Notes under the pieces: generated by a model
The model's database searches: none
Told to the model about the DNA's origin: nothing
Seen by the model: only the letters and a program-made list of their open reading frames with translations
Part shown: positions 1-48,902 of the stretch, one piece after another
Numbering within the stretch: position 1 is the stretch's first letter
Layout of the letters: each line of letters begins with the position of its first letter
Origin: a virus
Direction: 5' to 3' (one strand)
IMG/VR virus record: IMGVR_UViG_3300042691_014522
Location: 1-48,902 of that record
Length of the DNA stretch: 48,902 bases
Program-made: the position numbers and the translations under genes

Positions 1-235
1 CAGTAAGCCAATATTGGCCGTTCTCAGCCTTAAACTGAATTGTTTGGAGTGAACCTTTTTTCCAGCTAGCCAACAGTTGAGCAGGTCCGTGCTCATTAGC
101 AAGATGATCATTATACTGTGCTTCTGCAATACTCATGAAGCCAGCTTGACATTTGTAGACGATTCTGTAAGATCCTTTTTGTCCATTGATAAAGTTGTTG
201 GTTCCAAGTCCGAGGGTGTTAATTACTTTTGACAT
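1..235 (-). CDS. Unknown protein, N-terminal part only
   Basis: An open frame starts at the ATG at 233-235 and runs off the left edge, giving 78 residues (MSKVINTLGLG...). The start lies 11 bases downstream of promoter module A (246-334). I do not recognise the family. The visible part is soluble, with no signal peptide or membrane segment. It reads as a small globular protein with a Gly/Asn-rich N-terminus and a central run of alternating charged and aromatic residues. As the first gene after a strong-looking promoter block it may be abundantly expressed (inference). Confidence 0.7.
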   Translation of the reverse strand, partial: MSKVINTLGLGTNNFINGQKGSYRIVYKCQAGFMSIAEAQYNDHLANEHGPAQLLASWKKGSLQTIQFKAENGQYWLT

Positions 236-245
236 ATTCATTATT

Positions 246-334
246 GATTTGTTACATAGTAAATATACTACAGATTTTTGAACCTGCGCACATTTTAGTC
301 AATTATTTTTAAACTTTTTGTTTTATTCAATAAA
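246..334 (-). promoter_or_regulatory. Duplicated promoter module, copy A
   Basis: This 89-base block ends 11 bases before the start at 235 and is matched, at equal length, by 4676-4764 upstream of another gene. Read on the minus strand both copies share AATAAAACAAAAAGTTTAAA, then GGTTCAAAAA, then an AT-rich box (GTATATTTAC here, TTATAAATTTAC in copy B), then ATGTAACAAATC next to the start. The box spacing resembles a promoter, but it is not a clean match to the Bacteroidetes TTTG/TAnnTTTG consensus, so a phage-modified or phage-encoded specificity is possible. Confidence 0.6.
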
Positions 335-401
335 GTCTAGGTTTTATTGAAGATTCTTCAAAGGATCTAGGTTTGGATTGAAGATTATTTAGTAGAATCC
401 T

Positions 402-424
402 AACTGATTGATTATCAATTAGTT
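402..424 (-). terminator. Palindromic operon-end element, copy 1
   Basis: A 23-base near-perfect palindrome (AACTGATTGAT / ATCAATTAGTT arms around a short centre) sits 6 bases past the stop of the gene ending at 430. It recurs at 4830-4852 and 33888-33910, each time just after the stop of a leftward gene. The arms can form a 10-bp hairpin with one G-U pair (plus-strand reading) or A-C mismatch (minus-strand reading). No long U-tract follows this copy, so terminator, RNA 3'-end processing site and protein-binding site all remain possible. Confidence 0.5.
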
Positions 425-429
425 ATGAA

Positions 430-735
430 TTAGCTATATTTGGCTAGAAGAGTGTCAATTATTTGCTTATCTGAGGTCTCAAATATCTTGTTATTCTGTA
501 TCTTCTTTACGTAAGATATGTGTTTCTCTAGTACCTCAGCGCGCGTGGCATATACTGAATGTGAACCTTTATTCTGTGTTGCAAATTTATATTCTTGGGT
601 AAGGATCTCTTTGAGTATCTGTACTTTTTTTATATAAGACTTTTCTTGTTCTCTACGATCAAAATGTTCTTTAGCTTCTAAAGTTTTAACAAGCTTATCT
701 CCCATTTTGCTTAAGGCAAGTCTTTTGTAGTCCAT
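430..735 (-). CDS. Small unknown protein, charged, helical
   Basis: 101 residues from the ATG at 733-735. This start overlaps the TGA of the upstream gene (735-737) as TGATG, typical translational coupling; a GTG one codon earlier is a less likely start. The protein is Lys/Glu-rich and predicted helical, with no Cys, no signal peptide and no membrane segment. It lies directly downstream of the holin-like gene. I do not recognise the family. It is the last gene of its operon, followed by the palindrome at 402-424. Confidence 0.7.
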   Translation of the reverse strand: MDYKRLALSKMGDKLVKTLEAKEHFDRREQEKSYIKKVQILKEILTQEYKFATQNKGSHSVYATRAEVLEKHISYVKKIQNNKIFETSDKQIIDTLLAKYS

Positions 736-1025
736 CACTCATTATTTTTAACCATGTAAGTAAGTATGGTATTTTGAAGATCTTTTAATGCCTGTGTATT
801 TTCTTTAATTAATTCAGCTAATCTGTCTCTTTCCTCAATTAACAACTGCATCATCTCATCTTGTAATTTGTCTACTTTAGATTCTAACTCATCATTCTTT
901 TTCACTAGTCTCTGATATTGGGTCCACGCAAAATATCCTAATAAGAAAGCCAATAATCCTAAAACACCGTACTGTAAAAAATACTCTTTAATTCCTGTTG
1001 TTTCTACTACCTGAAGTAATGTCAT
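735..1025 (-). CDS. BhlA/UviB holin-like membrane protein
   Basis: 96 residues. One membrane segment (about residues 18-34, GVLGLLAFLLGYFAW) is followed by a long charged coiled coil (about 38-90). The ending, with LIKENTQALKDL, resembles the BhlA/UviB bacteriocin-holin family, in which a short N-terminal membrane helix precedes a basic/charged cytoplasmic helix and an (I/L)KENT-ALK motif is common. The likely role is a small holin or holin accessory at the inner membrane. A second lysis module lies at 40.8-42.9 kb, so this could instead be a general phage membrane protein. Confidence 0.5.
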   Translation of the reverse strand: MTLLQVVETTGIKEYFLQYGVLGLLAFLLGYFAWTQYQRLVKKNDELESKVDKLQDEMMQLLIEERDRLAELIKENTQALKDLQNTILTYMVKNNE

Positions 1026-1032
1026 TTCAATT

Positions 1033-1245
1033 TTAATTTACTGAACTAAATCTTTTGTATAACATACTTTCCCACTGACTAGCATAATCATATAGGTCGT
1101 CGTAACCTGTTTTGACCACCTTATGTTCTATAAGTTGGATCATTATTTCAACCCATACTTTCCTTGGATTAATGTGGAGTTCTGGATGGATTTTATTAGG
1201 AATTACCTGTTCTGCTACCTCGTCTAAAACGTCGTAGTATAACAT
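1033..1245 (-). CDS. Small unknown protein
   Basis: 70 residues, starting MLYYDVLDEVAEQVIP. The start is preceded by TGTTATG and by an ATATTTAT box at 1250-1257 that recurs before many genes in this window. It is a helical, acidic/aromatic protein without membrane or Cys motifs. Family not recognised. It sits 7 bases before the holin-like gene in the same leftward run. Confidence 0.65.
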   Translation of the reverse strand: MLYYDVLDEVAEQVIPNKIHPELHINPRKVWVEIMIQLIEHKVVKTGYDDLYDYASQWESMLYKRFSSVN

Positions 1246-1262
1246 AACAATAAATATTAATA

Positions 1263-1652
1263 TTACTTTAAAATTGATATATCAAATACCTCTTTAAGGC
1301 ATTTTTTTGTATCTCGTTTAGCTATTTTTACGGCTTCTATTTCCATTGGATTTTTATGGTCCGGAAGATATAAGCTAAGGATTTGATAATGTTTCATGTT
1401 TTGTTTATAGTGAACATACTCATGAATAAGACTATTAGCTAATTCAATTAGGTTATCATTCTGATCTTTATTTACAAATATTACAGACTCTATTTCATCA
1501 TAAAATGCCATGCATCCTTCTGTATAATAGTCTGGCTTTTTGAACTCAACTACTGGCATAGTTTTATTAAACTTAGATTTGCCGTATTGTTTAATACACC
1601 ACTCAAATATTTGGTTAACATGTTTTCTCGTAGGCTTTATTTGATCTGTCAT
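1263..1652 (-). CDS. Putative zinc metallopeptidase-like protein (HEYVH)
   Basis: 129 residues. The motif SLIHEYVHYKQN at about residues 87-98 matches the HExxH zinc-binding signature, and an acidic NPMEIEA follows about 22 residues later, in the place where gluzincins and SprT/ImmA-like proteins keep a third ligand. No signal peptide, so a cytoplasmic protein. The next gene upstream (1655-2248) has the same kind of motif, separated by 2 bases. Small phage HExxH proteins may be active proteases or DNA-associated SprT-like factors; substrate unknown. Confidence 0.6.
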   Translation of the reverse strand: MTDQIKPTRKHVNQIFEWCIKQYGKSKFNKTMPVVEFKKPDYYTEGCMAFYDEIESVIFVNKDQNDNLIELANSLIHEYVHYKQNMKHYQILSLYLPDHKNPMEIEAVKIAKRDTKKCLKEVFDISILK

Positions 1653-1654
1653 GA

Positions 1655-2248
1655 CTATAGATTTTCTTGGATAAAGACTTTCTCTATTCTTTTTGGTGTG
1701 ATTGAATAATCTGTCCTAAAGTATCTAGGCATTTTCTCTATTATTCTTTGATTTGTATAAGGACTATTCTGTGGAGTGGCCCATTTTCTTGTAGCTAAAA
1801 GTCTATTGTAGAAAAATATATATGCATTGGCTTTCCTAATATAATGATCTATATCTATGTCTAGATCAAACTTCTTGATTAACCTAACTGCTCTCTTCTC
1901 ATTATCTAATTCTAACTCTCTAGATACTCCTAAGTGTTTTTTAATATTAGGAACATCAGTACCATTCAACCAGTCATCTACTAAAGGCATTGATACATTA
2001 CAACCTTTCCAAAGATCTATCTGTTCAACCCATTGTGTAAGATGGCAGAATTCATGTGCTAATATCTCTATGGCGTCAGGTCTATTCATTGAACAGACTA
2101 AAGCAGGAACTTCTTCATCAAAATATCCTGAGCACTTTATATTTCCTGAGAGTTTGACGTACTTTGTATTTCTTAGATCACATTTAACTCCATACTTTTT
2201 ACACTCACTCTTGACATATTTTATAAAGTCTTTAGTCTTTTTGTTCAT
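1655..2248 (-). CDS. Putative zinc metallopeptidase-like protein (HEFCH)
   Basis: 197 residues. ILAHEFCHLTQW at about residues 61-72 is an HExxH motif, followed by an LDNEKRA segment (about residues 113-119) whose Glu could be the third ligand. The N-terminal 55 residues carry two Cys pairs' worth of Cys (near 16, 23, 39, 52), some of which might bind a second metal. There is no signal peptide. The gene is preceded by the recurrent ATATTTAT box (2281-2289). Together with 1263-1652 it makes a tandem pair of HExxH proteins of different length. Confidence 0.6.
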   Translation of the reverse strand: MNKKTKDFIKYVKSECKKYGVKCDLRNTKYVKLSGNIKCSGYFDEEVPALVCSMNRPDAIEILAHEFCHLTQWVEQIDLWKGCNVSMPLVDDWLNGTDVPNIKKHLGVSRELELDNEKRAVRLIKKFDLDIDIDHYIRKANAYIFFYNRLLATRKWATPQNSPYTNQRIIEKMPRYFRTDYSITPKRIEKVFIQENL

Positions 2249-2275
2249 AGTAAGCCTTTTAAAGGTTAAAGGATC

Positions 2276-2599
2276 CTATGATAAATATGAAGATCTGATC
2301 TCCTCTACGTGCTTACAAGTTCTTTTGTTTCCAGAAAATTTATAGGCATGACAGTTACATGACCAAGAGTCTTCGTCCACAGCCACAGTGTAGTTCCTAC
2401 CACCGGAACCAGTAATGTCCCACTCTGCATGAATTTTAAATGCTTCGTTACGACCACCAGGATAGGGCTTTCTAAACCACTTAATATCATTCTTAGTGGT
2501 TCCACTTGGAAGATCTCTTCTCTTATCATCTTCAATAACATAAGGACCTACTTCATCAATCCAAAAGAAAGGGACTTGAAAGCTGTGAACAATTACCAT
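2276..2599 (-). CDS. SWIM-type zinc finger protein
   Basis: 107 residues. The C-terminal segment SWSCNCHAYKFSGNKRTCKH (about residues 78-97) fits the SWIM zinc-binding pattern CxCx(n)CxH, a fold used for DNA or protein binding in plant, bacterial and viral proteins. The N-terminal 70 residues are hydrophobic/aromatic with a Gly-rich turn (PYPGGRNE) and match no domain I know. The start overlaps the stop of the upstream gene by 7 bases. Possible role: a regulator or recruitment factor. Confidence 0.65.
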   Translation of the reverse strand: MVIVHSFQVPFFWIDEVGPYVIEDDKRRDLPSGTTKNDIKWFRKPYPGGRNEAFKIHAEWDITGSGGRNYTVAVDEDSWSCNCHAYKFSGNKRTCKHVEEIRSSYLS

Positions 2600-2820
2600 A
2601 GATCTACTAATTTAAGACTTTTTAACTTACCAATAAAACCTAAGTCCTCAGTGGATTCAATTAGTTTTGCAAAGTCGTATTGTGAATTAAGTAAGCCACT
2701 ACGATCTTCTGCTCTATATTTATCTACTCTACTACCCACTTTAAACATTTCGCACCATTCATTTATATCTATAGAGTCTTTAGGCATATAGCTGCTTCTC
2801 ACTTTAATCTGTTTATTCAT
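2593..2820 (-). CDS. Small unknown protein
   Basis: 75 residues, beginning MNKQIKVRSSYMPKDSIDINEW. The start is close to an A-rich leader (TTTAAAAATG). It is a charged, mixed alpha/beta protein with no signal or membrane segment. Family not recognised. It overlaps the SWIM gene by 7 bases, so the two are probably translated together. Confidence 0.65.
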   Translation of the reverse strand: MNKQIKVRSSYMPKDSIDINEWCEMFKVGSRVDKYRAEDRSGLLNSQYDFAKLIESTEDLGFIGKLKSLKLVDLW

Positions 2821-2822
2821 TT

Positions 2823-3077
2823 TTAAAATTTAATGTCTGTTATTAATAATCCTTTAGATGGAAACTTTCCTTGTTCTGCAAAGTCACTAATGACATGATC
2901 ATGAAGATCACGAACCTTCTCATGCTTTCCATAGAACCAATCTACGTTTACGTCTTTTATGACTTCTATTTCTTGAATTATGGTAACGTCATCACAACCA
3001 CCTTCATAACCTTCTATGAATACAGGAAGTTCAGGATCATACTGACTAAGCTTTTCTATAAATTCTTTTACTTTCAT
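2823..3077 (-). CDS. Small acidic unknown protein
   Basis: 84 residues from the ATG at 3075-3077 (MKVKEFIEKLSQYDPELPVF). This start follows an A-rich leader (AAATAAAAATAAA), which favours it over an upstream in-frame ATG that would overlap the neighbour. The N-terminus resembles the short phage proteins of the KEFIEKLSQYDPDLPV type that are widespread in large phages and of unknown function. Cytoplasmic. Confidence 0.7.
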   Translation of the reverse strand: MKVKEFIEKLSQYDPELPVFIEGYEGGCDDVTIIQEIEVIKDVNVDWFYGKHEKVRDLHDHVISDFAEQGKFPSKGLLITDIKF

Positions 3078-3084
3078 TTTATTT

Positions 3085-3444
3085 TTATTTATATCCAAAA
3101 CGTTTTGTATCATCTGTCTCAATCATACTGTACTCTACTCGAACCACCTTCTCAAGAGTCTTCTCTTTGATAATTCCACTCTTACGATCTTCAATCATGA
3201 CTTGTCCGACTCCATCATAGATATCAAGCTCAACATCATTATAATACTTTTCTGCGTCTTCTAGTGTATCAAAGATTGTAGTCTCCACATGATTATCTGT
3301 AAAACCGTCTAATAAGACAGCCTCTCTATCTCCATACTCATCTATTTCAAAGTAGTATGGACCTGAGGTAACGAAAAATTTGTTTGGACTTTTACCATCA
3401 CCTATGATCTCGATTGCTAATTGTTTTGCTTCTTGATTTGTCAT
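3085..3444 (-). CDS. Small acidic unknown protein
   Basis: 119 residues. The start at 3444 carries the recurrent leader AAAATAAAAGTTATG. The protein is acidic and Tyr-rich with an alpha/beta pattern (YYFEIDEYGDRE, FDTLEDAEKYYND). The FDTLEDAEKYY segment recalls small phage proteins that read a sequence-tagged value field, but no function can be assigned. It belongs to a run of seven similar-sized acidic genes (2823-4667), probably host-takeover or early genes. Confidence 0.7.
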   Translation of the reverse strand: MTNQEAKQLAIEIIGDGKSPNKFFVTSGPYYFEIDEYGDREAVLLDGFTDNHVETTIFDTLEDAEKYYNDVELDIYDGVGQVMIEDRKSGIIKEKTLEKVVRVEYSMIETDDTKRFGYK

Positions 3445-3449
3445 AACTT

Positions 3450-3698
3450 TTATTTTGATATTTTTAGAAATTCGTTTAGATAGTGAACTGTTGAAGAGTT
3501 GTCTAAATGGTATTCTCTGAAGTAAGGATCTCCTTCTTGATCGTACTGTATTTCTGACGTAGTTACTAGATCTCCTGGCAAATCGTCTATATACCGATAA
3601 GATACTTCTTCTGTGGTATCATTGATCATGATCTCCATTCCATGAGAATTGCTGAGTGTCTTATACGCATGAGGTTTGAACCAACTAATTGCTTCCAT
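3450..3698 (-). CDS. Small unknown protein
   Basis: 82 residues from the ATG at 3696-3698 (MEAISWFKPHAYKTL). The longer in-frame start at 3782 is rejected because the leader ATCAAAGTTATG sits right at 3698 and the longer version would overlap the next gene. Beta-rich and acidic, no membrane or Cys motif. Family not recognised. Confidence 0.65.
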   Translation of the reverse strand: MEAISWFKPHAYKTLSNSHGMEIMINDTTEEVSYRYIDDLPGDLVTTSEIQYDQEGDPYFREYHLDNSSTVHYLNEFLKISK

Positions 3699-3717
3699 AA
3701 CTTTGATTTTGATTTGA

Positions 3718-4086
3718 TTAATAATCGTATGATATAGCTTGTCTTCGAGCAGCCTCACTGGTCGAAGGATGCGCGTAAACAAATCCTATGATACCGGTTT
3801 TTTTATCGTGACAAGAAACGTACACGATTTCTGCTTTTTCGAATCCCGCTTCCAGTACCGCTGGCCAACCACCGTCAAATTTGAAGGTCTGTGTAAAGCC
3901 CGTGCTATAACGCTCGGTCTCTGGCTTAAGGTTATAAAGATCTTTGCAAGTACCTGAAATTTCTTTCATGATAAGATCTTCGAAACTGTAGACGGGAACT
4001 CCATAATCGCAGGCGTCGTTATATATACGCTTTGAGTTGTTTTGAATTTGTCTAACAAGGTGGCCCATTTCTTTGTAAACTGACAT
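3718..4086 (-). CDS. Small unknown protein
   Basis: 122 residues from the ATG at 4084-4086 (MSVYKEMGHLVRQIQNNSKR), which follows the leader AAAATAAAAGTTATG. A longer in-frame extension to 4167 would run into the neighbouring gene and is rejected. The C-terminal half has FDGGWPAVLEAGFEKAEIVYVS and an IGFVYAHPSTSEAARRQA segment, i.e. alternating strands and helices as in a small alpha/beta domain. The DNA here is locally richer in GC than its neighbours. No family recognised. Confidence 0.65.
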   Translation of the reverse strand: MSVYKEMGHLVRQIQNNSKRIYNDACDYGVPVYSFEDLIMKEISGTCKDLYNLKPETERYSTGFTQTFKFDGGWPAVLEAGFEKAEIVYVSCHDKKTGIIGFVYAHPSTSEAARRQAISYDY

Positions 4087-4096
4087 AACTTTTATT

Positions 4097-4294
4097 TTAA
4101 TAATTAAATGAATAACTCTTTTGTTCCCACTTACCATTGCGATTAGTCTCAATGACATAGTCACCATTATATCTTCTGTTTTCTGGAAGGACCAACCACA
4201 CTTTTACTTTCTCTGTCTGGATCTTGAGCTCGTCGCCATCCCACGCTTGTTCGATAGTATCTAGGCTTTGCAATTCTCTTTTTGTGTATAACAT
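4097..4294 (-). CDS. Small unknown protein
   Basis: 65 residues (MLYTKRELQSLDTIEQAW). The start has the leader AAAATAAAAGTTATG-type context shared with its neighbours. It is rich in Trp and charged residues and beta-strand-like (VKVWLVLPENRRYNGDYVIE). No signal or membrane segment. Family not recognised. Confidence 0.65.
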   Translation of the reverse strand: MLYTKRELQSLDTIEQAWDGDELKIQTEKVKVWLVLPENRRYNGDYVIETNRNGKWEQKSYSFNY

Positions 4295-4319
4295 AACTTT
4301 TATTTTTTAGATTAATTAA

Positions 4320-4667
4320 TTAGAAACAAACTGAATCACGTGATGAGAAGTCCTCAGCTTCATAACGATCGATAGTATCTCTGATATCGTCGTCGCTTTC
4401 TGAAGCTCCTGTATACCACTTATCCATATATTCATTCCAAGTCATACGACCTTCATGATAAGCGATCTCGTCTTTCTGCTGATTGAGTGGGGGACTCATC
4501 ATAAAATTGTCAGAGTTAATGACGAAGTTAACTTGACAGTTAGGAAGCATTTCCCTAAAGGCTTTGTAGTTAGCCTCAGCAATTTCCATATCGCTATTAA
4601 CTTCAACTGTGCTGTCAATAATTGTCTTGTGGGTAAGGTAGTCGAAAGCGAAGATTTTGATATTCAT
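4320..4667 (-). CDS. Small acidic unknown protein
   Basis: 115 residues, acidic. The start at 4667 is 9 bases downstream of promoter module B, making this the first gene of the leftward run 4667 to 430. The sequence has a beta-rich N-terminus (MNIKIFAFDYLTHKTIIDST) and an acidic helical C-terminus (ESDDDIRDTIDRYEAEDF). Such acidic small proteins early in an operon are often host-directed (inference). Family not recognised. Confidence 0.65.
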   Translation of the reverse strand: MNIKIFAFDYLTHKTIIDSTVEVNSDMEIAEANYKAFREMLPNCQVNFVINSDNFMMSPPLNQQKDEIAYHEGRMTWNEYMDKWYTGASESDDDIRDTIDRYEAEDFSSRDSVCF

Positions 4668-4675
4668 ATCTGATT

Positions 4676-4764
4676 GATTTGTTACATGGTAAATTTATAA
4701 CAATTTTTTGAACCAGAGTACTTTTTTGTGAGTTTTTTTTAAACTTTTTGTTTTATTTAATAAA
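4676..4764 (-). promoter_or_regulatory. Duplicated promoter module, copy B
   Basis: The second copy of the 89-base module at 246-334, with the same order of elements: AATAAAACAAAAAGTTTAAA, GGTTCAAAAA, TTATAAATTTACC, ATGTAACAAATC, then the start codon 9 bases on. Conservation is concentrated in these blocks while the spacers differ (for example TTGACTAAAATGTGCGCA against CTCACAAAAAAGTACTCT), which argues for functional constraint rather than a very recent duplication. Confidence 0.6.
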
Positions 4765-4829
4765 AGATATGATCCATTGAAGAATCTTTAAAGAACAATT
4801 AAAACCATTAAAAAATGTGTAAAATACCT

Positions 4830-4852
4830 AACTGATTGATTATCAATTAGTT
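4830..4852 (-). terminator. Palindromic operon-end element, copy 2
   Basis: A 23-base palindrome identical in sequence to that at 402-424, located 28 bases after the stop of the HNH-like gene ending at 4880. Together with module B it forms an intergenic block of 177 bases that parallels the 179-base block at 246-424: operon end, spacer, promoter. Confidence 0.5.
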
Positions 4853-4879
4853 ATGCATAGGTGATTGAAAACCAATAAG

Positions 4880-5638
4880 TTACTTACGAATATCTATAAA
4901 TTCTGATCCGTCATCTGTATTTTTATAGTCAATTATGTCCTCCTCTTTGAATAAGACGTCGCCTTGTCCATCAAGACCTAACTTTTTAAGGTGATCATAA
5001 TAAAAGTCATCGAGTTGATAAAGCTCTTGCACTTCCTCTTTTATTTCTGGTGTATCGAATGGAGTTGACTCTATTCTATCTAACATCTTATTAGTGAATG
5101 GATTGCCTATAAAAAGAAAATAACAATTATAGCAAAGCCATTGTAAGTTCTCTATGCGCCAGTCACTCTTCTTTCCATTCTTAAAATTAAGTAAGAGTGG
5201 AACCTTCATATCAGATAATCTTTTCTCACAAAACCCACAGGCAGAACATTTAAATCCCATTCTGCCATCTTGCATAAGTAGTTCTTTCAACCTTAATATC
5301 TTTTTAGAATTAATAGGTTGATTCTCTACAAGCATATCATCTAAGTTCTTTTTCCATTTACCACCAGCCCAGTTTTTTGGCATACCTTTTCCTGACTGGT
5401 TTTTATGAAGCTCAAATAAACTTTTACCCGTTGCTTCATCAAATGTATTCTTAGAGTATTTCTTATATGTGATATCTGTAATACCTAACCATCTCGCAGC
5501 CTCTTTATTACTACGAGTATTTGCCATAGCTTCTCTTAACTGTGCTTCAGTTAATTGAAGTCCTTTGTTCCACCAAGATTCTGGCCTTTTGTCTCTGGCC
5601 ATATTATCTTTTGTAAAAAATGGTGCTACTCTACTCAT
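4880..5638 (-). CDS. HNH-endonuclease-like protein with a degenerate catalytic centre
   Basis: 252 residues. Residues about 128-185 keep the zinc-binding frame of an HNH homing endonuclease: CSACGFC, then WRIENLQWLCYNCYF. The catalytic positions are altered. Where active relatives have L(D/E)H...N..N and end CPNCH, this protein has LLLNFKNGKKSDWRIENL and CYNCYF, so the metal-binding His residues are gone. The N-terminal part (about 25-60, AQLREAMANTRSNKEAARWLG) looks like the helix-turn-helix used by these enzymes for target recognition. It may be a DNA-binding protein derived from a homing endonuclease. It overlaps the upstream gene by 8 bases. Confidence 0.6.
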   Translation of the reverse strand: MSRVAPFFTKDNMARDKRPESWWNKGLQLTEAQLREAMANTRSNKEAARWLGITDITYKKYSKNTFDEATGKSLFELHKNQSGKGMPKNWAGGKWKKNLDDMLVENQPINSKKILRLKELLMQDGRMGFKCSACGFCEKRLSDMKVPLLLNFKNGKKSDWRIENLQWLCYNCYFLFIGNPFTNKMLDRIESTPFDTPEIKEEVQELYQLDDFYYDHLKKLGLDGQGDVLFKEEDIIDYKNTDDGSEFIDIRK

Positions 5639-6038
5639 CTACTTTTGGATTTACTTTACATATTAGATTCCATAAATCATATGGAGTTTCTAATATTACT
5701 TCTTCATTATCATTTACTATAACTGGATTAATCGTTCCATCTACATTTACTCTTTCATATAAATAAAAGCCAATAAGCTCTGTACATTGTTTACCAAAAT
5801 GCATGTATATTAACATATCAATAACGCCAAAGAACTTCTCATCGTAGTCTGCAAAATCTAAACTAAGATCTCCATACATTAGATTCTGTCTAACATTAAG
5901 TTCGTCAATACTATTTATCACATTAAAGAATAACTCTCTCTTCTTATCTGCTGTAGACTTCTTCTTTCTTCTTATGATAGTTTTAGTACCTATTATAGAA
6001 TCTACTCCTAACTGTATTTGCTTATAGTCCTTCTCCAT
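5631..6038 (-). CDS. Unknown protein
   Basis: 135 residues, mixed charge, with a Lys/Arg-rich patch (IIRRKKKSTADKKRE, about residues 21-35) and an acidic C-terminal half. No Cys cluster or signal peptide. It overlaps both neighbours (17 bases upstream, 8 downstream), so it belongs to a coupled block 4880-6710. The position between structural-type small genes and an HNH-like gene gives no clear role. Confidence 0.65.
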   Translation of the reverse strand: MEKDYKQIQLGVDSIIGTKTIIRRKKKSTADKKRELFFNVINSIDELNVRQNLMYGDLSLDFADYDEKFFGVIDMLIYMHFGKQCTELIGFYLYERVNVDGTINPVIVNDNEEVILETPYDLWNLICKVNPKVDE

Positions 6039-6381
6039 CTTTTTTCTTTTTAGTAGATACTTTACTTATCTTACTTTTATCTTTGATAGATTGTATGATG
6101 TTCTTTATGTGATTGCACATCTCATAGTTCTCTTCTTCAACATACCAAAGTAGACAGGTCTCTAATGCTTGGATCCAGTGATTTTTATGAATCTCTATAT
6201 AATGATTAGAATCATTTATTTCAAATATACAAGCATAGATCTTGCTATTGATTATTGCGTCCTCAATAGAATTAGGAGTATGTATCTTGAGAAGTTCTTT
6301 TAGTATTTCAGAACCTGCAATATCTTCTGATCTTAAAAGTTCTGGTTGGTCAAACAAAGCTCTCACAACTCTTCTTTTCAT
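6022..6381 (-). CDS. Unknown protein
   Basis: 119 residues. The start follows the TTAGTTATG context seen at many genes here. It is a helical protein with a Lys-rich tail (KISKVSTKKKKDGEGL). No recognised domain. It overlaps the next gene by 17 bases. Confidence 0.65.
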   Translation of the reverse strand: MKRRVVRALFDQPELLRSEDIAGSEILKELLKIHTPNSIEDAIINSKIYACIFEINDSNHYIEIHKNHWIQALETCLLWYVEEENYEMCNHIKNIIQSIKDKSKISKVSTKKKKDGEGL

Positions 6382-6398
6382 AACTAATTAGGTTTTAT

Positions 6399-6710
6399 TT
6401 ATCCTCCTCCTTTTAATGCTTTAATCAGCATTGTTGCTACAGAATTTAAAGGCACTATAAAGCCTATGACATTTTTATATGGGTTACGATCATCGTAGTC
6501 AATCATTATACCAGATGCACCAAATCTTTTCTGTAATACTACAGATATCTGGTTAGCCAACATCTGCTTATCTCTAGGATCTTGAAACTCTTGATCCAAT
6601 ATAAATTGCATCTTAACGCCTTTCTTGCTAGGATTATCATTTACATCGAATTGAAGTGCATACTTCTTACCACCTACAGTTATATTGAATTTAGGATTAA
6701 CAGCTTCCAT
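6399..6710 (-). CDS. Unknown protein, possible virion or assembly component
   Basis: 103 residues (MEAVNPKFNITVGGKKYALQ). Beta-rich N-terminus, amphipathic middle (QMLANQISVVLQKRF) and a Gly-rich end (IKALKGGG). An ATATTTATAT box (6724-6732 on the plus strand) lies 13 bases upstream of the start. The small size and the pattern resemble minor tail or baseplate-associated proteins, but this is only an impression. Confidence 0.6.
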   Translation of the reverse strand: MEAVNPKFNITVGGKKYALQFDVNDNPSKKGVKMQFILDQEFQDPRDKQMLANQISVVLQKRFGASGIMIDYDDRNPYKNVIGFIVPLNSVATMLIKALKGGG

Positions 6711-6732
6711 TTATCTTTTATATATAAATATC

Positions 6733-8016
6733 TTACTCTATGGTTAATAATGACATATCGAACTCAGGATTTTTTACCTTGATCTCATCCTGGCTTGTAC
6801 TGACAACATTCTGGACATCTATTTTAGCTGATCCTAATTCATATATTCCAGGTTCAGAAGGTTCTATAATCGAGCCTAAGCTCGTCAGGTTTTGTAGAAA
6901 TAAATCTTGTTTAGGATCTACACCAGTAAAATCTACTTCTACTTTAATATTATATATCTCTGGTTCACCTACTCTATAGATAGATTCAAAGTCTGTTGTA
7001 TTAAAAAATTGTTTTGCAAACTCCCAATCTTCTTTAGAAAAGCCAAGTAATTCATTTGCTGGATCATGTTCATTCTTAAACATATCAATAACTGTCGCCC
7101 TATCTTGTTCTGATCTTAACCATACTCTAGAAAAGAATGGTTCTAATTGACCTATAAACATTGGATTTAATCTAGCAGTATCTTTTATAACTAGATCCAT
7201 GTCTAGTTTATTTAGCTTAGTTTCTCCATGATTAAAATTACCCCACTTTTTTAAGAATCTTCTAATCTCAATTCCATCTGCAATCTGTTGAAGCTCAACT
7301 CTTTTCTTTGCTTCTTCATTATTATTATCAAACCAATTCTTTCCTCTTGAACTTATACATGTAAAGTGATATACATTAGCTTGCCATGTTTGAATAAGCT
7401 TTACCCCAGCATGTACACACCTTTGAACAAAATCTGAATCTTCTCTTGCTCTTCTAAATCTAGTATCATAACCGCCAAGATCCTGCCATACTTTTTTATA
7501 GAATGTTATTGGAGCAAAGAAGTATTCTGCAGCTCTATTAGACTTTACAGAATCTGAATACTTATTCCATTTATCCATATCAAATATGGTAGGATCTGTT
7601 CCAAAATCTTCTGTTATAGTTTGATCAGAATATCCATGTAGTGGTGGTTCTACTCTTGTAGAGGATAATATACAATTGTCTTCTAACTCTGATAAGATAT
7701 TTGTATCATAATGTGGACCAATGATCATATCCGACTGTATGTAACTAACTATATCATGCTTAGCTATATCAACTAATAGGTTACAATTCCTTTGGTATCC
7801 TACTGGGCCTTTTAATTTATGAGTGACTATCTTAAGATCATAGAATTCACTCTTAATACTTTTAAGGTATTCATAAGTACCGTCGTTATCTTTATCTATA
7901 AAGACTATGATCTCGTGCTCTTTACCGTCTAGATTATTTTTTAAAGACTGTAAAAGCAGTTTTGTGTATTCAAGAGTGTTAGCTCCTGTATTAGTTACAA
8001 AGCTTATATTTTTCAT
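6733..8016 (-). CDS. Family 2 glycosyltransferase with C-terminal extension
   Basis: 427 residues. The N-terminal 230 residues form a GT-A glycosyltransferase: a SFVTNTGANTLEYTKLLLQS start, VFIDKDNDGTYEYL, and the acidic metal-binding region IQSDMIIGPHYD near residue 96, followed by an FRRAREDSDFVQR segment in which ED(S)D is the usual GT2 acceptor-side motif. The C-terminal 190 residues (SWIM-free, acidic, beta-rich) match nothing I know. The enzyme would transfer a nucleotide sugar to a glycan or glycoprotein in the cytoplasm. It is the last gene of the glycan cluster and overlaps the epimerase by 26 bases. Confidence 0.8.
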   Translation of the reverse strand: MKNISFVTNTGANTLEYTKLLLQSLKNNLDGKEHEIIVFIDKDNDGTYEYLKSIKSEFYDLKIVTHKLKGPVGYQRNCNLLVDIAKHDIVSYIQSDMIIGPHYDTNILSELEDNCILSSTRVEPPLHGYSDQTITEDFGTDPTIFDMDKWNKYSDSVKSNRAAEYFFAPITFYKKVWQDLGGYDTRFRRAREDSDFVQRCVHAGVKLIQTWQANVYHFTCISSRGKNWFDNNNEEAKKRVELQQIADGIEIRRFLKKWGNFNHGETKLNKLDMDLVIKDTARLNPMFIGQLEPFFSRVWLRSEQDRATVIDMFKNEHDPANELLGFSKEDWEFAKQFFNTTDFESIYRVGEPEIYNIKVEVDFTGVDPKQDLFLQNLTSLGSIIEPSEPGIYELGSAKIDVQNVVSTSQDEIKVKNPEFDMSLLTIE

Positions 8017-8776
8017 ATTCTAATTTTAAACCTTTTTCAAATCCTATTAATTCTATTGGTAGATCAAGTAAACAACATTCATTTCCTGTATAATCAAAGT
8101 TAGAGTCATTGCCACTATTATTTATAGGAACTTCATAATCTCCTAATAAATTTATTTGTTTGGCAATATAGTGCAAAGACATTTTATATGAATAGGAGCA
8201 ATCTATTTGTTTTGGTGGATGGTTTGTATAAATATAATATTTTACAACAGACCATAAATCTTCCATATAAAAGAAGTCCATTAGTCTATTTTGATAAATC
8301 TCTATAGGTTGTTTATTTATATATCTTTGAAGGTTGCCTTTAATAAACCTAGTATCTAATTCTCCTTCACCAAACAAACCAAATATTCTAATATTGTAAA
8401 AGTTATATTGATCTAATATAGATTTTGCTATAACCTTCTTACTTAATCCGTATGGACTATCAGACATATATATCTCAGCACCTGATCCGAAGGTTATGAA
8501 CCTATTATACTTATCTCTATAATCAAGTAGATTAAAATACATTCTAAGATTATCATCTAATACATCCAAACTATCTTGGTGGAGTCTACTACCTCCTTTA
8601 ACTGCACAATGAATTACTAAATCAAAGTACTTATGAGAATTAAATAATTTATCAACCTGTTCTTTATTAGTAAAATCTACAGACTTACTTGTTGGAGTAA
8701 ATATATCATGATCTTTTAATTTACTAGATAAGAACTTCCCTATATATCCATTAGCTCCTGTAATTAATATCTTCAT
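7991..8776 (-). CDS. NAD-dependent sugar epimerase/reductase
   Basis: 261 residues of the extended SDR family. The Rossmann motif GANGYIG (residues 7-13) binds NAD(P). SPYGLSKK (about 111-118) supplies the YxxxK catalytic pair, and the Ser/Thr comes from FGSGAEIY just before. The length is short for UDP-galactose epimerases (about 330) and closer to dTDP-4-dehydrorhamnose reductase or GDP-sugar reductases. The product sugar cannot be told. It is coupled to the ThDP enzyme upstream by a 4-base overlap. Confidence 0.8.
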   Translation of the reverse strand: MKILITGANGYIGKFLSSKLKDHDIFTPTSKSVDFTNKEQVDKLFNSHKYFDLVIHCAVKGGSRLHQDSLDVLDDNLRMYFNLLDYRDKYNRFITFGSGAEIYMSDSPYGLSKKVIAKSILDQYNFYNIRIFGLFGEGELDTRFIKGNLQRYINKQPIEIYQNRLMDFFYMEDLWSVVKYYIYTNHPPKQIDCSYSYKMSLHYIAKQINLLGDYEVPINNSGNDSNFDYTGNECCLLDLPIELIGFEKGLKLEYEKYKLCN

Positions 8777-10515
8777 TCAATCCATTTTATATCTTGTAAA
8801 TTACCAGGTATAAATTTACCATCATATCCTAATTTAGCAACTACTTTAGGTTCATGGAATTCTTCTGGATCTGCAAATACTTCTAGAACAACAGGTCCAT
8901 CTGTGTTTAAGAATTGTTCTATTGTTTCTTTCATATCTGTATGAGTTCTTATACTCATATATGGAAGATCGTATGCTTTTATAATCTTTTCAAAGTTAGG
9001 AAAAGATACTCCGCTACCTTTCTCTGATGCCACAAATTTACCATTGAAGAAAGCCTTTTGAGATATCTTGATAGATGTATATCCATCGTTATTGAATAGA
9101 ACTATTTTTATAGGTAGATTGTAATGTTTAACTGTTTGTAATTCATGTATGTTTAAATGTAAACTACCATCACCTTCCATACAAATAACAGGTATTCCTG
9201 TAGACGCAGCACCGACTGCAGCAGGTAAACCGTAACCCATTGGTGCATTACCAGTATTAGTAATTAACCTTTGTGATCCAGATAATTTTAATACTTGCAT
9301 AGTAGCTACATTTGCAGTACCATCACTAGTTATTACATGGTTATCTGGTTTTAGTAATGATCCTAATGTCTCTACAAAATGATAATGACTTACAAAGTTC
9401 TTACTGTCTCTATGTCTTTGCAGAACCGTTGGAGTATTATTATACTTATTTCTACAATATTTTAACCAATCTTGATTTATTGAGTTTACATCTGAATCTA
9501 TTAATTGTTGTATAAATAACTTAGCATCTGAATGTACCTTTATATCAGGGAACAGTGTTGGTTTATTTAATTCATTTAAGTCTACGTCTACATATATCTT
9601 ACAAGCCTTCTCTGCGAATCCTCTAAAATTATAACCTGTTTGTCTTACATATAATCTAGATCCTATAGATAAAACCAAATCAGCTTCTGATATTAATGTA
9701 TTCGCACATATTTGTGCATGTGTACCAAACCTACCACAATATCCTTCATAATCATCATTGAGTAAATCATTTCCATTAACTGCAGATATTGCAGGTATTT
9801 TTAATTTATCAACTAAAGTCTTTAATTCATTAACACCATTAGAAAGTCTAATTCCATTACCGACTATCAACAAAGGCTTCTTAGAACTATTTAATTTATT
9901 TACAATCTCTTTAATTAAATCATCAGAACATTTTATAATATCTTCCTCGGTATTATTTCCTTCTAAAGTATCTGGATCTATATTGGAAGATTGTACATTC
10001 AATGGTATATCTAACCACACTGGGCCCGGTCTACCTGATGTTGCTAACTTACATGCTGTATCTAAATAATATTTAATATCCTCTGGATCATTCACCTGTG
10101 CAGCATATTTCGTCATATGCTTTACAGTCTCAACTATATTAAATTCTTGATCTCCTAATTGTCTTAGATCATATAGATTATTATAGTTAGTAGTCATCTC
10201 TTTATTTACTTGACCACTTATAACAATCATTGGAATAGAATCTACCCAAGCTCCTAAAACTCCTGTAAGCGTATTTGTACCACCAGGACCACTAGTAACT
10301 ACACATGCCCCTAATCTATTATGCATTCTAGAATAACCTTCTGCAGCAATAGCAGCAGCTTGTTCATGATGCGTAGCTATATATTTAACTCCATCAATAT
10401 TAGTTAGTGAGTCTATAAGAAATATACACCCACCTCCTGAAACTGTGAATACTGTATCTACTTGGTAATTGTCTTTAAGATATTTTATTACGTAGTCTGA
10501 TAGACGCATAAACAT
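8773..10515 (-). CDS. Thiamine-diphosphate-dependent enzyme, acetolactate-synthase-like
   Basis: 580 residues in the three-domain architecture of ThDP enzymes. The N-terminal Pyr domain has the catalytic Glu in HHEQAAAIAAEGYSR (Glu about residue 51). A central FAD-like domain and a C-terminal PP domain with GDGSLHLNIHELQTV...NND, the ThDP/Mg2+ motif GDGx(about 25)NN, follow. The length is that of acetolactate synthases, but such enzymes in glycan clusters usually act in a separate carboligation or decarboxylation. A second possible start (MRLSDYV) lies two codons in. The gene overlaps the AroB-like gene by 41 bases. Confidence 0.85.
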   Translation of the reverse strand: MFMRLSDYVIKYLKDNYQVDTVFTVSGGGCIFLIDSLTNIDGVKYIATHHEQAAAIAAEGYSRMHNRLGACVVTSGPGGTNTLTGVLGAWVDSIPMIVISGQVNKEMTTNYNNLYDLRQLGDQEFNIVETVKHMTKYAAQVNDPEDIKYYLDTACKLATSGRPGPVWLDIPLNVQSSNIDPDTLEGNNTEEDIIKCSDDLIKEIVNKLNSSKKPLLIVGNGIRLSNGVNELKTLVDKLKIPAISAVNGNDLLNDDYEGYCGRFGTHAQICANTLISEADLVLSIGSRLYVRQTGYNFRGFAEKACKIYVDVDLNELNKPTLFPDIKVHSDAKLFIQQLIDSDVNSINQDWLKYCRNKYNNTPTVLQRHRDSKNFVSHYHFVETLGSLLKPDNHVITSDGTANVATMQVLKLSGSQRLITNTGNAPMGYGLPAAVGAASTGIPVICMEGDGSLHLNIHELQTVKHYNLPIKIVLFNNDGYTSIKISQKAFFNGKFVASEKGSGVSFPNFEKIIKAYDLPYMSIRTHTDMKETIEQFLNTDGPVVLEVFADPEEFHEPKVVAKLGYDGKFIPGNLQDIKWIE

Positions 10516-11503
10516 TTTTTACTGCTTGTTCTAAAACTTTTTGTGATTCTATAGGTACTATTAGTGGTTGTTCATTTGTGATCAATACCATATTAATTGT
10601 ACCAGTATTTTTCTTATCGTGTTTTATTACAGACAAGAGATCTTTAAATTTAAACCATTCTTCTTGTAATGGTTGGTGGCTTATATAAGGTAAAATTAAA
10701 TCAAATATATCTGATTCTTTATTCGAACTTAATAGTCCTAATATATTTGATACTTTATTTGCTATGAGTATTCCTATGAGAACTCCAGTTCCATGCGGTA
10801 CTATATACTTAGATGTAGACTCTATAGCATGTCCAAATGTGTGACCAAAATTCAAGAACTTCCTTTCCTTCTTATCAAACTCATCTATTTCTATTATAGA
10901 ACATTTGTAAGACAGTGCATCTAATATTAGATCTTCTATGCTCGAATCATCTTGCATATTGGATAAAGTATCTTTTAATATATTGAACTTAATAATCTCA
11001 CCCATACCACTTAGATAGTCTTCATCTGTAAGAGTATTTATAAACTTAGTACAAATATGTATTTTAGAAGGTGGGTAGAATGTTCCTAATATATTTTTAA
11101 CTGATTCAAAATTAATAGAAGTCTTTCCTCCTATACAACTATCGCATTGGGATAATAAAGTTGTAGGAACTAAATGATATTCAATACCTCTACAATAAGT
11201 AGAACAAACAAAACCTGCTATATCTTGTAGTATTCCACCTCCTACTACATAAAGCTTACCATTAGACTTTACTTTTCTATTTATTAATTCTCTGAATAAT
11301 ACTATTGCTCCATCTAATGTTTTACTTTGTTCTGTACAATTAAATACAATAGGATTAGACTTAAAATACTTTTTATATAAATCGTAGACATTAGAATCTA
11401 CTATAACTATAGACTCTCCAATTTGTTTTTGTATTTCACTTATAGTATTATAGAACTTAACTTCGTAGTTCCCTGAATTAGATTGTATATTTAAGCTACG
11501 CAT
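10475..11503 (-). CDS. AroB-family sugar phosphate cyclase
   Basis: 342 residues. GGGILQDIAGFVCSTYCRGI (about 90-109) and the metal-binding segments MGEIIKF and NFGHTFGHAIE (about 171-177 and 221-231) are hallmarks of 3-dehydroquinate synthase and its relatives (2-epi-5-epi-valiolone synthase, 2-deoxy-scyllo-inosose synthase). The reaction would be an NAD- and metal-dependent cyclisation of a phosphorylated ketose or heptulosonate. A phage has little need for the aromatic pathway, and the neighbours are sugar enzymes, so a cyclitol-type product is more likely (inference). Confidence 0.8.
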   Translation of the reverse strand: MRSLNIQSNSGNYEVKFYNTISEIQKQIGESIVIVDSNVYDLYKKYFKSNPIVFNCTEQSKTLDGAIVLFRELINRKVKSNGKLYVVGGGILQDIAGFVCSTYCRGIEYHLVPTTLLSQCDSCIGGKTSINFESVKNILGTFYPPSKIHICTKFINTLTDEDYLSGMGEIIKFNILKDTLSNMQDDSSIEDLILDALSYKCSIIEIDEFDKKERKFLNFGHTFGHAIESTSKYIVPHGTGVLIGILIANKVSNILGLLSSNKESDIFDLILPYISHQPLQEEWFKFKDLLSVIKHDKKNTGTINMVLITNEQPLIVPIESQKVLEQAVKNVYASIRLRNKIS

Positions 11504-12123
11504 GAATAACCTCCATCAATTATAATGTTTTGTCCTGTAATATACTTATTCTGTGTTACCATAAAATAAACAAGATTGGCTATATCACCAGGATCTCCTA
11601 ATCTTTTAATAGGTAGATTGTTTTCTAACTTATTTATCTCTTCCTCTGTATTGTTTTGTTTAGTAAGATCTGTAAGTATAAAACCAGGTGATATTGTATT
11701 AGCTAATATACCATATCTGCTATATTCAGATGTTATTGATCTTGCAAGTGATTCTAAAGCAGTCTTACTTGCTGAATATGCAGCTCTATTTTCTTTTGAT
11801 ATATGTGACCATATTGAACCTATATTTATAATGTGGCCCGATCTTTGTTCTATCATGTAAGGTAAACACTGTTGTATTATTTTTAATGGAGCATAATAGT
11901 TTACTCTCATTACATATTCCTGATCCATATCTATTATACTAGATAGAGGATTTATCCCAGCATTATTTATTACTACATCAAAATCTGTTCTATCTAATTT
12001 AAAGTCTATAGATAGATCTAGTTGTTCTCTATCTGGACTATACACATCATGACCATTTAAAACAAATAGTGATTTTATTTGTTGTCCTATTCCTCTAGAA
12101 GATCCTGTAATTAATACCTTCAT
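11491..12123 (-). CDS. Short-chain dehydrogenase/reductase
   Basis: 210 residues, classical SDR. TGSSRGIG (residues 6-13) binds the nicotinamide cofactor, NNAG (about 54-57) stabilises the sheet, and the Ser/Tyr/Lys catalytic residues fall in IGSIW..., then AAYSASKTA (about 115-123). ISPGF and a C-terminal TGQNIIIDGG segment complete the family pattern. It overlaps both neighbours (13 and 4 bases). Likely to reduce or oxidise the product of the ThDP/cyclase block. Confidence 0.85.
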   Translation of the reverse strand: MKVLITGSSRGIGQQIKSLFVLNGHDVYSPDREQLDLSIDFKLDRTDFDVVINNAGINPLSSIIDMDQEYVMRVNYYAPLKIIQQCLPYMIEQRSGHIINIGSIWSHISKENRAAYSASKTALESLARSITSEYSRYGILANTISPGFILTDLTKQNNTEEEINKLENNLPIKRLGDPGDIANLVYFMVTQNKYITGQNIIIDGGYSCVA

Positions 12124-12920
12124 TTAAATTCAATAGATTGATTAATTCTATCTTGAATCATTTTAATCCTAGCCAAATCATAATTAGCATTCATTGTATA
12201 GTATTCATGTTTGGTCATCAACCATTCGTATTCAAACATCTGCGCTTTTGATAAAGCTCTAGATAAATTTTTAAGAGTTATAGATGGGTCAAATATTGCA
12301 TATCTGGTTTCAAACTTATCTAATAATCCTTCTGAATTAAGCTTCTTAAGAAAATTTAATGACTCAATAGATACTGCTCCACCTACACAAGCTTTTAATC
12401 CTTTCTCTTTTACTTTAGTAAATACCGATTTAGTCATTTTAAATACCTCGTCACTATTAACATGCGACCTATCTTTTCCCATTGAGGAAACTAAATCCAC
12501 TCTACCTACAGTAATAGCATATAAACTATCTGATTCTTTTATTGCAAGAATAGAATCTATATTAGAAACTGCTTGTTGGGTTTCTATATTAACAAAAAGT
12601 TGTAATGCCGATACTATATCTTCTGGAAGTGTTTTATTTACTGAATCGATAAATTTTTTTAAACCAAATGCGGACTCGACCATTGGTGCTACAACACCTT
12701 TAACTCCTATAATAGAAAGATCTTTTATGTCTCTTATTGCTTCTGGTCCTCCTATCTTTAAATTCAATTTTACTTTAGATTGATTACAAACTTCTTTAAG
12801 TCTTATTGTCTCATTAAAAGTTGCACCTTCATCTTCAAAACTGGTTTTGATTCCAATGAGTCCTTCATTCTCTACTAAGTCAGTTAATATCTTTGAGCAT
12901 TTAAATTCTCTTGTATTCAT
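12120..12920 (-). CDS. HpcH/HpaI-family aldolase or citrate-lyase-like enzyme
   Basis: 266 residues in a TIM-barrel pattern. LIGIKTSFEDEGATFNE, KIGGPEAIRD, VKGVVAPMVESAFGL, VNIETQQAVSNID and ITVGRVDLVSSMG correspond to the successive strands of metal-dependent class II aldolases such as HpcH, where Glu (in PMVES and NIET) and Asp (in GRVDL) hold Mg2+. These enzymes cleave or form a C-C bond with pyruvate or acetyl-CoA-type partners. In this cluster it probably builds or trims an unusual acid or branched sugar (inference). Confidence 0.75.
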   Translation of the reverse strand: MNTREFKCSKILTDLVENEGLIGIKTSFEDEGATFNETIRLKEVCNQSKVKLNLKIGGPEAIRDIKDLSIIGVKGVVAPMVESAFGLKKFIDSVNKTLPEDIVSALQLFVNIETQQAVSNIDSILAIKESDSLYAITVGRVDLVSSMGKDRSHVNSDEVFKMTKSVFTKVKEKGLKACVGGAVSIESLNFLKKLNSEGLLDKFETRYAIFDPSITLKNLSRALSKAQMFEYEWLMTKHEYYTMNANYDLARIKMIQDRINQSIEFK

Positions 12921-12925
12921 ATACT

Positions 12926-13585
12926 TTATTTTTTGTGTATTATAATAGTTCTATATGCATTTTGAATATCAGGATATATTTCTATTTTAGAGATATTTTT
13001 CTGTAAATATGTAGATTCTTCTGGTGTTAAAAACTTAGAATCTGCTATATTTTGTTCCTTTATTTTTTTTATAAATGGAAGTGTTTCATCATTTCTTATA
13101 CAGCAACATGGAACGCCTTCTTCTGTCACGTCTTCTAATATATAGTATCCGCCAGACTTTACATAAGGAAATAAAGCTCCTAAAGATATTATTTGATGTT
13201 CATGAATATGAGATCCGTCTTCTAATATAAAGTCAAATGGCTGTGATTCAAACTCGTAATACATAGCTTTTAAGTTATCTCTAGAACTCTGATCTCCTTG
13301 GAAGAATTTAACTCTAGATCCTAATTCTGATTCTAGTCTTTTCATATCTACTATATCAAAAGTATATATCTCTGCTTTTTCAAAATACTCATGCCACATT
13401 CTTACAGATTGACCTCCCCCTGTATGTTCCATGCAAACTCCTACTTCTAAAAGTCTTATTTCTTGATCTCTCCAATTAGATAAATAGCTTTCATATATTG
13501 GAGCATAACCATGTACAGAACAGCCTAAATATCCAGTAGACTTGTCTGTATTATGTTTTATTGCTATTTCATCTAAAGTTATCAT
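12926..13585 (-). CDS. SAM-dependent methyltransferase, cephalosporin-hydroxylase/TylF-like
   Basis: 219 residues from the ATG at 13583-13585 (MITLDEIAIKHNTDKSTGYL), which follows an A-rich stretch and avoids overlap with the upstream gene. RLLEVGVCMEHTGGG is the SAM-binding motif I, IYTFDIVD motif II, and FDFILEDGSHIHEHQI holds the acidic/His pair that binds Mg2+ in TylF-type O-methyltransferases. The likely target is a sugar hydroxyl. It is paralogous to the upstream gene (13590-14369). Confidence 0.75.
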   Translation of the reverse strand: MITLDEIAIKHNTDKSTGYLGCSVHGYAPIYESYLSNWRDQEIRLLEVGVCMEHTGGGQSVRMWHEYFEKAEIYTFDIVDMKRLESELGSRVKFFQGDQSSRDNLKAMYYEFESQPFDFILEDGSHIHEHQIISLGALFPYVKSGGYYILEDVTEEGVPCCCIRNDETLPFIKKIKEQNIADSKFLTPEESTYLQKNISKIEIYPDIQNAYRTIIIHKK

Positions 13586-13589
13586 GTTT

Positions 13590-14369
13590 TTATTTTTTTT
13601 GTAAAACACTTAAATAATTCAAACTATTCTTATCCAAATATAATTCTTTTATTATAAAATTAGATTCTATTTCGTCTAGTAAAGTTCTATCTATATATTC
13701 CGTGGGAATTTTATTATTCAAACTAAAAAATAACATGTTTATTAATATATTAGAATTATCATATCCCCAGTATCCTTTACTTGTTTTTGGATTTTGTATA
13801 TCTTCCATAAAATAAATTCCGCCTGATTTTAATAACTTTATAGATCTATATAATGTATACATCATGTGATGTGGATAGTGACTTCCATCTTCAATTATAA
13901 AATCAAGAGAGTTACTAGGAATAATTTTTTCTATTTCATCCCAGTCACTACTACTATTCTGGTCTGCATATATAAAATTAACTCCTACACTATTTATATA
14001 CTCTATTTCTTTAGATCTATTCTCTAACTTATCTCCCCAAAAATTATCAACCGCATATAAATCTGCATTTTTAAAATACGATGCCCACATCTTTGGAGAC
14101 GCAAAAGGACATCTATGATCACAAACACCAACTTCTAATAAACTCACTTCTTCACTCCTATATTTTTGCATATAGCGTTCATAGACAGTCGTATATCCCC
14201 AGGTATCTAAATACTTAAATTCATTTTCTGATTGAGCAGACCAATTGCCCCATGACAATTGCATTTTATCTGCCGTACCTTTATCAGTTTCAAATTCATT
14301 AGCTAATTCAGAAAGATTTTTATCTGAATTAAACATGTCTGTTTTTTTATTTTTTTGGAAAAAAATCAT
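13590..14369 (-). CDS. SAM-dependent methyltransferase, paralogue of the next gene
   Basis: 259 residues. VSLLEVGVCDHRCPFASPKM, LYAVDNFW and LDFIIEDGSHYPHHMM match, in order, the motifs of the downstream neighbour (13585), as does the ETDKGTA opening versus HNTDKST. The two proteins are therefore tandem paralogues, differing by a longer N-terminus here. Cytoplasmic, probable O-methylation of a sugar. An in-frame ATG at residue 12 (MFNSDKNLSEL) is a reasonable alternative start. Confidence 0.75.
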   Translation of the reverse strand: MIFFQKNKKTDMFNSDKNLSELANEFETDKGTADKMQLSWGNWSAQSENEFKYLDTWGYTTVYERYMQKYRSEEVSLLEVGVCDHRCPFASPKMWASYFKNADLYAVDNFWGDKLENRSKEIEYINSVGVNFIYADQNSSSDWDEIEKIIPSNSLDFIIEDGSHYPHHMMYTLYRSIKLLKSGGIYFMEDIQNPKTSKGYWGYDNSNILINMLFFSLNNKIPTEYIDRTLLDEIESNFIIKELYLDKNSLNYLSVLQKK

Positions 14370-14399
14370 ATGTGTATTTTATTTATATTTAAATATTAT

Positions 14400-15356
14400 T
14401 TACCAGATAAACTTGTTTCTATAGTATTTAATTATTTTTGAAATTTCTTCATCAAAATTCATAGTAGGTTTCCAACCCAAACTTTTTAATTTAGAATCAT
14501 CTAATGCATATCTTACATCTTGACCAGGTCTAGAACAATTAGTATCTATATAATCCTCTACATTAAATATACTTAATCCAGTGTAATTAGATATAACTTT
14601 CTTTACAGTATCTAAATTACTTTGTTCATATCCACCAGCAATATTAAATATTTCATTTTGTATTCCTGATTCAATAATGGTAACCACAGCTTCTGCTGTA
14701 TCTGCTGCATGTAACCAGTTACGTATTGGTGTTCCTCCATTATGAAGAGGTATCTTTCTATCTAATGATAGATACTTACATGCTTTAGGAATAAGCTTCT
14801 CTACATACTGTCCTACTCCATAGTTATTAGTTGGTCTTACAATAACATACGGAAGTTTATATGTTCTACCCCATGCCAATACTAATTGATCTGCTGCAGC
14901 TTTAGTTGCTGAATATGGATTAGATGGTTTAAGGAGATCTGACTCTGTATGTGCACCTTCTTCGATATCTCCATAGACTTCATCTGTTGAGAAGTGAAGT
15001 AATACAGGAACCTTAGTTGTTTCTTGTCTATAATTCCTTAATAACTCAAGTAAGTTATGAACTCCATTAATATTAGAAGATACAAACTTATCAGAGTTGG
15101 CAATTGAATTACCTACATGAGTCTCTGCTGCAGTATTAATGATATAGTCACACTCATATAAAAACTTAAGATTATTTATATCATCTTTAACAAGAGAAAA
15201 CTTATCATACGAATAGAACTCTTGAATTAAATCTTCATTTGCTGCATATGTAAGTGCGTCAACTCCTTTAACATACCAACCCCTTTCTAAACAAGCTCTT
15301 GTTATATGACTTCCTATAAGTCCAAAGCAACCTGTTACATAAACTACTTTTACCAT
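14400..15356 (-). CDS. dTDP-glucose 4,6-dehydratase-like enzyme
   Basis: 318 residues, extended SDR. TGCFGLIGSH (residues 8-17) is the NAD-binding motif. HFSTDEVYGD (about 121-130) gives the Thr-Asp-Glu triad characteristic of RmlB-type 4,6-dehydratases, and NPYSATKAAAD holds the YxxxK pair. The product would be a 4-keto-6-deoxy sugar nucleotide, the substrate needed by the RfbH-like enzyme at 21662-22975. Specificity (dTDP, CDP or GDP) cannot be read from the motifs alone. Confidence 0.8.
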   Translation of the reverse strand: MVKVVYVTGCFGLIGSHITRACLERGWYVKGVDALTYAANEDLIQEFYSYDKFSLVKDDINNLKFLYECDYIINTAAETHVGNSIANSDKFVSSNINGVHNLLELLRNYRQETTKVPVLLHFSTDEVYGDIEEGAHTESDLLKPSNPYSATKAAADQLVLAWGRTYKLPYVIVRPTNNYGVGQYVEKLIPKACKYLSLDRKIPLHNGGTPIRNWLHAADTAEAVVTIIESGIQNEIFNIAGGYEQSNLDTVKKVISNYTGLSIFNVEDYIDTNCSRPGQDVRYALDDSKLKSLGWKPTMNFDEEISKIIKYYRNKFIW

Positions 15357-15357
15357 A

Positions 15358-16326
15358 TTATAAAAAATTATTTTGTTTTAAATATTCATCTACCCTATCT
15401 AGGAATTGTTTTGGTTTTCCTAAACCCATTGTATGACCTATGAAGTGTGTTATTTTAGATTCTAATCCCCATCTCCACCCACCATCTGGTTCATCTCTAG
15501 GATCTAATTGCCCATGCTTTGGATGATATATAAAATTAGGAGCTACAAAATATTTTTCTGGATCTAATATATGAATATCTTTTTTTGAAATTGCCGTATT
15601 CATTAGACCCATAAAAGATTGCTGTTGGGTATCAATTGCAAATCTAGCATCTCCCCAGATCTCTTTTCCATTTTCATCGTATACAGACTTATAATCAAAT
15701 ATATCTAAAAGTAATTTAAATCTATCCACAGATAAAAAATTATCATATATACTAAGATCCATTCCTTGGAACCCTGCATTAAATCCTAAAGCTCCAGGGT
15801 TTCTAGATAAGTATATATTTTGAAAATCCATTCCATAAAGATCTACTAACTTTCTAAATAAAACTTTATCACAATTTGTATTAGCTGGCTCTGTTATTCC
15901 GAATGGTGTTCTATTTAATACTAGATCTGTTATATATTTAAAATCATCGTTAATTAATATATCATCATCATATATTAAGTAGTAGTGTTCTAATTTAACT
16001 CTCCTTAAATAATGGGCCATTAAAATAAAATATATAGCTTTCCACAATTTAAATTTATCTTCATAATCTAAACCATAGAATTCTTTTACATAGTTATTAA
16101 AGAACTCTTTGTCGTATGAATATAGGTTCTTAATCTCGGAGTCTATAAGTAATGACCACTTCTCTTCATCTTTTAAAGATAGTTCATTAGTATCATCCCA
16201 AAGGATATGAAATTCTATATTAGCATCAGGATACAAATTTAATATTTTAGATTGTATCTGATGTAAAGCAAAGAATGATTGTTTGTTCTTCGCTCTCATT
16301 AAATTAGATATTAGTATTTTATTCAT
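15358..16326 (-). CDS. Glycosyltransferase, GT-A type
   Basis: 322 residues. LEHYYLIYDDDILINDDF (about 115-132) carries the DxD-type metal site; the surrounding strand/helix pattern and the downstream GALGFNAGFQGMD fit a retaining or inverting GT-A enzyme. C-terminal FIYHPKHGQLD and HFIGHTMG resemble the His-rich ends of capsule or LPS transferases. It overlaps the epimerase upstream by 4 bases. Confidence 0.7.
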   Translation of the reverse strand: MNKILISNLMRAKNKQSFFALHQIQSKILNLYPDANIEFHILWDDTNELSLKDEEKWSLLIDSEIKNLYSYDKEFFNNYVKEFYGLDYEDKFKLWKAIYFILMAHYLRRVKLEHYYLIYDDDILINDDFKYITDLVLNRTPFGITEPANTNCDKVLFRKLVDLYGMDFQNIYLSRNPGALGFNAGFQGMDLSIYDNFLSVDRFKLLLDIFDYKSVYDENGKEIWGDARFAIDTQQQSFMGLMNTAISKKDIHILDPEKYFVAPNFIYHPKHGQLDPRDEPDGGWRWGLESKITHFIGHTMGLGKPKQFLDRVDEYLKQNNFL

Positions 16327-17168
16327 AGACTATTTTTATAATGATTAACAAGTTTAACTATTATGTCTTCTATATTATGATTACATTCAAAACCATATGA
16401 CCTTAGTTTAGTTATATCTAAATAAGAATCTTTAACTTGAACCACATCATGGAAATGTGGTGGTTGTATGATATTAATCTTGGATGTTGATTGAGATATA
16501 TCTTTAGTTGATAAGATAATATCTCTAAGTACTGTTCTTTTTCCACTTCCTATATTAATAACTTCATTGACAGGTGCATTATTCATACAATGCATTATAG
16601 CATTGCAAACATCATCGACATAGATATAATCTCTGACAGCGTTACCTCCATCATACAAGAAAATTTCTTCATTTTGAGATAGGCACTTGATCATATGTTG
16701 TAAGGCATTCTTCTTTCTTGATATCTTTTTGTCGCCTTCACCTAAAACATTAGCTAATCTAAATATCCTATACTTAACTCCAAATGTTTCACAAAAGCTT
16801 ATTAGTAGTTGTTCTGCTGCTCTCTTAGTTATAGAATAAAATCCTGTGGGATTACATACAGAATATTTTTCATTAAATGGTAGTATATCATTCTTACCAT
16901 ATACGAACCAAGAACTAACAAAATTAAATATTAAATCTTTATCTTCTCTATTTATATTTTCAAGTACAGACATTAACACATTAAGATTAGTATTAATATC
17001 TAGATGAAGATCTTTATGAATATTGTAATTATCAACAGTGCTTATAAAGTAAAGTATCTGGTTTGTCTTAGGACTGTAGTCCTCTCTATTTTGAATTAGT
17101 ACTTTGTCATTATATATTTCACAAAACCTACTTCCTATAAAACCTGATCCTCCAAAAATTGTTATCAC
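16323..17168 (-). CDS. NAD-dependent sugar epimerase/dehydratase
   Basis: 281 residues, extended SDR. GGSGFIGSRF (7-16) binds NAD, NFVSSWFVYG provides the catalytic Ser, and GFYSITKRAAEQ the YxxxK pair. DYIYVDDVCNAI and VINIGSGKRTVL are the usual C-terminal substrate segments. Likely a UDP/GDP-sugar epimerase or 4-reductase. The upstream gene is 5 bases away. Confidence 0.8.
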   Translation of the reverse strand: MITIFGGSGFIGSRFCEIYNDKVLIQNREDYSPKTNQILYFISTVDNYNIHKDLHLDINTNLNVLMSVLENINREDKDLIFNFVSSWFVYGKNDILPFNEKYSVCNPTGFYSITKRAAEQLLISFCETFGVKYRIFRLANVLGEGDKKISRKKNALQHMIKCLSQNEEIFLYDGGNAVRDYIYVDDVCNAIMHCMNNAPVNEVINIGSGKRTVLRDIILSTKDISQSTSKINIIQPPHFHDVVQVKDSYLDITKLRSYGFECNHNIEDIIVKLVNHYKNSL

Positions 17169-17173
17169 GAAAA

Positions 17174-17779
17174 CTATTTTTTACTGTTAGCAAAATACGG
17201 GGTGTTTAGATAATCCTCATTTATTTTTATATTCGTATCATATATAAATATCCAACACCTTTCCATAAAATAAGGAATAAACCAGTCATCTTCCCAAATC
17301 ATTACATTTAATAAGTCATCCCAAAAATGTTTAGGTTTAGATAATATATTTTCTTTAGGTACAGAATACTGTGCTCCGCAAGGAAAGTTAACTCCTGGAA
17401 ATTTAAAGTCTAATATATTTTCTATAAAGAATCCAGTGCCTTCACCTGGTGCTATATAAATAGTTTGATCAGCTAAAGGAAAAAATCCATTTAAGTATCC
17501 TTTATTATTTATAAACTCTATCATTTTACTATAATGGTCAAAAGGATTAGCTTGTATAAAAATAGTATAGTCTGATAAAGAATCGTAGTTATTTGATATA
17601 TAATATAAAAAAGAATGATCACAAACCCCTATATTTTTTGTGGTATAAACTGTAGCTCTTGAATGACTGGTAATGTCTCCCTTATTTACAATTACTATAT
17701 TGACTTCATCATTACTTATATTATCTAACCAAGAAAGATCTTCTTTATAAGCTGCTATGACTAAGGTTACTTTACTCAT
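17174..17779 (-). CDS. DUF3431-like protein, glycan-cluster associated
   Basis: 201 residues. VIAAYKEDLSWLDN, then HSFLYYISNNYDSLSDYTIF and IQANPFDHY match the pattern of DUF3431 proteins, small putative glycosyltransferases found in polysaccharide clusters (the usual form is ...DYTIFLQGDPFDH). A 4-base overlap links it to the large GT downstream. Probably a GT or a glycan-modifying enzyme; no activity is known to me. Confidence 0.6.
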   Translation of the reverse strand: MSKVTLVIAAYKEDLSWLDNISNDEVNIVIVNKGDITSHSRATVYTTKNIGVCDHSFLYYISNNYDSLSDYTIFIQANPFDHYSKMIEFINNKGYLNGFFPLADQTIYIAPGEGTGFFIENILDFKFPGVNFPCGAQYSVPKENILSKPKHFWDDLLNVMIWEDDWFIPYFMERCWIFIYDTNIKINEDYLNTPYFANSKK

Positions 17780-19338
17780 TTCATATATTTTTGTGATAAT
17801 TTAATTTTTTCATCTTCTACTTTTTTTAAATTAGTTCTACTAACAGTATTCTCATGATCTAAATAGATACATAATACCTCAGGTATTAATTTAAACTTAG
17901 CATTAGCAACAACTACAAATCGTATCCACATTTCCCAGTCTCCTATTGTATTGAAGTTCTCATAATCAAAGTATCCTACTTTATCATGTAATTGTTTCTT
18001 CCACATAGGATCAGGTCCTGCCATACAAGCATGTAGAACTATATTATGGTAGTCATCAGGATATGGAATATAACCATTTTTTAACCAATTTTCACTGTAA
18101 AAATTTATAGTATCATCACTAACTCCTGTATAATAATTGTAAGCTAAATCTATATTATTTTTACTTAATAAGTCATATTTTATTTTAGTATTTATAGGAT
18201 GCCTAATATCATCAATATTCCAATTAGTTACATAATCTGTTGAGGCATTCTTTATACCTATATTCCATGCATTATAAACTCCTAAACGCCGATCTTCTTT
18301 TACTAATATAAAATTAGAATACTTTTTAAAGTTATCAAAGAACTCATGCCATTCTGAATATACTATGACGTGTTCTGTTTGTAAGAACATATGTTGATCC
18401 AAGACGTTCTCTAAATATCTTTGAAAGTATTTTGAATATACTCCATTCTTCCCAATAGCAGTAATTACAGATACTTTATATGGGTTTGAATCTTTACTAT
18501 TTAAATTAACTATATCTAATCCCCAATCTCCTAAATTAGGAATATCATATGCTTGTACATTTTCTTTTATGTAGTTTAATCTATAGTTATTTTCCATAAG
18601 ATCCTTTTCAAAAACATATGGAGATATTCTTAGAGGAAAAAAAATATATTCTTCTTCCCAATTAAAATTATTTACTGATGCATCATACGCTTCACTACCT
18701 ACAGTATCTATTCCATATTTAATCTTATTAACATAGTCATAAACTTTCCAATAGTATTGCTTTATAGCAACATAGTTTTTATTTAACCATTGTAAATGTG
18801 CAATAAAAAATGTTTCAGGATTTACTGCTACATCTATTTCTGTTTGTGGTAGATGCTGAGAGTGGTTTTGGCTTTTAATATACTCTTTCCTATTTTGATA
18901 TACTCCTATTCTTTCTTTATAGTTATTATCCCAAGGTCCATCAATTCTAATAGTATTACAAGAAGTATATTGGTTCCACTTAAGATGAAAGCGAGTATTA
19001 GGATTTTTATCTAATAACTCTTCTAGATCTTTTTTACTTCCTATTCCATCTATATATTCATCTGCATCTAAACAGATTATTTTATTTGTATATTTTAATG
19101 CAGAGTCAAAGAGTCTTTGTCTTATATCTGTTTCTATTGTTAGTTCATTTTCAAATTGTGTATTCTCTAGTACTTCTAAAATATTATACTCAGAGCTAAC
19201 AGATTTTAAATAAGACTTTGTCTGGTCTGTATTCGTGTCTAGCATGAATATAAACCCATCAACATATTTTTTCCATATAGGAAGTAGTTGTTTTATTAAA
19301 GGCAACTCATTCCTTACCATTGATATTTGAACAATCAT
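17776..19338 (-). CDS. Two-domain family 2 glycosyltransferase
   Basis: 520 residues from the ATG at 19336-19338, which follows the upstream TAA by two bases. The N-terminal domain (about 1-250) has VQISMVRNELPLIKQLLP and IICLDADEYIDG with a DAD metal site, as in LPS core GT92/GT2 enzymes. The C-terminal domain (about 285-520) is a second GT2 module: VITAIGKNGVYSKYFQRYL, LGVYNAWNIGI, then NWNIDDIRHP (metal site) and NTIGDWEMWIRF. The two fused catalytic domains may add successive sugars. Confidence 0.75.
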   Translation of the reverse strand: MIVQISMVRNELPLIKQLLPIWKKYVDGFIFMLDTNTDQTKSYLKSVSSEYNILEVLENTQFENELTIETDIRQRLFDSALKYTNKIICLDADEYIDGIGSKKDLEELLDKNPNTRFHLKWNQYTSCNTIRIDGPWDNNYKERIGVYQNRKEYIKSQNHSQHLPQTEIDVAVNPETFFIAHLQWLNKNYVAIKQYYWKVYDYVNKIKYGIDTVGSEAYDASVNNFNWEEEYIFFPLRISPYVFEKDLMENNYRLNYIKENVQAYDIPNLGDWGLDIVNLNSKDSNPYKVSVITAIGKNGVYSKYFQRYLENVLDQHMFLQTEHVIVYSEWHEFFDNFKKYSNFILVKEDRRLGVYNAWNIGIKNASTDYVTNWNIDDIRHPINTKIKYDLLSKNNIDLAYNYYTGVSDDTINFYSENWLKNGYIPYPDDYHNIVLHACMAGPDPMWKKQLHDKVGYFDYENFNTIGDWEMWIRFVVVANAKFKLIPEVLCIYLDHENTVSRTNLKKVEDEKIKLSQKYMK

Positions 19339-19340
19339 TT

Positions 19341-20015
19341 TTATATTTTTGGTAACCAATGATCCATATAGAAACCTTCAAATTGATTCTTTAATTTATA
19401 AAGAGTATCATCTCTAAATCTATTTACTACTTCATAACCCATACTAAAAAGATCAGATTCAAAGCTTTCTAAAGTTGTACCAGTTTCATATGTACCAAAC
19501 TCACAAGTTTCTGCAAATATAAAATATGGTCTATAGTTTCCTAATCCTTTAATTACATTATGTTCTCCTCCTTGAACATCCATATGTAGGTAGTCTATAT
19601 TGTTTATTTTATTTAGTTCACAAAAAGTATCTAATCTAACAACTTGAACTTCATATCCTTCCATATTATAAAGTAGGCCATCATGATTTATACCTTCAGT
19701 TGTGCCAGATCTTACAATAGGTTTTAATGTAGATCCTGATCCATTGTGAGTGGGACTATTATAAAAAGTCATAACATCATCTTTATTAGATACTGCTACA
19801 GGTACTACCCACACTCCTTCTACATCAGCGGTATATTGATATGCTGTTAAATTATCTCTACTAGGTTCAAAGCTATATACTGATGCATATGGGAAATGTC
19901 TTTTTAGTTGTATACTATCCATAAAATTACAACCTCCAACATCAAATATTACCAAGTCTTTTTTATCTCCTATAGTTTTTTGTATAACTTTTATTTCATT
20001 ATGTATTTCACTCAT
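19341..20015 (-). CDS. FkbM-family methyltransferase
   Basis: 224 residues. VIFDVGGCNFMDS is the SAM-binding motif, VYSFEPSRDNL the second, and IDYLHMDVQGGEHNVIKGL the FkbM hallmark (DVxGGE...). FkbM enzymes O-methylate sugars and polyketides. It belongs with the glycan genes around it (17776 and 20033 flank it within 18 bases). Confidence 0.85.
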   Translation of the reverse strand: MSEIHNEIKVIQKTIGDKKDLVIFDVGGCNFMDSIQLKRHFPYASVYSFEPSRDNLTAYQYTADVEGVWVVPVAVSNKDDVMTFYNSPTHNGSGSTLKPIVRSGTTEGINHDGLLYNMEGYEVQVVRLDTFCELNKINNIDYLHMDVQGGEHNVIKGLGNYRPYFIFAETCEFGTYETGTTLESFESDLFSMGYEVVNRFRDDTLYKLKNQFEGFYMDHWLPKI

Positions 20016-20032
20016 GTTATATTGATTTAATA

Positions 20033-20686
20033 TTATTCTATGGAATATGGAGGATATAGTGTACGTTCTTGATAAGTTATATTTGGGTACATTTTATATA
20101 AATTTATAATATTATTTTCTGCTAAGTAACTAATCATGCAATCTCCTGTACATCCAATCTCATTAAATTTTAATAGGCTATCTAATACTTTATAATAACT
20201 ACTTTTATTAATTGCTACACAATGACATCCTGATATTTCTGACTTTTCTGTTTTGAGTTTAATAAAATTGATTGAGATATTTTTATGTTTCGCAACTCTT
20301 TCCATATCTCCTAATATTAGTATATCCCAATCTTTAGGTAGATGTTCTTTTATTAAAGAGATCTTTACATTTTCAAATATCGTATCATCATCACATGTAA
20401 CATAAGAATCATATCTTTTTCTCATGGCATCTAAATGTATAGACAACCACGTAAAATGATTACCTGCTAAATATTGATTTGCTGGAGTTGGATAAAGCTC
20501 TGGCCTGAATTTTATAACATAGTCTTCTGGAAAGTATATATCTCCTCTTACTGCTGTATATATTTCATATTCTAATTCTATATTAGCTGCTGAATTTATA
20601 AATGATTCTCTTCTTTTATTAGCTTCTAATATATTCTTTAGATACACATGATCAAAAGTAGAATTTATATTTTTACCTAAAGTCAT
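20033..20686 (-). CDS. Glycosyltransferase family 25-like (LPS type)
   Basis: 217 residues. FDHVYLKNILEANKRRESF at about residues 11-29 is the opening of GT25 enzymes (LPS galactosyltransferases and collagen-type GLT25), and CDDDTIFENVKIS (about 98-110) provides the acidic metal site, followed by PKDWDILILGDM. It should add a hexose to an LPS- or capsule-like acceptor. It overlaps the upstream gene by 14 bases. Confidence 0.75.
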   Translation of the reverse strand: MTLGKNINSTFDHVYLKNILEANKRRESFINSAANIELEYEIYTAVRGDIYFPEDYVIKFRPELYPTPANQYLAGNHFTWLSIHLDAMRKRYDSYVTCDDDTIFENVKISLIKEHLPKDWDILILGDMERVAKHKNISINFIKLKTEKSEISGCHCVAINKSSYYKVLDSLLKFNEIGCTGDCMISYLAENNIINLYKMYPNITYQERTLYPPYSIE

Positions 20687-21665
20687 ATAAAATTTTATTC
20701 ATCCTATCTTTCCAATCTTCTATTGAGTAGTACAGCTCATAATTTTTTCTTGCTTGATATGAACAGTCCTCATAAAAATCTTTATCTTCTTTCAATCTCT
20801 TTGCTAATTGAACTGCATATTGAATATCATTTACGTCTACTGATAGATTAGAATGACAAAGCTTCTGAGTATCTACTTCTCTGTTTCCTATACAAGGTAT
20901 ACCAAAGTACGCACAGTTTAAACTAAAGGTACCTGCTGCTATAGTAGGCATGAGATGAACTGCATATTTAAAACTAGATAATGCTTTCATCCAATCTATC
21001 CATATCAATCTTGGTAGATGTTTTATCCCATCTACTAACTCTTCACCAGGTCTTTTAGCATGAGATTCTTGTGCCCATATCTCTGTACCAAAATTGTCAG
21101 CTACTATATAGCTTTCAAAACCACCATACCATCTTGCAAAGTTACCACCTATTATAGTTTTATTTTCTTTAATAGGTTGTATATCTTTTATAAGATCTTC
21201 TATCATTAAAGTATGGATTGCATTAACAGGTTTTCCTGGAAACAATCCTTTGTAATAAACTACATCATGTTCATTGTGAGCAAATATAGAATCACATTGA
21301 GATATAAAATTATAAAAATGTATTTGATCATGGATCTCATAATCGTTATATAACCAATGTGGACCTTCTTGAATATAGTGAATCTTTTTATTAGATTCTT
21401 TTAATTTATCTACTAAAGGATATCTTAATATATCTGATACTGGGTTTTGTTTATCTATTAATTTTGAACCAACAGCATTTAAATATACTTCTCCTTTAGG
21501 GAATATAATAAATACGTGGTCATAATTAAATACTCTGTCTATAGCTCTTATATTGTAGTGATCCGCATCTAAAGCATTCATCCATGCAAACTCAGTTCTA
21601 GCATTTGGATGGTTAGATAGTACCTTACCTTCAAATCCCATTTCAGTAAGAAAAGCTATTCTCAT
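20673..21665 (-). CDS. GT-B type glycosyltransferase, probable GT4
   Basis: 330 residues. No DxD site; the fold pattern is GT-B, with IGGNFARWYGG and HLMPTIAAGTFSLNCAYFGIPCIGNREVD (the donor-binding region where GT4 enzymes keep E(x7)E-like residues). The C-terminus KDFYEDCSYQARKNYELYYSIEDW matches the closing helices of GT4. The sugar is unknown. It overlaps the next gene by 4 bases. Confidence 0.7.
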   Translation of the reverse strand: MRIAFLTEMGFEGKVLSNHPNARTEFAWMNALDADHYNIRAIDRVFNYDHVFIIFPKGEVYLNAVGSKLIDKQNPVSDILRYPLVDKLKESNKKIHYIQEGPHWLYNDYEIHDQIHFYNFISQCDSIFAHNEHDVVYYKGLFPGKPVNAIHTLMIEDLIKDIQPIKENKTIIGGNFARWYGGFESYIVADNFGTEIWAQESHAKRPGEELVDGIKHLPRLIWIDWMKALSSFKYAVHLMPTIAAGTFSLNCAYFGIPCIGNREVDTQKLCHSNLSVDVNDIQYAVQLAKRLKEDKDFYEDCSYQARKNYELYYSIEDWKDRMNKILYDFR

Positions 21666-22975
21666 AGTTGATTTATAAATTGATCAAGAATCATTTCAAT
21701 ATAGTCTGTCTTCTCTTTATTAATTACTGGAGATGTGCCTAAAAAGAAAGTATCAGTAGTAACTTTCCTAGCAATAGGAAACTTCTCAATCACTTCTTTA
21801 GGATCCATTAGTCCTTCATATGCTGGTTGTAGCATAATATTGCCTGCAAAGTATGGTCTTGTTTGTACTTTATTTGCTTCAAAGAATTGACAGATGTCAG
21901 ACCTTTTAAATGGCGCATCATCTTTAACTGTTATAGGAAACGCAAACCAATCAACATCTGCACCAGGTTGTGCTTCATGTAAATGGAAGTGCTGTTCATA
22001 CTTTTTAAATGCACTAAATAGGTTCTTATAGTTCTCTCTACGCTTTTGTCCAATCTCTTCTAACTTCTCCATCTGTACCAATCCCATTGATGCCTGAAGC
22101 TCAATAGGTTTAAAATTATAGCCTATCTCTTCATAGACATATTTATGGTCGAACAAATCATTTGGTAACGATGGTAGCCATGTATTGAATCTACAACCGC
22201 AAGATCCTTTCTCTAATAGGTTTTGTTTACCAATACAATAACAACCGCGACCCCATTCTCTAAAGCTACGAATAATCCTTTCAGTGTTCTCATCTTTACA
22301 TGCAACAAATCCACCTTCAGCCATAGTAATGTGGTGAGCTGGATAAAATGAACAACTTGCTAATTCACCAAAGGATCCTAAAGGTTTACCTTCATAGAAT
22401 GATCCTAGTGCGTCACAGCAGTCTTCTAATAAGATTAGTTTGTACTTTTCAATAATCTTCATCAACTTATTCATATCAGGAGGATTACCAAGTACGTGCG
22501 CAAATGTAATGATCTTTGCATCAGGATTATCTATACAAGCCTGTTCTACTTGATCAAGATCAAGGTTCAATGTTTGTAGTTCAATATCAACAAACACAGG
22601 AGTAAACCCTACTTGTAGAATAGGATTGATTGTAGTAGGAAAACCTGCAATAGGTGTAATTACTTTTGTACCTTTAGGCAAGTTTAATCCACGTTTAGAA
22701 GTTAATGCTAACATCATAAGTAAGTTAGCACTGGATCCTGAGTTGGCTAATAGACCATACTCTTTACCAAACTTCTTTGGGAACTTAGTTTCAAACTTAT
22801 TAGCATCAGCACCTAATACTAACCACTCACTTAATAAGCTTTTAATAGCTGCTACATATTCTTTAGAATCAAAATAAGGTCCTGCATATTGAACCCAATC
22901 TTCACCTGCTTTCCAGGTTTTTTCTGCATGCTTTTCATTAATGTACTTCTCTACTAACTCTAGTATTTCTTTCAT
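21662..22975 (-). CDS. rfbH: RfbH-like CDP-4-keto-6-deoxyglucose-3-dehydrase
   Basis: 437 residues, the standard length of RfbH/AscC (E1). These enzymes are DegT-fold proteins that bind PMP and a [2Fe-2S] cluster. SFYPAHHITMAEGGF shows the diagnostic His in place of the PLP-anchoring Lys of aminotransferases, and GRGCYC...GSCGCRF supplies the four Cys of the cluster. It removes the C3 hydroxyl on the way to 3,6-dideoxyhexoses. A dedicated reductase (AscD/E3) is not in the window. The DNA is somewhat less AT-rich than adjacent genes, a possible sign of separate acquisition. Confidence 0.85.
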   Translation of the reverse strand: MKEILELVEKYINEKHAEKTWKAGEDWVQYAGPYFDSKEYVAAIKSLLSEWLVLGADANKFETKFPKKFGKEYGLLANSGSSANLLMMLALTSKRGLNLPKGTKVITPIAGFPTTINPILQVGFTPVFVDIELQTLNLDLDQVEQACIDNPDAKIITFAHVLGNPPDMNKLMKIIEKYKLILLEDCCDALGSFYEGKPLGSFGELASCSFYPAHHITMAEGGFVACKDENTERIIRSFREWGRGCYCIGKQNLLEKGSCGCRFNTWLPSLPNDLFDHKYVYEEIGYNFKPIELQASMGLVQMEKLEEIGQKRRENYKNLFSAFKKYEQHFHLHEAQPGADVDWFAFPITVKDDAPFKRSDICQFFEANKVQTRPYFAGNIMLQPAYEGLMDPKEVIEKFPIARKVTTDTFFLGTSPVINKEKTDYIEMILDQFINQL

Positions 22976-22977
22976 AA

Positions 22978-23598
22978 CTATATTGTATTATAAAACTGGT
23001 TTTGTCTTTCTTGTCTAGCTATATCTTTTGGATGAAATAAACAATACTCTTCCATTTGTGGTAAAGCAGAAAACTCTTTAAACCCCTCTAATCTTTCATG
23101 CACTTTATTTATCCAATGAACACCCACTTTATTTTTCCACACCCTCCATTGATAATCAGGAAAATTAACCCAACCTTTATCATTCACATTCCATCCCCAT
23201 TGCTTAATATGTTCATTAGTTAATCCTGTAACAGTATTAATCCTAGGTACTAAAAGTACTTCAACATTTTGATTATATGAAAAGATTTTAGGTAGTGACT
23301 CAATTAAATATGGATGTGGATATTCATCTGCATCTATTTGAAAGATGTAGTCTTTAAGGCACTCTTTACTTAGATTATTCTTAAATGTACCAAAGTCATT
23401 ATTCAAAGGAAACTCAATGACTCTAAGATTAGGTCTACCAAAATCAAAACAAACAGATCTAACTTCAGCAGTTGCTGTTTTATCTAATTGAATAACTATT
23501 TCATCTTCTGGTCTTATAGACTCTGTAAGAATTTCTAATAGTCTATCTAATTCAACATGTTCATTACATGCTGTAATTGCATAACTAATTGTTGGCAT
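22978..23598 (-). CDS. Family 2 glycosyltransferase, short
   Basis: 206 residues. ISYAITACNEHVELDRLLEIL opens a GT2 fold, YIFQIDADEYPHPYLIE has the DxD-like DAD metal site, and GVHWINKVHERLEGF gives the acceptor-side segment seen in LPS inner-core GT2 enzymes. It is shorter than usual (about 250-300) but the core motifs are complete. Confidence 0.75.
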   Translation of the reverse strand: MPTISYAITACNEHVELDRLLEILTESIRPEDEIVIQLDKTATAEVRSVCFDFGRPNLRVIEFPLNNDFGTFKNNLSKECLKDYIFQIDADEYPHPYLIESLPKIFSYNQNVEVLLVPRINTVTGLTNEHIKQWGWNVNDKGWVNFPDYQWRVWKNKVGVHWINKVHERLEGFKEFSALPQMEEYCLFHPKDIARQERQNQFYNTI

Positions 23599-23602
23599 AA
23601 CA

Positions 23603-24055
23603 TTAATTTAATTGTATATCAAAAAAAGATATATAATCACAGGCAGCAAAATAGTCTGTACCAAAATTTTGTAAGGTCTTTGAATCTGATTTAAATAATT
23701 TTCCTTTAAACTTAGGACTTTCTTTTTCTTCTTCTGTTAGAAGTACAGACTTAATTGCACTCCATTGCCAATTATCTTTTGATGATCCATTAGCAAACAC
23801 TGTTCCTTTACCTTCTAAATTAATAATATGTGGATACCACACTCTACCATCAGAATCTGTATACTTAATTTCTTTATATAGTTCAGGCATTTCACTTTCA
23901 TATTCCTCAAAGTTAAACTCACTTTCACGCATCAAATCATTTGTTTGAAAACCGCAGTTAAAACAAACATAAGATTTATGAAACTCATTAAGAGGTAATA
24001 CATAGCAAGACTCTGCTACTCCACATTTTGGGCATGTTATTAAATTATCAGTCAT
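23603..24055 (-). CDS. Zinc-ribbon protein
   Basis: 150 residues from the ATG at 24053-24055 (MTDNLITCPKCGVAESCYV), which overlaps the stop of the upstream gene by 8 bases. CPKCG and CFNCG (about residues 8-12 and 30-34) form a four-Cys zinc ribbon. The rest is soluble, acidic, with DSDGRVWYPHIINLEGKG and a C-terminal YISFFDIQL. It may be a transcription or recruitment factor. It separates the last large GT genes from the rest of the glycan cluster. Confidence 0.65.
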   Translation of the reverse strand: MTDNLITCPKCGVAESCYVLPLNEFHKSYVCFNCGFQTNDLMRESEFNFEEYESEMPELYKEIKYTDSDGRVWYPHIINLEGKGTVFANGSSKDNWQWSAIKSVLLTEEEKESPKFKGKLFKSDSKTLQNFGTDYFAACDYISFFDIQLN

Positions 24056-24404
24056 TGAGTTGTTGTTTTTTATTTTTACATTCTGCCGTACTGTTCGTAT
24101 AATATCCAAATCCTTCAGGATAATTGGTACAATACCAACATCCCATTTTATCATTCCACACTGAATTCGCACCCGTACCATTGGGCGCAAATGATATATT
24201 TATTGATCCTGTTAAGGGAGTTTTATATTCATGAGAAGGTAAATACCAATCATCGATTTCTTCATCTATACCAGGATTATCATTATAGTCTTGTACATTT
24301 TCTAAGACTTCTTTTATTTTGTCCCATTGTTTAGGTGTAGCAGTAAAGTCATTACACGCCGCCATAAACCCTTTCATCCACACAACAAATTCTGCGCTAG
24401 TCAT
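24048..24404 (-). CDS. Unknown phage protein of the EFVVWMKGF type
   Basis: 118 residues. The N-terminal 35 residues (EFVVWMKGFMAACNDFTATP, then KQWDKIKEVLENV) match the pattern of a small family widespread in phages of diverse hosts, of unknown function. The C-terminal half is Asn/Gly-rich. Its presence here supports a phage origin for the region. Confidence 0.6.
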   Translation of the reverse strand: MTSAEFVVWMKGFMAACNDFTATPKQWDKIKEVLENVQDYNDNPGIDEEIDDWYLPSHEYKTPLTGSINISFAPNGTGANSVWNDKMGCWYCTNYPEGFGYYTNSTAECKNKKQQLND

Positions 24405-24476
24405 TTTATTTATTTTTACAATTTTTAAAGTGATATCTAGTCATAAAATATTCCAAACATAAAAAAAATAGAATTA

Positions 24477-25781
24477 TTATTTAACCTTTTTTAAAGAAGG
24501 CAATTCTATCTTCTTGAGTTGCGGAAGTTGTACTTGTACTTGTTTAGGAACTTTATCTAAATATAGACCAAGAAGTTTTTTCATTTCATCAAAACAGAAA
24601 TTAGTTTTACTTAAATGAGATTGTCTTTTAGCTAACTCTTGATACTTGTTATACTTCTCATAAACATTTTCTAATGTCTGCTTAACTTGTGATATGTCAG
24701 GACTAAACCATTGAGACTCTGCAAGTATAATATTTTGCACTGCTGCTGATGGATGAACATTTTTTAATTCCCCACCAACAAAGCACGTATATTCTTTATC
24801 TAAGAAGTCTACTAATCCTGACCATGCGGATACAATTATTGGCTTTTTGCTTAATGTAAACTCTAATAAAGGTCTTCCGTATCCTTCACCTTTAGTAAGG
24901 TTATACATAGCTTTTACTTTAGGGTGGTTGTATAAATTATTTATATCACTATCATCTAACTCCCCATGTAAAAGATAAACATTAGGAAGGTCTCCAGTTA
25001 CTGTTGATCTAACTGCATCAATTCGTTTAAGAATATCTTCACGATCCATAATTGAAGATCCAGCACCGGATGTTTTCATAATTAATGCTGGTTTATTCTT
25101 TTTATCTTTAAATGTCTCAAAGAAAGTCTTTAACATTAATCCTACATTCTTTCTATCTTCACCTAATTCTCCTTGTAACCAATGTCCTACAAATAAGAAG
25201 CAAAATTCTTCTTTTATTTCATCTAGCTCAAGAACTAATTCAGTCTCTTCTAAATCCTCATTCTCAATATGAAAATATTTATTCAGATCTACACCCTCAA
25301 ATAAAACTTCTAGCGGTTTTTCAAGCTTAATAACTCCTTGAGAATTATTTTGTTGATCTCTCTTTTCAAAAGCTGAGGTTTTAAATACTTGTTTAGCATG
25401 ATTTGAAGATACTAAAGTTAAATTCATTCTATTTATACCCTCAATCCAACTAGGATCACAAAGAGTTGTTTCAATACCTGCTGTAAGTCCTATACTATAT
25501 TTACCTATTGGTTGAAATTCATTGGGTACTGTTATTTGAATCCAAATTTCAGGTTGTCTTGGTAACTGATTTGAATTATGAAGAAGCGGAAGTAGCCATC
25601 CCCATTCTTTTTTATTATCATTGATATATCCCCAAGGAGTAACTCCCCATCTTTGAGGAATAACTTTAATATCCCATTCATCTTTCTTTAATTCATAAAG
25701 TGCTTTTACAAAGTCTCTAGCTCTCGCACCATAACCTGAATATGTGTCAATTGGACATGATATAACGCAAAACTGTTTCAT
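24477..25781 (-). CDS. Family 4 glycosyltransferase
   Basis: 434 residues, GT-B fold. The N-terminal CPIDTYSGYGARARDFVKAL and the C-terminal donor domain with FLFVGHWLQ...RKNVGLMLKTF, then LTKGEGYGRPLLEFTLSKKP (the E(x7)E region of GT4) are clear. The C-terminus is unusually rich in Lys/Leu/Gln repeats (KQVQVQLPQLKKIELPSLKKVK-like tail), maybe a membrane or partner-binding tail. The region 24405-24476 upstream of its stop holds no gene. Confidence 0.8.
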   Translation of the reverse strand: MKQFCVISCPIDTYSGYGARARDFVKALYELKKDEWDIKVIPQRWGVTPWGYINDNKKEWGWLLPLLHNSNQLPRQPEIWIQITVPNEFQPIGKYSIGLTAGIETTLCDPSWIEGINRMNLTLVSSNHAKQVFKTSAFEKRDQQNNSQGVIKLEKPLEVLFEGVDLNKYFHIENEDLEETELVLELDEIKEEFCFLFVGHWLQGELGEDRKNVGLMLKTFFETFKDKKNKPALIMKTSGAGSSIMDREDILKRIDAVRSTVTGDLPNVYLLHGELDDSDINNLYNHPKVKAMYNLTKGEGYGRPLLEFTLSKKPIIVSAWSGLVDFLDKEYTCFVGGELKNVHPSAAVQNIILAESQWFSPDISQVKQTLENVYEKYNKYQELAKRQSHLSKTNFCFDEMKKLLGLYLDKVPKQVQVQLPQLKKIELPSLKKVK

Positions 25782-25782
25782 A

Positions 25783-27225
25783 TTAATATACTAATGGGTG
25801 TACAATTTTATTTCTTTTTAATTTCTCTGTTTTAAGTAATTCAAAATTAGATCTAGGTTTGAAATTATTAATGGTATCATCTATTGTAGAAACAACATTC
25901 TTACACATATTAACAGCGCTCATCATTGATTCATCAGATGTTACCCATTCACGACCTTTTAATCCTCTTCTAAATCTTTCTTCTTGTGGTAATTCATATA
26001 TCTTCTGTATTGCATCAGCTACGTCTCTAAAATCACAGCGATCATCAAAGATATAAGGAGTTGGAATAGATCCTACAATACTCATATTATTAGGGAATAC
26101 ACCAATACCCCATTCACCATGCTTTCTATATGTTCCAAAATGATTAGAACAAAACTTATCATTAAAGTCAATCCACTTACCATCTTTATCCTCGAATCTT
26201 AATTGATCTTGCATGCCTCCTGTAACATTAGCTATGACCATCGTACCTGCCATCATAGACTCAGTTAATGATAATCCCCAACCTTCATTAGAAGATATTA
26301 AGCAAGTTACATCTGCTATATTGTATAGCATATTCATATGATCTGTTGTTAACTTTGCATCTGAGAAGAATACCTTTTGATATTCTGGATCGCAAAGCAG
26401 ATCTCTTACTACAGGAAGATCGGTACCATTCTCATCTAATGGTTGGGTATGGAGTAATAAGGCACATTTGCTAGCTTTCTCTTTACCTATTTTATCACAA
26501 AATACAGAATACGCTGCAATCAAGTCTGATGTTGATTTACGTCTAATATTTCTTGCATTATAGAATACAACAAATTCAGGATCAAAATCTCCAAAGAGCT
26601 CTTGTTTCTTTTTAACTATATTGTTATTCTGCTCTTGCATGAAATCTGTAATAGGAAAGAACTCTTTCTCATTAATGCCATGAGGAATATATTTTAAGAT
26701 CTTATTCTTAGCTTTATCTCCAAGTACCATTCTATTGATATTCAAAGTTTGTTTAGAGATAGCCATCAATGAATCACAAGACTCATAATAAGATTTATTA
26801 TATAAAGGAGCTGGAAGGTCATCCCATATATTTAAATAGATCATAGGAATCTTTCTTCTGATCTCATTCTCCATTTGAAATAACCATATCCAATATCTAG
26901 GATCAGTAAAGAACATGATTGCATCAGGCTTTTCTAATTCTAATAATTGCCTAACAATTTCAGGAGATCCATATCCATTAATAGGGTAAATAAAAATAGA
27001 TGAATCACTAATACCTTTAATGTTATTGGTATCTTGTGAAACATCTAACTTTCTACCTTGTTCTGGATGATTAATAGCTCCTCCTAAATTAACCCAATTA
27101 AATCTATGGGCTGTACCGATTACGATCTCTCTAGCCATTGTAGAGATACCGCTTGTCATTCTAATATCATCACACATAAGAAGTATCTTTTTCCTCTGTG
27201 CTTGGGGTATATAACCATTTGCCAT
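25783..27225 (-). CDS. Family 4 glycosyltransferase
   Basis: 480 residues, GT-B fold. ILLMCDDIRMTSGISTMARE at the N-terminus binds acceptor. FVVFYNARNIRRKSTSDLI, then SSNEGWGLSLTESMMAGT (E(x7)E-type) form the donor site, followed by RGLKGREWV. It is the promoter-proximal gene of the glycan cluster, with an RHH regulator just upstream (27233-27451). Confidence 0.8.
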   Translation of the reverse strand: MANGYIPQAQRKKILLMCDDIRMTSGISTMAREIVIGTAHRFNWVNLGGAINHPEQGRKLDVSQDTNNIKGISDSSIFIYPINGYGSPEIVRQLLELEKPDAIMFFTDPRYWIWLFQMENEIRRKIPMIYLNIWDDLPAPLYNKSYYESCDSLMAISKQTLNINRMVLGDKAKNKILKYIPHGINEKEFFPITDFMQEQNNNIVKKKQELFGDFDPEFVVFYNARNIRRKSTSDLIAAYSVFCDKIGKEKASKCALLLHTQPLDENGTDLPVVRDLLCDPEYQKVFFSDAKLTTDHMNMLYNIADVTCLISSNEGWGLSLTESMMAGTMVIANVTGGMQDQLRFEDKDGKWIDFNDKFCSNHFGTYRKHGEWGIGVFPNNMSIVGSIPTPYIFDDRCDFRDVADAIQKIYELPQEERFRRGLKGREWVTSDESMMSAVNMCKNVVSTIDDTINNFKPRSNFELLKTEKLKRNKIVHPLVY

Positions 27226-27232
27226 GTGTAAC

Positions 27233-27451
27233 TTATTTTATTGCTTCAATTAAAGTTGATCCTGTATAATGTGTATTGTATTGTTCGTGAATAACTTGTC
27301 TAAATGATGAATCTGTAAGATACATGAACATTGCTCTTTCAACAATATCTTGTAGTCCCATCTTTGTTTTTACAGATGTTACTTTAAAGTCTTCGTATAG
27401 GGTTTGCGGTATCTTTACCGATGTTATAACCCTTTTTGATTTATTTAGCAT
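27233..27451 (-). CDS. Ribbon-helix-helix-like regulator
   Basis: 72 residues. KRVITSVKIPQTLYEDFKVT (strand, then helix) followed by KMGLQDIVERAMFMYL (second helix) fits an RHH (MetJ/Arc) fold. It lies 7 bases before the large GT genes, preceded by an ATAAATATAT box (27466-27475 on the plus strand). It could regulate the glycan operon, or be a plasmid- or phage-type repressor in general. Confidence 0.6.
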   Translation of the reverse strand: MLNKSKRVITSVKIPQTLYEDFKVTSVKTKMGLQDIVERAMFMYLTDSSFRQVIHEQYNTHYTGSTLIEAIK

Positions 27452-27513
27452 ATTTCTCTTTTATAATAAATATATCAGAATATACAAATAAATACGTAAA
27501 TAAAAAAATATTT

Positions 27514-28419
27514 TTAAACTTTTTTATCGCAAAGATCAGGCTTATTTGTATATGGACAGAACTTACAGCTATTGGTGTTTTTTAGATAAATCCTATCAGC
27601 ATTATATTTTGCATTAGGAGTAAAGCATTCTCTTATGAAAGCAGAAAGATCATCTACAGCTTCTTGTACTTTTCTTTTTCCATTAGCAGGTATGAACTCT
27701 TGTATTCTATATGTAGGATAGTCAGGATGATTAAATACTTTTCTTTTTACTATAAAGAACATAACATCAATCTTATCCTCAGGTACATTCATTACTTTAG
27801 AATAAAACCTCTTGTAAAGTAAGATCTGATTAATTTTAGTTTGATCCTTCTTTTCATAATCGCTCCATCCTTTTGTGCTTGTCTTAATATCATAGATAGT
27901 ATACTTTTCTAATATCTTATCATAGATAATAAAGTCGATAGAACCGTTCATCAAAACATTAGGAATATCTTCTAGTACTGGTTGTAGAATGGGTATCTCA
28001 ATACCAACTAGTTCGGTGTTCTTTTTAGAGAAGTACTTGCCTCTATTTTTCTTAAACCAATCTAATGTAAGCTGGCCATCGGCCAAGAATTCTTTCAATT
28101 CTTCTTTTGTACTGAAGTGTTCATTCTTATTCTCTGTTATGCTTTCTTTATAATTAGCTACAAGTCTATCTTCTAATAACTTATTCAAATCTATTTCATC
28201 AGCTGCTTTTACAGATTGATCATACATAGTTTGTAAGTATGTTTGAATGGTCTCATGCATTGCTGTACCATAGACTAAATAGATAGATGGTTTAAAACTA
28301 GACTCTTTCTTAATATAGCTTAGATACCATTGATATTCACATTGCCTATATATAGAATATTGAGAATAAGATACAGCTTTTTGGTATGCCCAATTGATAT
28401 CGATTTTAGGTTTAGGCAT
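27514..28419 (-). CDS. PD-(D/E)XK nuclease, RecB/Cas4-like, with Fe-S cysteines
   Basis: 301 residues. SQYSIYRQCEYQWYLSY opens the fold, NGSIDFIIYD and YTIYDIKTSTKGW supply the catalytic Asp and D-x-K residues, and the C-terminal CKFCPYTNKPDLC, with the early Cys (about 27), makes a four-Cys [4Fe-4S] site as in AddB, Cas4 and phage exonucleases. It probably acts in recombination or replication. It overlaps the HNH gene by 1 base. Confidence 0.8.
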   Translation of the reverse strand: MPKPKIDINWAYQKAVSYSQYSIYRQCEYQWYLSYIKKESSFKPSIYLVYGTAMHETIQTYLQTMYDQSVKAADEIDLNKLLEDRLVANYKESITENKNEHFSTKEELKEFLADGQLTLDWFKKNRGKYFSKKNTELVGIEIPILQPVLEDIPNVLMNGSIDFIIYDKILEKYTIYDIKTSTKGWSDYEKKDQTKINQILLYKRFYSKVMNVPEDKIDVMFFIVKRKVFNHPDYPTYRIQEFIPANGKRKVQEAVDDLSAFIRECFTPNAKYNADRIYLKNTNSCKFCPYTNKPDLCDKKV

Positions 28420-28979
28420 CAGTTCTTTTTATATTTCCAGATAAATCCATTTGATTGTTTTTGTTTTCCACTAGCTACTTTATGAGGCGCGCCTCCACAA
28501 AAATCTCTAGCTTCATTAATACTACTCCACTCTTTTATAAAATTGCCATTTAAATCATATTGTAATATAGATCTTTTTTTCTTATTGGAACCATTTATTT
28601 TATTAGTACCATTAGCTTTTCTAGTTTCGGCAATTTTTTTATACATAGAGTCTAAAGTTCCAGCGCGTCTCTTTGTTTCAGCTGCTTTTAATGCTCCTGC
28701 TTTTGAAGTCCCCCTAATTACTTTAATCATAGAAGACTCTCTTGCAAGGAACTGTATTTCTTTTTGAGACAATTTTAGTTTTGCGGATATAAATAATGCT
28801 GCCGCGTAATCTTTTTGCTCTTTGTGTATTTTATAGTGTTGTTCTATAGATACACACATTAAATTAGAAAGATCGTTATTTTTACGATTACCATCTATAT
28901 GATGTATTTCATAAGATCGTCCTTGGTCATCTTTAGGTATAGGACCATTAGCCGCTTCCCATATTTTTCTATAATTCAT
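28419..28979 (-). CDS. HNH homing endonuclease with NUMOD1-like C-terminus
   Basis: 186 residues. SYEIHHIDGNRKNNDLSNLM (about 23-42) and HYKIHKEQK form the HNH catalytic core (His-His, Asn, His). The C-terminal SILQYDLNGNFIKEWSSINE, then ARDFCGG..., matches the NUMOD1 DNA-binding repeat of homing endonucleases. It is freestanding, just 1 base from the exonuclease, with a structured DNA/RNA element directly upstream (28990-29088). Confidence 0.8.
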   Translation of the reverse strand: MNYRKIWEAANGPIPKDDQGRSYEIHHIDGNRKNNDLSNLMCVSIEQHYKIHKEQKDYAAALFISAKLKLSQKEIQFLARESSMIKVIRGTSKAGALKAAETKRRAGTLDSMYKKIAETRKANGTNKINGSNKKKRSILQYDLNGNFIKEWSSINEARDFCGGAPHKVASGKQKQSNGFIWKYKKN

Positions 28980-28989
28980 AAAATAAAAA

Positions 28990-29088
28990 TGGACTCAGAG
29001 GAAGTAAAGGTCCCGGAATGACCGATACTCCATGAGTCCAATAAGTTATTATAGATAGCTGATTCCGGCAACTTCCTATCTATAATAA
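28990..29088 (-). ncRNA. Compact two-hairpin element with loop-loop complementarity
   Basis: Two hairpins lie between 28979 and 29099. Hairpin 1 has arms 29046-29058 and 29076-29088, perfect for 13 bp. Hairpin 2 has arms 28990-28997 and 29033-29040, TGGACTCA/TGAGTCCA, 8 bp. The loops match each other: ATTCCGG (29062-29068) is complementary to CCGGAAT (29013-29019), and ACTTCC (29071-29076) to GGAAGT (29000-29005). Together they could make a pseudoknot or kissing complex. An RNA regulator, ribozyme-like element or DNA recombination/packaging site are all possible. Confidence 0.5.
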
Positions 29089-29098
29089 ATATCTTATG

Positions 29099-29362
29099 CT
29101 ATCTTTTTGGATCAATAGTTTTCTGTATCTTCCTAAGATATAATATTAAATCCATGGCTTCTTCTATAGAATGTTCGCACCAATCATATAGACTAAAGTC
29201 TTCACGATCTAATGTAGTACCATACTTTGCTTTACCTACTCTAGAACGATCAATAAACTTATCTACTATAGAATCTACAATAGAATCTGCTTTAAGTACA
29301 GTTCTGCTATTCTCAGGTTTATATTCAGTGATTTTTCCGTAAATGTCTTTATTCTTGCTCAT
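29099..29362 (-). CDS. MazG-like/all-alpha pyrophosphohydrolase-like small protein
   Basis: 87 residues. FIDRSRVGKAKYGTTLDRED followed by WCEHSIEEAMDLILYLRK matches the pattern of small phage all-alpha proteins in which an E-x3-E and D motif (here EHSIEEAMD) would bind Mg2+ and a nucleotide. It could be a nucleotide pyrophosphohydrolase relative; the short length leaves activity uncertain. It overlaps the upstream gene by 14 bases. Confidence 0.55.
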   Translation of the reverse strand: MSKNKDIYGKITEYKPENSRTVLKADSIVDSIVDKFIDRSRVGKAKYGTTLDREDFSLYDWCEHSIEEAMDLILYLRKIQKTIDPKR

Positions 29363-29588
29363 TCTTAGTCAATTCTTTAGGGTAAAACTCTTTGTTAACG
29401 TGTCCACATTTTGTACATACAAATGTAGCAATTGGCATAATACCGTCTTGTTGATCACCAGTTAAAAACTTGCTAACCTTACGTAACATCAAAGCTTCTT
29501 GAAATGTAGTACACTCGCACTCCTCACAAGAAACTGGAGTTGTTTTGTCTAAAGGGATATTGACCCTGACTTGTTTTTGTTGTTGCAT
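29349..29588 (-). CDS. Zinc-ribbon protein
   Basis: 79 residues. CEECECTTF (about 20-28) and CTKCGHVN (about 57-64) form a four-Cys zinc ribbon with the intervening segment ALMLRKVSKFLTGDQQDG. Small proteins of this kind are common in large phages. Role unknown. Confidence 0.65.
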   Translation of the reverse strand: MQQQKQVRVNIPLDKTTPVSCEECECTTFQEALMLRKVSKFLTGDQQDGIMPIATFVCTKCGHVNKEFYPKELTKNEQE

Positions 29589-29592
29589 TTTA

Positions 29593-29835
29593 TTATTGTT
29601 TATGTTGCCAATATATTTCTCTGACCTTGCCTCCTAACTCTTGATCATTTGGAGTATTGTAGACTAGATTTTCTGGTATAGTCATGTAGTTACGATTTGT
29701 TCCTCTATCATGACAAGATTTACATAATTGACCAGCTCCTTCAATATAACCAATTCTGAAATCAATATGATCATTAAAATGATAAGTGGTATCTTTTCCA
29801 CAAAGAATACACTTTTCGATTGGATTATTCTCCAT
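29593..29835 (-). CDS. Small Cys-rich protein
   Basis: 80 residues. CILCGKDTTYHFNDHIDFRI and LCKSCHDRG give two Cys pairs plus His residues, a possible zinc site. The C-terminal half has RNYMTIPENLVYNTPNDQEL. No family recognised. Four bases separate it from its upstream neighbour. Confidence 0.6.
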   Translation of the reverse strand: MENNPIEKCILCGKDTTYHFNDHIDFRIGYIEGAGQLCKSCHDRGTNRNYMTIPENLVYNTPNDQELGGKVREIYWQHKQ

Positions 29836-29839
29836 ACTT

Positions 29840-30142
29840 TTATTTTTTAGTTTCTTGAGCTTTTTTAATTGCTAGAATTGCTTTATCTACTCTAGAATCT
29901 ACTTTCTTAGATACTTCTAAAAGCTTTTCATCTGTTCTCTTATTAATACCTTCCATAAGGCATTCTAACTCTTCTATACTTTGTCTACATTCTTTTACTT
30001 CACTCTTAGTTCTTCTATATTCTGAGAATAGAAAAACTACAGTAATTGACATAATACCCAAAAGAAACATCGATATTGGGTGGGGAAGAGAGGATACTGT
30101 AACTTCATCTGTAAATTGCGGAATGGATTGTAACAAATTCAT
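29840..30142 (-). CDS. Single-pass membrane protein with coiled coil
   Basis: 100 residues. A membrane segment (about 24-42, ISMFLLGIMSITVVFLFSEY) is followed by a coiled coil ending KKVDSRVDKAILAIKKA. The architecture equals that of 31944-32219 (LGIALVVVIALAIVATYAFV, then ...SRVDLFERDIYSQLDSRLDKLE), so the two may be paralogues on either side of the RNA locus. Possibly accessory lysis or membrane-modifying proteins. Confidence 0.6.
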   Translation of the reverse strand: MNLLQSIPQFTDEVTVSSLPHPISMFLLGIMSITVVFLFSEYRRTKSEVKECRQSIEELECLMEGINKRTDEKLLEVSKKVDSRVDKAILAIKKAQETKK

Positions 30143-30308
30143 AATCTATATTTTTTAAAGTTTGTGAATTCTTAATATCGACTCCGACTTATTTTCAAGC
30201 TAAAGCCTCCGAAAGACTCTAACATTGGGATGGAGTATCCAACCTCTTATCAAAGTTGAATTAAAGAACTATACGTTAACATAGCTCTATATCAAGAACT
30301 CACTTTTG
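30143..30308 (-). other. Noncoding stretch between small-protein gene and tRNA-Arg
   Basis: No gene is visible in these 166 bases. It contains GACTCCGACT at 30180-30189, the exact complement (antiparallel) of AGTCGGAGTC at 30342-30351 in the anticodon region of the adjacent tRNA-Arg. Read as RNA from the minus strand, this segment could pair with the tRNA anticodon arm. A further run AAGAGGTTGGATACTCCATC and a GAGTCTTTCGGAGG segment have weak hairpin potential. Confidence 0.35.
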
Positions 30309-30379
30309 TGGATGATATGGGAATCGAACCCATCTTTCAAGAGTCGGAGTCTAGCGTCTTACCAATAAACGAATCACCC
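30309..30379 (-). tRNA. tRNA-Arg (anticodon CCG, tentative)
   Basis: A 71-base cloverleaf. Acceptor GGGTGAT/ATCATCC pairs fully (one G-U) with discriminator A. The D arm GTTT/AGAC and T arm ATGGG/CCCAT with loop TTCGATT are intact. The anticodon stem CTAGA/TCTTG has one T-T mismatch. The loop CTCCGAC has U33 and reads CCG (Arg, codon CGG). A reading as Gly-UCC would lack U33 and break the stem. The 3' CCA is not encoded. Confidence 0.8.
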
Positions 30380-30460
30380 TGATACCATTATTATAAGTAT
30401 CTATTTTTTGTGCCTCAGACGGGAATCGAACCCGTACTCGCTTTCAGCAAACAAGATTTT

Positions 30461-31148
30461 CTTACTACTATAGCTTTCGCTACCTTTTCAGTTTGTAGTC
30501 TGGACTATACCTTCACCTTATTCTAAACTTAGGTGTTCCGTGTCTAGTCTCTACACCTTCCCTTTCGGGCTTGGCTCGGTATTACCATTTTAAAGGCTTC
30601 ACCGAATTTACGGAATTCTACATCAAACGTTTCCATTTGAGCACTCAATTTTTCTATTCTTTGATCTATAGGTATCAGTTTGTGCATGACAATTAGGACA
30701 TAGCATTCTTAAATTTTCTATCCTATGATTTGTTCTATTTCCATCAATATGATCTAATTCCATATTTAAAGGTTTTTCCATCCATTCTGAAATGCCACAT
30801 TCTGAACACACATTTTTTAAAATTCCAGCTTTAACTAACCTGTTTTTTAATTTATATGTTTGAAATTGTGGATAATTACCAGAAGTGATATCATCTAGAT
30901 TAATCCTAGGTTTGCCTTTTTTAATCATTCCTTTACCGCTTGGATTTGTTTTATAACAATCAAACAATAAAGCGTATTTTTTAAAGGTATTAAAATGAAG
31001 TCCTAATGTCACACTAGCTTGTGCCATACTTATGCTATTATTACAAACTTCTATAAACTTCTCTCTATTTATATCTTTTCTCATACTAATAAATATCAGA
31101 CAAGATAGAAAAAAGTTATATAGTGCCTATCATTTCAAAGAACTAACT
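30461..31148 (-). other. Group I intron encoding an HNH homing endonuclease
   Basis: A 688-base intron. Near the 3' end it has the conserved core: GGTAATACCGAGCCAAGCCC and a CCCGAAAGGG P5-like GAAA hairpin, the P7 pair (GAGACTAGACACGG ... GGTATAGTCC; S motif at 30502-30511 on the plus strand), and a P9 hairpin TAGCGAAAGCTA. It ends in a G (30461), as expected for the omega-G. The endonuclease reading frame (30623-31084) lies 5' of the core, between the 5' splice region and P3. I could not draw P1 with confidence; the 5' intron start AGTTAGTTCTTTG does not show a clean guide sequence. Confidence 0.8.
30623..31084 (-). CDS. HNH homing endonuclease, group I intron encoded
   Basis: 153 residues. 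VCSECGISEWM (about 92-102), then LNMELDHIDGNRTNHRIENL (about 106-125) and RMLCPNCHAQ give an intact HNH active site (DH, N, H) with its structural four-Cys zinc site. The N-terminal part (MRKDINREKFIEVCNNSISM...ASVTLGLHFNTFKKY) has a helix-turn-helix that would read the homing site. Expected to cut intronless tRNA-Leu genes so that the intron copies itself. The start is 5 bases from a GATATTTATT box (31089-31097). Confidence 0.85.
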   Translation of the reverse strand: MRKDINREKFIEVCNNSISMAQASVTLGLHFNTFKKYALLFDCYKTNPSGKGMIKKGKPRINLDDITSGNYPQFQTYKLKNRLVKAGILKNVCSECGISEWMEKPLNMELDHIDGNRTNHRIENLRMLCPNCHAQTDTYRSKNRKIECSNGNV

Positions 31149-31183
31149 AAGTCTTGCGTGTCTACCAATTCCACCACCGAGGC

Positions 31184-31303
31184 TGGTTGGGACTCTCCCC
31201 ATAGTCACTTGCTGAGATCATTACCGGCGGTCGCACTGTACATAACCTAGACAAGTTGTACAGATTCTCCATTTGAGGCTCTCTTTAAGTTACTTTCCCC
31301 TCG
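31184..31303 (-). other. Noncoding spacer with a stable hairpin
   Basis: No gene in these 120 bases between the tRNA-Leu 5' end and the tRNA-like element at 31304. Read on the minus strand it contains CTGTACA...TGTACAG, a 7-bp hairpin with a 14-base loop, and a GACT...AGTC stem. It probably belongs to the same transcribed RNA locus as its neighbours. Confidence 0.4.
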
Positions 31304-31404
31304 TAGTCAGAATAGGATTCGAACCTATAACGTGGACTCGTAAAGAGTAGCATTCCATTTTGCCTTACCGAGCTTGAGCCCGCTTACATATCCACTACCT
31401 GACT
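31304..31404 (-). ncRNA. tRNA-like element with enlarged central domain (101 nt)
   Basis: The T arm ATAGG-TTCGAAT-CCTAT is canonical and the acceptor pairs AGTCAGG (31398-31404) with TCTGACT (31305-31311, one G-U), followed by A. T8-A9 is also present. Between them lie 63 bases that do not fold as D arm plus anticodon arm: instead GTGGA/TCCAC, GTAAG/CTTTAC and CGGGC-TCAA-GCTCG stems appear. No seven-base anticodon loop with U33 is visible. It could be a decayed or intron-remnant tRNA, or a tRNA-like RNA. Confidence 0.5.
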
Positions 31405-31935
31405 ATAGAGTGGGCCTTTCCCCACGGTCAGAAGAACTTGAAACTTACCTACGCACCAGTGAGGTATTCTTCGTGGTTGTTCACAGAGCTTGTTCAGAGT
31501 GCACCATTCCAAGTTGTCGTGCGTGTCAATACTTGTCTTTCCAAGCTGTCAACGAGACCCGCACCTCATACTCGGCCGACGTCTGACCGTTTAAAGCGTT
31601 TTAGGAAAGTAGAAGATGGGTGCGTGGACATCTACTTTTATGATTGGCGTTTCTAACCTGGTTTCCAATCAACCTAAGTGCAACCCTATTCCCCAGTGGG
31701 GTTGCTTTACACTGCTGACTAACGATTCAGAGGACATTTGTGCATTGTTAAGAGGCATTCCTGAGTTTTCGATCCCGTGGCCTTAGGGCTAATTATTTGA
31801 GAGAGGAGTAGTAATTAATTCCTCCAATGTTTCTACTAATCCGCTCAGAGTTAATCGATATGACTGCTACGGAACTTTCGTCTACATCTCTCAAAAGAGA
31901 CTCACTGTGTTCAGAAGTTTAGTTACCGTCCTTTA
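31405..31935 (-). ncRNA. Candidate large structured RNA
   Basis: About 530 bases with no leftward gene and many inverted repeats: 31410-31414/31421-31425 (GTGGG/CCCAC), 31425-31432/31582-31589 (CGGTCAGA/TCTGACCG), 31606-31613/31631-31638 (AAAGTAGA/TCTACTTT), 31641-31647/31665-31671 (TGATTGG/CCAATCA), 31680-31686/31699-31705 (GCAACCC/GGGTTGC) and 31796-31804/31887-31895 (TTTGAGAGA/TCTCTCAAA). Higher GC than the rest of the genome. Its place between tRNAs in a phage resembles GOLLD and ROOL RNAs, but I cannot align it to either. Two short rightward frames in it have no support. Confidence 0.5.
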
Positions 31936-31943
31936 ACTATTTT

Positions 31944-32219
31944 TTATTTTTTGTTAGTTAATTTTGCTTCTAATTTGTCTAGTCTTGAATCTAATTGAGA
32001 ATAGATGTCTCTTTCAAAGAGATCAACTCTTGAATGGCAATGTCTATTTTCTTCGGCTATTGCCTGATAGACATCTGCAAATCTTTGATCTGTTTCTCTC
32101 ATTAATTCTTCTGTTGTTTTTTGCACTTGTATTACCTTAACGAAAGCATAAGTAGCAACTATTGCCAAAGCAATAACCACTACAAGAGCTATCCCTAAAA
32201 CGAATGATAATGTTTCCAT
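31944..32219 (-). CDS. Single-pass membrane protein with coiled coil
   Basis: 91 residues from the ATG at 32217-32219 (METLSFVLGIALVVVIALA), which is preceded by AAGGAGAAACAAATC, a rare clear Shine-Dalgarno-like GGAG in this genome. A membrane segment (about 4-25) is followed by a coiled coil (VDLFERDIYSQLDSRLDKLE). The longer in-frame start (MTYKEK) at 32243 is less likely. Architecture equals 29840-30142. Confidence 0.65.
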   Translation of the reverse strand: METLSFVLGIALVVVIALAIVATYAFVKVIQVQKTTEELMRETDQRFADVYQAIAEENRHCHSRVDLFERDIYSQLDSRLDKLEAKLTNKK

Positions 32220-32258
32220 GATTTGTTTCTCCTTATATGTCAAAGAACGGTAACTGTG

Positions 32259-32413
32259 CTGTCGAGGTAGGAGTCGAACCTACATGCTGCGATTCGGTAA
32301 GGGACAAAATAGCCGGCTTTGTGGTCAACCCATATCCATTTACCTGTTTCGTGTTCAGCGCCCTCGAGACGAGAGGGTGTGTATGCCATGCGTACGCTTT
32401 TCATCACTCGACA
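32259..32413 (-). ncRNA. tRNA-like element with enlarged central domain (155 nt)
   Basis: The acceptor TGTCGAG (32407-32413) pairs perfectly with CTCGACA (32260-32266), then G. The T arm GTAGG-TTCGACT-CCTAC is canonical, and a D arm like those of class II tRNAs (ATG...CAT, 17 bases, same length as in the tRNA-Leu) follows the TG at positions 8-9. The remaining about 100 bases contain CCCTC-TCGTCTC-GAGGG and ACAAA/TTTGT hairpins and no proper anticodon arm. Either a tRNA with a non-standard insertion or a tRNA-like RNA. Confidence 0.5.
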
Positions 32414-32418
32414 ATATA

Positions 32419-32637
32419 TTAAAAGATTCTGTCTTGCTTTTCTTCTTTATACTCTTTGAACTTTCTAACCCATGTAAGGCTTATATCTACTGCCATTAAT
32501 ACCGGTGCCATTACTAATATGGCCAAGGTCTCAAGTCCTGGAGTTGCATAGACTGGATCTATTCCTTTTTTATTATAGGATCTGTACATCTTAATTACGC
32601 AATAGATAATACTAACGATCCAAATTGTGTATATCAT
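32419..32637 (-). CDS. Small membrane protein
   Basis: 72 residues with two membrane segments (about 2-17, MIYTIWIVSIIYCVI; about 36-55, LAILVMAPVLMAVDISL) and a Lys/Glu tail (KFKEYKEEKQDRIF). The start has the CAGTTATG context. It may be a phage membrane accessory (superinfection exclusion or lysis related), but no family is recognised. Confidence 0.6.
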   Translation of the reverse strand: MIYTIWIVSIIYCVIKMYRSYNKKGIDPVYATPGLETLAILVMAPVLMAVDISLTWVRKFKEYKEEKQDRIF

Positions 32638-32704
32638 AACTGTTTCATTGATTAATTCAAATATAAGACATATTGTTTTATGCTTATAGTATATCTTTAT
32701 AGTA

Positions 32705-33277
32705 TTAGGTTATTTTTTGGCCTGGTTTACCTATCATTAATTTAGTATGGGGTTTACCTCCTATTTCACGACTATAAAAATATTTCTTTAATTGTGGGTG
32801 TGCTACTACTTCTGGATCTTGATCTGATACTGGATACTCTAACTCAGCGCCTAATATTTTTTCTGCATCTTGTGGTAAGATCATGTACTTAGTTATATCA
32901 GAACCCTTCCACCTTTTTAATAAGAACTTTAATGCTGCAGAAGATACTTCGGCATAAGCTCTTTCTTGGTTTAAATCTTCTCTACCTATTAACTCTAATT
33001 GATTCAGGCCATCGGCAGTTCCGTCTGTTCCAGATGCGACTCTTTTTCTTCCACCTTTATCTTTATATAAAGCTACAGCCACAACCCTACCATTCTTTTT
33101 GGCTATTTTCCAAAAAGGCATGCTATTGATCATGTCTTCTTTGCTATTAAATCCAGAGCCATGAATTCCTCCTACTTTCTGATAGGACTTTTGAAGTATA
33201 TCCCATACGACATCAACGTATTCTTGTTTTTGTTTAGGATCAAATAAATTAATAAATCTTTCTACAAGAGGTCTCAT
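32705..33277 (-). CDS. Unknown protein, possibly GNAT-like
   Basis: 190 residues. GRVVAVALYKDKGGRKRVASG and the ELIGREDLNQERAYAEVSSA stretch have the strand-turn pattern of acetyltransferase-like proteins, but the CoA-binding signature is not clear. It is encoded next to the esterase (4-base overlap). The C-terminus is basic (GGKPHTKLMIGKPGQKIT). Similar sequences occur in large phages as proteins of unknown function. Confidence 0.55.
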   Translation of the reverse strand: MRPLVERFINLFDPKQKQEYVDVVWDILQKSYQKVGGIHGSGFNSKEDMINSMPFWKIAKKNGRVVAVALYKDKGGRKRVASGTDGTADGLNQLELIGREDLNQERAYAEVSSAALKFLLKRWKGSDITKYMILPQDAEKILGAELEYPVSDQDPEVVAHPQLKKYFYSREIGGKPHTKLMIGKPGQKIT

Positions 33278-33816
33278 AAGAAGCTATTGTTTAATATTTC
33301 GTTAATCGCTGGGACAATGTCGTCTTTTGAACTAGTTCTATGTCCCATATTCTCATTTATAAATATTTGGTATCTAGAGACATACCTATCCATGAATGTA
33401 TCGTAAGGAATGATATTGTCTTTCTTTCCAAGGACAACTATCTTAGGAACCCCATTTACGTCTTTTAAATCGTATTTTGCAAAAGACTCGCAATTAACTT
33501 TATCTTGAGGATTGTATCTTTGAAGCCTTTGAACAGGATCAAGACAAGGATTAACTAATACTACAGGTGCAGAATATCTGTTAGAAAAATAATTAGCAAT
33601 AAAACCACCTAGACTTGTACCTACAAAAAATACAGATTGATACTCTTTTATGATTTTTTTAACTGTAGGATATAATTCCTCAATTGCTAGATCCGCATCT
33701 TTTGTATTATAAGTAGGAGTTATGACAGCATAATCAGGATATGCCTGTTTGATAAATTCCGCAGTCCTACTGTTTCCATTAGATCCATAACCGTGAAAGT
33801 AAACTATTGCGTCCAT
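33274..33816 (-). CDS. YqiA-like alpha/beta hydrolase
   Basis: 180 residues. YFHGYGSNGNS is the oxyanion segment, FVGTSLGGFIANY the GxSxG nucleophile elbow (Ser about 68), VVLGKKDNIIP provides the acidic residue and ENMGHR the catalytic His, in the order of YqiA/UPF0227 esterases. Cytoplasmic. The substrate is likely a small ester or lipid; its role in a phage is unclear. The start has AAGTTATG. Confidence 0.75.
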   Translation of the reverse strand: MDAIVYFHGYGSNGNSRTAEFIKQAYPDYAVITPTYNTKDADLAIEELYPTVKKIIKEYQSVFFVGTSLGGFIANYFSNRYSAPVVLVNPCLDPVQRLQRYNPQDKVNCESFAKYDLKDVNGVPKIVVLGKKDNIIPYDTFMDRYVSRYQIFINENMGHRTSSKDDIVPAINEILNNSFL

Positions 33817-33887
33817 AACTTGATTATTAGTACATACAAATATACAAAATATATTTGATATAAAAAAATTTTTTTTTAATAAAACAT

Positions 33888-33910
33888 AACTGATTGATAA
33901 TCAATTAGTT
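33888..33910 (-). terminator. Palindromic operon-end element, copy 3
   Basis: A third copy of the 23-base palindrome, differing from copies 1 and 2 only in the central base (TTA to TAA). It begins 2 bases past the stop of the metzincin gene (33912). Beyond it, on the minus strand, lies an A/T-rich run and then a TATATTTTGTATATTTG segment before the esterase start, which fits a Bacteroidetes-type promoter (TTTG and TATATTTG). Confidence 0.5.
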
Positions 33911-33911
33911 A

Positions 33912-34820
33912 TTACTTTAGACCAACATTAGAAGTAATGACAGCAACATCATCCTGGATATATGTACAGCCATTTGGAGTAGGTCCTTTCCACCATAAAG
34001 CTAAGCAATTACTTCCAATAGATCCCATGATTGGTCCACTAATTCCTTCACATGGTTTATAGGTATATAAGAGATTGCAATTAGCATCGTATTGAGATTG
34101 ATGGTAAAGTCCTACAGTATGTCCAGATTCATGAGAGGCGGCTACTCTTATTCTTAATGCATTATAAGACATGGTATTAGAAAATACAAAGCATGGAGTA
34201 TTATCACCCCAAAACATACTACCAATATACGCAACACCAGCAACTCCAGGATATATTTCACTAGAAGTAGTAACTACCACTCTCATTCTTTTTGCTATAC
34301 TAGCATTAAGATAAACATTCTCGTCTGTAGTTACAATTACATTAAACTTGGCGTAGTCCTTAGACACGCTATCTAATATAGTTTGTATATCTGCTGGATA
34401 TAATCCACTTGGTAATAATTGTTTAGCTACTCCATTATTCCACATTGTACTATTTAGATAGTAACCATCGAAGTCTAATAATATAACAGACGCAGTTGTT
34501 GGTTCATTACCATAAGGATATGGATCGCAAGCATCACCTATGCCATCTTTATCACTGTCTTTTTGGTCTGCATTCTTTACTTTTGGACAATTATCTACAT
34601 TGTCTAGAATACCATCTCTATCTGAGTCTTTTGGTCTTGTAGAACCGCCAGATCTAGCCATTTCAAATTCCTCTCTTGTCTTGAATGGGTCATTACTAAG
34701 TGGACCAAAATCACAGACTTCAAGTTTAGGATTGTCAGGTCTTGCGTTGTTTTTTTCTTTAGTGCAGGTTGCAAATAATAAAATAGTAAATCCGAATAAA
34801 AATACAATTGCGTTCTTCAT
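33912..34820 (-). CDS. Metzincin lipoprotein with TSP3 calcium repeats
   Basis: 302 residues. A lipoprotein signal peptide ends at Cys19 (LLFATCTKE). Residues about 65-98 are two thrombospondin type 3 calcium-binding repeats (DSDRDGILDNVDNCP, DSDKDGIGDACD). The zinc peptidase motif HESGHTVGLYH (His230, Glu231, His234, His240) and a Met-turn segment GPIMGS (Met265) define a metzincin. It is a cell-surface, calcium-stabilised protease or adhesin. Few phages carry such a gene. It may alter the host surface or degrade extracellular protein. Confidence 0.85.
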   Translation of the reverse strand: MKNAIVFLFGFTILLFATCTKEKNNARPDNPKLEVCDFGPLSNDPFKTREEFEMARSGGSTRPKDSDRDGILDNVDNCPKVKNADQKDSDKDGIGDACDPYPYGNEPTTASVILLDFDGYYLNSTMWNNGVAKQLLPSGLYPADIQTILDSVSKDYAKFNVIVTTDENVYLNASIAKRMRVVVTTSSEIYPGVAGVAYIGSMFWGDNTPCFVFSNTMSYNALRIRVAASHESGHTVGLYHQSQYDANCNLLYTYKPCEGISGPIMGSIGSNCLALWWKGPTPNGCTYIQDDVAVITSNVGLK

Positions 34821-34882
34821 GCTTTGCTCTGTTTTATTGTTTACAGAACCCTTAACAGAACACTTACAGATATAAATATTGA

Positions 34883-35044
34883 CTACCTAACCAATATGAT
34901 AGGAGAGTTTACGATTTCTCCATCAATATGCTCAGCCTCTACTTTGATTAATATAGGTTTTTGAACTTCTACTACAGGTTCAATATTTTGTTTTGTACAA
35001 GTACTGAATAGTAGTACAATAGCAAATAATAAAATATACTTCAT
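34883..35044 (-). CDS. Small lipoprotein
   Basis: 53 residues, ATG at 35042-35044, stop TAG at 34883-34885. The signal MKYILLFAIVLLFSTC ends in a lipobox Cys (Cys16), followed by TKQNIEPVVEV and a short beta-rich tail. It lies between the metzincin lipoprotein and a secreted protein and is followed by no gene until 34820, so the four secreted genes 33912-35612 form one block. Too short to classify. Confidence 0.7.
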   Translation of the reverse strand: MKYILLFAIVLLFSTCTKQNIEPVVEVQKPILIKVEAEHIDGEIVNSPIILVR

Positions 35045-35048
35045 GGAG

Positions 35049-35612
35049 TTAGAATTTTACGAGTACAGAATATTTTTTACGACTTGTTGAACCATAAGGT
35101 ACAATACCATTGGGAAATAGGATATTGACCCTCTTAAAGTTCTTACCGTCTTCGCTAACCATTATACCATAACTCTTTATTGTATGATCTTCTTCTACAT
35201 CAAATGTAAGCTTGATAAGTCTTGGACCAAGTCTTTCGGCAATAATACCAGCAAATTTAATTGGTAAGACAACAGTAGACTGAAGTTCTACCCAACCATT
35301 ATCTGGATTCTGTCTGCAATTGGCTCCTGATTCTCTTTTTACTTTTAAGGTTACCTGAGGAGTTTGTGGTGCCGTGATGAGGATCAATGTCTCTTGTAAA
35401 GCAGTCATGACTTGAGAAGAAGTTCCTCCTGTCTTATCTATCTTTACTCCAAGATCGCAGTTAACTTTATTGATAACTTTATAAATGTGTGCATTTGCAC
35501 TGTAACCTACGTACTCTAGTCTAAGTACGTTGTTTTCGTTATTTATTCCTCCATTCTGCGAAAAACAAAACAAAGAACATAACAACATAAACGATAATAA
35601 AACAGTTTTCAT
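35049..35612 (-). CDS. Secreted unknown protein
   Basis: 187 residues with an N-terminal signal peptide (MKTVLLSFMLLCSLFCFSQ), ending in the FSQ pattern frequent in Bacteroidetes exported proteins. The mature part is beta-rich (VLPIKFAGIIAERL, KLTFDVEEDH) with Cys residues. No domain recognised. It sits upstream of the small lipoprotein by 4 bases. Confidence 0.65.
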   Translation of the reverse strand: MKTVLLSFMLLCSLFCFSQNGGINNENNVLRLEYVGYSANAHIYKVINKVNCDLGVKIDKTGGTSSQVMTALQETLILITAPQTPQVTLKVKRESGANCRQNPDNGWVELQSTVVLPIKFAGIIAERLGPRLIKLTFDVEEDHTIKSYGIMVSEDGKNFKRVNILFPNGIVPYGSTSRKKYSVLVKF

Positions 35613-35639
35613 TTAATTTAGGGTTTAATTATAACGGAA

Positions 35640-36194
35640 TTACGAAATACTTTTTACTATTTTAAAAAACTCTTCTAAGTCTATATCATTCATATTAGAC
35701 TTTAAGTTATTCATAGTATAACTGATAAATTGGACGTTTCCTATAATATAGCCTTTACTAGAGTCTATTCTATCTAAAGAAGCTTTATAATTATAGTTAG
35801 TGGATCTATAAGTTTTATAAGAAGGAAGAACTAACTTAACACCAGTATAAGCGCAGGATCCATTTTGTTTATTCCATAATTCAATTAAGTATTCTGGAGA
35901 TAGGTCTACATTACCTACTTTTTCTGGTTTAGATCTTTTTCTATTTCTTATTCTTCTTAAGAACTCATTCATTGATGATCTTATGAAGTCTTTATCACTG
36001 ATCAGTTTATTCTCACCACCTATAAATTTTTTTCCTACTTTTTTTATCCTCTCTATATTACTTGATCTTTTACCAGAGCATTTTAGAGAGCAGTAAAAAA
36101 TTGTTCTGCCTCTTTTAGTTTGTCTATTGTACTCTCCTTTATAGTATTCAAATTCTATACCGCAAGTACCACAGACTAATTTTATATTTGACAT
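35640..36194 (-). CDS. HNH endonuclease adjacent to the tmRNA
   Basis: 184 residues. An N-terminal Cys-rich part (VCGTCGIEFEYYKGEYNRQT...FYCSLKC) is a zinc ribbon; the C-terminal half has the GGHH-type/HNH active-site region SLDRIDSSKGYIIGNVQFI with NLKSNM, where the D-R-I-D...G-N pattern replaces the DH. The gene is 40 bases from the tmRNA 3' end. It could be a homing endonuclease targeting the tmRNA or a neighbouring gene. Confidence 0.7.
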   Translation of the reverse strand: MSNIKLVCGTCGIEFEYYKGEYNRQTKRGRTIFYCSLKCSGKRSSNIERIKKVGKKFIGGENKLISDKDFIRSSMNEFLRRIRNRKRSKPEKVGNVDLSPEYLIELWNKQNGSCAYTGVKLVLPSYKTYRSTNYNYKASLDRIDSSKGYIIGNVQFISYTMNNLKSNMNDIDLEEFFKIVKSIS

Positions 36195-36233
36195 TGCCTA
36201 CATTTATAATAAATATGTAGGTAATGGAAATTT

Positions 36234-36682
36234 TGGTGGAGATGGCGAGGGTTCGAACCTCGCGTCTCCGAAAGTGACAATAACACCAACGTCTCACATG
36301 CTTAGTACTAACTGTTCGTTCTATGATAGCCAAAGAGCAGTTCATAGACTGGTACGATAGTTTGCACCGTAGTTGAGGCCAACCGAAGGTTCGGGGTCCA
36401 CCACCTTGTTTTAATCGACTACAAGGAAAACTACGGCTCGCAATATGCGTCCGGATGTCGTCTCTGTGGCGTACGACTCGCCGTTGTGTTCTGTTCCTAG
36501 GCTCTCTACCGCCCGATGCGGACTAGGCTGCAAGAGCGTAGTCGGCGCCTACGAACGCCATAAGGTCGTCGAAGGTCATAGTTGACATTTCGTCAGTTAT
36601 TGTTTAGTATCTTCTAAGGCAGTATACTCAAATGCCTGCATGTGGTATTACCTCATCGTTCGGATCAATACCGGTCATCCCC
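36234..36682 (-). ncRNA. ssrA: tmRNA (ssrA)
   Basis: A 449-base one-piece tmRNA. The acceptor GGGGATG (5') pairs with CATCTCC (3', one G-U), followed by encoded ACCA. The T arm GCGAGG-TTCGAAC-CCTCGC is canonical. The reading frame ends ...GADYALAA with a TAG stop (36523-36525), in frame from an ATG at 36577-36579 (18 codons). The ending -YALAA matches bacterial proteolysis tags (Flavobacterial tags end NYALAA). The exact resume codon is not clear. The host's tagging and ribosome rescue would be supplemented or altered. Confidence 0.9.
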
Positions 36683-36695
36683 ATAAGTTAAAGAA

Positions 36696-36902
36696 CTAGT
36701 TTTCTTCTACCTCTGAAAGTTCTTCTTCAAGAACTCTTTCTCGAGTTAAAGGAATAAATCTGTTAGCGTCAAATGAAGTATAAGGTTCTGGTACTTCGAT
36801 TTCTTCTAAGAGAAAGTTACCTTTATCTGTTACATACACTACAGTATAAATATCACCTTCTGTTAAAAGACCTTCGTGTCCTTGAATACACATTACTTGC
36901 AT
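36696..36902 (-). CDS. Small unknown phage protein
   Basis: 68 residues (MQVMCIQGHEGLLTEGDIYTV). The CIQGHEGLLTEGDIYTVVYV stretch followed by EVPEPYTSFDANRFIPL resembles small beta-barrel phage proteins common in large phages, of unknown function. It lies 13 bases upstream of the tmRNA 5' end and may be cotranscribed with it. Confidence 0.6.
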   Translation of the reverse strand: MQVMCIQGHEGLLTEGDIYTVVYVTDKGNFLLEEIEVPEPYTSFDANRFIPLTRERVLEEELSEVEEN

Positions 36903-36927
36903 ATATATTGAATTTTTGTTTTATAGC

Positions 36928-36952
36928 AAAAGGAGTTTCAACGGTATCCTTT
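36928..36952 (-). terminator. Possible intrinsic terminator
   Basis: Arms AAAGGA and TCCTTT (36928-36933 and 36947-36952) with a 13-base loop. On the minus strand the 3' arm is followed by TGCTATAAAACAAAAA, a weak U-poor tract. A second small stem (CGAG/CTCG, 36954-36968) adjoins. It may end transcription of the small lipoprotein at 36983-37165. Low confidence because the tail is not U-rich. Confidence 0.3.
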
Positions 36953-36982
36953 CCGAGCGTTTCCCTCGACAACCCAGGACGA

Positions 36983-37165
36983 TTACTTGATAGGTTGATC
37001 GTGAGCAGGTTTTCCACCCTCACCAATAACAGTATCGGCCACAACAGTTGTGTCAACTACTACAGTAGAATCTACAGACACAGAATCGGTTGAAGTTTGT
37101 TCTGAACTTCCACCACAGGCAGCCAAAGTCAAAGAGGCTGCGAAGATAAGCATTGCTTTTTTCAT
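36983..37165 (-). CDS. Small lipoprotein
   Basis: 60 residues from the ATG at 37163-37165 (MKKAMLIFAASLTLAACGGS). Lipobox LAAC with Cys17, followed by a Ser/Thr/Val/Asp-rich tail (SVDSTVVVDTTVVADTVIGE). The low-complexity tail suggests a flexible surface lipoprotein. Length and composition are typical of Bacteroidetes small lipoproteins. Confidence 0.65.
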   Translation of the reverse strand: MKKAMLIFAASLTLAACGGSSEQTSTDSVSVDSTVVVDTTVVADTVIGEGGKPAHDQPIK

Positions 37166-37246
37166 AATCTTTATTTGTTTTTGTATCAATACAAATATAA
37201 GATGTTCTGTATTAACCGATATAGTTAATCTTTAAAGTAGTAAAAT

Positions 37247-38449
37247 TTATTGGCCTTTTATAGGAAACCTAGTCCAACCGTTGATCCAGGTTGGTTTTGA
37301 TAAAGCTTCCATTTCATTCTTAGTATAACTTACTTCTTTATTTCCTTGTGATAAAGCTTTAGTTTTCATGTCTAAAGCTGATATTACTGCTGAAGTAGAT
37401 CTGAAATTTTGTAATGGATCATAAGATTGCACTTCATTATTTTCAAACTTACTTATTCCATCTTTATATGCTTGAGCAGTTTCATTTGACTCCATACTAA
37501 AACCACCTTTCATATAGCCTAATATCTTAGAGTTAGTTATAGTGAATTGTGCGGCTCTCCTCCACCTCAAACCTAAATTATGATTAGTTAATGAGCTAAC
37601 ATCAAAAGGACCTACCAGAACCATCCCAATGAGTTTAGGATGCGTAAATGGTTGCGCTGATGATCCTGTACCATCATTGTCACATTCTACACCATTACCT
37701 GCATCACCATTATCTACAAATTGTGGATCACGTTTTGATACTCCATTTGTTACAGTTCCTGTATATCCAAAGTCAAAATCATAATCATCATCTGCTGTTG
37801 CAAACGCATATAGGTTTTTAGGAGATACAGTTCCACCAAAGAACTCAAATGCATCATCGTTAGCATATACTGTTTGAACGTATTCAATTATAGTACCTGA
37901 ACCTACTGCGCCTAATGTTAAACCATTAATCTCTGAGTTAGGAAGTGCAGCAATGCCTGCATATTCTATTCTAACATATTTCAATACTCCACTATTATCG
38001 GCATCATTTGTACCGCCATAAGGACGGCCTATACCGCCCTCAATAGTTGGTTCAGAACTTCTATTAGTCTTTGCTCTACCTAAAATTACAATACCGCCCC
38101 AATCGCCAGGAGATCTTTCACCTGCAGGTTTACCTGAAGTAAACACAATTGGTTTTGTAGCAGTGCCTTCAGCGATTATTTGAGCCCCTCTTTCTATACA
38201 TAATGCACCTTTCTCTGCTACGTCACTTACGATAGTAGTTCCAGGTTGAATAATTAATTTAGCACCATCTGTTACGTATACATAACCTTTTAAAGTCCAA
38301 ACTTTATCTGATGTTAATGTGGTTGTTGCATTGATGTTACCTGATAATGTAGTAGTCGAAGGTACATTGATTGGTCCATCGTCTCCACCTAAATCTTTTG
38401 TGCAACTAAATAAACCAACTAAAATTAATACACTTAATAGCTTTTTCAT
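37247..38449 (-). CDS. Beta-helix lipoprotein, partner of the TonB receptor
   Basis: 400 residues. The signal peptide ends in SCTKDL (lipobox Cys about 16). The mature part is a right-handed beta-helix-type protein (LIIQPGTTIVSDVAEKGALC, WGGIVILGRAKTNRS, YAGIAALPNSEINGLTLGAV), matching Bacteroidetes lipoproteins often mislabelled as multidrug transporters and usually found beside TonB-dependent receptors. Its start overlaps the receptor stop by 4 bases (ATGA), a tight operon. Probably a surface substrate-capture partner of the receptor. Confidence 0.75.
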   Translation of the reverse strand: MKKLLSVLILVGLFSCTKDLGGDDGPINVPSTTTLSGNINATTTLTSDKVWTLKGYVYVTDGAKLIIQPGTTIVSDVAEKGALCIERGAQIIAEGTATKPIVFTSGKPAGERSPGDWGGIVILGRAKTNRSSEPTIEGGIGRPYGGTNDADNSGVLKYVRIEYAGIAALPNSEINGLTLGAVGSGTIIEYVQTVYANDDAFEFFGGTVSPKNLYAFATADDDYDFDFGYTGTVTNGVSKRDPQFVDNGDAGNGVECDNDGTGSSAQPFTHPKLIGMVLVGPFDVSSLTNHNLGLRWRRAAQFTITNSKILGYMKGGFSMESNETAQAYKDGISKFENNEVQSYDPLQNFRSTSAVISALDMKTKALSQGNKEVSYTKNEMEALSKPTWINGWTRFPIKGQ

Positions 38450-40698
38450 AAATTTAAATTAATAGTTAATGATATTGTTTGTTCATTATTTGTTTTGATC
38501 AAGTCGCCTCTATTTTTCTGATAGTATTTAGAGGGTTGTGCTAATATATCTGATATGGCTAACTTAATTTCTCCTTTCTTTATCTTTCTTAAGTACACTA
38601 CATCTACTACATCTCTTGAGTTTTCAAATATGTCAGAGTAACCTTGGAAACCTACTGCAGATATTCTATCTCCTACTCTATTATAAGTTACATTGATAGT
38701 ATTAGACTTCTTATGTAAGTTTAATCCACCATTGATAATGTAATTAGATTGACCTTGCAATTGTCTTTTAGATCCGTTTACATTAACTTCTGATGTCATG
38801 ATTGATGTATTAGCATAGAAGTCTAACCACTCTGATATCTTCTTTCTTACTTCTATTTCTATACCATATAAAGACGCTTTATCTGGATTTGTGTAGGTTA
38901 GTAATAAGTTTGATGGAACTGAACCGTCTGCTACTATTTGCTCTATTGGTTTTACGAATTGTTTTCCAAATACTCCAATAGAAACTGTTTCACCAGTCTT
39001 TGGATAATATTCCCATTTAAAATCTATATTGTATATATCTGACTTTTCTAGTTTTGAGTTGCCTAATAGTTGAGCGTTTCTAACAAAATCGTAGTACGCA
39101 AAATTAGCAACTTCTCTAAACTCAGGCCTTGCCAATGTTTTACTTATAGAAAATCTCTTCTTTATTCTATCTACTGTTTTAGATACATTTAATGATGGAA
39201 GGAAGTCTAAGTACTTTCTATCTACGTTTACTTTTTGTCCACTAAAGTCTGCTGTATTAACATTGAATAAATTATACTCTGCTCTTAATCCAGTATTTAG
39301 TTTCCAGTCTCCAAACTCTTTATCATACATAACATAAGTAGAAGATAAATCAAAGTTTGCTTTATATCTATCTGTGTTATTTGTTATTTCATTCATTAAG
39401 TCTATAGCTTCATATCTGAATATTCTTGCTTGGAATTGCCTTAGCTTTTTTAAATAGCTACTACCAACTTTAATGCTTCCAAAATCCTTATTGATTCCTG
39501 CATTATAACTATTTTCATTCATTATGCTCCAGAATCTGTATGTATCTCTCCAAGCGGTAGAATAGTTTTGATTAGATCCTAAAGACTTTGTGATAGGATT
39601 AACTCTATAATCAGGTTGGTCTCTTAACATTAAGTTGTATCCTAAATTAAAATCAATCGTTTTTACTTTTGCATCAAATTGAGAGTTTACTACAGTTTTA
39701 ACTATTTTATTGCTAGATGTACTTTTTACATCTTGTACGTTATCATAGTTTTCACCAAACCTAGTAAGATAAGATTGTTCTATTTGATGATTAAATAAAG
39801 TCTTAAGACTATACTTATACTTTCCTATGTAGGTAATATTCAATAGACCATTTAAAGACTCTGTTGTAGTATATAAAGTGTCTTTATATTTATATGCAAG
39901 TTCTGTAGATGATTGATAATCTAATCTATCGATATAGTTTAAAGAGTAGGATTTTCTTCCTGTAGAGCTGAACAATACATTCCACTTGTTTTTTTTAATG
40001 CCGAATGAAATTGCACCATTATAATTAGGCATAGAAGTAAAAGATCTAGGATCATAGGAGTTCATTAGCTTTGTGTAAGCTCTTCTATCTCCTAAACTAC
40101 CTATACGAAATTTATAAGTAGAAGGGAAAGTGGAAGGGAATTTAGCATCTTGTACTAACTTGAAGCCTTTCAAAGTTGACACTAAACCCCAACCACTCCC
40201 TAATGATATGTTTAGAAAATTACCTGATACATCTTTAGTAGTTATTTGTACTAGACCTCCAGAAAAATCACCAGGTAAATTAGCAGCAGATGATTTCGCA
40301 ACTATAATATTGTCTATTAAACTAGAAGGAATAATATCAAAAGAGAATGCACGTCTATCCGGTTCAGTTGAAGGTAAAATAGTTTTATTTAACATAGCAG
40401 AGTTATATCTATCTGCTAAACCTCTAACTAAGACGAACCTATCGTTTTGAATAGTAACACCATTAACTCTTTTAAGGGCATCGCCTACTGTTCTATCAGG
40501 AGTCTTTTTTAAGTACTCAATAGATATGCCATCAGAGACTACTGAATTATTTTTTACGAGATTGATTACTGAAAGGTTACTTTCTTTCTTAGCTACAGAT
40601 TTTACTGTAATTTCGCTGAGTCTTTGGTTGAATAGAGTGTCTTGAGAGAATAAAGAAAGGGGAAGTAACGAAACAAAAATAAGAAACGGCTTGATCAT
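38446..40698 (-). CDS. TonB-dependent outer-membrane receptor
   Basis: 750 residues. The signal peptide ends at FSQ (about 19). LSEITVKSV (about 27-35) resembles a TonB box. A plug domain follows (EYLKKTPDRTVGDALKRVNG, RFVLVRGLADRYNSAMLN, SFDIIPSSLIDNIIVAKSSA, FSGGLVQITTK), then a long beta-barrel ending in alternating hydrophobics (LTINLNL). It lacks the about 85-residue carboxypeptidase-like domain common in Bacteroidetes SusC-type receptors, so it is a plain TBDR. Its role in a phage could be nutrient uptake, receptor masking or superinfection exclusion (inference). Confidence 0.85.
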   Translation of the reverse strand: MIKPFLIFVSLLPLSLFSQDTLFNQRLSEITVKSVAKKESNLSVINLVKNNSVVSDGISIEYLKKTPDRTVGDALKRVNGVTIQNDRFVLVRGLADRYNSAMLNKTILPSTEPDRRAFSFDIIPSSLIDNIIVAKSSAANLPGDFSGGLVQITTKDVSGNFLNISLGSGWGLVSTLKGFKLVQDAKFPSTFPSTYKFRIGSLGDRRAYTKLMNSYDPRSFTSMPNYNGAISFGIKKNKWNVLFSSTGRKSYSLNYIDRLDYQSSTELAYKYKDTLYTTTESLNGLLNITYIGKYKYSLKTLFNHQIEQSYLTRFGENYDNVQDVKSTSSNKIVKTVVNSQFDAKVKTIDFNLGYNLMLRDQPDYRVNPITKSLGSNQNYSTAWRDTYRFWSIMNENSYNAGINKDFGSIKVGSSYLKKLRQFQARIFRYEAIDLMNEITNNTDRYKANFDLSSTYVMYDKEFGDWKLNTGLRAEYNLFNVNTADFSGQKVNVDRKYLDFLPSLNVSKTVDRIKKRFSISKTLARPEFREVANFAYYDFVRNAQLLGNSKLEKSDIYNIDFKWEYYPKTGETVSIGVFGKQFVKPIEQIVADGSVPSNLLLTYTNPDKASLYGIEIEVRKKISEWLDFYANTSIMTSEVNVNGSKRQLQGQSNYIINGGLNLHKKSNTINVTYNRVGDRISAVGFQGYSDIFENSRDVVDVVYLRKIKKGEIKLAISDILAQPSKYYQKNRGDLIKTNNEQTISLTINLNL

Positions 40699-40776
40699 TA
40701 TTTAGGACTGTTAGTACCTTTATAATTATCAAACCGCTTTTCCGTATATCTAAAACCTATATTATCAAATTATTAA

Positions 40777-41205
40777 TTATAGGAATGCCAATATAGAAGC
40801 GAGTACCATTACTGCTGCTGTAAATACTTGTTGGCTAAATCTTTCTTTTCTAAACTCATGTTCACGGAACTCATATATTCTTTTATTAGCTTCATACATC
40901 ATTTTAAAACTGTCTGCTTGAGCTCTAGTTAATTTATGATTGTTTAATTCATAGTTCCAATCATTATATAACTTTTGAACACGTTGACCGTTTAATATCA
41001 TGTATCTATTATGATATAATTCAGCTGAGTCGAGACGTAGTTTTAAACTATCTATTTGCTTTTGATTATCAACAAATACTTTATTTATCTTGTTGCCATC
41101 TTCAACAGACATTACAATAATTTCCTTATTGTTTATCTTTTGAATTGTCTGTGATTGGCAAAAATTTAAACTTAGAGCCAGTATTAGGCTTAACAGTATT
41201 CTCAT
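40777..41205 (-). CDS. Secreted/membrane protein, possible spanin component
   Basis: 142 residues. An N-terminal signal (MRILLSLILALSLNFCQSQ) and a C-terminal membrane segment (VFTAAVMVLASILAFL) frame a helical charged middle (about 50-115). Proteins anchored at both ends recall unimolecular spanins. It overlaps the lipoprotein gene at 41126 by 80 bases. Place in the lysis cassette supports the guess. Confidence 0.45.
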   Translation of the reverse strand: MRILLSLILALSLNFCQSQTIQKINNKEIIVMSVEDGNKINKVFVDNQKQIDSLKLRLDSAELYHNRYMILNGQRVQKLYNDWNYELNNHKLTRAQADSFKMMYEANKRIYEFREHEFRKERFSQQVFTAAVMVLASILAFL

Positions 41206-41446
41206 TTAATTCTTGTTTTAATTGGTTTACTTCCTGTTTTAAGTCAGTTATTTGTTGAGCGGTCTTAGTTATTATTTGCTCTGTCTTTTTATCAGCAGCT
41301 TCTATAGCAGCTTTATTTTCTGCTCTAACAGAATCTGCTTTACGAAGCAGGGCTTCAAATTCAGCTTCCTTCTTCATTTCTTCACTTGGCTGTTGACTTA
41401 CAGCATTACATGAAGCTAAGAATATTAACAATAAGATAAATCTCAT
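41126..41446 (-). CDS. Lipoprotein with coiled coil, o-spanin-like
   Basis: 106 residues. The lipobox LASC gives a Cys at about 13, then a long coiled coil (EEMKKEAEFEALLRKADSVR, AAQQITDLKQEVNQLKQEL). In a lysis cassette, a small outer-membrane lipoprotein with a coiled-coil periplasmic domain fits an o-spanin. It overlaps the upstream gene by 1 base and the downstream gene by 80, an arrangement typical of spanin pairs. Confidence 0.5.
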   Translation of the reverse strand: MRFILLLIFLASCNAVSQQPSEEMKKEAEFEALLRKADSVRAENKAAIEAADKKTEQIITKTAQQITDLKQEVNQLKQELNENTVKPNTGSKFKFLPITDNSKDKQ

Positions 41447-41751
41447 TATTGAGGTATTTTATTTAGTGATTCTAACACTTGGATTTTAGAATTAAGAGCA
41501 GATGCTTCACCAACTAATCTAACTACTTGTGTTTGTAAAGTGTCTACTTTTGCTTCTAATCTTTCAATTGTGACGTCTTGTTTACCTACATTCTTTTCAT
41601 TTGACATTTTGATGTCAACATAAAGATAGCCTACTGCTATAATGCAAATAAACATTAGACCCTTAACTGGGTCTTTACTAAATTCTTTAAATGAGATAGG
41701 AGGCTTTACTGCTCCTGCTACTGAATCTACTGCTGATTTTTTTGGTGCCAT
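41446..41751 (-). CDS. Membrane-anchored coiled-coil protein, i-spanin-like
   Basis: 101 residues from the ATG at 41749-41751 (MAPKKSAVDSVAGAVK). A membrane segment (about 33-48, GLMFICIIAVGYLYV) and then a periplasmic or cytoplasmic coiled coil (ERLEAKVDTLQTQVVRLVGE). With the lipoprotein at 41126-41446 it could form an i-/o-spanin pair. The longer upstream start would overlap the neighbour by 26 bases. Confidence 0.5.
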   Translation of the reverse strand: MAPKKSAVDSVAGAVKPPISFKEFSKDPVKGLMFICIIAVGYLYVDIKMSNEKNVGKQDVTIERLEAKVDTLQTQVVRLVGEASALNSKIQVLESLNKIPQ

Positions 41752-41758
41752 ATTATTT

Positions 41759-42031
41759 TTATTTACTGTGTTTTCCGTCTTCAAATGCTTTCCATTCTTC
41801 TAAATCATCTATGCGTTGTTCTTGTTCTTCGAGCCAAGCTGATTTGCGAGTGCGTTCATCAATGATCTGTTGTACTTTACTATCGGTTTCTTTTTTAAGT
41901 TCTTCTATTTCTTTATGCATTAACCTAAATTCACTGAAGATACCTCCGGCAGCAAAAGCTACCGTGAGGATACCTACAATGATACTCCAGTTATTGGATA
42001 AGAAATTTGATGTTTTACTGTTCTCCATCAT
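41759..42031 (-). CDS. Membrane-anchored coiled-coil protein
   Basis: 90 residues from the ATG at 42029-42031 (MMENSKTSNFLSNNWSIIVG; the next ATG is also possible). One membrane segment (about 16-30) and then an acidic coiled coil (EIEELKKETDSKVQQIIDER). The start overlaps the stop of the holin-like gene by 17 bases. Part of the lysis cassette, possibly a second holin or spanin component. Confidence 0.5.
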   Translation of the reverse strand: MMENSKTSNFLSNNWSIIVGILTVAFAAGGIFSEFRLMHKEIEELKKETDSKVQQIIDERTRKSAWLEEQEQRIDDLEEWKAFEDGKHSK

Positions 42032-42269
42032 TAGATTCTTTTCCTTTATTGATCCATTTGTCAACGGAACCAATACCGAAAGAACCTAAAGTCAACCACA
42101 TAAAAGAGTTGAATATAAACTCTTGAATAACTAATTCTTTACCAAGAGTTCCAGTAACAATATCTGCTACTGCAAATATTACCATCATTAAGAAAGCGCA
42201 GAATCCAATGAAGCTTTTTTCGTTGATAGAATTGTCATCATTAAATAATGCTTTGAAGAAATTTTTCAT
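42015..42269 (-). CDS. Holin-like membrane protein
   Basis: 84 residues. Two membrane segments (about 20-40, SFIGFCAFLMMVIFAVADIV, and 50-70, FIFNSFMWLTLGSFGIGSV) with a charged tail (KWINKGKESNDGEQ). Sits immediately downstream of the endolysin, as expected for a holin. A two-segment topology resembles class II holins. Confidence 0.6.
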   Translation of the reverse strand: MKNFFKALFNDDNSINEKSFIGFCAFLMMVIFAVADIVTGTLGKELVIQEFIFNSFMWLTLGSFGIGSVDKWINKGKESNDGEQ

Positions 42270-42313
42270 TGTTATACTTTTAAATTATAAAATGTATAAC
42301 CTTTATAAAACTA

Positions 42314-42913
42314 TTATTTAAGTAAGTTATAGTATTCTTTAAAGTGTTTAATACGATCAGGAAGACCGATAGTACCACCGTTAACACGCTTAGTTACAGA
42401 AGTTACTACTGCATCAGTTGCACCTCCATCGGCTATCTTATGTAAGCCATTCTTATGGAAGAACCATGCAGCAGATAATAAAGGGTAGTTAGTAGCTACT
42501 TTGTCTGGATTGGCTGTAATGTCTTCATTGATAGCTTTACCAAATGCAGTATAGTTATCTTTACCGGTTAATTGGATGTAACCGCGACCACGAAATTTAT
42601 AGCCGTCTCCAGAAGATTCAGGTCCGTTCCCCATCCTTGCTCCATAAACAAGGTTTGCAATTTTTTCAGGTTTTCTCTCATACAATTTAGCTTTTTCTTC
42701 TGTTGGGAAATACTTTTTGAAGATACCCAAAAGACCTTTTGCTCCGTAGTTTAAGTTTTCTTGAACGAGTTTAAACCCACCAGATTCATGACCGCATTGT
42801 GCCAAGAAGTGAGCTAATCGAAGTGGAGTATTAATTTCAAATTTAGCTGCAGTATCAGGGATCTGTGCTAATACAGAATCAGGAATATGTCCTTTAAGTT
42901 TGCTAATGTCCAT
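42314..42913 (-). CDS. GH19-type endolysin
   Basis: 199 residues, chitinase class I/GH19 lysozyme. AHFLAQCGHESGGFKLVQEN (catalytic Glu43 and second Glu52 region), KFRGRGYIQLTGKDNYTAFG and a C-terminal VTSVTKRVNGGTIGLPDRI follow the family. No signal peptide, so it needs a holin (42015-42269). It cleaves the glycan chain of peptidoglycan at lysis. Preceded by an ATAAATATC box (42984-42992). Confidence 0.9.
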   Translation of the reverse strand: MDISKLKGHIPDSVLAQIPDTAAKFEINTPLRLAHFLAQCGHESGGFKLVQENLNYGAKGLLGIFKKYFPTEEKAKLYERKPEKIANLVYGARMGNGPESSGDGYKFRGRGYIQLTGKDNYTAFGKAINEDITANPDKVATNYPLLSAAWFFHKNGLHKIADGGATDAVVTSVTKRVNGGTIGLPDRIKHFKEYYNLLK

Positions 42914-43000
42914 GTTGATTAACAGTTTTGGTAAACAAATATAAAACCTGTTACTAGAACTAATTTATCAACCTATTTTAGATATAAATATCTTAAAAGA

Positions 43001-43258
43001 CTATCTAAATTGATTAAACATACTAATTACTTGATCCCTGGACATTACACCAGACTTCCTGTATACTACTTCTTCTTGATCATTTGTTATCATAATAGTA
43101 GGTACAGAAGTAATAGAATACTTCTGGGTAAAAGATGCATCGTAGTCTACATTGATATAATTAACAGAAATTCCTAACTCCTGAGATACTTGCTGTACGA
43201 TTGGTTTAAAAACTTTGCAAGGTCCACACCAATCAGCTGAAAAATACATAACATTCAT
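43001..43258 (-). CDS. Thioredoxin
   Basis: 85 residues. Active site WCGPCK (Cys11, Cys14) and the cis-Pro segment TSVPTIMI. Shorter than cellular thioredoxins (about 105), lacking the first helix. Phage thioredoxin-like proteins supply ribonucleotide reductase or keep the DNA polymerase processive. It lies 41 bases from a nuclease of the exported class. Confidence 0.85.
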   Translation of the reverse strand: MNVMYFSADWCGPCKVFKPIVQQVSQELGISVNYINVDYDASFTQKYSITSVPTIMITNDQEEVVYRKSGVMSRDQVISMFNQFR

Positions 43259-43259
43259 A

Positions 43260-43904
43260 CTACTTTATTTTAAATTTATAATTTGTTAATTTCTCTACAT
43301 CTTCAACCTTAACTAAGTTATCATTGATTCCGTTAGGTTTTGAGGTATCATTATTAAATATGTAGGCTTTCCACTCATTTGTCTTATTGATATAAATAAC
43401 TTTCCAACATTTTGTAGGAACAGACACCCTACCTATTTTTTTAGACTTCCCAACAGACCCACACCATACTTTAATGGAGTCTTGACTTTTAGCTAGATCT
43501 CTAGTTAATGTCTCTAAAGTCTTCCAATCTCCTGCATTCAAGCTATGGTATTGAGGTGCCATATTAGAAAAATAAAAACATTCAAGCATAGCATTAGGCC
43601 CAGAACATTGATTGTCGGCTGCTGGAGCCATGTGGCCACGATCTGTTCCTGAACCTTTATAATCCATCTCTAGATTAGTTTCTGCGGCCAGAAGTGGATC
43701 TGGTGCAAACTTATCTTTTCTTGGTATGGGGTTTGTGCATGTAACTTTTTGTTTTGTTACCCACCACTCAACTAATACCGGATACTTTAAAGATTTGGAG
43801 AACACTGTAGTGTACTCTTTATGAACTAATCTAACTGTATCTTGTGCCTTTAATGATACATTAAGGAAAAGAACTACTAATAGGATTTGTAATACTCTAA
43901 ACAT
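43260..43904 (-). CDS. Secreted DNA/RNA non-specific endonuclease
   Basis: 214 residues. Signal peptide (MFRVLQILLVVLFLNVSLKA) and the NUC-family active site DRGHMAPAAD (His91), followed by FYFSNMAPQYHSLNAGDWK. A periplasmic or extracellular nuclease of the Serratia type. Phage-encoded exported nucleases could degrade competing DNA, host nucleic acid released at lysis, or DNA in biofilm. The start follows GATATTTATAATAAAG (43913-43921). Confidence 0.8.
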   Translation of the reverse strand: MFRVLQILLVVLFLNVSLKAQDTVRLVHKEYTTVFSKSLKYPVLVEWWVTKQKVTCTNPIPRKDKFAPDPLLAAETNLEMDYKGSGTDRGHMAPAADNQCSGPNAMLECFYFSNMAPQYHSLNAGDWKTLETLTRDLAKSQDSIKVWCGSVGKSKKIGRVSVPTKCWKVIYINKTNEWKAYIFNNDTSKPNGINDNLVKVEDVEKLTNYKFKIK

Positions 43905-44074
43905 TCTTTATTATAAATATCACTTGTCCTCATAGTCCTTTTAGGTTTAAATGTATAAGAGTACTTAGGCTTATTTTTCTTTTGCCATTGTTCATATTGG
44001 TCTTCTTTAAGCCAATGATCTGTTTGCTTTTTCATTGTCTTAAGTAACCAGTCTCGTCTTTGTTCGTATGTCAT
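43877..44074 (-). CDS. Small basic unknown protein
   Basis: 65 residues from the ATG at 44072-44074 (MTYEQRRDWLLKTMKKQTDH). Rich in Lys, Tyr and Trp, with no signal or membrane segment. It overlaps the nuclease start by 28 bases. The upstream region (44075-44156) is divergent from the rightward gene at 44157, so it probably holds a promoter. Confidence 0.55.
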   Translation of the reverse strand: MTYEQRRDWLLKTMKKQTDHWLKEDQYEQWQKKNKPKYSYTFKPKRTMRTSDIYNKECLEYYKSY

Positions 44075-44104
44075 ATACCAAATATATGAACTATTTACAA
44101 ACAT

Positions 44105-44156
44105 ATGTAAAAAATCTATATAGTATGATCTATTATGAGTTGATATTTATTTATAT
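44105..44156. promoter_or_regulatory. Divergent promoter region
   Basis: Fifty-two bases separate the leftward gene (44074, start) from the only rightward genes of the window. The rightward side has GATATTTATTTATAT (44142-44156), the same box that lies upstream of many leftward genes, now on the plus strand next to the ATG at 44157. The leftward side has TATATTTGG before the ATG at 44074. Confidence 0.45.
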
Positions 44157-44405
44157 ATGATCTTAGTAGAAGAAATAGCGTGGTTACACTTTGTGAAACT
44201 TAATCACATTAGAAAACTTTCTCTTAATGAACAAGTTAGTGCATACCGCCAACATGTATGCGATGTTGAACAGATAAGAGCTTGCGGTGGAAAATCTCCT
44301 ACAAAAATAATAAGCGTTCTAGGATTTTTACAACAAGAAGATTTAAATTACATCTTACAAGAAGATGGATCAAAAATATTTGTAACAGGAATAAAAGAAA
44401 TATAA
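44157..44405 (+). CDS. Small unknown protein
   Basis: 82 residues (MILVEEIAWLHFVKLNHIRK). Helical, with Cys at about 37 and 45. Followed after 1 base by the tail-fibre-like gene, so the two are co-transcribed. Possibly a tail-fibre assembly chaperone or regulator, given its position (inference). Confidence 0.6.
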   Translation: MILVEEIAWLHFVKLNHIRKLSLNEQVSAYRQHVCDVEQIRACGGKSPTKIISVLGFLQQEDLNYILQEDGSKIFVTGIKEI

Positions 44406-44406
44406 A

Positions 44407-45045
44407 ATGCCAGATTTACCGATATCAGGTCTCCCACAAGCTGGAGAATTAGATGGATCAGAATTATTTGCTACTGTACAAGGTGGTATAACAAAATACA
44501 CTACACTTGATTCAATCATATACGGTCCAGGTAGTAACTATGGATTGTATGCTGAAACATCAAATAGCAATGTTATAACCGCTACAACTAGTGAATTATC
44601 TTTAATAGGCTCAGGAATAGGTACATTAAGTGTACCTGCAAATGCTTGGAATATTGGTGACAGTTTTAGAGCTGATTTTGGTGGATATTTGTCATCTAAA
44701 AATAATGACACTATACGAATTAGAGTTAAATCAAATAGTGCACTTTTAGCTGATAGTGGAGTACAGACTATGTCAACCGCTACAAATGATGTTTGGCAAT
44801 TTTCTATAAATTTCACAGTTAGAGCATTAGGAGCAGCTGGTGTAGCTTCAATAGTAGCTCTTGGTGTATTTCATACTACTAAACAATCTAATGGTGCTCC
44901 TCAAGGATTCGCCTTTAATACTGTTAATAATACAACATTTGATACTACAATTTTAAATACTTTAGATGTTACTGCTCAATTTAGTTCAGCAGCACCTGAA
45001 AATGCAATTTATACAGATATATTTGTATTAAATAAAATCTACTAA
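44407..45045 (+). CDS. Tail-fibre-like protein
   Basis: 212 residues. The N-terminus MPDLPISGLPQAGELDGSEL with VQGGITKYTTLDSI matches the attachment segment of phage tail fibres in Bacteroidetes phages (the form xDLPISxLPxAxxLDGSELxPxVQGGxT). The rest is Ser/Thr/Gly-rich beta structure (SGIGTLSVPANAW, IRIRVKSNSALLADS) ending in VFVLNKIY, like a receptor-binding tip. It may attach to the phage tail. It ends convergently with thyA, with a 4-base stop overlap. Confidence 0.7.
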   Translation: MPDLPISGLPQAGELDGSELFATVQGGITKYTTLDSIIYGPGSNYGLYAETSNSNVITATTSELSLIGSGIGTLSVPANAWNIGDSFRADFGGYLSSKNNDTIRIRVKSNSALLADSGVQTMSTATNDVWQFSINFTVRALGAAGVASIVALGVFHTTKQSNGAPQGFAFNTVNNTTFDTTILNTLDVTAQFSSAAPENAIYTDIFVLNKIY

Positions 45046-46064
45046 TTACTTAAAGGCGCCTTAATTGCTGGATGTGATTGGTAATTTTCTAGTTCAAAAT
45101 TAACTTGTCCATTTACTGCTTCATCTAATCCTTTATGCTCTAGATTAGCTAAGAATATAGGATTCATTATTAATTTTGGTAATTTATAAGGATTCCTTAA
45201 ACACTGTTCTTTAGCTTGTTCTATATGATTAAGATATAAATGAGTATCACCTAAATTACCAATTAATTCCTCTGGCACCATATTCACTGCTTTAGCTAAT
45301 ATTTCAAGTAATAAAGCGTATGATGCTATATTGAATGGTAGTCCTAGGAATGTATCTACTGAGCGTTGATTCCACATTAGAGAGATCGCTCTAGTTGGAG
45401 TATTCCATTCATTATTCATTTTCCATTCCATATCTTCGAGACTCCAATTTTGCCAATCCCAGTAGACACGTCGTTTTTCTCGGGATAAGTCCATTCTTTC
45501 TTCCAAACTCAACACTCTCGTATAAACTTGAAATCCATAATGACATGGTGGTAATACCATTTGGTCTAACTCACCTACATTCCAAGCACTAACCATTAAT
45601 CTTCTACTATCGGGATTTGTTTTGAGTTCGTTGATTAGGTTTTGGATTTGATCTACTCCTTTATGAGGTATAAACTTGTATAACAAATATCCATTCTCAT
45701 CTTTTTCTTGAGTTAACTTAGTTTCAACCCAACCACCCCAATTACGCCATTGTTTACCGTAGATAGGACCTAATTCACCATTAGTTCTTCCACTTTTTTC
45801 ATAATCTCCATCCCAAATATGACAGTTATTATCATGTAAGAATTTAATATTAGTATCACCACGTAAGAACCATAATAGTTCTGTTACAATACTTTTCCAG
45901 GCCATCTTCTTTGTTGTAAGAACAGGAAAGCCTTCTTTCATATTATGGCGAATCTGCCAACCAAATACTGATTTGGTACCCGTACCAGTTCTATCTTGTT
46001 TATCAACTCCAAAATGCAAAATATGATCTAGGAGTTCTTTGTACTGCCTATCTATATTATTCAT
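45042..46064 (-). CDS. thyA: Thymidylate synthase
   Basis: 340 residues. The motifs are canonical: LTTKKMAWKSIVTELLWFLRG, IWDGDYE, GPIYGKQWRNWGG, the catalytic Cys174 in LPPCHYGF, and RSVDTFLGLPFNIASYALL with the dUMP-specific Asn245. Compared with E. coli ThyA it has an about 44-residue insertion (residues 184-227) between HYGFQVYTR and MWNQRS. It makes dTMP from dUMP for phage DNA synthesis. Overlaps 46061-46348 by 4 bases. Confidence 0.9.
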   Translation of the reverse strand: MNNIDRQYKELLDHILHFGVDKQDRTGTGTKSVFGWQIRHNMKEGFPVLTTKKMAWKSIVTELLWFLRGDTNIKFLHDNNCHIWDGDYEKSGRTNGELGPIYGKQWRNWGGWVETKLTQEKDENGYLLYKFIPHKGVDQIQNLINELKTNPDSRRLMVSAWNVGELDQMVLPPCHYGFQVYTRVLSLEERMDLSREKRRVYWDWQNWSLEDMEWKMNNEWNTPTRAISLMWNQRSVDTFLGLPFNIASYALLLEILAKAVNMVPEELIGNLGDTHLYLNHIEQAKEQCLRNPYKLPKLIMNPIFLANLEHKGLDEAVNGQVNFELENYQSHPAIKAPLSN

Positions 46065-46348
46065 TCTATATTACTTAAAGCTTTATCAAACTTACTAGCT
46101 GCTATATTATCTTCTTGTCTTAGTTTATCTAATGCAATTTCATATCTAGTAACATTTGTAGACTGTATAAATAGTTCATTTTGTAAAGAATCAATATATT
46201 GTGCTTTTGCAATATCTCCGCCTTGGGGCATACCTTCTGCAGCCTTATATTTTTCTATAGTTTGTCTTTGGTCTCTTATTACATAGATAGCCAAAAAAAT
46301 ACTAGCAACAAATAAGCCACTTTTAATTCTGTCAAAAAATTGTATCAT
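46061..46348 (-). CDS. Membrane protein with coiled coil
   Basis: 95 residues. One membrane segment (about 11-26, LFVASIFLAIYVIRDQ) and then a charged helical region (about 28-90). The start has AATAGTTATG. Similar small membrane coiled-coil proteins at 29840 and 31944 suggest a family of membrane accessories in this phage. Confidence 0.55.
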   Translation of the reverse strand: MIQFFDRIKSGLFVASIFLAIYVIRDQRQTIEKYKAAEGMPQGGDIAKAQYIDSLQNELFIQSTNVTRYEIALDKLRQEDNIAASKFDKALSNIE

Positions 46349-46365
46349 AACTATTTAATTTAATT

Positions 46366-46584
46366 TCAGTAAATCTCATCCTTGAGATCATCCCAAGAAT
46401 CTCTACCTGCTATCTGATTAACATGTTTATCCCAATCTAAAAAGTCATTTCTTTTATAATTAGGATGTTTCTTACGTACATACTCAATTCCTCCTGCTGA
46501 CAACCAAGCAATGGATGCTGAAATAGCTACAATAAATAAAATAAGGCCTATCATAAGTAATAATTTTCTAGCTAGTCCCACCAA
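46366..46584 (-). CDS. Small membrane protein
   Basis: 72 residues with an N-terminal membrane segment (about 8-26, LLMIGLILFIVAISASIAWL) and an acidic C-terminal tail. It overlaps the next gene by 13 bases. No family recognised. Confidence 0.55.
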   Translation of the reverse strand: MVGLARKLLLMIGLILFIVAISASIAWLSAGGIEYVRKKHPNYKRNDFLDWDKHVNQIAGRDSWDDLKDEIY

Positions 46585-47144
46585 CCTCTCATGTCTGATC
46601 CATCGTAATCCTTGTACTCTTTATATTTTTTTCCTTCTATAATTTGCCACAATTCTTTCCATTCTTTTGCTTCAAGTTCGTGAGCCTTCTTGAAGATCAT
46701 TCTATTGTGTTTCTTCTCTTCTTCCGTATCTTCATCTACAAGAACATAATTACCTTCATTTGTTTCTTCAAACTTCCAGTCTTTCATTATTAGTTCACCG
46801 AACTCTTTCTCTGTCCTATCAATATAATTGTCGTCTATCTTATTCTGCAAAAGCTCAATAGCTCTTTGCATTTTATTTACTTTTTTGTCCAGACTTTCAG
46901 ACACTTCTATACCCTTTAATCGCATACCCTGTTCTTGAATCTCGAGAGATTTTTTAAGAATCTCTAATGTAAACCTATAATCCCACCAACGATGGGACCA
47001 CAGCTCACGACGAAATTTCCATACGTTCTTGATGAACCCAGGAATACCCGAGCGGAATAGATCATACAGTCTATAAAGACTACTTTGATGCCACGCTAAT
47101 CTCTTCAAACTTTGTAAAAAGGAGTCTTGAAACTGAACATTCAT
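46572..47144 (-). CDS. Unknown phage protein, Trp-rich helical
   Basis: 190 residues from the ATG at 47142-47144 (MNVQFQDSFLQSLKRLAWHQ), which has the ATAGTTATG context; the earlier start at 47177 is less likely. IKNVWKFRRELWSHRWWDYRF followed by a long helix (KKSLEIQEQGMRLKG...) resembles conserved small proteins of large phages (RELWSHRWWDYxFTLE pattern), function unknown. Confidence 0.65.
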   Translation of the reverse strand: MNVQFQDSFLQSLKRLAWHQSSLYRLYDLFRSGIPGFIKNVWKFRRELWSHRWWDYRFTLEILKKSLEIQEQGMRLKGIEVSESLDKKVNKMQRAIELLQNKIDDNYIDRTEKEFGELIMKDWKFEETNEGNYVLVDEDTEEEKKHNRMIFKKAHELEAKEWKELWQIIEGKKYKEYKDYDGSDMRGWWD

Positions 47145-47205
47145 AACTATTTCTTTTGATAAATATATGAAACTCAAATAAGATTAAAAAATATTTTTAT
47201 AGAGT

Positions 47206-47709
47206 TTACACTAATATTTTAGGCATTGGCTTACGATTTGTAGAGTGGTCACCTTTTAGTTCTTTTATGTAGTTATAAAGCTCTAATGTAGTACCATCAA
47301 ATGACTCCATAATAGAGTCTAGCTCTTCTTCTGGTATTCTAAAAGTAATGCGAAAGTCCTTCTTCATTTTCTTCATGATCTCCGTCTCTTCTTTAAGATA
47401 ATCTTCATGAAGCTTTTTATATCTAGCTCTAAATAGACTAATCTTGTCTAACTTATCTTCATAAGTTTTAAGGTGTTTTGTAGCATCTTCTAATAGGTAG
47501 TTTTCATGCTCTGCTTGATAATAATAGTCTGAATGCTCATAGTCGCCATTCATGATCTTTTCATATAAAGTCCTTTTATCGTGAAGAGTCTGCCTTTGTT
47601 GGTAGCGCCTCCACCATATAAACTGATTGTATGTCTTTTTAGATAGCTTAGACAGTTGTGTCTCCAAAAAATCTCGTTCTAGTCGGGTTGAAAAAGTCAT
47701 AACTTTCAT
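47206..47709 (-). CDS. Coiled-coil protein
   Basis: 167 residues (MKVMTF; the AAAGTTATG context favours a start three codons in at 47700). Mainly helical: LERDFLETQLSKLSKKTYNQ, LKTYEDKLDKISLFRARY, then ITFRIPEEELDSIMESF. Overlaps the next gene by 62 bases in a different frame. No family recognised. Confidence 0.6.
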   Translation of the reverse strand: MKVMTFSTRLERDFLETQLSKLSKKTYNQFIWWRRYQQRQTLHDKRTLYEKIMNGDYEHSDYYYQAEHENYLLEDATKHLKTYEDKLDKISLFRARYKKLHEDYLKEETEIMKKMKKDFRITFRIPEEELDSIMESFDGTTLELYNYIKELKGDHSTNRKPMPKILV

Positions 47710-47899
47710 TTATTTTATTATAATACTCGTTAGCAAACTTGATCTTCCAGTCTCCTGTATGTCCATCCTCATCAAGAGCGTGCATGATAGCATTTGTAAT
47801 AATATCTTTCTCTAATAACTCAGCCTCTTTCCAATCTTCGTCTGTTAATATACCGTATTGGCATACGTATCTTTCTATAAGTAATTTTACTACTGTCAT
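47648..47899 (-). CDS. Small unknown protein, overlapping its downstream neighbour
   Basis: 83 residues (MTVVKLLIERYVCQYGILTD). Its final 62 bases are shared with the start of the gene at 47709. The DWKEAELLEKDIITNAIMHA stretch and HTGDWKIKFANEYYNKI look like a real helical protein. The leader before the start is A/T-rich. Function unknown. Confidence 0.6.
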   Translation of the reverse strand: MTVVKLLIERYVCQYGILTDEDWKEAELLEKDIITNAIMHALDEDGHTGDWKIKFANEYYNKINESYDFFNPTRTRFFGDTTV

Positions 47900-47904
47900 T
47901 GTTA

Positions 47905-48543
47905 TTATTTAAACATTTCGTAATGTCTAGGATAGACGTGGAGATTAGTAATGAACCAATGCATTTGACCTACAGGATAGCCTGTTTTTTGTGAAACAAA
48001 TTCCATAAGCTTAGCAAATGTATATTGGTCATTACAGAAGCCAAACACAAGATCAATAGATCTAGCAAACACAGTCATATGTAACTTATCATCTTTGATA
48101 TAGAAGTTAAGTACATCATTACATGGTGTGTCATATTTGTATCTGTCAAGCTCGTGTAGAATATAATGTACAATGATAGCACGACGTGTTTCTTTGTTAA
48201 GTTTAAGATCATTGATAACACGGTTTAGCTGATCATTATATTTCCAGAAGTAGCCGTAGTTAGAATTAACTTCAGTTGTCCCTGGTATCATCATCTGATT
48301 CCATATCTTAGCACGGTCACCAATCTCTTTAGCATCTCTGTTACCATTCATATACCAACACCATTCGTACTCAGCGTAGTCTTGATTGAACTTACGTACT
48401 GGTGTAGTGATAACTTTCTTGGTAGGATCTTCAATGGTGAATGACTTATTGAATACAGCTTTGGTATTAGCAAAGTCTTCACCTTCAGACATGATGTCTT
48501 GGTACAATAACTCAAATGCGTCAGTTGGAGTTCTGTATATCAT
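47905..48543 (-). CDS. ThyA-fold dCMP hydroxymethylase-like enzyme
   Basis: 212 residues. The ThyA fold is visible: YAEYEWCWYMNGNRDAKEIG (WxWFLRGxxD), NSNYGYFWKY, catalytic Cys141 in DTPCNDVLNFYI, and RSIDLVFGFCNDQYTFAKLM. Aligned without gaps to ThyA RSVDTFLGLPFNIASY, the dUMP-specific Asn falls on Asp172, the change that turns thymidylate synthase into dCMP hydroxymethylase. The likely product is 5-hydroxymethyl-dCMP for a modified-cytosine genome. It is coupled to the deaminase (overlap 23 bases). Confidence 0.65.
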   Translation of the reverse strand: MIYRTPTDAFELLYQDIMSEGEDFANTKAVFNKSFTIEDPTKKVITTPVRKFNQDYAEYEWCWYMNGNRDAKEIGDRAKIWNQMMIPGTTEVNSNYGYFWKYNDQLNRVINDLKLNKETRRAIIVHYILHELDRYKYDTPCNDVLNFYIKDDKLHMTVFARSIDLVFGFCNDQYTFAKLMEFVSQKTGYPVGQMHWFITNLHVYPRHYEMFK

Positions 48544-48902
48544 ATTCTTCTACTTGTATAAATTGTTTAAGAAAGGTAACCCCTTCTAGGTTACGATATG
48601 CATTCAAATATACAACTCTTTTTATTCCTGATTGCAGAATAAGTTTAGAGCAGTCTAAACATGGACTAAGCGTTAAGTACAAAGTGGAACCATCTACAGA
48701 GTTACCAGTCTTGGCAGCTTTCAATACTGCATTGACTTCTGCATGGATAACATGGGGCAGAGTGATATCGTCTTTCTCACAAGCATTATCCATTCCAGAA
48801 GGAGTGCCATTATAACCAAAAGAGATTATGTTCCCATCTTTAACTAAAACTGCGCCGACTTTTGATCGAACGCAGTGTGACAGAGTAGAGGTTTCTTTTG
48901 CT
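48521..48902 (-). CDS. dCMP deaminase, N-terminus outside the window
   Basis: At least 127 residues, running off the right edge. SHCVRSKVGAVLVKDGN and SFGYNGTPSGMDNACEK open the domain. HAEVNAVLKAA provides zinc His and catalytic Glu, LSPCLDCSKLI the two zinc Cys. It converts dCMP to dUMP, feeding ThyA. Zinc-dependent, allosteric in relatives. Truncated only by the window edge. Confidence 0.85.
   Translation of the reverse strand, partial: AKETSTLSHCVRSKVGAVLVKDGNIISFGYNGTPSGMDNACEKDDITLPHVIHAEVNAVLKAAKTGNSVDGSTLYLTLSPCLDCSKLILQSGIKRVVYLNAYRNLEGVTFLKQFIQVEEYDIQNSN

Follow-up and report, generated by a model that had tools for sequence, protein, structure and literature searches.

The window, by which we mean the whole 48,902-nt stretch of viral DNA analyzed here (IMG/VR record IMGVR_UViG_3300042691_014522), carries on its minus strand (31183–30411) a tRNA-Leu(UAA) gene with a 688-nt group I intron between U34 and A35. 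An HNH endonuclease gene fills the P1 loop of this intron. We propose, with a probability of roughly 0.8, that the whole is a composite mobile intron, formed by collaborative homing when an ORF-less tRNA intron received in its P1 loop an HNH cassette that targets tRNA-Leu.

Structure of the Split tRNA-Leu(UAA) Gene

With introns allowed, ARAGORN reports tRNA-Leu(taa) at c[30410,31183] and places an intron of 688 nt between gactt and aaaat; without the intron option, the tRNA-Leu(UAA) gene is not called in the window. The 35-nt 5′ exon (31149–31183, minus strand) ends in CUU, of which the last base is U34. The intron (30461–31148, minus strand) starts AGUUA and closes with a terminal G at 30461, and the 3′ exon (30411–30460, minus strand) runs from A35 to A73, the CCA not being encoded. 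The joined exons form an 85-nt tRNA-Leu with the loop CUUAAAA, a long variable arm, and A73. A sequence-only reading had described two halves of one tRNA-Leu(UAA), split at U34/A35 by an HNH-encoding group I intron with a terminal G, and ARAGORN, RF00028, and the Pfam HNH matches bear this description out.

The intron has a ribozyme core that we take to be IC3-like. A genome search with RF00028 gives a match at c30480–30663 that covers the full model (1–253; 62.2 bits, E 4.1e-17) and lies above the cut-off, in agreement with the core recognized earlier by eye. The intron was not detected by cmscan against Rfam, with either gathering or E-value thresholds, presumably owing to the ORF and to the filters of that program. 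Helices P3, P4, P6, P7, and P8 are all present in the match and either covary or are invariant. In the window, all 47 pairs of our hand-drawn core (P2 to P9, with P7 as a pseudoknot) are standard pairs. Across 23 related introns, the window included, 95.8% of 1,077 base-pair cells are paired, and 27 of the 47 pairs have changed on both sides (197 cells, compared with 67 in shuffles). When partners are slid by 1–3 columns, pairing is only 30%–40%. The ribozyme signal is far above chance.

The P2 hairpin (30623–30640, minus strand; UCAAAUG-GAAA-CGUUUGA), in which 7/7 pairs covary, holds the HNH stop codon in its 3′ strand. The 5′ strand of P3 (30610–30615, minus strand) pairs with 30541–30536; here 6/6 pairs covary and 99.3% of cells are paired. 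P7 (30549–30545 with 30507–30503) encloses the 3′ strand of P3 and P8 (30503–30549, minus strand, for the whole), with P7 invariant and P8 covarying. In the covariation alignment, the P9 domain (30464–30499, minus strand), with its GAAA-capped inner hairpin, stands right before the terminal G. Of the GAAA hairpins assigned earlier to P5 and P9, the P9 assignment holds; the other GAAA tetraloops cap P2 and P6a instead of P5.

The HNH ORF Occupies the P1 Loop

The intron contains an intact ORF for an HNH homing endonuclease of 153 aa (30623–31084, minus strand), as the sequence-only reading had stated. Pfam matches are to HNH_3 (8.8e-7) and HNH (5e-5), and the H/N/H residues and two CxxC pairs are conserved. 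Foldseek with an AlphaFold model of the protein (pLDDT 84) returned no confident match, the best being the McrA restriction enzyme (E 0.02), and a sequence search of the PDB gave weak hits only.

The ORF lies not just anywhere within the intron, as the earlier description left it: it takes up the P1 loop and extends into the guide sequence and P2. ORF-less phage introns at the tRNA-Leu(UAA) site start ..nnAATTTGAGTGC..GGAAAC.., in which GAG pairs with exon CUU to give the U·G pair at the 5′ splice site, and P2 follows. In the window, this guide motif stands at the end of the HNH ORF, 500 nt from the splice site, so the ORF must fill the P1 loop, which is 501 nt long; the loop is peripheral and the core is undisturbed. 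The 5′ strand of P1 (31145–31152, minus strand; ACUU/AGUU) combines exon and first intron bases, with the U34·G wobble at the splice site, and is supported by cofolding and by the guide motif kept in ORF-less relatives. Its 3′ strand, identified by motif and cofold, is the internal guide sequence AAUUGAGU (30643–30650, minus strand), within the HNH ORF. Cofolding predicts, for this one sequence, an 8-bp P1 that includes U34·G, plus a further 9 + 5 bp closing the loop. Part of this may be a P1 extension, GUUCUUUGA...AUAGG (31125–31143, minus strand), which has an 8-nt perfect complement at the ORF end just 5′ of the guide. In L027, L032, L033, L038, L045, and L052, too, the guide motif UUGAGUGC..GGAAAC lies where the HNH ORF ends, and the P1 loops measure 500–568 nt. 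A loop of 501 nt could slow the choice of the 5′ splice site.

The guide sequence and P2 supply the last eight codons of the ORF (IECSNGNV) and its stop. A ribosome reaching the stop must therefore unfold P1 and P2, and translation of the HNH to its stop should exclude, or delay, splicing of the same transcript. In the phage tRNA-Leu intron of L260 (3001–4000), the HNH ORF extends across the guide sequence, P2, and the core into an insert after the P7 5′ strand; the same bases serve the ribozyme core and the protein. We also considered T4-like translational control by a hairpin over the HNH start codon. The signal is too weak to claim: 3 of 300 shuffles were as low in the window, 19–50 in other intron-borne genes, and such a hairpin also occurs in some free-standing ones.

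A Cassette Shared with Free-Standing HNH Genes

A protein-only search with the window HNH identified 28 loci. Two of these, L260 and L268, are intron-borne and are not counted among the 18 distinct free-standing loci; apart from them, the 28 loci show no GAGACT core next to the HNH gene. Most free-standing HNH genes adjoin an intact, intronless tRNA-Leu(UAA). The nearest tRNA is Leu(UAA) in 13 of the 18 loci, mostly 4–106 nt away, where 4.7 would be expected if a random tRNA of the same locus were picked (0 of 300,000 draws as high). In the other five, the nearest tRNA is a different one, and the range of targets may therefore extend beyond Leu(UAA). The HNH genes lie on either side of tRNA-Leu, one of them on the opposite strand, and therefore do not represent one inherited arrangement. 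Separately, the HNH ORFs of L268 and L264 have in-frame stops where relatives have W, which suggests that in these phages a stop codon is decoded as an amino acid.

The homology extends to the DNA level. The window cassette, comprising a leader and the ORF to residue 145 (30649–31135, minus strand), matches the free-standing cassette of L243 with 73.6% identity over 488 nt (blastn), and at residue 145 the homology of the ORF to its free-standing relatives stops. This match runs from nt 49 to 535 of the gene; the guide UUGAG begins at 536–537, one base beyond. The leader before the start codon is common to both cassettes (0 of 1,000 shuffles as high). In the HNH tree, the window protein is placed among free-standing HNHs (97/94), with L243 its nearest neighbor.

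The intron-borne HNHs are distributed over two well-separated clades. A single clade, and with it a single origin of these genes, is rejected by the tree test. Between the window and L032, the ribozymes share 85% identity, whereas the L032 HNH is in the other clade. The ribozyme and the endonuclease therefore have separate histories, which implies more than one capture into the same loop; similar introns, to judge from these trees, appear to have taken up different HNHs at the same place.

The alternative that survives best, though we consider it unlikely, is that the intron and its HNH were inherited as one unit, the free-standing HNHs being escapees without a ribozyme and not the source. The unrooted tree leaves the direction unfixed, intron-borne HNHs occur in both clades, and a cassette could leave as well as enter. 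However, the free-standing cassettes carry no remnants of the guide sequence or P2 and stop where the guide begins, the clade of the window HNH consists mostly of free-standing rows, and very similar ribozymes with HNHs of different clades need at least one capture. A decaying insertion, in which an ORF in P1 destroyed splicing and left the tRNA a pseudogene, is very improbable. The 501-nt loop and the overlap of the ORF with P1 and P2 would suit it, but the tRNA exons pair fully, none of the 47 core pairs is broken, the ORF remains open, and at least six further phages share the architecture with P1 loops of similar length.

Distribution and Relationships of the Intron

The core sequence is common to bacterial tRNA introns, which are retrieved by the same core motif and can be aligned in one tree. 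Searching IMG/VR with a 16-base core word found at least 120 loci. Among the 120 matches listed, 81 belong to introns at the tRNA-Leu(UAA) site, approximately 14–17 are in other tRNA or tRNA-like contexts, and 21 are not in tRNAs. Phage tRNA-Leu(UAA) introns are not rare; many phages have one at this same tRNA site. The earlier description of an intron in a phage tRNA as unusual thus fits the published record that we searched but not these matches. Viral tRNA-Lys loci, sampled without regard to Leu, include ∼25 tRNA-Leu(UAA) genes, of which 1 has such an intron. The cultured Agrobacterium phage Atu_ph07 (MF403008; L275, 1253–1614) has an unannotated 278-nt intron in its tRNA-Leu(UAA), at about 112.9–113.3 kb of the genome record, overlapped by a CDS called hypothetical protein. 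An intron of this core is also found in the 735-kb phage LR756501 (205 nt), and Microcoleus phage OR578706 has a tRNA-Arg intron of 213 nt.

In bacteria, a similar core word retrieves chiefly tRNA-Leu(UAA) introns, from Pseudomonadota, Cyanobacteriota, and Bacteroidota among others. Homologous introns of the same core occupy this very site in Pseudomonadota, Bacteroidota, Acidobacteriota, Cyanobacteriota, and many phages, and independent convergence, one of two origins offered by the sequence-only reading, is not the simplest explanation. A quick tree places the window intron inside a cluster of phage introns, mostly HNH-bearing (88), a placement that the AU test does not reject (p-AU 0.17), and a more careful tree places it beside Bacteroidota introns (98/84). 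The host of the window phage is likely a member of the Bacteroidota, as suggested by a TonB-plug/outer-membrane β-barrel protein and an apparent tmRNA tag ending ADYALAA. Bacteroidota contigs L164 and L231 carry HNH introns of the same design; with a likely host in this phylum, exchange of the intron between phage and host is plausible. The second origin offered, acquisition from a cyanobacterium or cyanophage, is hardly credible: the gene, the U34/A35 insertion point (correctly noted as shared), and the core motifs are those of cyanobacterial tRNA-Leu introns, but these form their own group, which in the present sampling the window intron is rejected from joining (p-AU 0.00018), and it comes closest in sequence to phage introns (85% to L032) or to those of Bacteroidota, the phylum to which the TonB/outer-membrane gene also points.

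Empty Sites and Altered Anticodon Arms

For empty sites, our comparison set comprised 15 records that share the TPP enzyme of the window, mostly at 63%–69% identity; an RF00028 search of these phage relatives gave no intron match. One of them, G002, has an intronless tRNA-Leu(UAA) in which the exons abut exactly at the intron site (GCAAGACTT^AAAATCTTG); identity in the matched stretch is 91%. G002 itself is no close relative of the window phage (67% identity in one enzyme). Occupancy of the site is patchy: tRNA-Leu is intronless in G002 and G007, and the same intron type occurs in many unrelated phages.

The anticodon arm is altered in most phages that bear the free-standing HNH. Positions 30–40 of tRNA-Leu read GACTTAAAATC in 4 of 12–13 such loci, compared with 95 of 112 in one control (p 8e-5) and 21 of 24 in another (p 0.002). 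The first control is biased by its D-arm pattern; the second, drawn by a tRNA-Lys pattern, differs in the same direction. In several HNH-adjacent arms, the stem is still paired through a double change (CACTTAAAATG), as would be expected if the gene avoids its own enzyme yet keeps a working tRNA. These observations point indirectly to the anticodon arm of tRNA-Leu(UAA) as the probable target of the HNH. The 12–13 loci are few and related, and the result may partly reflect phage lineage. Immunity by recoding cannot be general, since the common arm persists in four loci.

Other Features of the Window

The ∼700 nt upstream of the tRNA gene (∼31190–31940, minus strand) contain no convincing ORF and resemble a structured noncoding RNA, with a T-arm-like GGTTCGAATCC and a 7-bp acceptor-like pair near 31304–31400 and a sub-threshold abiF-RNA match at 31731–31762; an Rfam search of this region found no family. 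A tmRNA gene missed by ARAGORN lies at 36234–36682 (minus strand; RF00023, 53.6 bits), and its apparent tag frame, ...DEMSTMTFDDLMAFVGADYALAA*, is unusually long. The tmRNA of G002 is 378 nt, with the tag GEEKSSFTFEDALAFVGADYAVAA.

A large sugar-biosynthesis block (6733–26000, minus strand) includes glycosyltransferases, epimerases, and a GDP-mannose dehydratase-like gene, together with TPP enzyme, 3-dehydroquinate-synthase-like, and aminotransferase genes; the TPP enzyme is found in 16 viral contigs. The TonB-plug/outer-membrane β-barrel protein (38446–40698, minus strand; 750 aa) is unusual phage cargo and suggests a Bacteroidota host. Two different genes (45042–46064 and 47905–48543, minus strand) have thymidylate synthase family matches.

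A Model for the Composite Intron

A free-standing HNH and an ORF-less intron both occur at tRNA-Leu(UAA), in different phages. We propose that an ORF-less intron at this site received in its P1 loop, by recombination, a free-standing cassette that already targeted tRNA-Leu(UAA). The guide of the IC3-like ribozyme would pair with exon CUU through U34·G, and self-splicing would join U34 to A35, yielding a normal tRNA-Leu(UAA). The HNH protein would be made from unspliced transcript, and a transcript under translation to the HNH stop could not splice simultaneously, the ORF running through the guide and P2. Co-infecting phages whose tRNA-Leu(UAA) gene lacks the intron would have that gene cut or nicked by the protein at the anticodon arm, and repair would copy the intron into it. 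Considered together, the data are compatible with a broader picture, which we advance tentatively and at slightly less than even odds: a phage HNH family aimed at the anticodon arm of tRNA-Leu(UAA) would have been captured repeatedly in the P1 loop, the ORF end in the guide and P2 would make translation and splicing mutually exclusive, and intronless phages would be protected by recoding of the arm.

Comparison with Known Systems

According to a 2014 review, all phage introns known at that time sit in protein genes (PMC3984707). The 2025 group I intron database lists viral introns as mostly IA2 and does not mention phage tRNAs (PMC11835236), and introns are not mentioned in the huge-phage paper (PMC7162821). 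No description of group I introns in phage tRNA genes emerged from our search of the open-licence PMC literature up to 2026, and one published elsewhere is possible. The relatives of the window intron hold every proposed stage in the birth of a mobile intron: the empty site, the free endonuclease beside it, the ORF-less intron, and the composite. With more than one capture among them, the collaborative-homing model becomes testable in a single 85-nt gene, and splicing could be tested in the cultured phage Atu_ph07.

Collaborative homing in phages, where a free-standing endonuclease and an ORF-less intron share one site, is described for the cyanophage psbA gene (PMC3984707). As there, a free-standing endonuclease and an intron are tied here to one conserved target; in contrast to psbA, the target is a tRNA gene, the composite end-product is present, and more than one HNH lineage has been captured in the same loop.

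The group IC3 intron of cyanobacterial and plastid tRNA-Leu(UAA) shares with the window intron its host gene, U34/A35 site, core motifs, splice-site U·G, and terminal G. The window intron differs in being phage-borne, in falling outside the cyanobacterial group, and in having an HNH ORF in its P1 loop; the cyanobacterial introns compared here are short (about 220–312 nt) and lack such an ORF. The Azoarcus tRNA-Ile intron has an IC3-like core and is inserted in the anticodon loop. The same is true of alphaproteobacterial tRNA-Arg(CCU) introns, but both interrupt a different tRNA at a different loop position.

Among homing endonucleases, SegB is a member of the GIY-YIG family. In T4-like phages, it is free-standing and linked to tRNA genes (PMC13096335). 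Like the window HNH, SegB is thus a homing endonuclease attached to phage tRNA genes, but it is not an HNH enzyme, stands free, adjoins other tRNAs, and is associated with no intron. The closest design is that of the Bacteroidota tRNA-Leu introns of L164 and L231, in which the HNH likewise lies in the P1 loop and takes its C terminus from the ribozyme. In contrast to the window intron, these are on bacterial contigs, their HNHs belong to the other clade, and some of the ORFs continue through the core.
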